From NCBI GenBank assembly GCA_945870205.1, contig CAMBRI010000006.1, positions 1-47,668 on the forward strand: a DNA stretch of 47,668 nt, in the 5' to 3' direction. The stretch comes from Sulfuritalea hydrogenivorans sk43H. GTDB taxonomy: Bacteria > Pseudomonadota > Gammaproteobacteria > Burkholderiales > Rhodocyclaceae. How positions within the stretch are numbered: the first letter of the stretch is position 1; every line of letters begins with the position of its first letter. The notes below the pieces were generated by a model. It was not told the origin of the DNA. It was given only the letters and a program-made list of their open reading frames with translations, and searched no databases. A program made the translations under genes and the position numbers. This document shows positions 1 to 47,668 of this stretch, piece after piece.

Positions 1-366
1 ACCAAGATGGACGCCATGATCCTCAACGAAGAGGGTTACTACGCCATCCTCGGCAAGTCCGGCGCGCGCATGGAAATGCCGGGCTGCAGCCTGTGCATGG
101 GCAACCAGGCGCAGATCAAGAAGGGCAGCACGGCGGTATCGACCTCGACCCGCAACTTCCCCAACCGGCTGGGCATCGACACCAGGGTCTTCTTGAGCTC
201 GGCTGAACTCGCGGCGGTGACGGCGCTGATGGGCAGGATCCCCACCGTGGCCGAGTACATGGAGCAGGTCAAGTCGCTGGAAGCCAAATCGGCGGATGTG
301 TATCGCTACATGAACTTCGACCAGATCGCCGAGTTCAAGGAACTGGCGGATACGGTGACGGTGTAA
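1..366 (+). CDS. acnB: Aconitate hydratase B, C-terminal fragment
   Basis: This is the 3' end of aconitase B, the TCA-cycle enzyme that isomerises citrate and isocitrate through a [4Fe-4S] cluster; many AcnB enzymes also act on 2-methylisocitrate. The reading frame is open from base 1, so the gene starts outside the window. Visible features are the cluster-binding stretch MPGCSLCMGNQA (two cysteines, CxxC) and the downstream STSTRNFPNRLG motif, both typical of the AcnB C-terminal half. The protein ends in an acidic tail (ELADTVTV) as expected for AcnB. It is followed 45 bases later by a strong hairpin terminator, so it is probably the last gene of its transcript. Confidence 0.95.
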   Translation, partial: TKMDAMILNEEGYYAILGKSGARMEMPGCSLCMGNQAQIKKGSTAVSTSTRNFPNRLGIDTRVFLSSAELAAVTALMGRIPTVAEYMEQVKSLEAKSADVYRYMNFDQIAEFKELADTVTV

Positions 367-411
367 GCGGCATTTCGGCGCCGCAGCACCCGCGCCGAGG
401 TTCAATTGAAG

Positions 412-443
412 CGCCCCCGACGGGACATCGTCGGGGGCGTTTT
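412..443 (+). terminator. Rho-independent terminator of acnB
   Basis: Perfect 11-bp stem (412-422 paired with 429-439), 6-base loop, followed by TTTT at 440-443. It lies 45 bases after the acnB stop and just before the convergent end of the diguanylate cyclase gene. Confidence 0.9.
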
Positions 444-456
444 GCCTTCGACAAAC

Positions 457-2241
457 TCAGGGCGTAGCGCCGGGCTCGAAGAATTGCAGGGCATTGCGGC
501 CGGCTGCCTTGACCTGGTACATCGCGAGGTCGGCCTGCTTCAGCAGTTGGTCGACGCTCTGCTGCTGGTCGGCGAACAGGGTGATGCCGATGCTGGGGGT
601 GCTGCGGTGCCGCTTGCCGAAAAGAGGATAGGTGCGGTTCAGCGCCGCAAGGATTTTCTCGCCCACCGCAGTGGCATCGCGCCGAGCTTCCGCCGGGTCT
701 TCGCTGAGGTCGGTCAGCATCACGACGAACTCGTCGCCACCCAGGCGCGCCGCCGTATCCGCTTCGCGGATGCAACGGGTAAGGCGTTGCGCGACCTGCT
801 GCAGCAAAAGGTCGCCATGGTCATGACCATGGTTGTCGTTGAGTTCCTTGAACCGGTCGAGGTCGATCATCAGCAGCGCGCCGTGGCGCCGGCTGCGGCT
901 GCTCGCCGTCAGCGCCCAGCGCAGGCGATCGATCAGCAGCCGCCGGTTGGGCAACTGGGTCAGGTCGTCATAGAGCGCGAGATGCCTGATCTGCTCTTCG
1001 GCCGCCTTGCGTTCGCTGATGTCGGCCATCGTCGCCACAAAATGGCTCGCGCCCGCATCCGTGCCGTTGCGCACAGCCGTGATGGTCAGCCATTGCGGAT
1101 AGATCTCGCCGTTCTTGCGCCGATTCCAGGTCTCGCCCTGCCACGAGCCGCTGCTGCGCACGCTGTCCCGCATCGCCGCATAGAAAGCCGCATCATGGCG
1201 CCCGGACTGGAGCAGCTTCGGCGTCTGCCCGACCGCCTCTTCGGCCGCGTATCCGGTCAGATCCGAAAAAGCCCGGTTAACCTTCTGGATCACGCCATCG
1301 GCATCGGTCACCATGATCCCCAGATGCGTCTCGAAGGCGGCGGCGGCATGCTGCAACTGCGTTTCTGCCTGCTTGCGTTCCGTAACGTCGCGGGCGACCA
1401 CCACCACGCGCAGCACTTCGCCCGTGCCGTCGGTGATCACGCCGCCCACCGATTCCATATGCCGGATTCTGCCGTCGGCCAACTGGAAGCGGTATTCGCT
1501 GCGACGGCCGACCCCGGTCCTTACGGTTTCGTCGAAAGCCTGCCTGATGCGCGCCCGGTCGTCCTCGTGGATTTCGGCAAAGGAGTCGGTGCCGCGCAGA
1601 TCGCGCGAATCGCCGAACAACTGCTGATAGGAGGGGCTGTTGTAGATGCGCCGGCCCTCGGTATCAAGCACCGCGATGAAATCACCGAGATTTTCCGCGA
1701 TCAGGCGAAAGAACTCCTCCTGTTCGCGCAATGCGGCTTCGGTCTTCTTGTGCGCCGTGATGTCGGTCAGGACCAGGAGCAGCCTCGATTTGCCGGCCTC
1801 GTCCAGACGCAGCCCATCGAACTGGGCGCCAAATCGCGAGCCATCGGCGCGCGCCAGCGTCACCTCGAAGCCTGGATGATTGCCTTGCTGCCCCAGGCCC
1901 GCAAGGCTGCTATTGAAATAATCGAACTCCTCCGCCACGACGAAGCGTGCAAGGGTTTCATGCAGCAACACCTCGCGACCCAATGCAAGCAGTCGCTCGC
2001 CGGCGCGATTCACGTCGATGATGGCGCCGGCTTGATCGAGCACCAGATAGGCGCTGGGCGCGAACTGATACAAGTCCGCATAGCGGTCGCGCGATCGGGT
2101 CACGGCCCGCAGCGAACGCTGCGCCGCCGCGAGTTGTTGTTGCAGGGTCTTGCCGCGACACCGGGGCGGCGGCCGCGATTCTTCCCGCTGGCCGGCGGTC
2201 TTGCCCGCCCTAGCCGGCCCGGACTGCCGCAAAGCCCTCAT
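457..2241 (-). CDS. PAS-PAS-PAS-GGDEF diguanylate cyclase
   Basis: A 594-residue predicted cytosolic enzyme that makes cyclic di-GMP. Three PAS-type sensor domains (about residues 55-175, 180-300 and 305-420) precede a GGDEF domain that starts near LALYDDLTQLPNRR. The catalytic motif GGDEF is intact at 501-505, and the product-inhibition I-site RxxD (READ, 492-495) sits at the usual five-residue distance, so activity with feedback inhibition is expected. No EAL domain follows and no membrane segment is evident. The start overlaps the stop of the upstream small gene by 4 bases (ATGA), suggesting translational coupling. The ligands of the PAS domains cannot be told from sequence. The long opposite-strand frame over this gene is a composition artefact. 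Confidence 0.93.
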   Translation of the reverse strand: MRALRQSGPARAGKTAGQREESRPPPRCRGKTLQQQLAAAQRSLRAVTRSRDRYADLYQFAPSAYLVLDQAGAIIDVNRAGERLLALGREVLLHETLARFVVAEEFDYFNSSLAGLGQQGNHPGFEVTLARADGSRFGAQFDGLRLDEAGKSRLLLVLTDITAHKKTEAALREQEEFFRLIAENLGDFIAVLDTEGRRIYNSPSYQQLFGDSRDLRGTDSFAEIHEDDRARIRQAFDETVRTGVGRRSEYRFQLADGRIRHMESVGGVITDGTGEVLRVVVVARDVTERKQAETQLQHAAAAFETHLGIMVTDADGVIQKVNRAFSDLTGYAAEEAVGQTPKLLQSGRHDAAFYAAMRDSVRSSGSWQGETWNRRKNGEIYPQWLTITAVRNGTDAGASHFVATMADISERKAAEEQIRHLALYDDLTQLPNRRLLIDRLRWALTASSRSRRHGALLMIDLDRFKELNDNHGHDHGDLLLQQVAQRLTRCIREADTAARLGGDEFVVMLTDLSEDPAEARRDATAVGEKILAALNRTYPLFGKRHRSTPSIGITLFADQQQSVDQLLKQADLAMYQVKAAGRNALQFFEPGATP

Positions 2242-2471
2242 GATAGCGGCGGCGCTGCCGAAGCCTGCTCTGCCCGCCGCGCCCTGCCGTAGGCCCAGTT
2301 GAGATAGGCAAGCCGCAAACTGAGCAATTCGCGCCTGGCGATCTCATCACCGCTTGACGCGCGGCTGAACAAGGCCTGAAAACACTCCTCGCTGGCACCG
2401 GCCACATCCATCGGCGCAGCCGCCGCCGGCAGCCCGACGATTTCATTCAGGACTGGAATCCTGTGTGCCAT
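2238..2471 (-). CDS. Small conserved hypothetical protein upstream of the diguanylate cyclase
   Basis: A 77-residue protein starting MAHRIPVLNE with an Ala-rich middle and a helical C-terminal half (EIARRELLSLRLAYLNWAYGRARR). I do not recognise a family. ATG 2471 is preferred; an in-frame GTG at 2483 would add four residues. The stop overlaps the start of the GGDEF gene as ATGA, and the gene begins 33 bases after the basic protein at 2505-2909, so the three probably form one transcript. Coupling to a diguanylate cyclase suggests, but does not show, a role in its regulation. It is soluble, with no signal peptide. Confidence 0.65.
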   Translation of the reverse strand: MAHRIPVLNEIVGLPAAAAPMDVAGASEECFQALFSRASSGDEIARRELLSLRLAYLNWAYGRARRAEQASAAPPLS

Positions 2472-2504
2472 CGGTTTCCCCACGCTGCTTCGGGTGGCGC
2501 CGCG

Positions 2505-2909
2505 CTAGGCGGCTCTCTGCGGGTGACCGGCGGACTCGCCGACCACCAGGCCGGCTACCGCCTTTTTCAGTTGAACGTCGTTCATCGCCACCAGCAAGAG
2601 CAGGCCGGCACGCAGCAACCCGCTTTTCCTGACCGGGATACCCAGCAGTTCCAGACGCTGCTTGAGCGCGCCGAGCCGGGCATATTCGTCGTCCGGCAAC
2701 TTATAGCGATTCGTTCCCGACTTGGGCTTTTTCAGCTTTTTCCCGTTCGACCCGGCCTGCTTCGGCGGCCTGGTCATGCCGGGGATCTTTGCCGTCGGCG
2801 TTGCCGCCAGTGCCTTGGCCAGTCTCACGCGTCTGGGCGCCGCAGGGCGCGCTTCGACGCTTGTGGCAGCGCCTGTCCTGGCGAGCTTCGCGGTAGTGGC
2901 TGCTGTCAT
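2505..2909 (-). CDS. Basic Lys/Ala-rich protein with conserved C-terminal helical domain
   Basis: A 134-residue protein with a disordered, basic, Ala/Pro/Lys-rich first half (like histone H1 tails) and an ordered second half beginning NRYKLPDDEYARLGALKQR and continuing through a Leu-rich stretch (SGLLRAGLLLL). The second half resembles ribbon-helix-helix-like conserved proteins seen beside regulatory genes in Betaproteobacteria, so a DNA-associated role is possible but unproven. The start is supported by an AGGAG ribosome site 6 bases upstream. It heads the minus-strand unit that ends with the GGDEF gene. A candidate operator (3067-3090) lies about 160 bases upstream. Confidence 0.7.
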   Translation of the reverse strand: MTAATTAKLARTGAATSVEARPAAPRRVRLAKALAATPTAKIPGMTRPPKQAGSNGKKLKKPKSGTNRYKLPDDEYARLGALKQRLELLGIPVRKSGLLRAGLLLLVAMNDVQLKKAVAGLVVGESAGHPQRAA

Positions 2910-3066
2910 ACGTATCTCCTCTGGTTTCCTCTTGGCCGGCGGGCGCGTGGTTCAAACATGGGCATCGGCGATGCATACGCCACCGGATCGGTAGCCGCCC
3001 GCCGGAACGGCAGCGCCGTCCGAAATGGACTACAGGGATATATTGTTGTTGCCACCCGTCATTTTT

Positions 3067-3090
3067 GAAATACCCGCCCAAGAGTATTCC
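3067..3090. promoter_or_regulatory. Candidate operator, site A (AATAC-N10-GTATT)
   Basis: Inverted repeat GAAATAC (3067-3073), 10-base spacer, GTATTCC (3084-3090). It lies between the response-regulator stop (3155) and the start of the basic-protein operon (2909, minus strand). The same arms and spacing recur at 9132-9154 and 13220-13243, also upstream of minus-strand operons. The binding protein is unknown. Confidence 0.45.
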
Positions 3091-3154
3091 AACTACCGGC
3101 TTCCGGGTAAGCGAAGACCGGTCCCTGGCTGCAGCAGGCCGCGCCCGGCAGGAT

Positions 3155-3799
3155 TCAGGGCAAGACCAGGCCAGTGCGAATCGCGTATCGGGTCAGTTCC
3201 ACCACGTTATGCAGATCGAGCTTGCGCATCAGGTTGCGCCGATGCACGTCCACGGTACTCGGTGCGATATGCAGTTCGGCGGCGATGTCGGGCGCGCTCT
3301 TGCCCTCGGCCAGCAGAGTGGCGATCTGCGTTTCGCGCCGCGACAAGGCATTGGTATCGTGCTTGCCGCCCGCGGCAGCCAACTCGCGCAGCCCGTCGGC
3401 CACCAGCGCAGCCACTTCGGAACACAGATAGCTGCGCCCCGCGACCACGTTTTGTATACCCTGCCGCAACTCGACGCCGGCCGCCGACTTGGCGATGTAG
3501 CCGCTGGCGCCGACATCGAGCATTTGCTGCACGATGCGCCGGTCGAGATAGGTGGACAAGGCCAGTACCTTGATTTCCGGATGCCGGGCGAGCAAGCGCC
3601 GTGTGGTTTCGATGCCAGACGCCCCGGGCAGGGCCACATCCATCACCACCACCGTGGGCGCCAGTTCGGCCGCCAGGCGCAGCGCCGTCTCGCCGTCGCC
3701 GACGGCGGAGACCACTTTCAGGGTCTTGTCCTGTTCCAGCATGCTGCACAAGGCCTCGCGCACCATCGTATGGTCATCGACAAGCATTATCCGGATCAT
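3155..3799 (-). CDS. NarL/LuxR-type response regulator
   Basis: A 214-residue two-component regulator. The receiver domain (1-120) has the acidic pair D8/D9, phospho-acceptor D54 (VVMDVALPG) and K104. A LuxR-type helix-turn-helix occupies about 150-205 (ALSRRETQIATLLAEGKSAPDIAAELH, then STVDVHRRNLMRKL; shown in two parts). Start 3799 is chosen because AAGGAG lies 8 bases upstream; a start at 3820 would lack this. The gene overlaps the kinase gene by 26 bases, so that HisKA_3 kinase is the expected partner, as usual for NarX/NarL-type pairs. It is the last gene of the operon, and it is a plausible binder of the AATAC-N10-GTATT sites (inference). Confidence 0.93.
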   Translation of the reverse strand: MIRIMLVDDHTMVREALCSMLEQDKTLKVVSAVGDGETALRLAAELAPTVVVMDVALPGASGIETTRRLLARHPEIKVLALSTYLDRRIVQQMLDVGASGYIAKSAAGVELRQGIQNVVAGRSYLCSEVAALVADGLRELAAAGGKHDTNALSRRETQIATLLAEGKSAPDIAAELHIAPSTVDVHRRNLMRKLDLHNVVELTRYAIRTGLVLP

Positions 3800-6212
3800 C
3801 TCCGATCTCCTTTTCGCCAATGCGACGGGGCACCCTCAGGGTAACCGTGGTGCCGTTGCCGGGGCTGCTGTCGATATCGACCTCCCCGCCGAGGTTGATG
3901 ATTCGCTCATGGATAGCCCTGAGGCCGAAACTGTGGTGTCCGGCCCAATCGCCGAAATGGTCCGCCGGGTCGAAGCCGCGTCCGGCGTCGCTCACCGCCA
4001 GCACCAGGTTGCCAGCATCGCGCAGGCAGGTCAGGCTGGCTTCGCCCACCGCGGCATGCCTGGCGACGTTGATCAGGAGTTCGCGCGCCGCGCGGTAGAG
4101 CACGGCCTGGATTTCCTCGACCAGCCGCCCGCTGCATTCGCCGGCGTCGACGTGAACCTTGAGCCGATACACGCGCCCGATTTCCTCGCCCAGCCATTCC
4201 AGCGCCGGCGCCAGGCCCAGTCTTTGCATAATCGGCGGGCTGAGCTGCTGGGTTATGCTCCTTGCCGCCTGGTCGGCCTGCCCCACCAGTTCGACGACCT
4301 GCGTGATCGAAGGCGACTGTTCGGCGTCGGGCAGCGAGCTCAGCTTGATCTGGATCACGGCGAGCAGCTGGCCGAGATTGTCGTGCAGATCCTGCGCCAG
4401 CATTCGGCGCTCGCGTTCCTCGGTCATGGTCATCTGCGCCGCCAGTTTGCGCAACTGAGCGGTCCTTTCCCCGACCCTGGCTTCCAGGTTCTCGGCCAGT
4501 TCCACCAGCGCTTCCTCGGTCTTGCGGCGGCGCGTGATGTCCACCATGATGCCGCGCAGCCAGCGCGGCGCGCCGTTTTCCTCGACCACGGTGACGATGT
4601 CATGGAGCCAGACGATGCGTCCGTCCCTGGCCTCGAAGCGGTATTCGAAGTCGTGCGGAACGCCGCGCCGCGTGCAGGACATGCAATATTCCGCAGCCCA
4701 GTCCTTGTCCTCAGGATGCAGGTGCTGCACCCAGAAGCCGGGCTGCAGCCACTCTGCAACCGGATACCCCAGCAGGCGCTCGGCCTGCCTGCTGACGAAG
4801 GTGAAGTCGAAGCTGTTTGCGTCGGCTTCCCAGACGATGCCGTCGGTGGTATTGACGATATCGCGGAAGCGTTGCTCGGATGTCCTGAGCGCTGCTTCGG
4901 CCTGCTTGTGCCGGCTGATGTCCTTCACGGTTGCAATGAAGCTGACGATCTGCCCGGCTGCGTCCCTGAGCACTGCCGGCGTCAGCAGCACCGGAAAGCG
5001 CTCGCCGTTCTTGCGCATGAAGGTCAGTTCGAGATCATCCAGTTCGCCGCTCACTACCTTGCCGAAGGCGGCCTGGATGGATTCGCATTCCTCAGGCGGC
5101 CAGTAGCGATGCGGCAGCCCCGAGCCAACCAATTCCTCGCGCGAAAACCCCGTGATCCGGCACAGGGAAGGGTTTACGTCTAGGTGCACACCCTGGGGAT
5201 CAATCAATGAAAACCCGTCCTGCATCGAGTCGAGCAGGCTGCGGGCAAAATCCAGCGAAGCGGCCAGGGACTCCTGCACCCGCCGACTCTCAGTGATGTC
5301 GCTGACCGTGCCGATGACGCCGATCACCACGCCCTCGACGTTGCGCAGCGGCGAGTTACGATCCTGAGCCCATCCCGAACGACCGCTTTGCGAAACCCGG
5401 AACGGGAACTCGACCGGCTGCGACATGAGGCCCGCTAGCGCACTGTTGAGATTGGCGGTGACGCCGCCGTCCTTGAGGAAGGGGAATACCTCCACCGGCA
5501 GCCGGCCAAGGACATCGGCAGAGCGCATCCCCGTGAAGTTTTCCATGTACCCGTTCCAGACCCGATAGCGCAAGTCGGGGCCGTAGACGACAATGCCTTC
5601 CTGCGCGTTGTCGATGACCTGCGCATTGAACTGCATCGCCTCCCGCAGCTGATCCGCCGTGTGCTGCTGCTCGGTGACATCGACCAGCACGGCGCGGCAT
5701 TCCTGCCCGTCCGGGGAAAGCAGGGCATCCATATGCACCACGCGTGGTGGCTCGTCGCCGCCGGTCAACCGCAGTTGGCAGCCCTGCCCCCCCTGGCCCG
5801 CGAACACCGACAGCAGCAGCTTGTTGAACGCCTGCCGCTGGTCTTCGGCGACCAAGGCGCCGAAGCGCCTGCCGGCCAGACGGCTGCGGTCCAGCCCGAG
5901 CAGCCGCGCCGCGCTCAGGTTGGCGCGGCCGACCGCGCCCTCCTGATCCAGAGTGACAAAGCCGGCGGGCGAAAAATCATGGAAATCGGCATAGCGTTCG
6001 CGCGCGACTTCAAGCTCCCCCTGCGCCTGGCGCAGCGCCTCGTTCTGCAATTCCAGTTCGATCTGATGCACCTGCAACTCGTGCAACAGGCGCCGCGGGT
6101 CGGTCGTCGCCTCGGGCGTCGAATCGCCAGCCTGGGAAGCCCGCAGGCGCGCCTCGGCGCGGCGACGCAAATCTGCGACGTCGGCGGCCTCGCGCGGCGC
6201 CTGAGTATTCAT
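3774..6212 (-). CDS. Multi-PAS sensor histidine kinase, HisKA_3 family
   Basis: An 812-residue predicted cytosolic kinase. After an N-terminal helix come four PAS/PAC-type modules (about 85-190, 195-310, 315-440 and 445-560), the fourth ending with a PAC signature (RDGRIVWLHDIVTVV). The HisKA_3 dimerisation domain follows, with the phospho-acceptor His610 in AQDLHDNLGQ. The HATPase_c domain has DAGRGFDP and the SFGLRAIHER/PGNGTTV glycine boxes. No transmembrane helices are seen. Its start overlaps the end of the CheB-CheR gene (ATGA, 6209-6212) and its end overlaps the regulator gene, so the three should be co-translated. PAS heme or flavin ligands cannot be decided from sequence. Confidence 0.93.
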   Translation of the reverse strand: MNTQAPREAADVADLRRRAEARLRASQAGDSTPEATTDPRRLLHELQVHQIELELQNEALRQAQGELEVARERYADFHDFSPAGFVTLDQEGAVGRANLSAARLLGLDRSRLAGRRFGALVAEDQRQAFNKLLLSVFAGQGGQGCQLRLTGGDEPPRVVHMDALLSPDGQECRAVLVDVTEQQHTADQLREAMQFNAQVIDNAQEGIVVYGPDLRYRVWNGYMENFTGMRSADVLGRLPVEVFPFLKDGGVTANLNSALAGLMSQPVEFPFRVSQSGRSGWAQDRNSPLRNVEGVVIGVIGTVSDITESRRVQESLAASLDFARSLLDSMQDGFSLIDPQGVHLDVNPSLCRITGFSREELVGSGLPHRYWPPEECESIQAAFGKVVSGELDDLELTFMRKNGERFPVLLTPAVLRDAAGQIVSFIATVKDISRHKQAEAALRTSEQRFRDIVNTTDGIVWEADANSFDFTFVSRQAERLLGYPVAEWLQPGFWVQHLHPEDKDWAAEYCMSCTRRGVPHDFEYRFEARDGRIVWLHDIVTVVEENGAPRWLRGIMVDITRRRKTEEALVELAENLEARVGERTAQLRKLAAQMTMTEERERRMLAQDLHDNLGQLLAVIQIKLSSLPDAEQSPSITQVVELVGQADQAARSITQQLSPPIMQRLGLAPALEWLGEEIGRVYRLKVHVDAGECSGRLVEEIQAVLYRAARELLINVARHAAVGEASLTCLRDAGNLVLAVSDAGRGFDPADHFGDWAGHHSFGLRAIHERIINLGGEVDIDSSPGNGTTVTLRVPRRIGEKEIGDDPDNACR

Positions 6213-8974
6213 CGCGTCCCCGGAGCCGACGGCGGCAAGAAATCGCCGGCCGGGCGTCCGTCCGCGGCCAGTTGCGCGATGCGCTGTTCGAGGACAGCCT
6301 GCGCCTGTCGCAGGACATCTTCCAGCGACTTCGCCCGGTCTAGTTGCATGCCCTGCTCGCTGCAGCGGCCTTGCAGCAAGGCCAGCGCATCGCGCAGCGT
6401 GGTCTCCAGCAGCTTGGCGGCAGTGATGTCCACGAAGGTGATCACCACGCCGTCGATGCGGTTGGACTGGGTGCGGTAGGGCATGATGCGCACCCTGAAC
6501 CAGCGTCCGTCGCGGGCCGCGACCTGCCGCTCCTGGAACACCAGCGAGCGCAGCACTTCGCGCGCATCTGCGGCCAGGCCGGGATAGTCGAGTTCGGTCG
6601 CAAGGTCGGTCACGGGTCGCCCGGCATCGCCGGGAATCAGCCGGATGATGCCCGTGGTCTGGGTGGTGAAGCGCCTGACCTTGAGCTGGTCGTCGAGAAA
6701 CAGCGTGGCGATATCGGTGCTGTTGAGCAGGTTCTTCATGTCGTCGCCGGCCAGCGACAGTTCGTCCACCTTGGCCGTCAGCTCGTGGTTGACCGTCTGT
6801 AGTTCTTCGTTCATCGACTGCATCTCTTCCTTTGAGGTGGTCAGTTCCTCGTTGGTGCTCTGCAATTCTTCGTTGGTGCTCTGCAATTCCTCGTTGGCGG
6901 ACTTGAGTTCTTCCTGCGAGGTCTGCATTTCCTCGCGCGTGGTCTGCAATTCCTCGTGTGCCTGCTGCAGTTGCTGCGCCAGTTCCGTCAGCTGCGACTT
7001 GTCGTTGCGCGAGACCTTGCCCGCCCCTGTGGCGGCCGCGGGTGCGGCGATATCGGCAAACACCACCAGCACCATTCCGCGCAGGGCAGCCGGCTCGCCC
7101 AGAGGCTGAACGGTCACCTGCACATGCTGCGTGGCGCCGTTGCCGGCCAGCGCGATGTCCTGCAGCGTGATCGCGGACTTCTCGCGCACGGCCCTGGCAA
7201 AAGCGCCGTTCAAGGCACCGGCGAGCCCCTCGCGTGCCATCGCGAAGAGGTTGAGGTTGGCCTTGCCGGCGGCCGGCTCAAGGTATTTTCCGGTTTTGCC
7301 GCTGATATAGACGAGGTCGCCGCGCTCGGTGCAAAGCACGGCCGCCGGCGAGAATCGGCGCAGCAGCAGCGCGTCGGTCTCCGCCTGCACGCTGGCCGCT
7401 GCGTTTGCGGAAGCGGGTGCCGGCGGGCGCACGCCCAAATCGACGCGACTGCGTCCATGGGTCAGCGGGAATTCCACGGGCGGCGTCCGCGGTGAGTTGT
7501 CGCGCCGCTGGTAGAGCCGGGTCTTGCCGGGCAGCGGGGCGAACAGGTCGGTCGCCGCGCCTATGGTTTCGGAACTACCCAGAACCAGAATGCCCTCCGG
7601 GTTCAGGCTGTAGTGAAACAGCGGCAGCAGCTTCTTCTGCAAGTCCGCATCGAGATAGATCAGCAGGTTGCGGCACGACAGCAGGTCGAGCTTGGTGAAC
7701 GGCGGATCCATCACCAGGTTCTGCCGGGCAAATATGACCATCTCGCGAATTTCCTTGTTCAGCTTGTAGCCGCGTTCCTCCTGGACAAAGAAGCGGCGCA
7801 GGCGCTCTTCCGAAACGTCGGCGCCGATGTTGGCGGGATAGGCGGCGGCGCGGGCCTTGTCGATGGCATCGTCGTCGAGATCGGTGGCAAATATCTGCAG
7901 GGAATGATTGGCGCCGGGTTTCACCTGCTCCAGCGCTTCGCGAAAGACCATGGCCAGCGAGTAGGCCTCCTCGCCCGTCGAACAGGCCGGCACCCAGGCG
8001 CGCAGCTCGCCGCCGTTGGGGCGGGCGGCCAGCAAGGCAGGAATAATCTCGGTCCGCAGTTGCTCCCAAACCGCGGGGTCGCGGAAAAAGCTGGTGACGC
8101 CGATCAGCAGTTCCTTGAACAGCAGTGCGGCTTCCTGGGAGTTCTCGCGCAGGTAGCGCACATAGTCGGTGATGCGGGACAACTGGTGCAGGCCCATGCG
8201 CCGCTCGATGCGGCGGTAGAGAGTACTCTTCTTGTAGAGCGAGAAATCATGCCCGGTTTGCGCGCGCAGGATCAGCACGATTTTTTCCAGGCTGCTTTGG
8301 TCCTTGTCGTCCAGTTCCTCGCCGGGGCGCCCCATCGGTAGCGGCACATGCTGAAGATAATCGAGGATCCGGGCCCCGAGTTCCTCTACCGGGGCAACCA
8401 CGTCGGCCAGCCCGGCATCCACGGCGCTGCGCGGCATGCCGTCGAACTTCGCCGACGCCGGCGTCTGCACGAAGACCGCGCCGGCCTGCTCCTTGATCGC
8501 ACGCAGACCCAGGCTGCCATCCGAGCCCATGCCGGAGAGGATCACGCCAATGGCATGCTCCTGCCGGTCGGCGGCGAGCGAACGGAAGAAATAGTCGATC
8601 GGCAGGCGCAGGCCGCGTGGCGCAGCGGGTTCGAGCAGGTGCAGAACCCCGTGCAGGATCGACAGGTCGCAATTGGGTGGAATGACATATACATGATCCG
8701 GCTCGACCCTCATGCGGTCGCGGATCTCGACCACCGGCATCGCCGTGGCGCGCTGCAGCAGCTCGGCCATGATGGCCTTGTGGGTCGGATCCAGATGCTG
8801 GACGACGACGAAAGCCAGGCCGCAGGCCGGCGGCAGGTGCCTGAGGAACAGCTCCAGCGCCTCCAGGCCACCGGCGGACGCCCCGACGCCAACGATGGAG
8901 AACCCCGCTTCAAGCGTGGCGATTGAATTGACCATGCCTGATTGAGCTTTTGTCGCGATCTTCCGGCTTGCCAC
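6209..8974 (-). CDS. CheB-CheR-PAS fusion protein
   Basis: A 921-residue fusion. Residues 25-205 form a CheB methylesterase domain with the triad Ser33 (GASAGG), His60 (VVVQHLDP) and Asp152 (GMGSDGS), and no receiver domain in front. Residues 225-490 form a CheR methyltransferase with the SAM-binding motif WVPACSTGEEAYS (327-339). A long coiled coil built on EELQST-like heptads (655-745) leads to a PAS domain (about 745-860) and a second short helix. Such fusions lie with PAS histidine kinases outside chemotaxis clusters, and here the gene directly precedes one with a 4-base overlap. No chemoreceptor genes are nearby, so a role in flagellar chemotaxis is not indicated. The methylated substrate is unknown. 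Confidence 0.93.
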   Translation of the reverse strand: MASRKIATKAQSGMVNSIATLEAGFSIVGVGASAGGLEALELFLRHLPPACGLAFVVVQHLDPTHKAIMAELLQRATAMPVVEIRDRMRVEPDHVYVIPPNCDLSILHGVLHLLEPAAPRGLRLPIDYFFRSLAADRQEHAIGVILSGMGSDGSLGLRAIKEQAGAVFVQTPASAKFDGMPRSAVDAGLADVVAPVEELGARILDYLQHVPLPMGRPGEELDDKDQSSLEKIVLILRAQTGHDFSLYKKSTLYRRIERRMGLHQLSRITDYVRYLRENSQEAALLFKELLIGVTSFFRDPAVWEQLRTEIIPALLAARPNGGELRAWVPACSTGEEAYSLAMVFREALEQVKPGANHSLQIFATDLDDDAIDKARAAAYPANIGADVSEERLRRFFVQEERGYKLNKEIREMVIFARQNLVMDPPFTKLDLLSCRNLLIYLDADLQKKLLPLFHYSLNPEGILVLGSSETIGAATDLFAPLPGKTRLYQRRDNSPRTPPVEFPLTHGRSRVDLGVRPPAPASANAAASVQAETDALLLRRFSPAAVLCTERGDLVYISGKTGKYLEPAAGKANLNLFAMAREGLAGALNGAFARAVREKSAITLQDIALAGNGATQHVQVTVQPLGEPAALRGMVLVVFADIAAPAAATGAGKVSRNDKSQLTELAQQLQQAHEELQTTREEMQTSQEELKSANEELQSTNEELQSTNEELTTSKEEMQSMNEELQTVNHELTAKVDELSLAGDDMKNLLNSTDIATLFLDDQLKVRRFTTQTTGIIRLIPGDAGRPVTDLATELDYPGLAADAREVLRSLVFQERQVAARDGRWFRVRIMPYRTQSNRIDGVVITFVDITAAKLLETTLRDALALLQGRCSEQGMQLDRAKSLEDVLRQAQAVLEQRIAQLAADGRPAGDFLPPSAPGTR

Positions 8975-9262
8975 GGGCTTCCTCTTCCTGGCCTCGCCAT
9001 GAGGCCGTCATTTGCAATGAACTGCCGCAAGCAGTTTAGTGGAACAGCATGCCAACTTTGACGCTTCGTGGCAATGCCCGGACACGCCGGCGAACGCCGC
9101 TACGCACAAAATACCGGGAAACCCCTAGCCCGAATACGGCAGCTTCGGTATTTTGCAGCCCGAATGGAAAACCTAGACTCTGCCTGTCCAGAGCGTTTTT
9201 CTGTCCACGTCGCCGCATCCAAACATTGCGTGATGCAAGCCAGGGGTTTGAGGAAATCCATC
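8975..9262. other. Divergent intergenic region with regulatory repeats
   Basis: 288 bases between the CheB-CheR gene (minus) and the stand-alone amrS (plus). It contains a perfect 10-base inverted repeat, CAAAATACCG (9107-9116) with CGGTATTTTG (9146-9155), enclosing the AATAC-N10-GTATT site B. I see no clear sigma-70 or sigma-54 promoter and no convincing small gene. Confidence 0.5.
9132..9154. promoter_or_regulatory. Candidate operator, site B (AATAC-N10-GTATT)
   Basis: GAATAC (9132-9137), 10-base spacer, GTATTTT (9148-9154). A further AAAATACC half site lies at 9108-9115. It is about 160 bases upstream of the CheB-CheR/kinase/regulator operon and also in front of amrS, so it could serve either direction. 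Confidence 0.45.
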
Positions 9263-10513
9263 GTGAGCAACGAAGCAGCAAGCGCAGGCCTCGACCCGGT
9301 TCGCGGCGACGGTTCGCCCCAGGATCAGACACCTGACGCTTTGGGGCCGGTCGGCCAGCTGACGACGCCACCACTGCCGGCGGCGTCCGTGCCCGACGTA
9401 AGGGACCGGATTTCAGCCCCAGCCGTTATCGCCCGTGAGCAGTGCCACGCGGCGAGGCATTGGCACCCGCTCAAGGACGGCCGCATTCAGTGCGACGTTT
9501 GCCCGCACGATTGCAAACTTTTAGAAGGACAGCGCGGCGCCTGCTTTGTGCGCGGCCGCTCCGAGCGCGGCATGGTGCTGACCACCTATGGTCGCTCATC
9601 GGGATTCAGCATCCATCCGATCGAAAGGAAACCACTCAACCATTTCTTTCCCGGTTCCAGCGTAGTTTCCGTCGGCACCGCCGGCTGCAACCTGGCCTGC
9701 GGGTTCTGCGAGAACGGAGATATTTCCAGGTCGCGCGACGTGGATCGACTGGCGGAAGAAGCCTCGCCGCTTGCCATTGCTCGAGCGGCGCGCGCCCATG
9801 GCAGCAAGAGCGTCGCCTTCACCTACAACGATCCGGTGGTGTTCTTCGAGTACGCACTGGATACCGCCGACGCATGCCATGAACTGGGGCTGAAGACGGT
9901 CGCCGTCACGGCAGGCTACATGCACGCGGCGCCGCGCTGGGAGTTCTACGCCAGGATGGACGCCGCCAACATCGACCTGAAAGCCTTCAGCGAAGACGCC
10001 TACGTGAAGTTGGCCGGGGCTCACCTCAAGTCCGTACTGGACACGCTGATCCACGTACGCTACGCCACCGACTGCTGGCTTGAGATCAGCACGCTGCTGA
10101 TCCCCGGCCACAACGATTCCGCGGCCGAGGTGAGCGCGCTGGCGCACTGGGTCGCCGGCGAACTCGGGCCGAACGTGCCGCTGCATTTCAACGCTTTTCG
10201 TCCGGACTGGAAGATGAAGAATGTTCCGCCGACGACACCTGCGGCCCTGGGCAAGGCACGCCGCGTGGCGCTCGATGCGGGTTTGAATCATGTCTATACG
10301 GACAAGGCGCACGACATCGAAGGTGGCACCACCTTCTGCCCCGGTTGCGGACGCGCGACCGTGGTCCGCGATTGCGGCGACATCCGCCACTACGAACTGA
10401 CGGCACAGGGCGCTTGCGCACACTGCGGGATGCGCATAGCCGGATGCTTTGGCGAATTCGTCCAGCCGTTTGGCGACAGGCGTATCCCTCTCGTGATGAA
10501 CGCTCGACACTGA
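9263..10513 (+). CDS. amrS: AmmeMemoRadiSam radical SAM enzyme, stand-alone copy
   Basis: A 416-residue member of the AmrS family, radical SAM enzymes of unknown reaction that normally accompany MEMO and AMMECR1 proteins. The cluster motif CxxxCxxC is C142, C146, C149 (AGCNLACGFCENG). An N-terminal CxxCxxxC (C77, C80, C84) and two C-terminal CxxC pairs (CPGC, CAHC) look like extra metal or zinc sites. GTG 9263 is preferred because of TGAGGA 8 bases upstream; ATG 9233 is an in-frame alternative. The copy at 29765-30862 is closely similar, but this one has an extended N terminus and lacks a MEMO/AMMECR1 partner. The residues after the cluster are ENGDIS rather than QNWDIS. A small membrane protein follows within 10 bases. 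Confidence 0.9.
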   Translation: MSNEAASAGLDPVRGDGSPQDQTPDALGPVGQLTTPPLPAASVPDVRDRISAPAVIAREQCHAARHWHPLKDGRIQCDVCPHDCKLLEGQRGACFVRGRSERGMVLTTYGRSSGFSIHPIERKPLNHFFPGSSVVSVGTAGCNLACGFCENGDISRSRDVDRLAEEASPLAIARAARAHGSKSVAFTYNDPVVFFEYALDTADACHELGLKTVAVTAGYMHAAPRWEFYARMDAANIDLKAFSEDAYVKLAGAHLKSVLDTLIHVRYATDCWLEISTLLIPGHNDSAAEVSALAHWVAGELGPNVPLHFNAFRPDWKMKNVPPTTPAALGKARRVALDAGLNHVYTDKAHDIEGGTTFCPGCGRATVVRDCGDIRHYELTAQGACAHCGMRIAGCFGEFVQPFGDRRIPLVMNARH

Positions 10514-10522
10514 GATCATGCC

Positions 10523-10705
10523 ATGCTGAAAGATCCTGCAGTCCGACGCCCGATCGCCCTGCTGCCGGGCATTGTCGGCGCCCTCGTGATGTTCCTCGCG
10601 CCGGAGACCTGGGCCGGCCTGGCGCTGCTGGCGGCAGGCGTCTCTCTCGAACTGATCGGCATCGCGCTGCGGCATCGGGATCCACCCCGAATGCACAGAC
10701 CATGA
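10523..10705 (+). CDS. Small two-helix membrane protein
   Basis: A 60-residue protein with two hydrophobic segments (PIALLPGIVGALVMFLA and WAGLALLAAGVSLELIGIAL) and a basic, Pro-containing tail. It starts 9 bases after the stop of amrS, so the two are likely co-transcribed. I recognise no family. The hydrophobic pattern and tight spacing support it as real, but no strong ribosome site is visible. Confidence 0.55.
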   Translation: MLKDPAVRRPIALLPGIVGALVMFLAPETWAGLALLAAGVSLELIGIALRHRDPPRMHRP

Positions 10706-10778
10706 CCGCCACAATTTGCTGGATACCTGCAGCGGTGGCCGACCCGATGTTGCCGCAGCACAAACAAGGAGAATGATC

Positions 10779-11276
10779 ATGCTGGATTCATTGAAACAAA
10801 CCAGGATCGGCCACGAAATCGGACGCGCTTGGGACAACCTGGCAGAGGGCTGGCGGGAAATGTTCAGCCGCGGCAGCAATGCACTGACCCAGTTCGTCGA
10901 TGGCAAGGAAGAACAGTATCCCAAGGGCTCACTACTGGCGCCCTTCCCGCGCTGGAGCCTGCTGGCCGGCGAGGTCGAAGAGACCGACAAGGAGATCGTG
11001 GTGCGCCTGGAACTGCCGGGGATGCGGAAAGAGGACTGCCAGATCACGGTCGACGGAAATATGCTTTACGTCAGCGGCGAGAAGCACGCCGAGCGCTCAA
11101 GCCATGACAGTACCTACCATGTCACGGAACGCGCCTACGGATCGTTCCAGCGCACCATCGCCCTGCCGCGCAACGTGTTCGCAGATCAGGCCAGTGCCTG
11201 CTACAAGAATGGCGTGATGACGATACGTCTGCCCAAAGCCAGCGCAGAGCGCTCACATGCCATTCGGGTTGCATGA
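10779..11276 (+). CDS. Small heat shock protein, Hsp20 family (first copy)
   Basis: A 165-residue alpha-crystallin-type chaperone that holds unfolding proteins in the cytosol. The crystallin domain (about 60-155) has the usual LELPGMRKED loop, a conserved Gly/Asn turn (VDGNMLYVSGEK), YGSFQRTIALP near the dimer interface, and a C-terminal NGVMTIRLPKA strand. Start 10779 is set by AAGGAG 7 bases upstream; ATG 10773 would be too close. It converges on a second, clearly different Hsp20 gene (11495-11941). Confidence 0.93.
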   Translation: MLDSLKQTRIGHEIGRAWDNLAEGWREMFSRGSNALTQFVDGKEEQYPKGSLLAPFPRWSLLAGEVEETDKEIVVRLELPGMRKEDCQITVDGNMLYVSGEKHAERSSHDSTYHVTERAYGSFQRTIALPRNVFADQASACYKNGVMTIRLPKASAERSHAIRVA

Positions 11277-11453
11277 AGCGGCGCGGACACGATTGGAGCC
11301 AACTAGAACCAGCGGCCATCTCCCGATCAGAAACACCGCAGAAACACCAGTCAATGACCGACCGGACCGGTTATTTTCGGGTTCCGGCAAGGCCACGCAA
11401 GTCGAGCATTGGCAGGGACCCAAAGGCCTACGCCGAATCCGCCACACCTGCCC

Positions 11454-11486
11454 CCCTGTTCGCCGCCACCACGGTGGCGAACAGGG
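11454..11486. terminator. Inverted repeat between convergent Hsp20 genes, possible terminator
   Basis: Perfect 11-base arms (11454-11464 and 11476-11486) that can extend inward through GCCACC/GGTGGC pairing. It lies between the ends of two convergent Hsp20 genes and probably limits read-through, but neither side has a T tract, so intrinsic termination is uncertain. Confidence 0.5.
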
Positions 11487-11494
11487 CACAGGAG

Positions 11495-11941
11495 TCAGGA
11501 AACTGCAATTTGCGTTGCGGCCGTGCCTTTCCTCTTGGGCAGAACGGCTTCCAGCACACCATCAGCGTACTTGGCCTGCGCCGCGCCCTGCTCGACTTCG
11601 CTATCCAGCGTGAAGCTGCGCGACACCTGTCCGTAGTAGCGCTCGCTATGGACAAGCTTCTTGCCTTGCTTCTGCTCGGTTTCCTTTTTCACCTCGGCGC
11701 TGATGGATACCAGATTGCCGTCCACCGAAATATGGATGTCTTCCTTCTTGACGCCGGGGATCTCGGCCTTGACCGTAAAGGCCTTGTCGTCCTCGCTGAC
11801 TTCCAGCTTCATTTGCGGCGCACCGTTTGCTCCCTGAAATAGCGGACGCACCATAAAGCCCTTGAACAGGTTGTCGAAGTCGCTGAACGGATCGATCCAG
11901 GGCAAATCGTTGATCGGTTTGAAGCGCGTGATATTGGCCAT
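11495..11941 (-). CDS. Small heat shock protein, Hsp20 family (second copy)
   Basis: A 148-residue alpha-crystallin-type chaperone. The start is set by AAGGAG 8 bases upstream. The crystallin domain runs from MKLEVSEDDKAFTVKAEIPG to GVLEAVLPKRK and includes the IPGVKKEDIHISVDGN turn and the SRSFTLDSEVE strand. It differs clearly from the Hsp20 at 10779, so the pair is not a recent duplication. It is the last gene of a minus-strand set that also holds a DUF2934 protein, an unknown small protein and a PAS protein, suggesting induction as part of a stress response. Confidence 0.93.
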   Translation of the reverse strand: MANITRFKPINDLPWIDPFSDFDNLFKGFMVRPLFQGANGAPQMKLEVSEDDKAFTVKAEIPGVKKEDIHISVDGNLVSISAEVKKETEQKQGKKLVHSERYYGQVSRSFTLDSEVEQGAAQAKYADGVLEAVLPKRKGTAATQIAVS

Positions 11942-12019
11942 GATTTTCTCTCCTTGAACACAATTGGCTAGCGGTGATGAGACGGAGGGCTAGCGGGCAC
12001 AAACGGTCACGCGGCGGGC

Positions 12020-12256
12020 CTAGTGTCGTGGAGCAAAAACGGCCTCCACATCCGCTTCGGCCTGCAGCCAGTCGGCCATTTCGTTGCCGGGAGCAAAGCC
12101 GCGCTGTTCGGCGCGGAAATAGGCGGCCTCGGCGATCATCTGCTCGCGCGGGCAACTCACATCCCCGGATACCGCTTCCGGCCCGACCGCACCCACACTC
12201 GGTCGCGCCTTGCCGTTGCCTTTGCTTCTGGTGCCTGATTCGGTTCTTGCGCTCAT
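12020..12256 (-). CDS. DUF2934 small stress-associated protein
   Basis: A 78-residue protein whose C-terminal half (REQMIAEAAYFRAEQRG, ending ADWLQAEADVE) matches DUF2934, a short helical family of unknown function often found beside Hsp20 genes. Start 12256 is chosen because AAAGGAGG lies 5 bases upstream. An in-frame ATG at 12349 overlaps the upstream stop as ATGA and would add 31 residues, so two translation products are possible. The N-terminal part is basic and low in complexity. Confidence 0.75.
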   Translation of the reverse strand: MSARTESGTRSKGNGKARPSVGAVGPEAVSGDVSCPREQMIAEAAYFRAEQRGFAPGNEMADWLQAEADVEAVFAPRH

Positions 12257-12345
12257 AATTTCCTCCTTTGGTTGATGCGTCGTTGTGCCGACGGTATCCG
12301 GCATATAGAAACGGAAGTCGCCTTCCGGCAGGTCAAACAGGAAAC

Positions 12346-12690
12346 TCATCGAGGCGACCCGTCCTGCAGCAGGCAGCGATCCACTGAAGGTCCGGTGTTG
12401 CGCGCTGCCGGGTGGGCGGCAAGGCTGCGGCAATTGATGCAGACCAAGGCCTTAAGGGACGCCAGTGATTCCGTGGAATAGTCGTTTGCGACGACCTGAT
12501 CTTCGACCAGTTTCGACATCCGCATAAGACCGGCACGCAAGGGGTCGTCGGTCGCCAGGCGTTGCGCCCAAGTTCGCCCCGTCCGCACGATGTCGGCGAA
12601 CACGCCCTGCCCACCGCGGGAAATGCAGTCGGCAGGGGGACACCGGGCGGTGGCAGCCTCCAGATTCCGACGGTAGGCGATATCCATCAA
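12346..12690 (-). CDS. Hypothetical protein between the PAS and DUF2934 genes
   Basis: A 114-residue soluble protein starting MMDIAYRRNLEAATARCPPADC, with a helical middle (RTWAQRLATDDPLRAGLMRMSKL in part) and a CxxC (CINC) near the C terminus. I do not recognise the family. Its ATG overlaps the stop of the PAS gene (12687-12690), and its own stop overlaps a possible start of the DUF2934 frame (12346-12349), so it sits in a tightly coupled operon. Five cysteines are present, which may fit a redox-linked role, but no metal site is clear. Confidence 0.6.
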   Translation of the reverse strand: MMDIAYRRNLEAATARCPPADCISRGGQGVFADIVRTGRTWAQRLATDDPLRAGLMRMSKLVEDQVVANDYSTESLASLKALVCINCRSLAAHPAARNTGPSVDRCLLQDGSPR

Positions 12691-13124
12691 CGATCTCCAA
12701 GTCCGGCGTCGACCCGGCCCATCGCATTCGGGCTGCGCAGGGTGAGCAGAACCATTTCCTGGCCGTCCGTCACCATTTGCGACAGTTTGAGTTCAACCGG
12801 AAAGCCCTGGCCGGCGGCATCTTTCGCGTCGAACCTTCGCCACTCGCCGCTGCCGCAAAGGTAGACCAAATGGCGTGCGCTAAAGCTCGGGGAACTTCCG
12901 TCGAGAAACAGGCCCGTGATGAAATCGGAGATTCTCCTTCCGATCAGTTTGGCTTGGCCTGCACCAAACATGGCGGCTGCGGGTACCCCGCAACTGAGAA
13001 TCATGCCGACTCGATCGAGAATCAGCGTTCCGTGAGCGTCGTGAATAGCGTCCTTGCCCGCCGGCAAGGATGGATTCGGCCTGGACCCGGCCTGCGGAAG
13101 CTCCGTTGAATACTGCCCGATCAT
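12687..13124 (-). CDS. Single PAS-domain protein
   Basis: A 145-residue protein made essentially of one PAS fold: HGTLILDRVGMILSCG opens the sheet, FGAGQAKLIGRRISDFI is the helix segment, and GFPVELKLSQM with EMVLLTLRS close it. No output domain follows, so it would act through a partner. ATG 13124 is used, with a weak AAGGTG site upstream. It is the first gene of the operon leading to the DUF2934 and Hsp20 genes. A sigma-70-like promoter (TTGCAT at 13217-13222, 16 bases, TATCTT at 13195-13200 on the minus strand) adjoins the candidate operator at 13220-13243. Confidence 0.75.
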   Translation of the reverse strand: MIGQYSTELPQAGSRPNPSLPAGKDAIHDAHGTLILDRVGMILSCGVPAAAMFGAGQAKLIGRRISDFITGLFLDGSSPSFSARHLVYLCGSGEWRRFDAKDAAGQGFPVELKLSQMVTDGQEMVLLTLRSPNAMGRVDAGLGDR

Positions 13125-13219
13125 GACAGACACCTTGGTTGAGGCCACGCTTTCGGCTTGGCAAAAATTGGACGAATATGAAACCTGTGTGCGAAAGATA
13201 TCGACCAAACCAGGCAATG

Positions 13220-13243
13220 CAAATACCGGCGCTGCCGTATTTT
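13220..13243. promoter_or_regulatory. Candidate operator, site C (AATAC-N10-GTATT)
   Basis: CAAATAC (13220-13226), 10-base spacer, GTATTTT (13237-13243). It overlaps the edge of a plausible -35 element for the minus-strand PAS operon, a position fitting a class II activator or a repressor. Confidence 0.45.
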
Positions 13244-13440
13244 GGCTACCGGAATACTGGTATCGACTCCCCCTCTCTGCCGCCAGACTGGCAATCTCCG
13301 GGGATATGCGGAGCGGAGCGCAACCTCGTCCCGTCCGGATTCAGGAAACGCACACCGATGCCCCGGCCGCCACTTGGGCACGCTCGACCACGTGGTCGCC
13401 GGCGGCGCCGATCCTCGCTGTTAATTGAGGCGTCATGGGC

Positions 13441-13470
13441 AAAAAAAAAGCCCCGGCGACCGAGCGGGCG
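13441..13470 (-). terminator. Rho-independent terminator of the small exported-protein genes
   Basis: On the minus strand a GC-rich hairpin (13450-13469, GCCC/GGGC outer stem with an inner CGG/CCG stem) is followed by nine T (13449-13441). It lies about 45 bases after the stop of the 13515-13835 gene. Confidence 0.75.
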
Positions 13471-13514
13471 TTTCATTCTCATTCGCCGATCAATGAAATC
13501 CGGCAAAGTGGCAT

Positions 13515-13835
13515 TTATTGCCTGCGCTGTTCGCGGCGACCTCGCGGCGCGCGGTCCGGATAGATGTCGCGTCCCGCTTCATGCACGTCGCGCCTCAGTT
13601 GGCGGCGTTCCTCGGGCGACATGCGGCCGGCGCCATCAGGAGTTGCGGTATCGCGCGGAGCCGATTGCTCGGAGCGTTGCTCGGCGGGCATCATGCGCTG
13701 GGGGCCACCGCCGTTGGCCATGCGACCCCGTTGTGCTCGCAGTGGTTCCTGCGCCGCAACGCTTGAGGCGAGAAGCCACAATACGCCCGCCACACTCGCC
13801 AAACCGGCCAATCCCGCCCTGCGTTTTGCTGTCAC
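13515..13835 (-). CDS. Small exported Arg-rich protein
   Basis: A 106-residue protein with an N-terminal signal peptide (basic RR, hydrophobic LAGLASVAGVLWLLASSV, then AAQ) and a charged mature region rich in Arg, Gln and Pro, ending PEERRQLRRDVHEAGRDIY plus a basic tail. The start codon is GTG with GAGG upstream. I recognise no characterised family. It follows the 44-residue exported peptide by 19 bases, and the pair ends at a strong terminator. Both lie divergent to ompR, so control by that regulator is plausible. Confidence 0.65.
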   Translation of the reverse strand: MTAKRRAGLAGLASVAGVLWLLASSVAAQEPLRAQRGRMANGGGPQRMMPAEQRSEQSAPRDTATPDGAGRMSPEERRQLRRDVHEAGRDIYPDRAPRGRREQRRQ

Positions 13836-13854
13836 AGCCCGCCCTCTGTCGCGA

Positions 13855-13989
13855 TCAATGAAGGATATTGTAAACCTGCTGGCCGGCGAAGCTGCTGGCG
13901 GCCATCAGATGATCAATGCCGGACTGCGGCTCGGAACCCCATAAAGCCAGTCCTGCTGCCAAAGCCATGCTGAAGAATAGTGCTTTCAT
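13855..13989 (-). CDS. 44-residue exported peptide
   Basis: A small gene with a good ribosome site (GGAGG, 5 bases upstream of ATG 13989). The peptide starts MKALFFSMALAAGLALWGSE, a signal peptide or single membrane helix, and ends in a short tail (SSFAGQQVYNILH). It lies 19 bases upstream of the small Arg-rich exported protein and divergent to the OmpR-type regulator. I recognise no family. Support comes from the ribosome site, the signal-like sequence and operon position; a longer frame covering the same bases has no such signals. Confidence 0.55.
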   Translation of the reverse strand: MKALFFSMALAAGLALWGSEPQSGIDHLMAASSFAGQQVYNILH

Positions 13990-14089
13990 GATTGCCTCCG
14001 ATGTTCTGCCTTCGATTCACGTGCCAATTGTTTTGACACGCTTGCATTCTGTTCAGGGGCTGTAAGTCAAATGTTGCTGTCAGGCCGGC

Positions 14090-14106
14090 TTTGTAATCGT
14101 TTGTAA
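14090..14106. promoter_or_regulatory. Tandem TTTGTAA repeat, possible OmpR-type binding site
   Basis: TTTGTAA occurs at 14090-14096 and 14100-14106, a 10-base period. OmpR-family regulators commonly bind direct repeats with 10-11-base spacing. It lies between the divergent regulator gene (14151, plus) and the exported-peptide gene (13989, minus), fitting autoregulation and control of both. Confidence 0.4.
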
Positions 14107-14150
14107 AGGCTGCTGGCAGGATGCGCCTGATCCGGCTAGGATTGGCGCCC

Positions 14151-14879
14151 ATGAACGACACCAAAGCCAAGATTCTTGTCGTCGATGACGACCTCCGCCT
14201 GCGCCAGTTGCTCGAGCGCTATCTTGCCGATCAGGGCTTCGTGGTCAAAGCCGTGCCCGACGCGCCCGGCATGGACCGCGCGCTCGAGCGCGAGCTGTAT
14301 GACCTGATTGTGCTCGACCTCATGCTGCCGGGCGAAGACGGCCTGGCCATCTGCCGCAGACTGCGAGGGGCTGCCAACCCGGTGAGCATCATCATGCTGA
14401 CGGCGAAGGGCGACGAGGTGGACCGCATCGTCGGCCTTGAAATCGGCGCCGATGATTACCTGCCCAAGCCCTTCAATCCGCGCGAACTGGTGGCGCGCAT
14501 CCATGCCGTGCTGCGCCGCCGTGCCGCACCGCCGCCGCCGGGCGCGCCGGCCATCACCGAAGAAAGCGTGAGTTTCGGCAAGGTGAGCATCAACCTGGCG
14601 ACGCGCGAACTCGAACGCGAGGAGGTGTGCACCCTGCTCACCTCGGGCGAGTTCGGCCTGCTGCGGGTGCTGCTGGAACATCCGCGCCAGCCGATGAGCC
14701 GCGACAAGCTAATGGAACTGGCGCGCGGTCGCGAATACGAGGTCTTCGATCGCGCCATCGACGTGCAGATTTCGCGCTTGCGCAAACTGGTCGAGGAAGA
14801 TCCCGGCAAGCCGCGCTATATCCAGACCGTGTGGGGCTTCGGCTATGTATTCGTGCCCGACGGCAAAAAGCACGAATGA
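14151..14879 (+). CDS. ompR: OmpR-type response regulator
   Basis: A 242-residue regulator with a receiver domain (acidic pocket D12-D14, phospho-acceptor D56 in VLDLMLPG, K106 in YLPKPF) and a winged-helix DNA-binding domain (about 150-240) that includes RAIDVQISRLRKLVEEDPG and YIQTVWGFGYVF. ATG 14151 matches the conserved start of the family; an upstream in-frame ATG at 14121 would add ten unlikely residues. The kinase gene EnvZ follows about 100 bases downstream. Which genes it controls is unknown here; the tandem TTTGTAA repeat just upstream suggests autoregulation. Confidence 0.93.
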   Translation: MNDTKAKILVVDDDLRLRQLLERYLADQGFVVKAVPDAPGMDRALERELYDLIVLDLMLPGEDGLAICRRLRGAANPVSIIMLTAKGDEVDRIVGLEIGADDYLPKPFNPRELVARIHAVLRRRAAPPPPGAPAITEESVSFGKVSINLATRELEREEVCTLLTSGEFGLLRVLLEHPRQPMSRDKLMELARGREYEVFDRAIDVQISRLRKLVEEDPGKPRYIQTVWGFGYVFVPDGKKHE

Positions 14880-14979
14880 TTCCTGGCGCATTGAAACCGA
14901 TCCCTTGCCGACTGCACCTTGCCGTGCTGCTGTGCCGCCTGCGGCAGGTCTTCGCGTCTCGCTTGCACTACGGGTTGGG

Positions 14980-16320
14980 ATGAAACTGCTGCCGCGCTCT
15001 CTGCTGTGGCGCACTTTCCTGTTCGTCGCACTACTGATGATGCTCTCGGTTGCGGCCTGGTTTGCCATTTTTCGCAGCTATGAACGCGAACCACGCGCCA
15101 GGCAACTGGCACAAACGCTGGTCAGCGTCGCCAACCTGACACGCGCCGCACTGATTTCGGCTCGCCCCGAGGCCCGCCGCGGTTTGTTGCGCGACCTGTC
15201 CGACCGCGAAGGGATCCACATCTACCCGGCCGACGCGGCGGATCGAGTCGAAGCCTTGCCCGACCGGGCTTTCCTGCACCGCGTGCAAGAACTGGTCAGG
15301 GAACAGATGGGGCCAAACACCCGCCTGAGTCTGGAGCGCGAAGGCGAGCAGGCCTTGTTCGTCAACTTCCGGATCGATGACAGCGAAGAAGGCGATTACT
15401 GGCTGGCGCTGCCGCGCGAACGAATCGAGCGCGTGTTTCCGCTGGGCTGGCTGGGCTGGGGCGTCGCCGCCCTGCTGCTGTCGCTGTTCGGCGCCTGGCT
15501 GATCGTGTTCCGCATCACCCGACCGCTCAAGGCCTTGCAAGAAGCTGCGCACAAAATCGGCGCGGGTGAAACGCCGACCCGCCTCAACGAAAGCGGCCCC
15601 ACCGAACTGGCAACCGTCGCCCATGCCTTCAACCAGATGAGCGCCGACCTGGCGCAGATAGACCAGGATCGTGCGCTGATCCTGGCCGGAATCTCGCACG
15701 ACCTGCGCACGCCGCTGACGCGCCTGCGCATGGGCATCGAAATGTCCGCGGATGAAGATCTGCGCGAGGGCATGACTGCCGACGTAGAGGAAATGGACAA
15801 GACCATTGGCCAGTTTCTCGATTTCGCCCGTTCAGAAGGGGGCGAAGCGCAGCAGGAAGTGGATGTCGCCGCCCTGCTGGCGGAACTGTCGACCCAATAC
15901 CAGCGCCGTGGATTCAAAGTGGAGATAGCCAAGTCGGCGGCACCGGCTCGTGCCCTACCGGTGCGCCCGCAGGCCCTGCGCCGCGCGGTAAGCAACCTGA
16001 TCGACAATGCGCTGCGCTATGCGGGCAGCGAATCCGTGGTTGAAGTGGAACTGGATTCCAGCGCGAATGAATTCGCCATCGAGGTGCGCGATCGCGGTCC
16101 CGGCATCCCGCAGGAGGAAGTCGAACGCATCAAGCGGCCCTTCGCCCGGCTGGAAACCGCGCGCAGCAACACGGCCGGTGCCGGACTGGGGCTGGCAATC
16201 GTCGAGCGGATTGCACGCTCCCACAATGGCCGACTGGACCTGCTGCCGCGCCCCGGCGGCGGCCTGATTGCGCGTCTTGTGCTGGCCCGGACGCCGCTGA
16301 CAGCGGCCTCCCTTCCATGA
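14980..16320 (+). CDS. envZ: EnvZ-type sensor histidine kinase
   Basis: A 446-residue inner-membrane kinase. Transmembrane segments lie at about 11-31 and 157-178, flanking a periplasmic domain of about 125 residues. A HAMP domain follows (RITRPLKALQEAA), then HisKA with the phospho-acceptor His240 (ILAGISHDLRTPLTRLR) and HATPase_c with NLIDNALRYAG, DRGPGIP and GAGLGLAIVERIA. The periplasmic domain is larger than that of chemoreceptor-like sensors but typical of EnvZ. The start MKLLPRSLLWRTF matches the family, although the ribosome site is weak. Its stop overlaps the start of a globin gene as ATGA. Confidence 0.93.
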   Translation: MKLLPRSLLWRTFLFVALLMMLSVAAWFAIFRSYEREPRARQLAQTLVSVANLTRAALISARPEARRGLLRDLSDREGIHIYPADAADRVEALPDRAFLHRVQELVREQMGPNTRLSLEREGEQALFVNFRIDDSEEGDYWLALPRERIERVFPLGWLGWGVAALLLSLFGAWLIVFRITRPLKALQEAAHKIGAGETPTRLNESGPTELATVAHAFNQMSADLAQIDQDRALILAGISHDLRTPLTRLRMGIEMSADEDLREGMTADVEEMDKTIGQFLDFARSEGGEAQQEVDVAALLAELSTQYQRRGFKVEIAKSAAPARALPVRPQALRRAVSNLIDNALRYAGSESVVEVELDSSANEFAIEVRDRGPGIPQEEVERIKRPFARLETARSNTAGAGLGLAIVERIARSHNGRLDLLPRPGGGLIARLVLARTPLTAASLP

Positions 16321-16718
16321 ACCAGGCCGACCCGACCACTCCCTTTGCCAGGATCGGCGGCGAGGCTGCCGTGCGCCGCCTCGTCAAGCGCTTCTATGAG
16401 TTGATGGACACCCTGCCCGAGGCCTATGGCATCCGCAAACTGCACCAACCCGATCTCTCGGGCGCCGAGGACAAGCTGTTCATGTACCTTAGCGGCTGGC
16501 TGGGCGGCCCGCAGCTTTATACGGAGAAATACGGCCATCCGCGCCTGCGCGCGCGTCATCTGCCCTTCCCGATCGGAACTGATGAAGCCGAACAGTGGAT
16601 GCTGTGCATGCGCCAGGCGATGGCCGAGAACATCGCCGACGAGGCCTTGCGTGCCGGCCTGGACAAGGCCTTGAGCGACCTGGCCTTGCACATGCGCAAC
16701 AAGGCAAACTCCGGGTAG
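16317..16718 (+). CDS. Group II truncated haemoglobin
   Basis: A 133-residue single-domain globin of the trHbO type, a cytosolic haem protein that binds O2 and other small ligands. Features include the N-terminal GGEAAVRRLVKRFYELMD helix, KLFMYLSGWLGGPQLY, the proximal-His segment RARHLPFPI and the conserved Trp in DEAEQWMLCM. Its ATG overlaps the EnvZ stop, so it is probably made together with the two-component system. This suggests a link between oxygen or nitric-oxide exposure and EnvZ/OmpR output, which is inference only. The gene converges on the AI-2E permease gene. Confidence 0.93.
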   Translation: MNQADPTTPFARIGGEAAVRRLVKRFYELMDTLPEAYGIRKLHQPDLSGAEDKLFMYLSGWLGGPQLYTEKYGHPRLRARHLPFPIGTDEAEQWMLCMRQAMAENIADEALRAGLDKALSDLALHMRNKANSG

Positions 16719-16774
16719 GGGGCCGCTGCATTGCGCCTTGGCCCGGAATGATGGAGACCGGGAATCAGCGCGTC

Positions 16775-17929
16775 TTAGAGATCGCGGCTTGCGTGTTCCC
16801 GGCTCAGGGCCAGTGCATGGCGATGGCGTGCCATGAGACGCTGGTCGGTGACGATGACCCCGAAGGTCTCGCCAATCACCATCACTACGCCGAGTACCGG
16901 CAACACCAGCATCAGGCCCGATATGCCGGCCACGGCGCCACCGACAAAGATCATCAGAACCGTGACCAGGGGATGAAGTTCCAGGCTCTTGCCGATGGTC
17001 ATCGGCATGTACAGGAAGTCGTCGAGCAGGCGCACCACGCCGAACAGGCCGATCGCCCAGTAGGCCATCGCAGGATCCCCCGGAAAATCTGTCGCCGCGA
17101 CCAGAACCACAAGGAGGCCGCCGAGGATCGAGCCGACATAGGGTATCCAGGCCAGTACCGCGCAGATCAATCCCAGCGCCAGCGGCCCGGGAATGCCGAG
17201 TAGCCACAAGCCGGCGGCAAGGGTCACGGTATCGAGAATGGTCAGGTTGATCAGTCCTTGGAAGTAGGCCCGCGCCGTGCGGTCGATTTCATGCAGCAGG
17301 AATAGCGTCTTCTCGAAAAACGCGTTCGGCACGGCGGCGCTGAGAAAGCGCTTGAAGCGACGCCCGTCACGCAGAAAGAAAAAGGCCAGAAACGGGGCCA
17401 GCAGCAAAGAGGGTGTCCACGCCATGATTCCCAGCGCTACCGGCTCCAGGTGATCTGTAATGCTTCCCGCGCCGTGCGTCAGCCGCTCGGCCACGGTGTC
17501 GGCGAGCCGGGCGCGGGCCAGAGTGGGCCAATGGCCCTCGAGAGAACGCAGCGAGCCATCCAGCAACTGCATGCCACCCTGGACATAGCGCGCCACCGTA
17601 TCCTGCCACTGGGTCATCTGGCTCGCCAGGCGCGGTACCAGCGCAATGCCGGCCACGGCCACCAGCGCGAGAAAGAGCGCGGTGACCAGGCTGGCCGCGC
17701 CGTCGCGACTCATGCCGCGATAAATCAGGGTCCTGACCGGCGGATAGAGGAAGTAATACAGGATAAGGGCCAGCAGGAAGGGCACCACCAGCCACAACAC
17801 CTTCTGGAACACCAGCAGCAGCAGGCAGGTCGAGGCAACGATCGCAGCCCAGACCAGCGGCCCGGAGCCATGATGGGCGTGTGCGGTCCCGGCCGGGGGC
17901 GCAGTTTCGTTGGAGATGATGCTAGACAA
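16775..17929 (-). CDS. AI-2E family (TqsA/YdiK-type) membrane permease
   Basis: A 384-residue inner-membrane protein with about seven or eight helices. Family marks include LILYYFLYPPVRTL near the N terminus, the long amphipathic segment (residues 100-160), FLAFFFLRDGRRFKRFL, and the C-terminal ICAVLAWIPYVGSILGG followed by FLYMPMTIGKSLELHPLVT. Members of this family export diverse solutes, and the name AI-2 exporter fits only a few, so the substrate is unknown. Its start overlaps the upstream cyclic-nucleotide-binding gene by 8 bases. Confidence 0.92.
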   Translation of the reverse strand: MSSIISNETAPPAGTAHAHHGSGPLVWAAIVASTCLLLLVFQKVLWLVVPFLLALILYYFLYPPVRTLIYRGMSRDGAASLVTALFLALVAVAGIALVPRLASQMTQWQDTVARYVQGGMQLLDGSLRSLEGHWPTLARARLADTVAERLTHGAGSITDHLEPVALGIMAWTPSLLLAPFLAFFFLRDGRRFKRFLSAAVPNAFFEKTLFLLHEIDRTARAYFQGLINLTILDTVTLAAGLWLLGIPGPLALGLICAVLAWIPYVGSILGGLLVVLVAATDFPGDPAMAYWAIGLFGVVRLLDDFLYMPMTIGKSLELHPLVTVLMIFVGGAVAGISGLMLVLPVLGVVMVIGETFGVIVTDQRLMARHRHALALSREHASRDL

Positions 17930-18488
17930 GGTGCTGGTGGGCGCTCATTGCCAGCGCCATGCTGCGCATCCGTGCACCCAGATGGCAGGCCAGCTGCCGC
18001 GAAATCTTCGAGGCAATGCGTGCGTGGGTGTCAAGCAGGCTGACGAAATCGTCACGGAAGAACACGATCAGCTTGCATGGCGTCGCTGCGCGGGCCTGGG
18101 CCGAACGCGGCGAATTGTCGAGCAGGGCCAGTTCGCCGAAAAAGGTGCCGGGGCCGAGTCGTGCGACAAGTCCGGTATCGCCCTGCCGGCGTCGCGGATA
18201 GGCGGCGCCGTGCTCATTGACACCGGGCTGCGCCGCATGGTCGGCCTCGATCTCCTCCTGGCGGCTGATCAGGACTTCGCCCGCGGCGATGATGTAGATC
18301 GCCTGCCCTTCTTCGCCTTCATCGAAAATCACTTCGCCTTCGAGATAGCTGCGTTCGTGCAGCAAGCCGTCCACGATTTCCAGTTCGGCCGGAGTCAGAT
18401 TGACGAACAGGCTCAGTCCGTGAAGACGTTCAAGACGCGGTGAAGTCGTCCTCTGGCGAAACAGGGTAAGCACGGATATCGGCTCCAA
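17922..18488 (-). CDS. Cyclic-nucleotide-binding domain protein
   Basis: A protein of up to 188 residues with one cNMP-binding fold: FVNLTPAELEIVDGLLHERSY opens it (two segments), GQAIYIIAAGEVLISRQEE is the beta roll, and FFGELALLDNSPRSAQARA is the phosphate-binding cassette with the expected Gly-Glu and Arg. No DNA-binding domain follows, so it is not a Crp-type regulator. The first codon of the frame is TTG (18488); GTG at 18473 with TTGGAG upstream is an equally good start. An insertion between beta strands (residues 80-105) is unusual. It overlaps the AI-2E permease gene, so it may gate or regulate that transporter. Confidence 0.85.
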   Translation of the reverse strand: MEPISVLTLFRQRTTSPRLERLHGLSLFVNLTPAELEIVDGLLHERSYLEGEVIFDEGEEGQAIYIIAAGEVLISRQEEIEADHAAQPGVNEHGAAYPRRRQGDTGLVARLGPGTFFGELALLDNSPRSAQARAATPCKLIVFFRDDFVSLLDTHARIASKISRQLACHLGARMRSMALAMSAHQHLV

Positions 18489-18508
18489 GGCGAGGCATAG
18501 AGAGGTTT

Positions 18509-18540
18509 CTGCCGCGCCGAGGCACTCCGCGGCGCGGCAG
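18509..18540. terminator. Inverted repeat downstream of thpR, possible terminator
   Basis: Perfect 11-base GC-rich arms (18509-18519 and 18530-18540) separated by 10 bases, between the stop of thpR (18571) and the start of the cNMP-binding gene. No T tract follows on the minus strand. Confidence 0.45.
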
Positions 18541-18570
18541 ATGCAATGGGCGGATTCTAATCCATCCGCA

Positions 18571-19119
18571 TCAGGCTTCGGCTCCTTTTAGCGCAAAACT
18601 GGCGAGCGTCCTGTAGCTTGCCGCAGACGGATGCAAATGGCTCTCGACCAGGGCGAACTCACTGACCCGCCACCGGATCGGCGTACCCAGTCGGGGCAAG
18701 GAGGGGCAGCGAACACGGCGCGCCAGCGTGATGTGCGGCACCCGATCGGCGCCGAAACGGTGATCGATGGCAAAGCCCGCACGGCGCAGTTCAAAAGCCA
18801 ATGCGTCAAGCAGATGAATCAGTGCCGCAGGCGTTTGCCGACAACCCGCCCACAGGATTCCGCGCTGCGGCCAGAAGCCCAGGCGGTCGAGGGCGAGATC
18901 AAATGCCTCGACACGAACCGCGGCGGCAATCTCCGCCAGTTGAACCACCTGGGTCGAGGTCACCGCGCCAACGAAAGCCAGCGTCAGATGCAGCGACGCC
19001 GGCCGTATCACGCGGCCGCCACCGGTCGCAAGACTTTGCGCCAGTGCCGACAAATGCCCGGTCGCTTCGTCATCGGGCCATAGCGCAAAGAAAACGCGCC
19101 GCGAGCGAGCCTCGGTCAT
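18571..19119 (-). CDS. thpR: RNA 2',3'-cyclic phosphodiesterase
   Basis: A 182-residue 2H-phosphoesterase of the ThpR/LigT family, which opens 2',3'-cyclic phosphates on RNA ends. Both catalytic HxTx motifs are present: HLTL at 44-47 (SLHLTLAFVG) and HITL at 129-132 (VPHITLAR), about 85 residues apart as usual. The N-terminal RVFFALWPDDE and the overall length match the family. It is a cytosolic single-domain protein. It lies downstream of ispF, but the repeat at 19158-19283 separates them, so co-transcription is uncertain. Confidence 0.93.
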   Translation of the reverse strand: MTEARSRRVFFALWPDDEATGHLSALAQSLATGGGRVIRPASLHLTLAFVGAVTSTQVVQLAEIAAAVRVEAFDLALDRLGFWPQRGILWAGCRQTPAALIHLLDALAFELRRAGFAIDHRFGADRVPHITLARRVRCPSLPRLGTPIRWRVSEFALVESHLHPSAASYRTLASFALKGAEA

Positions 19120-19157
19120 GCCTGCTTAACTTTCATGCAGCGGTAGTGCCGCGCCTC

Positions 19158-19283
19158 AATGATTAAACACACGCAAAGCGAATTAAAGGCCCGCCCCTCC
19201 CGTCCTCCCCTCACGGGGAGGCTTCTGGTCAGTTCGCTTCGCTCGACCGTCACCATTCGCTCCGAACAAACTATTTCACGTTA
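19158..19283 (-). repeat. Intergenic repeat element, copy 1
   Basis: About 126 bases similar to 43640-43789. Shared blocks are TTAAAGGCCCGCCCCTCCC, CGGGGAGGCTTCT and TTTCACGTTA (plus-strand reading), in the same order. On the minus strand the core folds as CCTCCCC-GTGA-GGGGAGG, a 7-base stem closed by a GNRA-type loop. The element ends inside the ispF stop codon and lies upstream of thpR. A short frame across it is similar in both copies (KHxxxxLKARPSxPP), but this follows from the DNA similarity and is not convincing as a protein. Confidence 0.7.
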
Positions 19284-19772
19284 TCCGACACGTATCAGCA
19301 GTGCCACGGCATGGGCCGCAATGCCTTCGCCGCGGCCTTCGAAACCCAGGCGTTCATTGGTCTTGCCCTTGACGTTTACCGCCGCGGGCTCAATCCCGAG
19401 GTCGGCCGCAATGTTGGCGCACATCGCCTTGACGTGAGGGGCGATGCGCGGCGCCTGGGCGACGATGGTGGCATCGATGTTGCCAACCTCCCAGCCGGCT
19501 TCGCGCACCGCCGCCATGGCGCCGCGCAGCAAAGCTCGACTGTCGGCCCCCTCCCATTCCGAACCGGTATCGGGAAACATGCCGCCGATGTCGCCCAGCC
19601 CGGCAGCGCCAAGAATCGCATCGGTGATTGCGTGCAGCAGTGCGTCGGCATCTGAATGACCCAGCAGACCCTGGTGATACGGAATACGGACGCCGCCAAG
19701 GACCAGCGTGCGGCCGGGCGTCAGCGCATGGACGTCATAGCCCTGACCAACACGGAACGGAGTACGGCTCAT
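19281..19772 (-). CDS. ispF: 2-C-methyl-D-erythritol 2,4-cyclodiphosphate synthase
   Basis: A 163-residue enzyme of the non-mevalonate isoprenoid pathway that cyclises CDP-methylerythritol phosphate. The metal ligands are in [11 protein letters not shown] (Asp, His) and the [12 protein letters not shown] region; [10 protein letters not shown] and the C-terminal [23 protein letters not shown] complete the signature. The length is normal. IspD, which usually sits directly upstream in Proteobacteria, is here about 4.4 kb away (24130-24828) on the same strand, with unrelated genes between. The stop codon overlaps the end of the intergenic repeat. Confidence 0.97.
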
Positions 19773-19835
19773 TGCAGGAATGCTCCTTCACAAGATCGAC
19801 AAAACAGCTTATCCGATTATCGCGCGGGTCTGGGC

Positions 19836-19882
19836 GCCGAAATACGCCGAAGGGTTGTCGCGGAAAACATCGTATTTCCGGC
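19836..19882. repeat. Inverted repeat upstream of ispF
   Basis: GCCGAAATACG (19836-19846) pairs with CGTATTTCCGGC (19871-19882) apart from one extra base. The half sites resemble those of the AATAC-N10-GTATT motif, but the spacing is 24 bases rather than 10. It lies 64-110 bases upstream of ispF (minus) and just upstream of the gene at 19939 (plus). Confidence 0.4.
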
Positions 19883-19938
19883 GAGGATTTTCGAAGAACA
19901 TGAAGAAGCCGGGAGAAAGCGACATAATCGGCCCTGCC

Positions 19939-20265
19939 ATGAATTCATCGGAAAACAATACCATCCCCAACCGGGCCGAGACGCTGAAAGTGCTTCGCCT
20001 CATGGGCGACTATGCGCCGATGCTGATGCTTCGCGGCAGCGTCGACGGCTATGGCGCCCGCTGGACCCTCGATGGCGGCGAGATCCAGCCAGCCATTGCC
20101 ACTTACCTGATGCAAGCGGGCTTTATTGAGGATTCGGGCGCGACCGAGATGGGCGCCAGGAAGCTCGTCCTGACGGAAGCTGGCGCTCAATTTCGCAAGG
20201 ACGGCTTGAGCTGGTGGGCTGGTCTCGGTCTGATCCAGAAGCTCAAGATCATTATCCTGGGCTGA
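19939..20265 (+). CDS. Small conserved hypothetical protein
   Basis: A 108-residue soluble protein (MNSSENNTIPNRAETLKVLRL in two parts) with segments such as GDYAPMLMLRG, WTLDGGEIQPAIATYLMQ and KLVLTEAGAQFRKDG. The pattern suggests a winged-helix-like fold, and similar proteins occur in related Betaproteobacteria, but no function is known to me. ATG 19939 is used; ATG 19900 would add 13 residues. Neither has a strong ribosome site. A CATAAT sequence at 19924-19929 might be a -10 element that leaves almost no leader. Confidence 0.6.
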   Translation: MNSSENNTIPNRAETLKVLRLMGDYAPMLMLRGSVDGYGARWTLDGGEIQPAIATYLMQAGFIEDSGATEMGARKLVLTEAGAQFRKDGLSWWAGLGLIQKLKIIILG

Positions 20266-20315
20266 AGCAAAGTCACTTCGCCAATGCGCGAATCCGGCAG
20301 TGCCGCAACCTGCCG

Positions 20316-21542
20316 TTAATCGACGGCGATCGAATAGACCTCCTGCAGGTGCGTGCGAACCAGTTCGACCATTTCGCCATCGATTCTCCCCAATTCGCGA
20401 AACTCGTCCAGCCTGGCCATGACCTGAGCCCGATCCATCCGGCTGCGGTAGGGACGATCCTGCGAGAACGCGTGAAAAATGTCGGCGACCGCGATCAGTC
20501 GCGCTTCCATGGAAATCTGCAGTCCCGGAAGACGATCGGGGTAACCGGTTCCGATCAGGTTTTCATGGTGCATGCTGGCCCAGTCGGCAATCGGCTGACC
20601 AGGAAACACCTTCTTCAGAATGCGGCCGGTATCGTAGCTATGACGCCTGACGAAGGCCCGCTCTTCTACGGTGATTGCTCCGGGCTTGTCGATGATTTCC
20701 TCCGGCACCCGAAGCTTGCCGATGTCGTGGAGCAAGCCGGCGATTTCGATCTTGTCCAGATGCTCGCCGCGAATGCCGCTCGTTTCCGCCAGATAGCGCG
20801 CGATCTTTGCCACGCGCGTCGAATGCTCGAGGGTGTAGCGACTCTTCGCGTCCACGGTGCGGGCAAACAAGCCGGCGACCGCCAATGCGTCGGCGGTATC
20901 CAGTTCGACCAGATCATCCTCTTCGAAACTTTCCTCGATTTCATCCAGGATATAGGCGGGATCCATGCGCAGCCAGAAAGTTTCCCGCTCGGCCGCACGA
21001 CAGAATGCCGCCACCAGGGTCGGCTCGAACAGGGAACCCGAAAGTTAACCGATACGCCGGGTGATTGCCGGGTATTCCCAGAGTATTTCGTTCTTCAGCG
21101 ACTGGCCTGAAAAATAAGGGGCCAGCAGCACGTCGGCACGATCGGCGAGAAAGATCAGATTGGCCCACAGCCGGGTGTCGGGCGGGATTGCCAGCCGCTG
21201 CAACTGCTCCCAACGCGTATGGTGCCAACGCACGACGGGCGCAAACTGCGCCAGCGGCGGACAAGCCAACAGGAATTCCTCGCCACGCAGGCAATGCTCC
21301 TCGGCGCCTTCCCATTCGAGGGTTTCCGTCAACTGGCGGTGCTCGCGGGTGCGCGAAACGCCGCAGTCATGCAACATTCCGGCATAGAGCAGATCGCGGC
21401 AGGAAGCCCGGTCCCACCCCAATTCACTGGCGATGCCGAGCGCCATCAGCGCCACGCGTTTGCCGTGATGGACTTCGTCGACACCGACGAAGTCCAGCGC
21501 ACTGGTGAGAGAGGTGATCGCACGCTGCAAACTGAGCTTCAT
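20316..21542 (-). pseudogene. HD-GYP phosphodiesterase gene interrupted by one in-frame stop codon
   Basis: Two open frames, 21045-21542 (165 residues) and 20316-21014 (232 residues from a GTG), lie in the same reading frame and are separated only by TAA at 21045-21047. Reading through gives about 408 residues: an N-terminal HD-like domain (VHHGKRVALMALGIA, LHDCGVSRTREH) and a C-terminal HD-GYP domain (LEHSTRVAKIARYLAE, LLHDIGKLRVPEEI, HHENLIGTGYPDRL). HD-GYP proteins hydrolyse cyclic di-GMP. The sequence after the stop (LSGSLFEPTLVAAFCRAAE) continues the fold without a gap. It is a recent nonsense mutation (CAA to TAA is simplest), a sequencing error, or a split gene restarted at GTG 21014, which has no clear ribosome site. 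Confidence 0.75.
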
Positions 21543-21678
21543 GAGTGTGTTTGTGGCAGGATGGTCATGCCGTCGAGTCTAGCGTGAACCGATGTCCGCG
21601 AATGCCGATGCCCAGCCCGGCCACCCCGGATCGGGTTCGGAATCCGCTGCAAACCGCCCTGCACAGAAGGAACTGAAC

Positions 21679-23190
21679 ATGCTGATGTCCGACCTCGAAT
21701 ACCGCGAATCGCTGCGTCGCTTGAAGCCCCTCGTCTTCGTTGACGGCCGATCCATCGCATCGGTTGCCGACGAACCCGCCCTGCTGCCCGGCGTCAATGC
21801 CGTGGCACTCAGTTACGCCTTTGCGCTGCGCGAGGACACGGCGCAACTGATGCACGTCGCCGACGCTGACGGCAGCGGCCACAACCGCATGCTCCATGCA
21901 CCACGCAGCGAAGACGAACTGCTGCAGAAGCTCGAAGCCATCCGCCTTCTGTGCCGCTACACCGGCTGTGCCCAGCGCTATCTGGCGGGCGACGCCATGG
22001 CCGGCATTCTGCAGGGAGCGGCAGCGATCGACGCCGAGCACGGCAGCGAGTATCTGGCACGGGCCCAGGCGTATTACGAGCATGTTCGTAGCGCCGACCT
22101 GGCGATCGGCATCGCCATGACGGATGCCAAGGGCGATCGATCCCGGCGACCGCATGCCCAGGCCAATCCCGATACCTATGTGCACATCGTTGAACGCCGT
22201 GCCGAAGGCATCGTCATTTCCGGCACCAAGGCCATCGTCACCGGCGCCCCCTACATGCACGAGTTGCTGGTCATGCCGGGGCGGGCGATGACCGAAGCCG
22301 ACGCCGATTTTGCCGTGTGCTGTGCCGTGCCGATCGACGCCGCCGGTCTGACCATGGTGGCAAGGCCGGCCGGACGTCCGGGCGAGCCTGCGGCGCTGTT
22401 CTCCAATCGTTTCGGCCAGAGCACCGCCGTCTGCCTGTTCGAGCGCGTCTTCGTTCCCTGGGAGCGCGTCTTCCTCGCCGGGGAATGGCGGCACAGCGCG
22501 ACACTCACCTACGCCTACGCCACCCACCACCGCCATACCTGCATAGCCGCCCGCGCCGGCTATGGCGACCTGCTGATCGGCGCCGGGACCCTGATGACCG
22601 AAGCCAATGGCCTCGATGCGGAACGGGCGCACGGGTTGCGCGACGCCATGACCGATTTAATCCGGATCGTCGAGGGCTTCTATGCCTGCGGCGTCGCCGC
22701 ATCCGTGTATGCGACGCACGAGGCAGAAGGCATCGCCATGCCTGACGCGGTGTTCTCCAACATCGGCAAGCTGCTGCTGGCGACGCAGATCTACGACATG
22801 CAGCGCCTGGCGCATGAAGTATCGGGCGGGCTCATCGTCACCCTGCCGGGGCCTGATGAAGACCACAACCCGGCGACCGCGGGCCGCCTCTCCGAAGTAC
22901 TCGGCGGACGTTCCGACATTCCCTACGAAAAGCGCATTGCGGTGGCGCGTTTCATCGAAGACCTCAGCGCTTCATACCAAAGTGGCTGGTATTCGGTGAT
23001 CAGCCTGCACGGCGGCGGTTCGCCCGAGGCGATGAAAAAGGAAATCTTCCGTCGCTATCCGGTGGCCGACCGGGTCGAACTGGTGGAGAACCTGCTCGAC
23101 CGCGGCATGCTGGACGACGCAAGACGGCGCATCAGCATCGGGCGGCAGCCGGGACGCTGTTGCGCCGAGGGTTGCAAGGCCGACAGCTGA
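21679..23190 (+). CDS. 4-hydroxyphenylacetate 3-hydroxylase / 4-hydroxybutyryl-CoA dehydratase superfamily protein
   Basis: A 503-residue flavoprotein-family enzyme with an acyl-CoA-dehydrogenase-like fold. Superfamily marks include DLEYRESLRRLKP, VSGTK-like VISGTKAIVTGAPY, and GYGDLLIGAGTLMTEANGL. As I remember the clostridial dehydratase, its [4Fe-4S] cluster uses three Cys and one His; here one Cys (in GCAQRY) and the His (HHRHT) seem kept while the other two Cys positions read Tyr and Ala. A cluster-free, reduced-flavin monooxygenase is therefore more likely. The C terminus is Cys-rich (RCCAEGC). Start 21679 has AAGGA 7 bases upstream; ATG 21592 lacks one. No flavin reductase partner is adjacent. 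Confidence 0.78.
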   Translation: MLMSDLEYRESLRRLKPLVFVDGRSIASVADEPALLPGVNAVALSYAFALREDTAQLMHVADADGSGHNRMLHAPRSEDELLQKLEAIRLLCRYTGCAQRYLAGDAMAGILQGAAAIDAEHGSEYLARAQAYYEHVRSADLAIGIAMTDAKGDRSRRPHAQANPDTYVHIVERRAEGIVISGTKAIVTGAPYMHELLVMPGRAMTEADADFAVCCAVPIDAAGLTMVARPAGRPGEPAALFSNRFGQSTAVCLFERVFVPWERVFLAGEWRHSATLTYAYATHHRHTCIAARAGYGDLLIGAGTLMTEANGLDAERAHGLRDAMTDLIRIVEGFYACGVAASVYATHEAEGIAMPDAVFSNIGKLLLATQIYDMQRLAHEVSGGLIVTLPGPDEDHNPATAGRLSEVLGGRSDIPYEKRIAVARFIEDLSASYQSGWYSVISLHGGGSPEAMKKEIFRRYPVADRVELVENLLDRGMLDDARRRISIGRQPGRCCAEGCKADS

Positions 23191-23229
23191 GATTGCTCCA
23201 AGCAAGGCCAGCCGTCAGGCCGGAAACCG

Positions 23230-23547
23230 TCAGCCTGCGCTGTCGATCTGCCTCAGTGACACTTCAATCGCGCTCGAATCGGTGGGCCGCACCAGGCGGG
23301 CGAGTTCCTTGCCCTCGCGCAAGAAGATCAGCGTCGGCCACAGCTTGACGCGAAACGAACGCCCGAGGCGACGGCCGGGGCCATCCTCGACCTTGATGCG
23401 ACGAACCCGCGGGTGCCTGTCCAGCGCAGCGGCAATCAGCGGCTGGGCGGCGGCGCAATGTCCGCAATAGGAAGCGCCGAACTCAATCAACAAGGGTTCC
23501 TGCAAGGCATCGAGTTCGGCGCGCGAGGGTTCGGCTTCCGGATTCAT
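23230..23547 (-). CDS. Thioredoxin-fold protein with CGHC active site
   Basis: A 105-residue cytosolic thioredoxin-like protein. The active-site motif is ASYCGHCAAA rather than WCGPC, and the cis-Pro segment is VKLWPTLIFLREGKE. CGHC is typical of protein disulfide isomerases and of some bacterial thioredoxin-family proteins, and it usually gives a more oxidising centre. ATG 23547 is preferred because GGGAG lies 10 bases upstream; ATG 23556 is too close to it. It follows the TlpA-like gene by about 50 bases on the same strand, so both thiol proteins may be made with IspD. Confidence 0.88.
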   Translation of the reverse strand: MNPEAEPSRAELDALQEPLLIEFGASYCGHCAAAQPLIAAALDRHPRVRRIKVEDGPGRRLGRSFRVKLWPTLIFLREGKELARLVRPTDSSAIEVSLRQIDSAG

Positions 23548-23600
23548 GTGCAGCATTCTCCCGCTATCGCCAATTCAGGTCACAACCCGGCTCGCACCCT

Positions 23601-24113
23601 TCACAGCCGGACGCCGAAGCTCTTGCCGATCACGTCCAGCGCCTCGGGGCTGTCCCATTCCTTTGCGCCATAGTATTTGCCGACCACCTTCCCTTGCGCA
23701 TCGACCAGCAGGGTCAGGGGAATCCGGTTTGCGCCGAGCATGTTTTCGAGCAGCAGTTTGCTGTCGATGAAATGACTGAAACTTGTTCCCGCGTTCTTCA
23801 GAAAGCGCTTGGCAGCGTCCGGATAGTCGTCGGTGGAAATACCGATCACGGTGAACTTCTTGCCGCCGTGACGGCGAGAAAGTCTTTCCAGCGAGCCCAT
23901 CTCCGCCCGGCAGGGTCCGCACCAGCTGGCCCACACATTGATGATCAGCGGCTTGCCGCGAAATTCGGACAGTTTTCGGGAAGGCCCGGACAGGCCCTGC
24001 ATCGTCGCCTCGCGCAATGTACCGCCGACATCGACTTCGCCGGGGGTCCTGGCAAGGGCCGGCGCGGAGCAGCCGATCATGGCAAGCAGCAGCAAAAAAC
24101 GAATGGTCTTCAT
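23601..24113 (-). CDS. TlpA/ResA-type periplasmic thiol-disulfide oxidoreductase
   Basis: A 170-residue exported thioredoxin-fold protein. An N-terminal signal sequence (KTIRFLLLLAMIGCSAPALA) may be cut by signal peptidase I after ALA, or lipidated at Cys15, though the lipobox MIGC is poor. The active site is VWASWCGPCRAEM, preceded by the TlpA-type FRGKPLIINVWA; the cis-Pro is in RIPLTLLVDAQG. Such proteins keep cytochrome-maturation or periplasmic thiols reduced. It starts 16 bases after the ispD stop. No cytochrome-maturation gene is in the window. Confidence 0.9.
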   Translation of the reverse strand: MKTIRFLLLLAMIGCSAPALARTPGEVDVGGTLREATMQGLSGPSRKLSEFRGKPLIINVWASWCGPCRAEMGSLERLSRRHGGKKFTVIGISTDDYPDAAKRFLKNAGTSFSHFIDSKLLLENMLGANRIPLTLLVDAQGKVVGKYYGAKEWDSPEALDVIGKSFGVRL

Positions 24114-24129
24114 CGAATTTCCAATATAT

Positions 24130-24828
24130 TCAGCGGTTCTGCAGTATCCACTCCGCCAGTTGCAGATCCAGCGGATACGTGACCTTTAGGTTGCTGGCGT
24201 CCGCCGCCACCAGACGCGGAGCAAGCCCCAGCGCCTCCATGGCGCCGGCTTCATCGGTGACCCGGGGCGCCGCATCGAGCGCCTGCAGCAGCAGGCGATG
24301 GCGAAACATCTGCGGCGTCTGCGCCTGCCAGAGTCCTTCGCGCGCAACCGTCTGCAACACGCGCGTACCCGTGCCGGCGCGCTTCAGGGTGTCGGCGACG
24401 GGTACCGCGAGCAGGCCGCCGGCATCATCCTCGCCCACTTCGGCGATCAGCTTTTCGACCAGGGCTACAGTGAGGCAGGGCCTTGCCGCATCGTGCACCA
24501 GCACCCAGTCGTCGCCGACACCAGCGACCTCTGCGGCCATGGCGCGCAGGCCGTTGGCAACGCTTTGCGCGCGGGTCTCGCCGCCGCAGCGCAGGACACG
24601 CAGCTTGGGGCCGAGCGCGAGCATCTGTTCGGCTGGCCAGAATGCATCGTCCGGCGCCAGCACTACGAAAACTTTGGCAACAACCGGCGTGGCGCACAAA
24701 GTGGCCAGCGCGTGCCGGATCATGGCGTGACCGGCCAGCGACAGGTATTGCTTCGGCATTGACCCGGACGACAGGGCGCCCATGCGGGAACCTGAACCTG
24801 CGGCTGGAACCAGAGCGTAATATGTCAT
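24130..24828 (-). CDS. ispD: 2-C-methyl-D-erythritol 4-phosphate cytidylyltransferase
   Basis: A 232-residue enzyme that transfers CMP to methylerythritol phosphate in the isoprenoid pathway. The nucleotide-binding motif ALVPAAGSGSRMG is at the start, WVLVHDAARPCL in the middle, and LKVTYPLDLQLAE near the end. It heads the ispD-tlpA-thioredoxin unit. A TATAGA sequence lies only about 12 bases from the ATG with no ribosome site between, so the transcript may be nearly leaderless. IspF is about 4.4 kb downstream instead of adjacent. Confidence 0.97.
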   Translation of the reverse strand: MTYYALVPAAGSGSRMGALSSGSMPKQYLSLAGHAMIRHALATLCATPVVAKVFVVLAPDDAFWPAEQMLALGPKLRVLRCGGETRAQSVANGLRAMAAEVAGVGDDWVLVHDAARPCLTVALVEKLIAEVGEDDAGGLLAVPVADTLKRAGTGTRVLQTVAREGLWQAQTPQMFRHRLLLQALDAAPRVTDEAGAMEALGLAPRLVAADASNLKVTYPLDLQLAEWILQNR

Positions 24829-24876
24829 GACGCAATTCTATACAATCGCATTAGAGGAATTCGCGAGAGGCCGAAG

Positions 24877-26130
24877 ATGTTCACCCCGGAAGCCGGATAC
24901 GAAACCCTGCAGGCATTTGCCACCAGTATCGGCATCGGCTTGCTGATCGGGCTCGAGCGCGAGCGCCAGTCCGACCTCAAGGCCGGATTGCGCACTTTTG
25001 CCCTGGTGGGCCTGCTCGGCTGCCTCAGCGCCTTGCTGGCGCAGATCACCGACAGCGGCTGGATACTCGCCGCCGGCATACTCGCCATCGCCGCCATGAT
25101 GATCGCGGCACACGTGTCGGATCCACTCGATACCGGCGACCCTGGAACCACGTCGGTGGTCGCGCTGATGGTCTGCTACGCTCTGGGTGCCATTGTCTGG
25201 TTTGGCTACACCTCCACGGCCGTCATGCTCGCCATCGCAACCACCGTGCTGCTGTATTTCAAGGCCCAGTTGCATGGCATCTCGAAAAGCATGACGCATA
25301 TAGACTTGCTGTCGATCCTGCAATTCGGCGTGCTGGCGCTGGTGATACTGCCGATCCTGCCCGACCGGGATTTTGGCCCTTACAACGCGCTGAACCCGCA
25401 CAACATCTGGTGGATGGTGGTGCTGATCTCGGGTGTTTCGCTGGCCGGCTACGCCGCACTGCGAGTGATCGGGGCGCAACACGGCGCCGCCTTGATCGGC
25501 CTGTTTGGCGGCCTCGTCTCCTCCACCGCGACCACCATGGTTTTTGCCCGCCACGCGCGTGCCAATGAGGATCTCATCCGCACCGCAATGGTGGTCATCC
25601 TGCTCGCCAACATTGTCGTCATGCTGCGCCTCAGCTTCGTCTCCTTCGCTGTGGCACCAAGCATTGTCGGCCCGCTGTTCAGCGTGCTGGGCGGCGGCAT
25701 CGTGCTCGGTGTTGCCGCCACGTTCTGGGGCTGGCGACAACTCGTAGGCAACGATGCCCTGCCCATGCCAAACGTCACCAATCCGACCGAAATCAAGACG
25801 GCGCTGACATTCGGCGGGCTGTATGCGCTGGTTCTGGTGCTGTGCGCCTGGCTGCAGGATATCGCCGGCAGCCGCGGAATTTATCTGCTGGCGCTAGCCT
25901 CTGGCTTGACCGACGTAGACGCAATAACCCTGTCGTCACTGCGTATGTTCGGCATGGACAAGCTGAGCTCCGAACAAACCGTAACCGCGATAACATTGGC
26001 GACCCTGTCCAACCTCGCCTTCAAGACCGGCCTGGTAATTTCCATTGGCGGTGCGGGGCTGGCCCGCCGTGTCCTGCCGGGTTTGGGCGCCATCGCCGTT
26101 GGCCTCATTGGTGGCCTTTTGCTTATATGA
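24877..26130 (+). CDS. MgtC/DUF4010 inner-membrane protein
   Basis: A 417-residue polytopic membrane protein. The N-terminal part (about 10-150) is MgtC/SapB-like, with SIGIGLLIGLERERQSDL and LRTFALVGLLGCL, and the C-terminal part (about 185-410) is DUF4010, with GLFGGLVSSTATTMVFARHA and LASGLTDVDAITLS. Around a dozen helices are expected. MgtC relatives affect Mg2+ adaptation and ATP synthase, but the role of the DUF4010 fusion is not established. It starts the operon that continues, with a 4-base stop/start overlap, into the metallo-beta-lactamase/cNMP protein. Confidence 0.88.
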   Translation: MFTPEAGYETLQAFATSIGIGLLIGLERERQSDLKAGLRTFALVGLLGCLSALLAQITDSGWILAAGILAIAAMMIAAHVSDPLDTGDPGTTSVVALMVCYALGAIVWFGYTSTAVMLAIATTVLLYFKAQLHGISKSMTHIDLLSILQFGVLALVILPILPDRDFGPYNALNPHNIWWMVVLISGVSLAGYAALRVIGAQHGAALIGLFGGLVSSTATTMVFARHARANEDLIRTAMVVILLANIVVMLRLSFVSFAVAPSIVGPLFSVLGGGIVLGVAATFWGWRQLVGNDALPMPNVTNPTEIKTALTFGGLYALVLVLCAWLQDIAGSRGIYLLALASGLTDVDAITLSSLRMFGMDKLSSEQTVTAITLATLSNLAFKTGLVISIGGAGLARRVLPGLGAIAVGLIGGLLLI

Positions 26131-28388
26131 ACGAAAGTACTGCCATGCTGATACGCAAGCTAGTTGTCGCCAACAGGATCTATTACGTCGAGATTCCGGC
26201 GGCTGGACTGTATCTGCTGTGCGGTGCGCCGGCCGACAGCGTGAAACACCTGCTGCGCCGGGGAATCATCCAGACCACGGAACTTAACGGCGTGACTTTC
26301 GAGAATGGTCCGAATGCCATCTTGCTGTCGGACTCGATGGTGCAGAACGGCCACCTGTGCAACCTGGCGGAGTTTCCCATCCTGCAAATGCTCTATCGCC
26401 AGGGAATGCTGCTGCCGAACCACCCCAACAATACCGGGCGCAAGCCCAAGCTGATCGGTACCCCGGAGCAACTCGCGGCGCAGTTGCGCTACATCCATCG
26501 CGGCAACTACGGCCTGATCTCGGCAGAAGAAATGGTCAAGGCCGGCATCGACGAGCGTGAAGCCGAAGAGCTCATGCGCATCAAACTCAAGTTCGCCTTC
26601 GGCCAGATCGCCCGGCCGGATGCCTTTGTCGACTGCCTGCCGTTGACTACCTGCGCACTGGACGTTGGCGAAGGCGTCAGCATAGAACGCGTGGCGCACA
26701 ATGTCTTCGAAATCCATTACGGTGGTGACTATGTGGAGATCGACCTGAATCTCCGCCTGCACGAAACCTACCCCTGCCCCTACCCCCTTAGCCACGTCGC
26801 CATCGACCGCCATTACTTCGCGGTGGTCCATGCCGGCGACGGAGATGGCTGGGACTACAACCGTCCGGCGATGGGCAGCGTCCTGATCCATCAGGGCCGG
26901 GTCTATCTGATCGATGCCGGCCCCAACATCCACTACAGCCTCGATGCGCTCGGCATAGGCAAGAAGGAAGTTGCGGGCGTCTTCCACACCCATTGCCACG
27001 ACGACCATTTTGCTGGCCTGACCACGCTGCTGCAATGCGACCAGCCGTTGCAATACTTCGCCACGCCGCTGGTGCGCGCTTCAGTGACGCGGAAATTCTG
27101 CGCCCTCCTGTCAATACCCGAATGCGAGTTTTCAAAGTACTTCGACATCCACGACCTGGTCGAAGGAGAGTGGAACGACATCATGGGGCTGGAGGTTCGA
27201 CCGACCATTTCGCCCCACCCGGTGGAAACCACAATTTTCAATTTCCGCGTGCTTTGGGAAGGCGGCTTTCGAACCTACACCCATCTTGCCGATATCGCGT
27301 CCTTCACGGTGCTCGACGCCATGACCCAACCCGATACCGCGGCACTGGGCTTGAGTCCCGAGCGCGCAAAATCCATCAAGGCCGCCTACCTGGAACCCGT
27401 CGATCTCAAGAAGATCGACATCGGTGGCGGCATGATTCACGGCAACGCCGCCGACTTTGCCGCCGATGCATCGACGCGGCTTCTGCTGGCGCACACCGCG
27501 AGGGAACTGACCGACGCCGAACGGCGTATCGGTTCCGGCGCGCCCTTCGGCACCCTGGACGTGATGATTCCGGGACAACAGAACTTCCTGTTGCGCGATG
27601 CCAGCGAATTCCTCAAGAGCTACTTCCCGACGGTGCCCGGGGAGCGCTTGCACATGCTCCTCAATAACCACATCGCCACTTTCAATCCGGAAACCATCAT
27701 CACACCTGCAGGAAAGACGCCACCCGAAATCTACCTGCTGCTCGCCGGCAAGGTCGAAATGCTGACGCAGGATCCCAGCAATTCACATTTCCTTTTCAGC
27801 GGCTCTCTGCTTGCCGAATCTGCCGCGATTTATGACCGCCCCAGCGAGGAAACCTATCGCTCCGTCGGCTTCGTCAAAGCACTGCGTCTGCCCTCCGACC
27901 TCTATCGAAACTTCATCGAACGTTTCTATTCCAGCGCCGAACTGCTTGAGGTTCGCCGGGTAGAGGAAAGGCTGCGGCGCACCTATCTTTTCAGCGACGC
28001 CGTCACCAATATCACCCTGTTTTCACTTGCGAAAAGTTGCACCATCACCGAACTGCACGCCGGCGATGACTTCACCGGAGACCATGAGCAGATGCACCTG
28101 ATCGGCAAGGGGCGAATTTCAAAGGGCGTGGACGAAGGTGCGCCCGTGCTCGGCAAGGGAGAATTCTGGGGCTTTGACAGCCTGTTCAGGGAAATGTCGG
28201 AACGTGCCAAGGATGAGCAAACCCTGGCCGACGTATCGCCGACGGTCATAGCCCTCGACAGTTGCGAAATCTACTCCGTGCCCTTGCGGCTGGTGTCACG
28301 GATTCCGGTGGTGCGCTGGAAACTCTTCGAGGCTTTCCGCAATGCGCACCCCTACGCCGCGCCGCGCTATCGGGGCACCGCCCGCTAA
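26127..28388 (+). CDS. Metallo-beta-lactamase fold protein fused to cyclic-nucleotide-binding domains
   Basis: A 753-residue cytosolic fusion. Residues 1-205 form an N-terminal region I do not recognise. A metallo-beta-lactamase hydrolase domain follows (about 215-520), with the metal motif HxHxDH in HTHCHDDH (287-294), SPHPVETT and THLADIAS. The C-terminal part (about 530-745) contains one or two cNMP-binding folds (PPEIYLLLAGKVEMLTQD; MHLIGKGRISKG and GKGEFWGFDSLF). This suggests an enzyme gated by a cyclic nucleotide, with unknown substrate. ATG 26127 overlaps the upstream stop (ATGA); the open frame extends 285 bases further upstream, but that part lies inside the MgtC gene and is not real. 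The AmmeMemoRadiSam genes follow. Confidence 0.83.
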   Translation: MNESTAMLIRKLVVANRIYYVEIPAAGLYLLCGAPADSVKHLLRRGIIQTTELNGVTFENGPNAILLSDSMVQNGHLCNLAEFPILQMLYRQGMLLPNHPNNTGRKPKLIGTPEQLAAQLRYIHRGNYGLISAEEMVKAGIDEREAEELMRIKLKFAFGQIARPDAFVDCLPLTTCALDVGEGVSIERVAHNVFEIHYGGDYVEIDLNLRLHETYPCPYPLSHVAIDRHYFAVVHAGDGDGWDYNRPAMGSVLIHQGRVYLIDAGPNIHYSLDALGIGKKEVAGVFHTHCHDDHFAGLTTLLQCDQPLQYFATPLVRASVTRKFCALLSIPECEFSKYFDIHDLVEGEWNDIMGLEVRPTISPHPVETTIFNFRVLWEGGFRTYTHLADIASFTVLDAMTQPDTAALGLSPERAKSIKAAYLEPVDLKKIDIGGGMIHGNAADFAADASTRLLLAHTARELTDAERRIGSGAPFGTLDVMIPGQQNFLLRDASEFLKSYFPTVPGERLHMLLNNHIATFNPETIITPAGKTPPEIYLLLAGKVEMLTQDPSNSHFLFSGSLLAESAAIYDRPSEETYRSVGFVKALRLPSDLYRNFIERFYSSAELLEVRRVEERLRRTYLFSDAVTNITLFSLAKSCTITELHAGDDFTGDHEQMHLIGKGRISKGVDEGAPVLGKGEFWGFDSLFREMSERAKDEQTLADVSPTVIALDSCEIYSVPLRLVSRIPVVRWKLFEAFRNAHPYAAPRYRGTAR

Positions 28389-28418
28389 GACTCAAAACGC
28401 GCCAAGGGACTCGTGACC

Positions 28419-29789
28419 ATGACTCCTGCCACCACCATTCGACCTCCGGCTGTTGCCGGCAGCTTCTATCCTGGCCAAGTCGATGTCCTGCGCGACGACC
28501 TCGCTTCCTGCCTCGCCGTAACGCCGGCACCGCAGCTTGTCGATGCGACCGGCCAGCTCAAGGCCCTCATCGTACCCCATGCCGGGTACATATATTCCGG
28601 CGGCACCGCAGGCCACGCCTATGCCTTGCTGGCGCCGCTGGCGGGGCGCATCCGGCGTGTGGTCCTGCTCGGCCCCTGCCATCGTGTATCGGTGCGTGGA
28701 CTGGCGGCGCCGACGGTTAAGGCCTTCGCCACACCGCTGGGGAGCGTCCCGCTCGACCGCGGGGCCATCGATGCCCTGGCCGATCTGCCGCAGGTCGTCG
28801 CCAGCGATGCCGCGCACGCCCAGGAACACTCGCTGGAAGTGCAACTGCCCTTCCTGCAAACCGTGCTCGGCGAATTCGACCTGGTGCCGCTGGCCGTGGG
28901 TCAGACCGGTGCCGCCGAAGTCGCCCAGGTACTGGACCGCCTCTGGGGCGGAGCGGAAACCCTGATCGTGATCAGCTCCGACCTTTCCCATTTCCATACC
29001 TATGGCGAAGCGCAGAAAATTGACCACGCCACGGCCACGCAAATCCTTGCACTGGAACAACTCACCAGTTTCGACCAGGCTTGCGGTGCGCTGCCGATCA
29101 ATGGCCTGATCGCCGTCGCGCGGCGCCGCGGACTGACGATAAGACGCGTTGCGCAATGCAACTCTGGCGACACGGCAGGCGACAAGGCGCGCGTGGTCGG
29201 CTATGCCGCCTTCGCCCTCTACGAACCGGAGACCGTCGGCGCGGACCTCGGTCCGGCGCTGCTGGCACGCGCGCGCAATGCCATCGCCGCCCAGCTCAAG
29301 CAAGCCACGCAATTCGAGCCAGCACATCCTGCACTGAACCAGCCCGGTGCCACCTTCGTCACGCTGACGCAGAATGGAGCCTTGCGCGGCTGCATCGGCT
29401 CGCTGCAGGCGCATCGCCCGCTCGACCAGGATGTGCGCGCCAATGCCGTCGCCGCCGCATTCAGCGATCCGCGTTTCCCGCCGCTCAAGGCCGACGAACT
29501 GCCGCGCACCCGCGTCGAGGTCTCCCTGCTGACCGCGCCGCAGACTATGAGCTTCAGCAGCGAGGCCGATGCCCTGCGCCAGTTGAGGCCCAACGTCGAC
29601 GGAGTGATTTTCATCGCCGGACAGCGACGCAGCACCTTCCTGCCGCAGGTATGGGAACAGTTGCCGGAACCACGCCAGTTCATGGCCCATCTCAAACAGA
29701 AAGCCGGCCTGCCGGCGGATTACTGGTCGCCGGAAGTGCAGTTGCAGTGCTACGAGGTGCAGAAATGGAAAGAAGCGCCGATCCCATAA
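28419..29789 (+). CDS. AmmeMemoRadiSam fusion: MEMO domain plus AMMECR1 domain
   Basis: A 456-residue cytosolic fusion of AmmB and AmmA. The MEMO domain (about 1-270) has the residues corresponding to metal ligands of human MEMO1: His54 (VPHAGYIYSG), His88 (LLGPCHRV) and Cys247 (VAQCNSG), with EHSLEVQLPFL and SSDLSHFHTYG. The AMMECR1 domain (about 275-450) has the hallmark LRGCIGSL at 322-329. These proteins and AmrS form a widely conserved system of unknown chemistry. ATG 28419 has AAGGGA 9 bases upstream; GTG 28413 is too close to it. The 3' end overlaps the amrS gene by 25 bases. Confidence 0.93.
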   Translation: MTPATTIRPPAVAGSFYPGQVDVLRDDLASCLAVTPAPQLVDATGQLKALIVPHAGYIYSGGTAGHAYALLAPLAGRIRRVVLLGPCHRVSVRGLAAPTVKAFATPLGSVPLDRGAIDALADLPQVVASDAAHAQEHSLEVQLPFLQTVLGEFDLVPLAVGQTGAAEVAQVLDRLWGGAETLIVISSDLSHFHTYGEAQKIDHATATQILALEQLTSFDQACGALPINGLIAVARRRGLTIRRVAQCNSGDTAGDKARVVGYAAFALYEPETVGADLGPALLARARNAIAAQLKQATQFEPAHPALNQPGATFVTLTQNGALRGCIGSLQAHRPLDQDVRANAVAAAFSDPRFPPLKADELPRTRVEVSLLTAPQTMSFSSEADALRQLRPNVDGVIFIAGQRRSTFLPQVWEQLPEPRQFMAHLKQKAGLPADYWSPEVQLQCYEVQKWKEAPIP

Positions 29790-30862
29790 GCGGAGTGCCT
29801 GCCCGATGGTGGCACACCCTGGACGATGGCCGTATCCAGTGCGACCTCTGCCCGCGTGATTGCAGATTGCACGAAGGTCAGCGCGCCGCCTGTTTCGTGC
29901 GCGCCATGCAAGGCGGCGAAATGCTGCTCACTACCTACGGCCGCAGTTCGGGCTTCTGCATCGACCCAATCGAGAAGAAGCCGCTCAACAACTTCTACCC
30001 GGGCTCCAGCGTGCTGTCCTTTGGCACCGCCGGCTGCAACCTGGCCTGCAAGTTCTGCCAGAACTGGGACATCTCCAAGTCGCGCGACATGGATCGCCTG
30101 ATGGATGACGCGACGCCCGAGGCCATTGCCCGCGCCGCACAGAAACACGGGGCGAAAAGCGTCGCCTTCACCTACAACGATCCGGTGATCTTTGCCGAAT
30201 ACGCCATGGACACCGCCGACGCCTGTCACGCGGTGGGCGTCAAGACCGTGGCAGTAACCGCCGGCTACATGCATCTGGAACCGGCGCGCGAGTTCTATTC
30301 GAAAATGGACGCCGCGAATGTCGACCTCAAGGCCTTCACCGACGAGTTCTACATCAAGCTCTGCGGCGCCAAATTGCAACCGGTGCTCGACATCCTGGCG
30401 ATGATCCACCATGAAACGGATTGCTGGCTGGAAATCACCACCCTGCTGATCCCGGGCAAGAATGATGGCGATCAAGAACTCAAGGCGCTTGCCGCCTGGG
30501 TAGCCAAGGAACTCGGCCCCGATGTGCCACTGCATTTTTCCGCCTTCCATCCCGACTGGAAGATGGGCGACATCCCCGCCACGCCGCCGTCGACCCTGAC
30601 CCGCGCCCGCCGCATCGCCATGGACGCGGGCCTCCACTATGTCTATACCGGCAACGTGCATGACAAGGCCGGCGATGAGACGCTCTGCCCAGGCTGTGGC
30701 ACGGCTGTCATCCAGCGCGACTGGTACCGCATCCTCGGCTATGCACTCGACGACTCAGGGCATTGCCGGCATTGCGGTGCAGCTGTCGCCGGACGCTACA
30801 GTAAGTTCGCCACGCCCTTCGGTCCGCAACGGATACCTGTCAGGCTGCACACAGGCGCCTGA
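29765..30862 (+). CDS. amrS: AmmeMemoRadiSam radical SAM enzyme, operon copy
   Basis: A 365-residue AmrS. The radical SAM cluster motif is C91, C95, C98 (GTAGCNLACKFCQNWDIS); an N-terminal CxxCxxxC (C26, C29, C33) and C-terminal CPGC and CRHC pairs are also present. ATG 29765, with GAGGTG 4 bases upstream, lies inside the end of the MEMO-AMMECR1 gene, so translation is probably coupled. A longer frame upstream is only overlap. The protein is highly similar to the stand-alone AmrS at 9263-10513 through most of its length, but has the standard short N terminus. The modified substrate is unknown. Confidence 0.95.
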   Translation: MERSADPISGVPARWWHTLDDGRIQCDLCPRDCRLHEGQRAACFVRAMQGGEMLLTTYGRSSGFCIDPIEKKPLNNFYPGSSVLSFGTAGCNLACKFCQNWDISKSRDMDRLMDDATPEAIARAAQKHGAKSVAFTYNDPVIFAEYAMDTADACHAVGVKTVAVTAGYMHLEPAREFYSKMDAANVDLKAFTDEFYIKLCGAKLQPVLDILAMIHHETDCWLEITTLLIPGKNDGDQELKALAAWVAKELGPDVPLHFSAFHPDWKMGDIPATPPSTLTRARRIAMDAGLHYVYTGNVHDKAGDETLCPGCGTAVIQRDWYRILGYALDDSGHCRHCGAAVAGRYSKFATPFGPQRIPVRLHTGA

Positions 30863-31166
30863 AGTCTGCGTCGTTCGATTCCCTGCATCGGCGTCCTGTT
30901 TCTGATGGTGCGTTGCAGCGATCCAGGGCGCGTCGGGCCGGTTCAGCCGCCAGAATTTTTCTTTGCGCTGGACGTAAAAAACAGGTCAACCTGGCGCATC
31001 GAAATGCGTTAAAGTTAAAATATCGCCAACGATTTATAACGACACATCAAGCAATACGGAGGAATCCGGCGGTATGGCCAGGGTGAACCTCAGAGCGGCG
31101 TCCGCAGGGGCGTCAGGGTATGACGATAGACCCGCGTTCGGGTCGTATGAATCGAGGAGAACATCA
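30863..31166. other. Intergenic leader of the exported-protein cluster
   Basis: 304 bases. A good -10 element, TATAAC, lies at 31035-31040 in an AT-rich patch (31005-31045), but I see no matching -35. A long leader of about 120 bases would follow. GGAGGA at 31058-31063 precedes an in-frame ATG at 31074, but the signal peptide begins at ATG 31167, which has its own ribosome site. No terminator for the amrS operon is evident. Confidence 0.45.
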
Positions 31167-32369
31167 ATGAAGTTCAGAAATATGAAACCAGCTCTGGCGA
31201 TCGCCGCCAGCTTCGGCATGATGGCAGTGGTTGGCCAGGCTGCGGCGGATGAGCCACTTAGCTGGTCGAAAGGCGCGGTGCCTGCCAATGCCGTGCTCGC
31301 GGCAGGAACCAAAGCGCAACCGATGCATATTTGTCGCCTGCCGATGCCGGACAAAAACGTGCATCCGGGCAAGGCGGTGAATGGCAACTGCTATGTCGGC
31401 TTCGGTGGCAAGGAGATCAAGAAGCCTCTGGCTGAGGCGGAGGTTTTGGCCTCTTCGGCACCTGTTGGCTGGGCCGATGTCAAGGGTGGCAAGGTTCCCG
31501 CCAGCGCCCTGAGTGCCGGTACCGCCAACGGCGTGACAATGCACTTCTGCCGCGCCAAGCATGAAGGCAAGACCCCGGTCGCAGGCAAGGAATGGAAGGG
31601 CAACTGCTATTACGGTTACGGCGGCAAAGAGATCAAAACGACTGAGTTTCAGGTAATGGGGCTCACCAAGGTCGCCGCCGCACCCGGCCCGACGGCACCG
31701 GCACCGACCACAGCAGCGGCCAAACCCGCGGTGCCTGCCGCTGCGCCCGCACCTGGTGCGGCAACAGGCGCAGTAGCCAAGGCCGCGGGTCCGGCCGCCG
31801 CTGCACCGCCCGCTCCCACCGCTGCGCCGGTGGCACCTGCCAAGCCGAGCGCGCCGGCGACCCCTGCGCCTGTAGCAAAACCTGCACCGGCGGCAGCTGC
31901 ACCTGCAGCCGCAGATCCGCTCAGTTGGTCAAAGGGCGCGGTGCCTGCCAATGCCGTGCTCGCCGCAGGAACCAAAGAGCAACCGATGCATATTTGTCGC
32001 CTGCCGATGCCGGACAAAAACGTGCATCCGGGCAAGGCGGTGAACGGCAACTGCTATGTCGGCTTCGGCGGCAAGGAAATCAAGGTTCCCCTCAAGGACG
32101 CCGAGGTACTGGCTTCTTCAGCGCCGACCGGTTGGGCCGATGTCAAGGGTGGCAAGGTGCCTGCAAACGCCCTGAAGGCTGGCGTGGTCAATGGGGTGGC
32201 AATGCACTTCTGTCGCGCGAAGCATGAAGGCAAGGCCTTGCACGCGGGCAAGGAGTACAAGGGCACCTGCTATTACGGTTACGGCGGTAAAGAGATCAAG
32301 GCAACGGAGTTCCAGGTGATGGGGCTTACCAAAGTTGCCGCTGCTCCGGCGATGCCGCCGAAGAAGTAG
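31167..32369 (+). CDS. Exported DM9 (DUF3421) repeat protein
   Basis: A 400-residue periplasmic or secreted protein. A signal peptide (to about residue 27, QAAA/DEP) is followed by two blocks of two DM9-like repeats each (about 30-165 and 250-388), separated by a low-complexity Ala/Pro linker (about 172-245). Each repeat has a GAVPANAVLAAGT-like start, a central MHICRLP or MHFCRAKHEG and a CYVGFGGKEI or CYYGYGGKEI end. DM9 domains are known in mannose-binding lectins of animals, so carbohydrate binding is possible. The two blocks are nearly identical at DNA level (offset 663 bases). ATG 31167 has GAGGAG 6-7 bases upstream. The gene ends at a strong terminator. Confidence 0.85.
   Translation: MKFRNMKPALAIAASFGMMAVVGQAAADEPLSWSKGAVPANAVLAAGTKAQPMHICRLPMPDKNVHPGKAVNGNCYVGFGGKEIKKPLAEAEVLASSAPVGWADVKGGKVPASALSAGTANGVTMHFCRAKHEGKTPVAGKEWKGNCYYGYGGKEIKTTEFQVMGLTKVAAAPGPTAPAPTTAAAKPAVPAAAPAPGAATGAVAKAAGPAAAAPPAPTAAPVAPAKPSAPATPAPVAKPAPAAAAPAAADPLSWSKGAVPANAVLAAGTKEQPMHICRLPMPDKNVHPGKAVNGNCYVGFGGKEIKVPLKDAEVLASSAPTGWADVKGGKVPANALKAGVVNGVAMHFCRAKHEGKALHAGKEYKGTCYYGYGGKEIKATEFQVMGLTKVAAAPAMPPKK
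31260..32331 (+). repeat. Internal tandem duplication, 663-base offset
   Basis: Bases 31260-31671 (DM9 block 1) recur at 31923-32331 (block 2) with an offset of 663. The first 170 bases of each differ at only a few positions, mostly third codon positions; the Ala/Pro-rich linker between them is not repeated. Confidence 0.85.
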
Positions 32370-32383
32370 TAAGGCAAGAGTTT

Positions 32384-32418
32384 GCGTGAATGCCGCCTTT
32401 GCGCGGCATTCACGCTTT
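32384..32418 (+). terminator. Rho-independent terminator after the DM9 gene
   Basis: Perfect 13-base stem (32384-32396 with 32403-32415), 6-base loop, followed by TTTAA. It lies 15 bases after the stop of the DM9-repeat gene, so that gene is probably monocistronic. Confidence 0.85.
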
Positions 32419-32607
32419 AACCATGCAATGGCATTTCGGACAAAGGAGAAATGAATGGGTCGGTCAAGTCTGTCTTTCGATTCAAATTTCCCGAAAGCAA
32501 AATACCATTCGCTTTCCAATCGGTTATAAACTGGATTTGCAGTCCCGCCCGCTGAGTCGACACTCAGAACAAGTCTTCGCTGCCAGCCCATTGAACGGAT
32601 CAAACTT

Positions 32608-34524
32608 ATGGCGCCAACCCTTGCCGCAATCCACCGCCCCGCCCGCATCAGCCTGGCCATCGTGTCGGCCCTGGCCGCCTTCCTGAGTCCCGCGCAAGCG
32701 AACAGCGACCCCGATACGCCGCTGATGGTTTCCTCGCGCAGCACTGTTTCCGAGGCCGAGCGACTTGCCGGCGAGGCACTCAAGCTGATCGCCGAGAACA
32801 AACTCGAGGATGCATCGATCTTCATCAACCAGGCCTTGCAGTTGAAGATCGACAAGTCCTACTTTCACCTGGTTAACGGACTCGTCTATCACCTCATGAC
32901 CCGGCAGGGAAAACAGGCGAACTACGACCTGGCGGCGCAAGGGTATGCGATGGCGATCCGCTTCGATCCTGGCAACTGGATGGCACGCTACTTTCTCGGC
33001 CGACTGCGCATCGATGAAGGCAAGTACGACAGCGCGGTTCCCGAGTTTGCCGAAGCCCTGATGATTCAGCCCGAGGATCCGCAGGTTCTCAACAGCCTGA
33101 TGTACGCCGCGTATCGCAACGGCTCGCCGGATATTGCCGCGGGCGCCATGTCGGCACTCGAATCGAAGGGAAAACTGGAAGGCGAGTTACTGCAGCGCAA
33201 TGCCGCCATCATCTCCGCCGCACTCGGTCAGGACGAAAGGGCCGACGTGCTTCTGGAGCAGTTGCGCAAGGGCGGCATGGACCCGCGCGCGCTCGCCCAT
33301 GTGGAGCGCCGCATCGCAGACTGGAAGCGCATTCATCGGCAAAAGCAGGCCGCAAAGCCCGCTGAATTGATCAAAACCCAGTTCGGCGGCGCCGACCCCG
33401 GCGGCGCCGCTGGTGGCGCTCCGCCCGCGGGTGGAGGCCTTGGTGGCGCTCCCGCTGCAGGTGGCGGCTTTGGTGCAGAAGCCGGTGCGGGCGGAGTTCT
33501 TGGTGCGGGCGCAGCCGTCGAACCCATCTCCCCCAACGCCAAAATGGTGGTTGTCGATGTGGTGCTGATCAGCACCGAGGAAACCATCTCGGCGCAACGC
33601 GGCGTGAACCTGCTCAACGGCCTCCAACTTCAATTCGGGGGGGGGACCACTACTCCGGGTTATCAGCGCACCCGCGGACGTACCGGCGAAACCGCCACTG
33701 CGGCAGCGATCTATACCGATACGGTCACCCGAACCATCACGATTCCGGCCATCAGCTATTCACTGAACATCTTCAACGCCGCCAACCAGCGCAACGAAGT
33801 CCTCGCCCGCCCGTCGCTGGTTGCGCTGACCGGACGTCAATCGGAGTTCTTTTCCGGGGTTGAGTTGAACGCAGTTTCGCGTGGAGGCACTGGTACAAAT
33901 GCGAGCTCCCCAATCAGCATCCAGAAGGAGATCGGCGTTCAACTTTCAGTGACGCCGAATATGTTGCCGGATGGCCGCCTTCAAATGACCGTCACCGCGC
34001 AGCGGACTTTCATCAAGACGCCGAATCCGGATGCAACTTTCGAGCAGAAACTGGAAACCACCAAGAACAAGGTATCGGCCAATGTGGTCATGCGCTATGG
34101 CGAGACACTCATCCTCGGTGGCTTGAGCGAAAAAGAATCGGGCAATACCCGCGATGGAGTGCCTGGGCTGCAGGATATTCCCTTGGTGCAATACCTGTTC
34201 TCGCGCCGGACCAGTTCCGATTTCCAGAAGTCGGTGCTGATCCTGATTACACCCCGCCCGGCGGAATATGTCTATCAGCCGGAAAAGGCGCGCCAGGAAC
34301 ACGAAAAGACAATGAGCGAGGACGAAAGACCCATTGCCAGCCTGCGCGCGCGTTATTCCGACTGGTTCAAACCCTACCCCAACTGGGCTTCGGTCTTCCA
34401 CCAGTTGCAGGAAAACAGCCTGTACCGGGAGTTCCGCACCGGTGACGTCGATCTCGAGAGTTGGTCGGACATGCGCTCGGTTAACGACCGCCTGCGCATC
34501 ATCAAAGACTTCATCTATTACTGA
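32608..34524 (+). CDS. TPR-secretin outer-membrane protein
   Basis: A 638-residue exported protein. After a signal peptide (SLAIVSALAAFLSPAQA), residues about 48-235 form TPR-like repeats (AGEALKLIAENKLEDASIFINQALQL in two parts). A Gly/Ala-rich linker (about 265-305) leads to a secretin domain (about 310-590) with SVTPNMLPDGRLQMTV, RYGETLILGGLSEKESGN, VPGLQDIPLVQYLFSRRT and KSVLILITPRPAEY. Secretins form ring channels for type II secretion, pili or phage; no ATPase or inner-membrane partner genes lie nearby. The TPR front end resembles pilotin-like or Tad-type arrangements. A run of nine G at 33637-33645 sits in the secretin part. The four genes that follow are also exported. Confidence 0.85.
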   Translation: MAPTLAAIHRPARISLAIVSALAAFLSPAQANSDPDTPLMVSSRSTVSEAERLAGEALKLIAENKLEDASIFINQALQLKIDKSYFHLVNGLVYHLMTRQGKQANYDLAAQGYAMAIRFDPGNWMARYFLGRLRIDEGKYDSAVPEFAEALMIQPEDPQVLNSLMYAAYRNGSPDIAAGAMSALESKGKLEGELLQRNAAIISAALGQDERADVLLEQLRKGGMDPRALAHVERRIADWKRIHRQKQAAKPAELIKTQFGGADPGGAAGGAPPAGGGLGGAPAAGGGFGAEAGAGGVLGAGAAVEPISPNAKMVVVDVVLISTEETISAQRGVNLLNGLQLQFGGGTTTPGYQRTRGRTGETATAAAIYTDTVTRTITIPAISYSLNIFNAANQRNEVLARPSLVALTGRQSEFFSGVELNAVSRGGTGTNASSPISIQKEIGVQLSVTPNMLPDGRLQMTVTAQRTFIKTPNPDATFEQKLETTKNKVSANVVMRYGETLILGGLSEKESGNTRDGVPGLQDIPLVQYLFSRRTSSDFQKSVLILITPRPAEYVYQPEKARQEHEKTMSEDERPIASLRARYSDWFKPYPNWASVFHQLQENSLYREFRTGDVDLESWSDMRSVNDRLRIIKDFIYY

Positions 34525-34539
34525 GCAAAGGAACGCGCC

Positions 34540-35595
34540 ATGAAGAGTTTCAAGTACGCGGTCCTGGTCGTGAGCCTGTCTCTCGGCATCGCGCCGGCCC
34601 TGGCCAAGGACGAGAGCAGTACCCGACCCAGCGAGAAGTATCGGCGCCAGTTGGCGGATGGTGGAATATGTCAGTTCTGCGACCTTCGCTATGAGGATTT
34701 CTCGACGCGCGAGATAACAAAGGCCAATTTGACCGGTGCCTATCTGTTTGGCACCAATTTCTCCTGGTCTGATTTCGGGAACTCGATCTTCGTTTCTGCA
34801 ACGCTGCACCATGCGCGCATGGAATGGGCAAACTTCGACGGCGTCGACTTTTCCAAGGCCTACATCGAGGATGCCTCAATGTTTCGCGGCAGCTTTCGCA
34901 ACGCCAACTTCCGCATGGCGGTGCTCTCGCGTTCAAACATGACGCGTAGCGACTTTAGCGGCGCTGACTTGCTGACCGCGACACTGGAAGACGTGGATCT
35001 CACCGATGCGCGACTCAACAACGCCAACCTGCGCCACGCGAATCTGAGTGGCGCTACCCTGTCCGGCGCGCGCCTGCGCAATGTCGACATGCAGGGTGCC
35101 ACGCTGCGGCGCGCCAACTTCCAGGGCGCCGACCTGAATGGTGCAAACCTCTCCGCGGCGCAAGCGCGTGGCGGCAACTTTGCAAATACTTACCTCGATC
35201 GCGTCAACATGCGCAAGGCCCAGCTCCGCGATGCCGATTTCCGCGGTGCCATCCTCAATGCGGTCAATCTTGAAGGCGCCAATCTCATGGGGGCCGACTT
35301 TACCGGCGCCACCTTGAAAAACGTGACTATGCAGGGCGCCCGTCTGTGCCGCACCAAACTCGCCAATGGCATGGAGGGCGCCTGCTCGGACTCGGATCTC
35401 GCCCTGCTCGCAGCCGAGGATGCCGCCAAGGCCGCCGCGGCCGGACCTGCCACCGAAGCCGCCGCCGCGCCCCCTGAATCTCCGGATCCCGGCGCCGACG
35501 CCTCGGGATCTCCAGTACCTGGTGAGGAGGCGCCGCCCTTGCTTCAGCAAAACTTCCAAAGGCCCGGAGCAAAGAAAAAGGAGATCGCGCTGTGA
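34540..35595 (+). CDS. Exported pentapeptide-repeat protein
   Basis: A 351-residue protein with a signal peptide (VVSLSLGIAPALA) and a pair of cysteines soon after (ICQFCDLRY). From about residue 55 to 275 it consists of pentapeptide repeats of the A(D/N)LXX type (such as ANLTGAYLF, ANLRHANLSGATLSG, ADLNGANLSAAQ), which form a right-handed quadrilateral helix. The C-terminal 70 residues are Ala/Pro/Glu-rich and disordered, ending in a basic AKKKEIAL. Known pentapeptide proteins such as Qnr protect DNA gyrase in the cytosol; export argues against that here. It starts 15 bases after the secretin stop. Confidence 0.88.
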   Translation: MKSFKYAVLVVSLSLGIAPALAKDESSTRPSEKYRRQLADGGICQFCDLRYEDFSTREITKANLTGAYLFGTNFSWSDFGNSIFVSATLHHARMEWANFDGVDFSKAYIEDASMFRGSFRNANFRMAVLSRSNMTRSDFSGADLLTATLEDVDLTDARLNNANLRHANLSGATLSGARLRNVDMQGATLRRANFQGADLNGANLSAAQARGGNFANTYLDRVNMRKAQLRDADFRGAILNAVNLEGANLMGADFTGATLKNVTMQGARLCRTKLANGMEGACSDSDLALLAAEDAAKAAAAGPATEAAAAPPESPDPGADASGSPVPGEEAPPLLQQNFQRPGAKKKEIAL

Positions 35596-36404
35596 TTGCC
35601 TCGCGTTGGCTGTTCATTCTTGTCGCAGCCCTGTCATTCAATGCGCTCGCCCAGTCGGCGGCGCCGAATGCCAATCTCAAATCCGCGCCGCCGGAAGCCG
35701 CCGCAGTTCTGCCGCGAGTGCTTATTGGCGTCCCCTACAACGTCTTTTCCAAGCTTGACCAGGGGCGACCGGTCGGCATCATGCTGGAAACGCTGGATGC
35801 ACTGGTGCAGCAGATGGGCTTCCAGCCCTCCTACATATCGATCCCGCCCTCGGATATGGTGGCAGCGCTCGAATCCGGCCAGATAGACATTGCCTCGGTA
35901 CGCATCCAGTCCGCTCGCAGCAAGGAAAAGTCACACTTTTCCTCGCCCATCGTCACGGAGTTCAACATTCCGATCACCCGCGCCGGCTCGGATGTGAAAA
36001 TTCGCTCGGTCACCGACCTGCAAGGCAAATCAATCGCAGGCCGGATCGGGTTTCATTATCCCGCTCTGGAAAATGTGCCCAATCTGAAGCTCGAGCGCTA
36101 TGACTCTGATGCGGCAATGGTGCGGGCATTGCTACTGAAGAAGGTCGATATCGCCATCATCGCGGGGCTCTCCGATATCTTCATGTTCCGCACCGAGGGT
36201 GTTCTGCGCCAGGTCGAGATATCGGACGCTGCAATCGGCTCCGTACCGCTACGAGTGGCATTCTCGGCCAAGCGTTTCAGCGCCGAGCAGGTAGTGGACT
36301 TCAATAAGCGCCTCGCGGAGTTTCAGCAAGGAGATGATTGGCAAGGGGTCCTCGACCGGAACGGCTTTGCTGACCTGGTAAAGGATTGGCCCTCACTGCA
36401 ATAG
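35592..36404 (+). CDS. Periplasmic solute-binding protein, family 3 type
   Basis: A 270-residue exported protein of the amino-acid-binding (SBP_bac_3) type. After a signal peptide (LFILVAALSFNALA/Q), VLIGVPYNVFSKLDQGRPVGIMLE (in two parts) starts lobe 1 and SDMVAALESGQIDIAS its ligand-site helix; DLQGKSIAGRIGFHYPALE and KVDIAIIAG belong to lobe 2. No transporter permease or ATPase is adjacent, so it may serve as a sensor or accessory of the secretin cluster. The start is GTG at 35592, overlapping the pentapeptide-gene stop (GTGA). The ligand is unknown. Confidence 0.87.
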   Translation: MIASRWLFILVAALSFNALAQSAAPNANLKSAPPEAAAVLPRVLIGVPYNVFSKLDQGRPVGIMLETLDALVQQMGFQPSYISIPPSDMVAALESGQIDIASVRIQSARSKEKSHFSSPIVTEFNIPITRAGSDVKIRSVTDLQGKSIAGRIGFHYPALENVPNLKLERYDSDAAMVRALLLKKVDIAIIAGLSDIFMFRTEGVLRQVEISDAAIGSVPLRVAFSAKRFSAEQVVDFNKRLAEFQQGDDWQGVLDRNGFADLVKDWPSLQ

Positions 36405-36419
36405 GCAAGGAGATCCCGC

Positions 36420-37508
36420 ATGGCGCAACTCACCATCGCACTACAGCGGCTGATTACCACAGCAATTGGAGTTGTGCTGATCGGCGGCTGCGCCTCGACG
36501 CCGCCCACGTCCGCAATTCGTGCATCCGTCGTCGCCGAATCGGTGCTCGACTGCTTTCCCGCAGGTGCTCGAGAAACAGACGGCACGCCATACTTCTGCG
36601 AAGCATCGGCGGTGGTAATTTCAGGTGATCGGGTGCTGGTGGCCAGCGACAAATCGCTGCCCCAGGGTACGCCGCTGATCTCGATGCAGCGCGACGGGTT
36701 TCGCCTTCTCTCGAATACTGTCGAACCGATAAAGGCAGCACTGCCCCAGGCCGCGCGCAAGGTTGAGGGAATGACCCGCAGCCCGGACGGCGGCCGGATT
36801 TTCGCCAGCACGGCCTTCGATCGGTATGACCCCAAGTCCCCGCGCTTCGACACCTTCAATGTCCTCCTGACCTGGCCGGCAAACGCACCCGAACGGGCCC
36901 AGATGATAGCCGGCGAGACGCGCGAGGGCACCATGAGTTCCCTGCCCTTGCGTCGTGCCCTGGAAAAGCATCTGGGGGTCGCCTATTTCAAGGTCGAAGG
37001 CCTGATGGCGCTGCCCGGCAATCGTTTGATTTTCGGTGTGCGCGAGGCCGGCCGCAGCTACTCGGAATTTGCATATCGCATCCAACTCGTGGAAGCCGGC
37101 TATACCGTCGATGCGCAAGGGCGCGTCACCTTGAATCCCGGCATGCGTACCGTGCTCGATTTCAAACCGGACGCCTCGCTCAAACTTCTGGATGGCATCG
37201 GTGTGTCGAGCGTCGAATACGAGCCAACGCGGAATCGGGTCTATTTCACCACCAGCCACGAGACCGACAACAAACTTGGTGCCTACCTCTGGCAAATCGA
37301 TCTGGCCGACCTTGATGCCGGCCGCGCCCCCAAGATCGTTCATGATGCCCAGGGCAATGTGCTGCATTTTGACAACAAGGCCGAAGGCATTGCCATCATT
37401 GACACCAGGCACCTGCTGATCATTCACGATGACGATCGCGTGACCGGGGGCAAACATAACCGCCAGCCGCATCAGGCGGTGTATTCCGTCGTCGAGATTT
37501 TGGACTAG
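36420..37508 (+). CDS. Lipoprotein with propeller-like repeats, unknown function
   Basis: A 362-residue protein. The N terminus (ITTAIGVVLIGGC/A) is a lipoprotein signal with lipobox IGGC, so attachment to the outer or inner membrane is expected. The mature part contains repeated strands such as RVLVASDKSLPQG, KVEGMTRSPDGGRIFAST, FKVEGLMALPGNRLIFGV, YLWQIDLADLDAG and KAEGIAIIDTRHLLIIHDDD. The pattern suggests a beta-propeller with calcium-like acidic loops, perhaps a phytase-like or esterase-like fold; I cannot name a family. It follows the solute-binding gene by 15 bases in the same direction. Confidence 0.7.
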   Translation: MAQLTIALQRLITTAIGVVLIGGCASTPPTSAIRASVVAESVLDCFPAGARETDGTPYFCEASAVVISGDRVLVASDKSLPQGTPLISMQRDGFRLLSNTVEPIKAALPQAARKVEGMTRSPDGGRIFASTAFDRYDPKSPRFDTFNVLLTWPANAPERAQMIAGETREGTMSSLPLRRALEKHLGVAYFKVEGLMALPGNRLIFGVREAGRSYSEFAYRIQLVEAGYTVDAQGRVTLNPGMRTVLDFKPDASLKLLDGIGVSSVEYEPTRNRVYFTTSHETDNKLGAYLWQIDLADLDAGRAPKIVHDAQGNVLHFDNKAEGIAIIDTRHLLIIHDDDRVTGGKHNRQPHQAVYSVVEILD

Positions 37509-37630
37509 CAACTGTTCGTCGCGGTCTTGCGTTGGGATTGCCCCTGGCGCAGTACCGGCTGTTGAGGCCGGTTCGGATGTCGAGCAGTGTCGTGGATACT
37601 GCGGCTGATGGCGTGAGCAGAGGCCGGAAT

Positions 37631-37659
37631 TTTTCAAGAAGATATTTCAGTCCTACAAT
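37631..37659 (+). promoter_or_regulatory. Sigma-70-type promoter of the AbfB-domain gene
   Basis: -35 TTTTCA (37631-37636), 17-base spacer, -10 TACAAT (37654-37659), with start expected near 37666 and the GTG at 37690. It lies in the 181-base gap after the lipoprotein gene, so the AbfB gene can be transcribed on its own. Confidence 0.6.
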
Positions 37660-37689
37660 TCGAAACACATTAACCAGGGAGGCAATACA

Positions 37690-38922
37690 GTGGCCACAAA
37701 ATCACGGAACCATCAGTTCAGACACATCGCGGTCGGAGGAACAATCCTGATATCGGCGACGCTGGCTTTTGCCCAGCAGACCAATTCTGCTCCGTTTGAC
37801 ACCATGCGCTGTATCGATACCTATGAGGCGGATCAGGCCAAATTCTTGGCCAGGACCAAAGCCTTGGCCGACCAGGGCAAACTCCCTGCGCCGATGAAGG
37901 ACGCCAAGGACAAGGAAATCCGGGAACTCTATTCCAAGCAGTTCTTCCCCAACGTTGGCAAGCAAGGCAACGACGCCGCAAACAAGAAATGGTGCGATGA
38001 CCGTGTGATGGATTTGCGCGGCCGGACTGCCGCGCTGGATGCGCCGCCGCCTCCTCCGGTCGCTCCGCCGGCACAAATCGTCGCGCCAAGCGCAGCCCCA
38101 GGTGCATCGGGGGTGCAAGGTGCATCAAGCTCACCGACGCAGCTACGGTCGGTGAACGTGCCGAATGCTTTCATTCGGCATCAACAGGGCATCGGTCGAT
38201 TGACACCACTCGCATCCGATCTCGACAAGAAGGATGCGTCTTTTCTGATTCGTCCAGGCCTAGCAGGTGCTGGCGTATCGTTTGAGTCGGCTAATTTCAG
38301 CGGTCATTACTTGCGCCATCAGAACGGACAGATCCGCCTCGGTCGTGCAGATAACAACGTTCTTTTCAAAAAGGATGCGAGCTTTCATCAGCGACCTGGC
38401 TTGGCTGGCAAGGGCACATCGTTTGAGTCGGTTAATTTCCCCGGCGCATACCTGCGTCACTGCCGTGGCATGATCTTCATCGATGATGCTAAGGGCAGGA
38501 ATAAAGCGTGTAGCGCCGATCCCGCAGTTGCCAAGCAGGATGCAAGTTTCGACCTGATAACGACACAGTCAGCCGTGCCGACTGCACCTCAATCGAAACC
38601 TGCTATCCAGGCTGGACCACCGGCCGTTCCGGCACCTGTGCGCCCTGTAACACCTCCGGCACCCGTGGCAGCTGCACCGGCTCCCTTGTCGCCCGAAGCC
38701 TACAGGCAATGCATGACCGACGGATCCGCAATATTTCAAGCCGGGCAGAAACAGTTCAATAGTCAAACTCGCAGGGAACAAGACAAGAACGAATGGAGAA
38801 ACAAGGAAGGTGCCTACTTCAATGCCCAGGAGCAGTTTCGCGGGCAGCAGTATCAAAGTATCTGCGACAAATACAAGAGCACTGCAACGACCGCCAAAGA
38901 TTTTGCGTTTAGGGTGAAGTAG
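37690..38922 (+). CDS. Exported protein with AbfB-type (beta-trefoil) carbohydrate-binding domain
   Basis: A 410-residue exported protein. The signal peptide (VGGTILISATLAFA/Q) is followed by a helical Cys-containing region (about 35-115), a Pro/Ala linker, and a domain at about 160-290 with trefoil-like repeats: FIRHQQGIGRLTP, YLRHQNGQIRLGRAD and YLRHCRGMIFIDD, each followed by KKDASF or KQDASF. This matches the AbfB fold, which binds arabinose-containing glycans in arabinofuranosidases. A second Pro-rich linker and a C-terminal helical domain (about 345-410, with two Cys) complete it. No catalytic domain is seen, so it is a likely adhesin or glycan-binding factor. The start is GTG with GGGAGG upstream. 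Confidence 0.82.
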   Translation: MATKSRNHQFRHIAVGGTILISATLAFAQQTNSAPFDTMRCIDTYEADQAKFLARTKALADQGKLPAPMKDAKDKEIRELYSKQFFPNVGKQGNDAANKKWCDDRVMDLRGRTAALDAPPPPPVAPPAQIVAPSAAPGASGVQGASSSPTQLRSVNVPNAFIRHQQGIGRLTPLASDLDKKDASFLIRPGLAGAGVSFESANFSGHYLRHQNGQIRLGRADNNVLFKKDASFHQRPGLAGKGTSFESVNFPGAYLRHCRGMIFIDDAKGRNKACSADPAVAKQDASFDLITTQSAVPTAPQSKPAIQAGPPAVPAPVRPVTPPAPVAAAPAPLSPEAYRQCMTDGSAIFQAGQKQFNSQTRREQDKNEWRNKEGAYFNAQEQFRGQQYQSICDKYKSTATTAKDFAFRVK

Positions 38923-38953
38923 TTTAGCGGTTGGTCTGCGGGCAATTGAACTA

Positions 38954-38986
38954 CGAAATCGGGACTTCGGTCCCGATTTCGCTTTT
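38954..38986 (+). terminator. Rho-independent terminator with UUCG loop
   Basis: A 12-base stem (38954-38965 with 38970-38981) closed by a C(TTCG)G tetraloop and followed by CTTTT. It ends the AbfB-gene transcript and faces the convergent channel gene. Confidence 0.88.
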
Positions 38987-39087
38987 GGCTAAGGCGAATC
39001 AAATATTGCCGGGCCGCTACAGCGCACACCGAAATTCTGCTCCGCTATCCTGCGGTCACCGCCCGCAGCATCGGCTTGTCGATCTGC

Positions 39088-40074
39088 TCAGCGGATGGTT
39101 ACGATCAACAAGGTAGCCGCTACGTAACCAAAGGCAAGACCGGCGCCCCATCGCGCTGACAGTCGCGCGGCACGGGCCGGTTCGGAAAGAGCTGCCTTGT
39201 GCAGGTAGATGAAGATCATCGTCACGGCAAAGATGAACCCCATGGTCATGTGGTAGAGCTGGTCGCCCATGCCGAATTCATCGGTTTCGGGCAGACTGGT
39301 CGACAGCGAGCCACCGGTGATCGCGGCCATGAATATCGCGGACGTGCTCAGGAAGAAGCGTGTGTCGATCAGATCCGAACTGACGGCGAAACCGGCCAAG
39401 GTCAATGCGGCCGCCAAAAAGAGCATCGAAAAGTATTTGAGAAAATACCCATGCCCGGATCGCTTCAGGTCTATGGCAAAGGTATAGCGCGGAATCCGTG
39501 TTTCAGTATTCTTGGCCAGTGAAACGTCGCCGTAATTGGTTTTGTAGCTCGTCACCGAACCATAACTGTCGAACTGCCCCACGGCCCACCCTGGCACAGT
39601 GATTTTCGAACTGATATTGGTATTGTCCTTGTCGGGCTTGTAGGTCACCACGCGACCGTCGGCCTTGCTGTCCTCAATCTGTATTTTCAGGGCCTGATTG
39701 TCCAATGGATAATGGGCGACATCGAAGTTTCTGAAGATCGTAGCCTCCACATGGGCGGAGGCATAGCGAGTGTCGCCGATTTTCTTCGTGATGACACCGT
39801 CCTTGGCGTCGATGTGACCATTGAATATGCTGAAGGTTTCAACCGGATTGATCTCATCCCCCGTCCACCGAAACCAGATGACAAAATCGACCTGAAACTT
39901 CTTTTCCTTCAAACTGATGGAAGGAATGTTGTTCAGGTAAATCCCGACATCGATGACTTGAGGGGAACTCGTTGCCGAATGTGCCACGGGTGAGAGCCAT
40001 CCCAAAACGAAGGCAAGAAACAAAAACCCTGCCCATGACCATCCTGGTTTGGTCGAGAATAATGTCTTGTTCAT
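39088..40074 (-). CDS. Prokaryotic pentameric ligand-gated ion channel homologue
   Basis: A 328-residue membrane protein of the GLIC/ELIC-like class. A signal peptide (to about 34) precedes a beta-sandwich extracellular domain (about 38-200) with VDFVIWFRWTGDE, the pro-loop-like FDVAHYPLDNQALKIQIED, and PGWAVGQFDSYGS. Four helices follow: M1 about 209-231, M2 238-258 (FFLSTSAIFMAAITGGSLS, pore-lining by position), M3 272-292 and M4 308-327. The Tyr-Pro-x-Asp of the pro-loop is kept. ATG 40074 is chosen over the TTG at 40089; the ribosome site is weak. It is the last gene of a minus-strand set behind a DUF4337 gene and an MscS chimera whose middle domain resembles this one. Confidence 0.82.
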   Translation of the reverse strand: MNKTLFSTKPGWSWAGFLFLAFVLGWLSPVAHSATSSPQVIDVGIYLNNIPSISLKEKKFQVDFVIWFRWTGDEINPVETFSIFNGHIDAKDGVITKKIGDTRYASAHVEATIFRNFDVAHYPLDNQALKIQIEDSKADGRVVTYKPDKDNTNISSKITVPGWAVGQFDSYGSVTSYKTNYGDVSLAKNTETRIPRYTFAIDLKRSGHGYFLKYFSMLFLAAALTLAGFAVSSDLIDTRFFLSTSAIFMAAITGGSLSTSLPETDEFGMGDQLYHMTMGFIFAVTMIFIYLHKAALSEPARAARLSARWGAGLAFGYVAATLLIVTIR

Positions 40075-40125
40075 GGGACGCGAACCCAATTGAATTTATG
40101 CCGGAAGGGTGAGAGTTGCATCGAC

Positions 40126-40677
40126 TTAAGGCGCGGCAATTGGAATCCAAAGCCAAATCGCCTGGGTCATCAGAAACGCTCCGATAGCACCGACGACGAC
40201 ACTCGCCTGGAAAAGCCGGTTGCTCACGCTCAAGATGCTCGCCGTCAGCAGCACGATGGCGATTTGAAGCGCGCTACCTGTGTAGGTGTACCAGGGGCTG
40301 CGCTCTTTTGCCGCCGTCCGTTCGGCTTCCAGAGCCCGCGCCTTGGCCATGAGTTCCTTTTTCCCCTCGCCGGTAGCCGGTTCGCTCTCATACCCGGCGG
40401 CCTTCTTCGCATATTTTTCCGCGATCGCCATATTCCCGGCATCCGCAGCCTGCACCGAGGCAATTTCGTAAGCTGTCTGCTTGATGCTCTTGGCTTGAAA
40501 GAAGGCCCAGGTATTGTTTGCGGCAATGGTGTTGTTGAGTATCTTGCTGCTATTTCCCCCACCAACCAGTGTGTTGATCGCAAGCAAAGCGGCCAGAACC
40601 GTAATGGCCCAGCCAGCCTTGTCCTTGATTTGCGCTTCGCGTTCCGAGCGTGAGGGTGTGGTGGGTGCGCTAGCCAT
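40126..40677 (-). CDS. DUF4337-like membrane protein
   Basis: A 183-residue protein with an N-terminal helix (WAITVLAALLAINTLVGGG), a long helical charged middle (YEIASVQAADAGNMAIAEKYAKKA in part, then ELMAKARALEAERTAAK) and two C-terminal helices (ALQIAIVLLTASILSVSNRLF; VVVGAIGAFLMTQAIWLW). The arrangement matches DUF4337, a family of unknown function. ATG 40677 has AAGGA 7-8 bases upstream; the open frame begins seven residues earlier without one. It lies between the MscS chimera and the pLGIC gene, all on the minus strand with gaps of 50-80 bases, so the three are likely co-transcribed and may act together at the membrane. Confidence 0.75.
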   Translation of the reverse strand: MASAPTTPSRSEREAQIKDKAGWAITVLAALLAINTLVGGGNSSKILNNTIAANNTWAFFQAKSIKQTAYEIASVQAADAGNMAIAEKYAKKAAGYESEPATGEGKKELMAKARALEAERTAAKERSPWYTYTGSALQIAIVLLTASILSVSNRLFQASVVVGAIGAFLMTQAIWLWIPIAAP

Positions 40678-40754
40678 CAAGATATCCTTTCCTGTCAAAT
40701 GCTGGCTTCAGATGTGCGTGCCTTGTTCAAATTCAGGGCGTTGGTCTGCAGCGC

Positions 40755-43562
40755 TTAAGCAGTACCAGCGTCGGATTTCGCATCGACCACCACGATGTCG
40801 TCGGCCTGATCCATCGGCATCAGGGGAATGTTGCGTTCGGCGAATTTCTCCCGCACGTAACGCCACAGTTCCTCGCGGACACGGCCTTTCTTCGGCAGGA
40901 TGGCGACCCGGTAGCCGGCGGAGTATTCGCCAACCCAGCGACCGTTGAGATTGACGACACCGCGGTAGCGCACCATCGGATCGTAGCCGGGGACATCCTT
41001 GCAGACAATTTGCGTCGACTTCGCCACAGCTCCGTTGATGATTTCCAGCACCGTCGCGGGTTCGACATCGGCCGGTGTGTAGAAACGGGTTTCCGCGACG
41101 ATGCCGTGCGGCACCTGGCTGTAGTTTTCGGTCATGGCCTCGGATACCTTCGAGTTGGCCAGACTCACCATCGGACCGTCGTTGGATTCCATTCGGGTCG
41201 TTCGCCAGGTGATGTCAGTGACCTGGCCGATGATGTTGTTGATCTTGATGTAGTCACCGACCTTGAACGGACGCTCGACGTTGAGGATAATCCCCGAAAA
41301 CACGTTGGCGATGTTGGCCTGGATGGCCAGGCCGACCACCATGGCGAGGACGCCCGAGGTTGCCAGCAAACTGGTCAGTGGCTGATTGAATACCACGGCG
41401 ATGATGCCGCCAAAAGCCAGGGCGAAGATCAGCACGGTGACAAAGAACTTCATCACGTTGGGAACCTGGCGCCCGGTCGTGTGTTCCAGCGGTATCCAGC
41501 CGAAGCGGCGCACCGCCATATCCACCAACTGCGCGGCGAGGATCCACCAGAAGGCTTCATAGACCATGACCAGCGTTTGCGTCGAGGACTGCGCCCAGTG
41601 ACCAAAGGCCCAGTCGATGGCCATGTTGCCAACCCCAAGCAACAGGCAGGGCCAGAAAGCCAGGCGCAGCAACCAGGATTGCAGCACCCAGTAGCGCCCC
41701 AGTACCTGCGCGTCGAGAGCCTGGCCGACCATGGCACCGACCAGGCCAAAGATCGCGATATAGAGGAAAAAGGCGTTGGGGATAAAGTCGCGCACGGCAA
41801 CGACTTCGGGGCTCAGCAACACGCCCAGGGTTATTGCCGAGAACAACGGCTGTTCGCCGGTCATGCCGACATACTGCGGTGCGCCATCGCCGCGTTCGCG
41901 CACCAGGTCCTGCGAGATCCACGCATTTTCCACGGCCCAGTCCGAACCGGAACGCAGGATCCGGCGCTGACGCAGGTCGTCCGTCAGGACGCTGCCGGTG
42001 GGCATGCCGAGCACATCGACGACATAGGTCAGGTTGTTGCGGTTGAGCAGGCGGTGGCGGAACGAGATTCCCGCGATGTTCTGGTTGTAGGCGCGCTTGT
42101 CGGCCGTGAAGTTGAGCTTGAACGCCTGCTTGACCCGATAGCGACGGTACTGAACCTCCTCGCTGTCCTTGATCTCTTCGGGCTTGTCGAACTTGACGGG
42201 TTCGACGGCGTTCACGACATCCATGTCCTGCGGGTCGAACTTGCCGCGGTAACGGAACCAGATCGACATGTCGAGAGTCGCCGTTTCCTTCTGCTTGTCG
42301 ATGTTGGAAATCTCGTGCAGGGTCACGCCGACATAGACCACGCTGGTCTTGAACATGAAACGGTCGTTGACATAGAGCACGCGCCCCTGGCGCAGGGCGT
42401 CGATATAGTTGAACCCCGCTCCCTTGGCGATCGGCAGCAACTGAATGGGCGCCGAGATGAGTCGATTGCCGTTGAAGGCACCCATCTGGGTCGGCACCTG
42501 CGCGAGACCATCGACAAAGGACAGATTGCCCATGATTCCGGCAGAAGTTTCCGCCGGCGGCTTGGCGGAAACGGCGTAGTGGGCGGCGTCGTGTGCAACC
42601 GTGGCAACCCAGTCGGGCGACGTGGAGAAACTGCGCTGGTATGCCGACTGAAAACGCTGCGCACGCTCGTTGGCGGTATCGAACAACACCGGCGTGGCGA
42701 CGATGATGCCGTGATTCTGCACTTCGGCATCCTTGCCGGCGAGTTTCTTCAGCGCTTGGGAGAACTCGCCGGTAGCCAGCGCCGAGGGCCCGAACAGATC
42801 AAGCGCATTGCCTGTGCCACGGATCGAATGGACCAGGCGGGCCGCCAGTTCCGGGCGGGTTGCAATGTAGATGGCACCGACGTCGATGTCCTTCACCGCT
42901 GCGATGATTTCCTTTTGCTTGGCTTCGTTGCCACCCGCCGGAAGCGTCCAGACCTGTTTTACCGGCGTATCGAAACGTTGATAGACGTCGACCAGCGGAT
43001 CGACCAGCGCATCAAATTCGGCCCCCTCCTCGCGTATCACATACATCAAGCGACGCTGCTGGATGTTGCGCGCATAGTTGGCGGCGAATCGGGATTCTTC
43101 GAGCGGATCGACCCCCAGGGACACGACACCGGGCAAGGGTGCAGCCAGTTGCAACGGCGTTACCACGCGCAGTTTGGCCTTTTCGTACTGCGGCGCCGCT
43201 TGCTTGAGCAGGCCGGCATCAAGATAGCCGACGACTCCGATGACGCGCTTGTCGGCCATTACCTTGGCCGGCGCGTCCGCGCCCTCTTCCACCACCATGA
43301 GTTCCACGCGCCGCCCGCTGATGCCACCATCACGTGCGAGTTGATCCAGGAAGAGCTGCGCCCCTTTTTGCATGGCCATACCGGTCGGCGACTTGGTCGG
43401 AACCACCAGCGCCAGTCTTGGCCTTGTCTCGAGATTGTCTTCAACCAGAGTGAACCGGGCCACGGCGGAAAGCACGGCACTGACGACCACGATCACGATC
43501 ATGATCAGCCAGAACACTCGCCACTTTGCCTTGCCTTGCAGCAGTTGGATAACTTTGCTCAT
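40755..43562 (-). CDS. Chimeric channel: periplasmic-binding domain, pLGIC-like domain and MscS pore
   Basis: A 935-residue inner-membrane protein. An N-terminal helix (15-36) anchors it. Residues about 48-400 look like a type I periplasmic-binding domain (LALVVPTKSPTGMAMQKGAQ, ISGRRVELMVVEEGA, VIGVVGYLDA). Residues about 405-570 resemble the extracellular domain of pLGICs (VVYVGVTLHEISN, TATLDMSIWFRYRG, and DWAVENAWIS aligning with GWAVGQFDSY of the gene at 39088). About 575-730 carries several helices, then the MscS core (GVLAMVVGLAIQANIANVFSG, NVERPFKVGDYIKI, DITWRTTRM) and cytosolic domain. ATG 43562 is the first Met of the frame. The layout implies ligand-controlled MscS gating, which is inference. 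It heads the three-gene set. Confidence 0.85.
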   Translation of the reverse strand: MSKVIQLLQGKAKWRVFWLIMIVIVVVSAVLSAVARFTLVEDNLETRPRLALVVPTKSPTGMAMQKGAQLFLDQLARDGGISGRRVELMVVEEGADAPAKVMADKRVIGVVGYLDAGLLKQAAPQYEKAKLRVVTPLQLAAPLPGVVSLGVDPLEESRFAANYARNIQQRRLMYVIREEGAEFDALVDPLVDVYQRFDTPVKQVWTLPAGGNEAKQKEIIAAVKDIDVGAIYIATRPELAARLVHSIRGTGNALDLFGPSALATGEFSQALKKLAGKDAEVQNHGIIVATPVLFDTANERAQRFQSAYQRSFSTSPDWVATVAHDAAHYAVSAKPPAETSAGIMGNLSFVDGLAQVPTQMGAFNGNRLISAPIQLLPIAKGAGFNYIDALRQGRVLYVNDRFMFKTSVVYVGVTLHEISNIDKQKETATLDMSIWFRYRGKFDPQDMDVVNAVEPVKFDKPEEIKDSEEVQYRRYRVKQAFKLNFTADKRAYNQNIAGISFRHRLLNRNNLTYVVDVLGMPTGSVLTDDLRQRRILRSGSDWAVENAWISQDLVRERGDGAPQYVGMTGEQPLFSAITLGVLLSPEVVAVRDFIPNAFFLYIAIFGLVGAMVGQALDAQVLGRYWVLQSWLLRLAFWPCLLLGVGNMAIDWAFGHWAQSSTQTLVMVYEAFWWILAAQLVDMAVRRFGWIPLEHTTGRQVPNVMKFFVTVLIFALAFGGIIAVVFNQPLTSLLATSGVLAMVVGLAIQANIANVFSGIILNVERPFKVGDYIKINNIIGQVTDITWRTTRMESNDGPMVSLANSKVSEAMTENYSQVPHGIVAETRFYTPADVEPATVLEIINGAVAKSTQIVCKDVPGYDPMVRYRGVVNLNGRWVGEYSAGYRVAILPKKGRVREELWRYVREKFAERNIPLMPMDQADDIVVVDAKSDAGTA

Positions 43563-43639
43563 GATTGCCTCGTTTTTGCCAGGATGATGGTCGTGGGGAA
43601 AGTGCTGCTAAATTTCATGCGGAGCTCGGGACCCCTGAT

Positions 43640-43789
43640 GATGAAACACGCGAAAGGCGGCTTAAAGGCCCGCCCCTCCCATCCTCCAATCGCAAACGTC
43701 GCATGCGACCTTCCCCTCGCGGGGAGGCTTCTAATTGGCTCGCTGCGCTTGTTTATCACCAGTCGCTTCGGAATAGTTGTTTCACGTTA
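43640..43789 (-). repeat. Intergenic repeat element, copy 2
   Basis: About 150 bases matching 19158-19283 in order and orientation, with an extra stretch of about 27 bases (43688-43714) that contains the palindrome GTCGCATGCGAC. The core folds on the minus strand as CCTCCCC-GCGA-GGGGAAGG, again with a GNRA-type loop. It lies between the MscS chimera (start 43562) and the stop of the large surface protein (43812). Confidence 0.7.
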
Positions 43790-43811
43790 AAGAGCGGAAC
43801 GAAATGCATGA

Positions 43812-46800
43812 TCATTGTTTGGGCATGGGGCCGTCGGATATCAGGATAGGCACGCGATTTTGGCCCGCGACCACGACGGCCTGAATCGGCAGGCCGCCTT
43901 CCGGCACCTCGGTGGCGATGAACTGACGCTTGGCCGGATCGAAACGCAGCCAGGACGGCAGCGGGCGCCCAGCTGCATCGGTGACCTTGGCCCCACTCAG
44001 GTTGCTGGGCAAACTGCGCGCCACACTGGCGGGTACCGTGAAGCGGAAGGCATTTGCATCCTCCGCCCGGCGCGCGGCCTCGATCGCGCGCGCCGGCGTC
44101 TGCCCACGTGAAAGTGCCAGGCTCAAGACAGCGCGATAGGTTCGGCTGGAGCCGCCGGCCGGCACCAGCGTCTCGACCCCGACGCCTGTTGCCAGCGCTG
44201 TCGCCGGAGTCGGCGCAGGTGCGACGGCGTCGGCCGCTCTATTCGCGACCTGCAAGGCCACTTCGGGTGGCAGGCCGCGTCCCAGTGCATTGGTGAGGGC
44301 GCGATCGAAATCGGCGCCACGTTCGGGCAGGGTCGTCGTGCCGCCGCGGACCAGGGACGCCTGCGGTTGCCGGGCATCGACGGCAATCGCCACTTGTTCG
44401 GCACGCTGTATTTCGGCCGCTTTGGCGATGGCAACACCGGGCGCCTCGCCGCGCGCCAAGGCCAGCGCCAAAACCTGCTCCGATGCGCCACCCGCCGTGC
44501 CGGAAACGATCGCCTCGGTGCGCCCGGAGGCCAATCCGACGCTGGGGTTGCGTGCATCCGCCCGCACTGCCGCAGCATCGGCCTCGGCCGCTTGCCCGGC
44601 CCGCGCCATGGCTTGCTGTGGCGATACGCCTTGGGCGAGCATGCTGCCAAGCGACTTCTGGAACGCGGGATTGGCGCTTTGCGGGGAAGCCGACGCCGCC
44701 GCGGTACCCGAGGCCAACTGCGCCCGCGGTGTGGTGTCGGCGATCGTCGCCTGATCGGACTGGCGACCGGCCTCCTTCGCCGCAACCACCGCCGCGGCCA
44801 TTGGCAGCCCTCGCGCCAGGGCAACGGACAAGCTGCGATCAAAGGCCGCGGACCCGGCGCTGGTTTTGGTCGTTGCCAAGGTGCTAAGCGAGGTGGCGAC
44901 ATCCCCGCTGCCGGCAGCAATCGCCCGCGACAGGGCGACCGCTGGCGTCCGCGGCGGGGGCAGACTGACCTCTGCCTGGAATACCCTTTCCGCGCTCGCC
45001 ATGGCCTGCTCCATCGGCTGGCCCTGGGCGAGCTTCTGCGCCAGCGCCGTGCTGAAGGCATTGCCTGCACGATTCGCCGTTGTCGTGCTACCCCCGCGGC
45101 CTACCGCCGCCTCCACCCGTGCCGTGACCAGGGCATCGATGCTGCGCACCGGTGCATCGGTGCTTGCCAGGCGCGTGGTTGTGGCGGTCACGACGGCAGG
45201 TGGCGGCTTCGCAGCAACGGGATCAGCCGTTGTCGGTGCAGCGCCAGCGCTTGCGACAGCGACGGCACGCGGCGCACCGCCTGGGGTTGTCGCCACTCCG
45301 GCCTTCGTCTGAGGATTCGTTTGCGTCGTGGGCGTGCCCGATGCCACCTGAACTCGTCCTGCTGTGCCACCCGCCGCAACAGCCGTTCCGCCGGTGGTGG
45401 GAGTCCGGGCAGGCGCGGTGCCGGCAGGAGGCGTGGTTGTTGCCGTCCGTGGTGGTGTCGGGGTAGCGGTGGTGGTAGCGGTAGCGGTGGTGGCAGCGGT
45501 GGTGGCAGCGGTGGCGGTGGCGGTGGCGGTGGTGGTGGCGGTGGTGGTGGTCTGGGTGGGCGACGTCGCTGCTGCGCCACCGGATGCAGCTGTCGTCGAG
45601 GTGGCAGGCTGCGCCGCTGTCGTCTCCGTGCCGGCGGTGCCCGTGCCGTCCGTTGACGTCGTGGTCGAGCCTGTGCTTGCCGTATCGCTGCTCGACTGCG
45701 TGCTGCTTGTAGTGGATGTACTGGTCGACGTGCTGCTGGTGGAGGTGGGGCTTGTCGATGTGCTGCCCACGGTGGTCGATGTACTTGATGCGCCGCCGAT
45801 CAGCGGATCAGCGCTTACTCCCGCACCGCCAGTTAAAGGAGTGCTGGTCGACGTTCCGGTGAACGGACTGGTCGACGCGCCGGTCAAATCGGTCGGTGGC
45901 GCCGGGATCGTGGTCAATGTCGGAACCGTGGGTACTACCGGAATCGGCGCCAGCACGACCGGTGGCGGCGTGGGCGGCGGCGTCGGAGCAACGGCGGTAG
46001 TGATCGACAGTGTGCCGTTGAAATAGCTGATCGTATAGTTGGTGCTGGTATAGCCGAATGGCGTAAGCACATAACCGCCAATCGCCGTCGCACCCTGGCT
46101 GGTACCACCAAAGTCCAGGAGTCCGCCGAGCACGGCAACGGTCTCGCCGCCGACAAAGCCCGCAAAACCTGCCCCGTTGCCGCCGACGTAGGGCACTCCA
46201 TCGAAAACCTTCGTCGCGGCAGAAGCCGTAACCGAAAGCGGGGCGAGTGTAATGTTGGCTGTCGCACCGGACGCATCCAGAATCGTGTAATTGGCGCTAT
46301 CTCCACCAACAAGTGCTAGGCCTGTAACCGCCACCTGGATGCCAACACCGACGTTCTTGTCAATGAAGGTTCCGATCGCACCGCCTGTGTTCAGCGTAAC
46401 GGCATCGCCCGTATAGAACCAGTTGACGGTGCTGTTACTGGCCCCCCCTGTGATGGCCGCGACCACCGTGCCCAGCGCTGCCACCGTAGTGGCGTCGTAG
46501 ACCTTGTTGGTGGCCGTGATGAGCGTCGCTGTGATGGGCTTCGGGGTGACGGTCAGTTCGTTGGTGCTGCCGCCATTGTTGGTCAGCGCGTAGCCGAGTG
46601 AGTTGGCCAGGCCGCTGGCATAGCTCACATCATGCTGCCCGGCCGTGTATCGCGCGGTCGTCGAGGTCGTACCGCCGGTCGTCCAGACGGCTACTCCGGT
46701 GGTCGTCGCCACGGCATTATCGCCATTGATCGTTACGCCAAGGGTCGGGGTATAGCTTGGGTCCGCATCTCCATAAACGATGGTGTGCCCGCTCGGTGTG

Positions 46801-47668
46801 ACGGTGAGACTGGGCTGCTCGCGGAAGATGGCGTTCAGACCGGTGTTTGGCGCCCCGTTCGACAAGCTGAGCGGCGCCGTGTAACCAGAAGCCCCTTCGT
46901 CGCTGTTGTAGCGGAACTTACCGCTCCCTGACCCGCCGACCTTGGTAATCAGATTGGCACTGCCGGCGACGCTGCCAGAAAAAAGGCTGATGATCCCCCC
47001 AGCGCCGGCCTGGATTGGACCGGCGACGGCAGCTCCGGTGATGTCGATATTGCCGCTGGCCGGAGTTCCGAGCCCACCCGGGTTAGCCGTCTGTCCGGCA
47101 TTCAGCCGAATCGCATTCCCCGACCCGTTGCTTGTAATCACCGGCTGATTGACGTTGATGTCGCCTGTGGTGGTGGCAATGTTGATCAGGCCACCGGCAG
47201 TGATGCCGTTAGTCGGGCCTACCGAGCCAACGATCAGGTTGCCAGTGTTGGTAAGACTGACGCCACCAGCCGAGTTGACTGCCAGATTGCCCGAAATCAC
47301 CGTATTCAGGCCGACTACGTTAGCGGCATTGTTGATCAACAGATCCAACGTGGTGATCGTCCCGGGACCGCTGATTATCCCGGATGCAGTCATCGCCGTA
47401 AGGCTCCCAGACGTAACAGCCTGATTGAGCGTGATCGTGCTGCCCTGAAGCGTTATTGGTCCCGCGACAGACGCAATAGCTTCGTTAACGGTGATGTTGC
47501 CTGCGGTGGCCGCGATATGGATCGGGCCGCCGGCATTGATGCCGCTAGTCAGGCCTGCCGAGCCAACGATCAGGTTGCTAGTGTTGGTAAGGCTGACGCC
47601 ACCAACCGAGTTGACTGCCAGATTGCCCGAAATCGCCGTATTCAGGCCGACTACGTTAGCGGCATTTC
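43812..47668 (-). CDS. Large haemagglutinin-like MBG-domain surface protein, C-terminal part
   Basis: The frame is open to the window edge, so the N terminus (expected secretion domain) is outside; about 1,285 residues are visible. From the edge: beta-helix repeats (NAANVVGLNT, NLAVNSAGGVSLTNTGN), MBG/YDG domains (VYGDADPSYTPTLG; NKVYDATTVAALGTV; AATKVFDGVPY), a Pro linker, a long Ser/Thr then Ala/Thr-rich region, six short Ala-rich modules, and a final Ig-like segment (PLPSWLRFDPAKRQF). Proteins of this type are secreted by two-partner systems and act as adhesins. A start at Met 47393 is only an internal codon. The partner transporter gene is not in the window. Confidence 0.82.
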   Translation of the reverse strand, partial: NAANVVGLNTAISGNLAVNSVGGVSLTNTSNLIVGSAGLTSGINAGGPIHIAATAGNITVNEAIASVAGPITLQGSTITLNQAVTSGSLTAMTASGIISGPGTITTLDLLINNAANVVGLNTVISGNLAVNSAGGVSLTNTGNLIVGSVGPTNGITAGGLINIATTTGDINVNQPVITSNGSGNAIRLNAGQTANPGGLGTPASGNIDITGAAVAGPIQAGAGGIISLFSGSVAGSANLITKVGGSGSGKFRYNSDEGASGYTAPLSLSNGAPNTGLNAIFREQPSLTVTPSGHTIVYGDADPSYTPTLGVTINGDNAVATTTGVAVWTTGGTTSTTARYTAGQHDVSYASGLANSLGYALTNNGGSTNELTVTPKPITATLITATNKVYDATTVAALGTVVAAITGGASNSTVNWFYTGDAVTLNTGGAIGTFIDKNVGVGIQVAVTGLALVGGDSANYTILDASGATANITLAPLSVTASAATKVFDGVPYVGGNGAGFAGFVGGETVAVLGGLLDFGGTSQGATAIGGYVLTPFGYTSTNYTISYFNGTLSITTAVAPTPPPTPPPVVLAPIPVVPTVPTLTTIPAPPTDLTGASTSPFTGTSTSTPLTGGAGVSADPLIGGASSTSTTVGSTSTSPTSTSSTSTSTSTTSSTQSSSDTASTGSTTTSTDGTGTAGTETTAAQPATSTTAASGGAAATSPTQTTTTATTTATATATAATTAATTATATTTATPTPPRTATTTPPAGTAPARTPTTGGTAVAAGGTAGRVQVASGTPTTQTNPQTKAGVATTPGGAPRAVAVASAGAAPTTADPVAAKPPPAVVTATTTRLASTDAPVRSIDALVTARVEAAVGRGGSTTTANRAGNAFSTALAQKLAQGQPMEQAMASAERVFQAEVSLPPPRTPAVALSRAIAAGSGDVATSLSTLATTKTSAGSAAFDRSLSVALARGLPMAAAVVAAKEAGRQSDQATIADTTPRAQLASGTAAASASPQSANPAFQKSLGSMLAQGVSPQQAMARAGQAAEADAAAVRADARNPSVGLASGRTEAIVSGTAGGASEQVLALALARGEAPGVAIAKAAEIQRAEQVAIAVDARQPQASLVRGGTTTLPERGADFDRALTNALGRGLPPEVALQVANRAADAVAPAPTPATALATGVGVETLVPAGGSSRTYRAVLSLALSRGQTPARAIEAARRAEDANAFRFTVPASVARSLPSNLSGAKVTDAAGRPLPSWLRFDPAKRQFIATEVPEGGLPIQAVVVAGQNRVPILISDGPMPKQ
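44065..45062 (-). repeat. Six degenerate Ala-rich modules in the surface protein
   Basis: Six modules of about 26 residues with spacers share the pattern F-x-x-(A/S)-L-x-x-x-L-A-(R/Q)-G-x-x-P-x-x-A-x-x-x-A; examples are FSTALAQKLAQGQPMEQAM and FDRALTNALGRGLPPEVAL. They recur about every 150-210 bases on the minus strand. Confidence 0.65.
45464..45552 (-). repeat. Low-complexity GGT/GGC repeat tract
   Basis: Plus strand shows GGTGGT, GGTAGC and GGTGGC units for about 90 bases, coding Ala/Thr alternation on the minus strand (TATATAATTAATT type). It is a typical site for slipped-strand length change, in units of 3 or 6 bases that keep the frame. Confidence 0.75.
47181..47668 (-). repeat. Direct repeat, 336-base period, in the surface-protein beta-helix
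   Basis: Bases 47525-47668 repeat 47189-47332 with an offset of 336 bases (112 residues) and few differences: NAANVVGLNTAISGNLAVNS against NAANVVGLNTVISGNLAVNS. The first copy continues beyond the window, so more copies may follow. Confidence 0.8.

Follow-up and report, generated by a model that had tools for sequence, protein, structure and literature searches.

Can one bacterial protein join a periplasmic-binding domain, the extracellular domain (ECD) of a pentameric ligand-gated ion channel (pLGIC) and the pore of an MscS-type channel and, if so, what would it do? The question is raised by P0001, a protein of 935 residues whose open reading frame was confirmed on the sequence of the window, i.e. 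the whole 47,668-nt stretch of Sulfuritalea hydrogenivorans sk43H DNA analysed here (Table 1). P0001 occurs in single copy in the genome and shares 92–93% full-length identity with two same-genus orthologues, L030 and L031, from which it differs mostly at the third codon position (50/31/286 and 50/30/280 differences at positions 1/2/3, respectively); a third orthologue, from another genus, is 63% identical. Judged by this substitution pattern, P0001 is a real gene under purifying selection. The genome of the window is assembled in 391 contigs, as would suit an assembly-error chimera or a dying fusion gene, but the same architecture recurs in many genera, including single-contig genomes (e.g. 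G552 and G910), and on complete Azospirillum plasmids. Together with the purifying selection, these occurrences refute an assembly artefact for the family and leave the chimera reading of P0001 barely credible.

Table 1. Features of P0001 and its neighbours in the window
Feature	Position	Strand	Basis
P0001, PBP-ECD-MscS protein	40755..43562	-	ORF; 92–93% identical orthologues with synonymous excess
N-terminal membrane anchor or signal, P0001 residues 12–41	43440..43529	-	hydropathy peak 2.96 at 9–42
Type I periplasmic-binding domain and linker, P0001 residues 44–390	42393..43433	-	Peripla_BP_6 at 59–333, 6.5e-13 (Pfam); PDB 4gnr 4.3e-9, 3hut 1.3e-8
pLGIC-type extracellular domain, P0001 residues 405–590	41793..42350	-	BLASTP, hhalign, profile and fold searches
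Pro-loop position, P0001 residues 490–495, without canonical YPxD motif	42078..42095	-	alignment columns
Membrane helices before MscS core, P0001 residues about 594–686	41505..41783	-	hydropathy
MscS core (pore helices and upper beta domain), P0001 residues 702–815	41118..41459	-	MS_channel_2nd at 751–815, 3.9e-19 (Pfam); PDB YnaI 6.7e-13, MscS 1.2e-12
P0002, plain pLGIC (ECD and membrane domain, Pro-loop YPLDNQ intact)	39088..40074	-	PDB GABA-A pi 3.9e-10, ELIC 2e-7; Neur_chan_LBD 1.4e-4, under Pfam's cut-off
P0003, DUF4337 protein, between both receptor genes	40126..40677	-	Pfam 2e-28; kept in L030, L031
Large YDG/MBG-repeat protein, upstream of P0001	43812..47393	-	Pfam YDG 2.4e-14, MBG_2 7.9e-11
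Stand-alone PBP-II protein (SBP_bac_3), conserved neighbour	35592..36404	+	Pfam 3.6e-10; kept in L025, L030, L031

The domains of P0001 run from a type I periplasmic-binding (PBP) domain through a middle beta domain to an MscS core. Both outer parts had been recognized in an earlier note on this DNA, the first at residues 48–400 and the second by its pore-helix and beta-domain motifs, and Pfam and PDB searches bore them out. MscS superfamily membership is defined by homology to a ~90-residue pore-lining helix plus upper vestibule (PMC4560390), homology that P0001 possesses. Hydropathy indicates about five hydrophobic helices after the ECD, ahead of the MscS-type pore and its cytoplasmic beta domain; an MscS subunit has three membrane helices (PMC4560390). 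A full-length AlphaFold2 model from P0001 and the two 93% orthologues (mean pLDDT 31, pTM 0.21) was unusable beyond its helix positions, which match the hydropathy. Pfam found in P0001 neither a cyclic-nucleotide domain nor an M1–M4 channel domain (no Neur_chan_memb match at E 1), the MscS core standing in place of the latter.

For the middle region, Pfam gave no match at residues 400–570, and direct searches with profiles of MscS-fused ECDs only retrieved no pLGIC among PDB sequences, both in favor of either an immunoglobulin-like spacer without kinship to pLGICs or a subdomain of the PBP. Profile comparison, however, strongly disfavors either reading: 61 MscS-fused ECDs aligned with the ECDs of eight plain pLGICs at E 9.7e-23 over 187 columns (hhalign), while 20 column-shuffled controls gave E 0.045 or worse. 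The MscS-fused ECDs likewise matched those of PBP-pLGIC fusions (E 4e-55), and the P0001 clade (three rows) matched the plain pLGIC ECDs at E 2e-10. P0001's own middle domain resembles that of P0002, a plain pLGIC whose gene is the second one downstream of P0001 in what appears to be one operon (BLASTP E 2e-4; hhalign E 9.1e-8), and profile A2, made from MscS-fused ECDs only, retrieved P0002 at E 5.1e-5 (search of 369 genomes; E for one genome) as well as PBP-pLGIC ECDs at 1e-29, 3.7e-21 and 4.1e-20. The bridging proteins are pLGICs by their PDB matches, with L069 and L070, which like P0002 were among the plain pLGICs of the profile comparison, aligning to GLIC chimeras over ECD and pore (5.4e-16 and 4.4e-14), L063 to GLIC (1.1e-6) and L061 to a GABA-A chimera (4.1e-8).

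A structure model of residues 392–590, a check proposed in the earlier note, was made without pLGIC rows and, being of low confidence (pLDDT 50, pTM 0.53), served for fold searches only. Of the 50 rows that Foldseek listed, 49 were structures of pLGIC or AChBP type; the best match had E 5.3e-3 and a TM of 0.38, and none reached E 1e-3. The same note had allowed for the middle region being part of the PBP fold; it is not, because it is present without a PBP domain in L026, L066 and the plain pLGICs P0002, L069 and L070. On these comparisons, the middle domain is a complete ECD homologous to that of pLGICs, as had been proposed, which makes a spacer or PBP subdomain very improbable. The earlier domain boundaries were close; the alignment places the last strand of the ECD beyond residue 570, giving a range of about 405 to about 588.

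The Pro-loop proline is described as absolutely conserved in the pLGIC superfamily (PMC4795631), and P0001, with Ala in this column, lacks that hallmark. The proline was present in 25 of 25 pLGIC-pore proteins vs. 8 of 61 MscS-pore proteins, and the motif [YF]PxD in 24/25 vs. 0/61; we do not treat the corresponding Fisher values (4.5e-15 and 2.0e-20) as proof, since they take no account of relatedness. A complete loss of the proline from MscS-fused ECDs, as in our first set (0/12 bar one ambiguous row), was not upheld by the larger one, and the pattern is strong depletion.

P0001 is one of a large family. A search for the same domain order, likewise suggested beforehand, yielded 59 PBP-ECD-MscS proteins (P0001 among them) in a hand-picked set of 90, including 23 with a cyclic-nucleotide domain. 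Two further members were ECD-MscS proteins without PBP, one of them ending in a globin, and 17 carried the PBP-ECD module on a pLGIC pore; L030 and L031, as well as L067 (cut by a contig edge), lie outside this set. The PBP-ECD linker is common to 58 MscS rows and 17 pLGIC rows, and PBP and ECD have been inherited together as a single module, found on a true pLGIC pore in relatives. The version with a pLGIC pore was already known, as bacterial Cys-loop relatives composed of PBP-I, ligand-binding domain and four transmembrane helices (Tasneem et al. 2004, PMC549065). As in P0001, PBP-I lies N-terminal to the pLGIC ligand-binding domain, and the genes occur beside stand-alone PBP-II genes, but the described fusions end in the four-helix pLGIC pore (PMC549065) and P0001 in an MscS pore. 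Neither "MscS" nor "mechanosensitive" appears anywhere in the text of PMC549065, and the MscS version was not found among the matches listed from the open-access papers searched.

Because the same PBP-ECD front end sits on an MscS pore and on a pLGIC pore, the data suggest that two channel families exchanged pores in evolution. A PBP tree (75 rows, quick method) requires four pore-label changes, of which the starred branches force only one, compatible with a single exchange whose direction the tree does not give; L154, with its short N-terminus and no PBP by Pfam, was left out of this tree, although our own profile includes it in the 59. An MscS-core tree (78 rows, quick method) places the P0001 pore, with long-branch warnings, beside MscS channels with cyclic-nucleotide domains. 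In the genomes searched, the nearest pore sequences are those of bCNG, whose cyclic-nucleotide domain recurs in the family as counted above; the plain bCNG-like proteins of this analysis, however, measure about 480–530 aa and have neither PBP nor ECD, and P0001 lacks their C-terminal cyclic-nucleotide domain. ELIC, GLIC and DeCLIC have the ECD family in common with P0001, and DeCLIC also an extra N-terminal domain (PMC12664993), but their pentameric M1–M4 pore and conserved Pro-loop are both missing from P0001.

We consider it probable (roughly 60%) that P0001 is a ligand-operated receptor-channel with an MscS/bCNG-type pore. A periplasmic small molecule would close the PBP domain, and the movement would pass via the ECD, which would have adapted to coupling with another type of pore and has a degenerate Pro-loop, to membrane helices that open or close the MscS-type pore; an outside chemical would thereby control ion or osmolyte flux. 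Against this reading count the absence of a cyclic-nucleotide domain, the divergence of a PBP segment, the unusable full-length model, the weak ECD model, the failure of MscS-only profiles to match PDB pLGICs and the residual Pro-loop prolines, and also the mismatch between the pentamers in which pLGIC ECDs work and the heptamers of MscS. The canonical pore helix and upper beta domain of P0001, which match those of E. coli MscS and YnaI (both without PBP or ECD), would suit another model, in which P0001 would be a tension-gated safety valve like E. coli MscS and PBP-ECD would only tune its threshold or sense periplasmic crowding. We regard this as unlikely, since 13 of the 15 best plain MscS matches of P0001 taken into the tree carry cyclic-nucleotide domains, no mechanosensitivity has been observed in some MscS-superfamily members (PMC4560390), and a conserved sensor of >500 residues appears much for mere tuning.

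Branched-chain amino-acid binding proteins (Peripla_BP_6) belong to the same fold family but are soluble transport partners, and their GHxxS segment, which we take to be part of the amino-acid pocket, is not kept in P0001. Most relatives retain it (43/58 MscS rows, 13/17 pLGIC rows), and it is missing from P0001 and the two nearest lineages; the MscS rows without it are P0001, L025, L171 and 12 others. As this pocket segment has diverged, the PBP domain of P0001 may bind nothing or something else, and we make no ligand prediction.

Three same-genus genomes (the window's and two further) share the operon that also encodes P0003 and P0002, and the homologous ECDs of P0001 and P0002 could co-assemble. 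P0001 might thus be non-conducting, its MscS part an anchor and assembly platform, and signal to P0003 or P0002, e.g. by ECD-ECD contact. Yet its pore region (residues 591–830) is identical to that of L031 at 226 of 240 positions and to that of L025 at 166 of 240, and L025 has no adjoining pLGIC. Moreover, PBP-ECD-MscS and pLGIC kinds were never found together in 60 regions (4.6–19.5 kb each), which were hand-picked from longer match lists, with tandem pairs chosen partly for side-by-side matches, such that class counts are no frequencies. A non-conducting P0001 is therefore quite improbable, and the same two observations on L025 and the 60 regions indicate that proteins of its kind are not generally partnered with a pLGIC; as a ligand-operated channel, P0001 may nevertheless work with, or beside, P0002. 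A partial homologue of the putatively surface-type YDG/MBG-repeat protein (33–42% of its length) adjoins the L025, L030 and L031 loci.

More broadly, we see an even chance that these proteins form a widespread class of chemoreceptor-channels in which PBP and a pLGIC ECD gate a heptameric MscS/bCNG-type pore, two unrelated superfamilies having swapped pores. If so, the ECD would form a seven-fold ring or sit with mismatched symmetry on a seven-fold pore, and those proteins that also have a cyclic-nucleotide domain or globin would read inside and outside signals together. ECD/pore chimeras between different pLGICs are a laboratory tool, and one of them, the GLIC-glycine-receptor chimera 4x5t, is in our PDB match list; here, an ECD appears to have been joined naturally to a pore that belongs to a different superfamily and differs in subunit number, and many lineages have retained the result. 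This would make testable ECD signalling without a Pro-loop partner, heptameric ECD assembly and the opening of MscS-family channels by outside chemicals. It also touches annotation: Azospirillum carries genes of this kind, and the one in Azospirillum sp. B510 (AZL_RS21910), annotated solely as an ABC transporter substrate-binding protein, probably encodes an ion channel. Separately, type I secretion genes were neighbours at 7 of 14 family loci, a count from a scan of part of the neighbour genes and without a background control.

The protein P0001, which joins a type I periplasmic-binding domain (PBP), the extracellular domain (ECD) of pentameric ligand-gated channels (pLGICs) and an MscS core, is the product of a functional coding gene. 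Its contig (C6) belongs to a 4.4-Mb assembly of 391 contigs (G000) carrying one copy, and a search of 150 relatives returned full-length matches in four genomes, the window's own included. Two further genomes of the same genus carry orthologues (L031 and L030) that are 92–93% identical over the full length and differ from P0001 at 50/31/286 and 50/30/280 sites of codon positions 1/2/3; one from another genus of the same family (L025) is 63% identical.

The three-part architecture is certain for practical purposes. Both outer parts proposed in the earlier note were recovered: the type I PBP as Pfam Peripla_BP_6 (residues 59–333, 6.5e-13), with matches to branched-chain amino-acid binding proteins (4gnr, 4.3e-9; 3hut, 1.3e-8), and the MscS core as the Pfam MscS beta domain (residues 751–815, 3.9e-19), with residues 690–830 matching the structures of YnaI and MscS (E about 1e-12). 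Residues 400–570 had no match in the Pfam scan. In the hydropathy profile, a single segment lies at the N-terminus and about five helices lie beyond the middle domain, suggesting a periplasmic PBP and middle domain and a cytoplasmic C-terminus; a full-length AlphaFold2 model failed (pLDDT 31).

The middle domain belongs to the pLGIC ECDs. Because MscS-only ECD profiles gave no pLGIC match among PDB sequences, bridging proteins are needed to make the link by sequence. P0001 residues 408–466 align with residues 45–97 of P0002, a plain pLGIC encoded nearby (32%, E 2e-4, BLASTP), and profiles of P0001-type and P0002-type ECDs (five and three rows) match at E 9.1e-8 over 120 columns. Profile comparison of 61 MscS-fused ECDs with 8 plain pLGIC ECDs reached E 9.7e-23 over 187 columns, bearing out the pLGIC likeness claimed earlier (20 column-shuffled controls, E 0.045 to 0.76), and comparison with 17 PBP-pLGIC ECDs reached 4e-55; three ECDs of the P0001 clade gave 2e-10 and 3.3e-29 against plain and PBP-pLGICs, respectively. 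Structure prediction, proposed earlier as a check, independently pointed the same way: an AlphaFold2 model of residues 392–590, weak in quality (pLDDT 50, pTM 0.53) and built from P0001 and two 94–96% orthologues only, was searched against the PDB, and 49 of the 50 rows listed were ELIC, GLIC, 5-HT3A, AChBP or glycine-binding protein (best match E 5.3e-3, TM 0.38; none at 1e-3; rank 12, a phage protein).

Profile A2, built from five MscS-fused ECDs (those of four PBP-ECD-MscS proteins and of the globin protein of locus L026), matched 13 of 369 genomes of the class, the 21 rows listed corresponding to 18 proteins with no unrelated protein among them. Nine are PBP-ECD-MscS proteins (six with a cyclic-nucleotide domain), three PBP-ECD-pLGICs (L061, L063, L064) and three plain pLGICs (P0002, E 5.1e-5; L069; L070); the others are L066 (ECD-MscS-cyclic-nucleotide without PBP), L067 (ECD remnant plus MscS, cut by a contig edge) and L068 (short, ECD-only, classed by reading alone). 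PBP-pLGIC ECDs matched this MscS-only profile at 1e-29, 3.7e-21 and 4.1e-20. Matches to solved channels identify L063 (GLIC, 1.1e-6), L061 (GABA-A chimera, 4.1e-8, chiefly pore), L069 and L070 (GLIC chimeras, ECD and pore, 5.4e-16 and 4.4e-14) as pLGICs; the Pfam channel domain scored slightly below the Pfam cut-off in L063 and L064 and was not found at E 0.01 in L061, L069 or L070.

In pLGICs, the ECD docks on the M2–M3 loop; its coupling loop, the Pro-loop, differs in the proteins with an MscS pore. Proline occupied the Pro-loop column in 25/25 proteins with a pLGIC pore vs. 8/61 with an MscS pore, and the motif [YF]PxD occurred in 24/25 vs. 0/61, counts for which no probability is claimed, the rows being related. 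P0001 has alanine (491) in this column; P0002 keeps YPLDNQ. Residues W435, F436, R437, D516, W542 and G560 (P0001 numbering) are found in 76% or more of each pore group. The Pro-loop pattern fits an MscS-fused ECD that would no longer dock on the M2–M3 loop. Judged by sequence, P0001 is an MscS superfamily member; it is not a pLGIC superfamily member, though bearing that superfamily's ECD, since neither the channel domain nor the Pro-loop was found in it. P0001 probably works like a ligand-operated channel (probability roughly 0.6). The GHxxS segment, part of the pocket of amino-acid-binding PBPs, is present in 43/58 MscS and 13/17 pLGIC rows and absent from P0001, L025, L171 and 12 further MscS rows.

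The same domain order, which the earlier note had suggested searching for, occurred in 59 of 90 proteins, P0001 counted (71 ECD proteins from 60 hand-picked regions, classified by home-made profiles, plus 19 earlier ones), 23 of the 59 with a cyclic-nucleotide domain. The set further comprised two ECD-MscS proteins without PBP (L066, with a cyclic-nucleotide domain, and L026, with a globin), 17 PBP-ECD-pLGICs, eight plain ECD-pLGICs, one ECD-only protein and three outside these classes (L168–L170; Cache domains in both of two Pfam-scanned). Pfam found PBP and MscS in 12 of 13 PBP-ECD-MscS proteins scanned (P0001, L025, several of L055–L060, L062, L065, L163 and L171), and no PBP in L154, which the home-made profile counts among the 59. 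Among five of the 17 PBP-pLGICs, it found the channel domain in L063, L064 and L133, and not at E 0.01 in L155 and L061; the other 12 were classed by home-made profile. L133 carries a second, C-terminal solute-binding domain (SBP_bac_1, 3.1e-37). In L068, a single hydrophobic N-terminal segment precedes a pLGIC ECD with intact Pro-loop, and there are no channel helices. In L026, an MscS core lies between a pLGIC-type ECD and a C-terminal globin (Pfam, 5.4e-11), an arrangement that might make the protein a gas- or heme-sensing MscS channel; among the open-access literature matches listed, none reported globin joined to MscS. A mixed ECD profile, whose matches supplied the 60 regions, matched 43 of 398 genomes of the phylum and 32 of 42 in the family of genome G432, with up to 17 matches per genome (G525). 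These receptor channels are greatly expanded in one bacterial family, f82, where G525, G528, G540 and G543 have 13 to 17 ECD matches each, some being pieces of one gene.

The linker and ECD start follow one consensus common to 58 MscS and 17 pLGIC rows, a likeness that separate fusions would hardly produce; the PBP-ECD pair is one module. On a PBP tree (75 rows), the pore label needs four changes (shuffled mean 15.6), and the starred branches force one. The most economical account is a PBP-ECD receptor that swapped pores one or more times, in either direction. In an MscS-core tree (78 rows, with long-branch warnings), the 59 PBP-linked cores group together (support 96), and these, two PBP-less ECD-MscS, 13 cyclic-nucleotide-domain MscS and one plain MscS separate from three other MscS (97); the 17 ECD-less rows are 15 chosen as best P0001 matches in the search of the 150 relatives and the other two matches in its genome. 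This grouping marks the pore of the P0001 family, at the sequence level, as bCNG-like, i.e. akin to MscS-superfamily channels with a cyclic-nucleotide domain.

A 2004 study describes PBP-I + LBD fusions with a 4-TM pore (PMC549065), whereas P0001 has an MscS pore; neither its text nor the available portions of PMC4795631 and PMC12664993 contain the words MscS or mechanosensitive. Among the open-access titles and abstracts listed as matches, a body outside which most subscription papers and preprints lie, none reported an MscS pore bearing a pLGIC ECD. PMC4560390 counts 15 subfamilies in the MscS superfamily, of which some have ligand-binding domains, and reports members in which mechanosensitivity has not been observed. 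The ECD has matches in nine Azospirillum plasmid records (97–99% coverage, 37–40%). AZL_RS21910 of Azospirillum sp. B510, annotated as an ABC transporter substrate-binding protein, and frames of A. brasilense Sp 7 and A. argentinense Az39 contain PBP, ECD and MscS by home-made profiles.

Coordinates of the features discussed (those of L133, L068 and L026 are positions within these loci, the others within the window)
Feature	Position	Strand	Remark
P0001 ORF	40755–43562	−	935 residues
Long ORF opposite P0001	41010–43790	opposite	taken to be a shadow of the P0001 gene
DUF4337 membrane protein	40126–40677	−	between MscS-type and pLGIC-type receptor genes; kept in two related genomes
P0002 pLGIC	39088–40074 (open from 40089)	−	two genes downstream of P0001; PDB matches
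Gene missing from L025	36420–37508		
Frame	25842–28388	+	848 aa; metallo-beta-lactamase-fold and cyclic-nucleotide-binding matches
L133 PBP-ECD-pLGIC	1981–5547	+	
L068 ECD-only	4856–5494	−	212 aa
L026 ECD-MscS-globin	11398–13620	+	740 aa

P0002 matches the GABA-A receptor pi (3.9e-10) and ELIC (2e-7) among solved structures. L030 and L031 share the window's gene order (PBP-ECD-MscS, DUF4337, pLGIC). In both, a large YDG/MBG protein is encoded upstream, and the other strand has genes for a pentapeptide-repeat protein, a stand-alone PBP-II (SBP_bac_3) and a TPR-secretin protein. These outer genes are also present in L025, from which DUF4337, the pLGIC and one further gene (table) are missing; an ORF at that position resembles, on reading, a 5′-nucleotidase. 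PMC549065 reports pLGIC genes lying next to PBP-II genes. None of the 60 hand-picked regions held MscS-type and pLGIC-type ECD proteins together, so the pairing in the window's operon is not general. In eight loci (L136, L137, L140, L142, L144, L145, L146, L149), two PBP-ECD-MscS genes follow each other on one strand, the first lacking and the second carrying a cyclic-nucleotide domain (L146 has a shortened first gene and a gap of about 700 bases); such pairs may form mixed channels. In 7 of 14 loci with some neighbours scanned (L172, L174, L175, L177, L179, L191, L192), genes resembling those of type I secretion (ABC exporter, HlyD or TolC type; in most cases a single gene) lay near PBP-ECD-MscS genes, a count without background control. 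The Azospirillum sp. B510 locus encodes a VCBS-domain giant protein, the window an MBG/YDG one.
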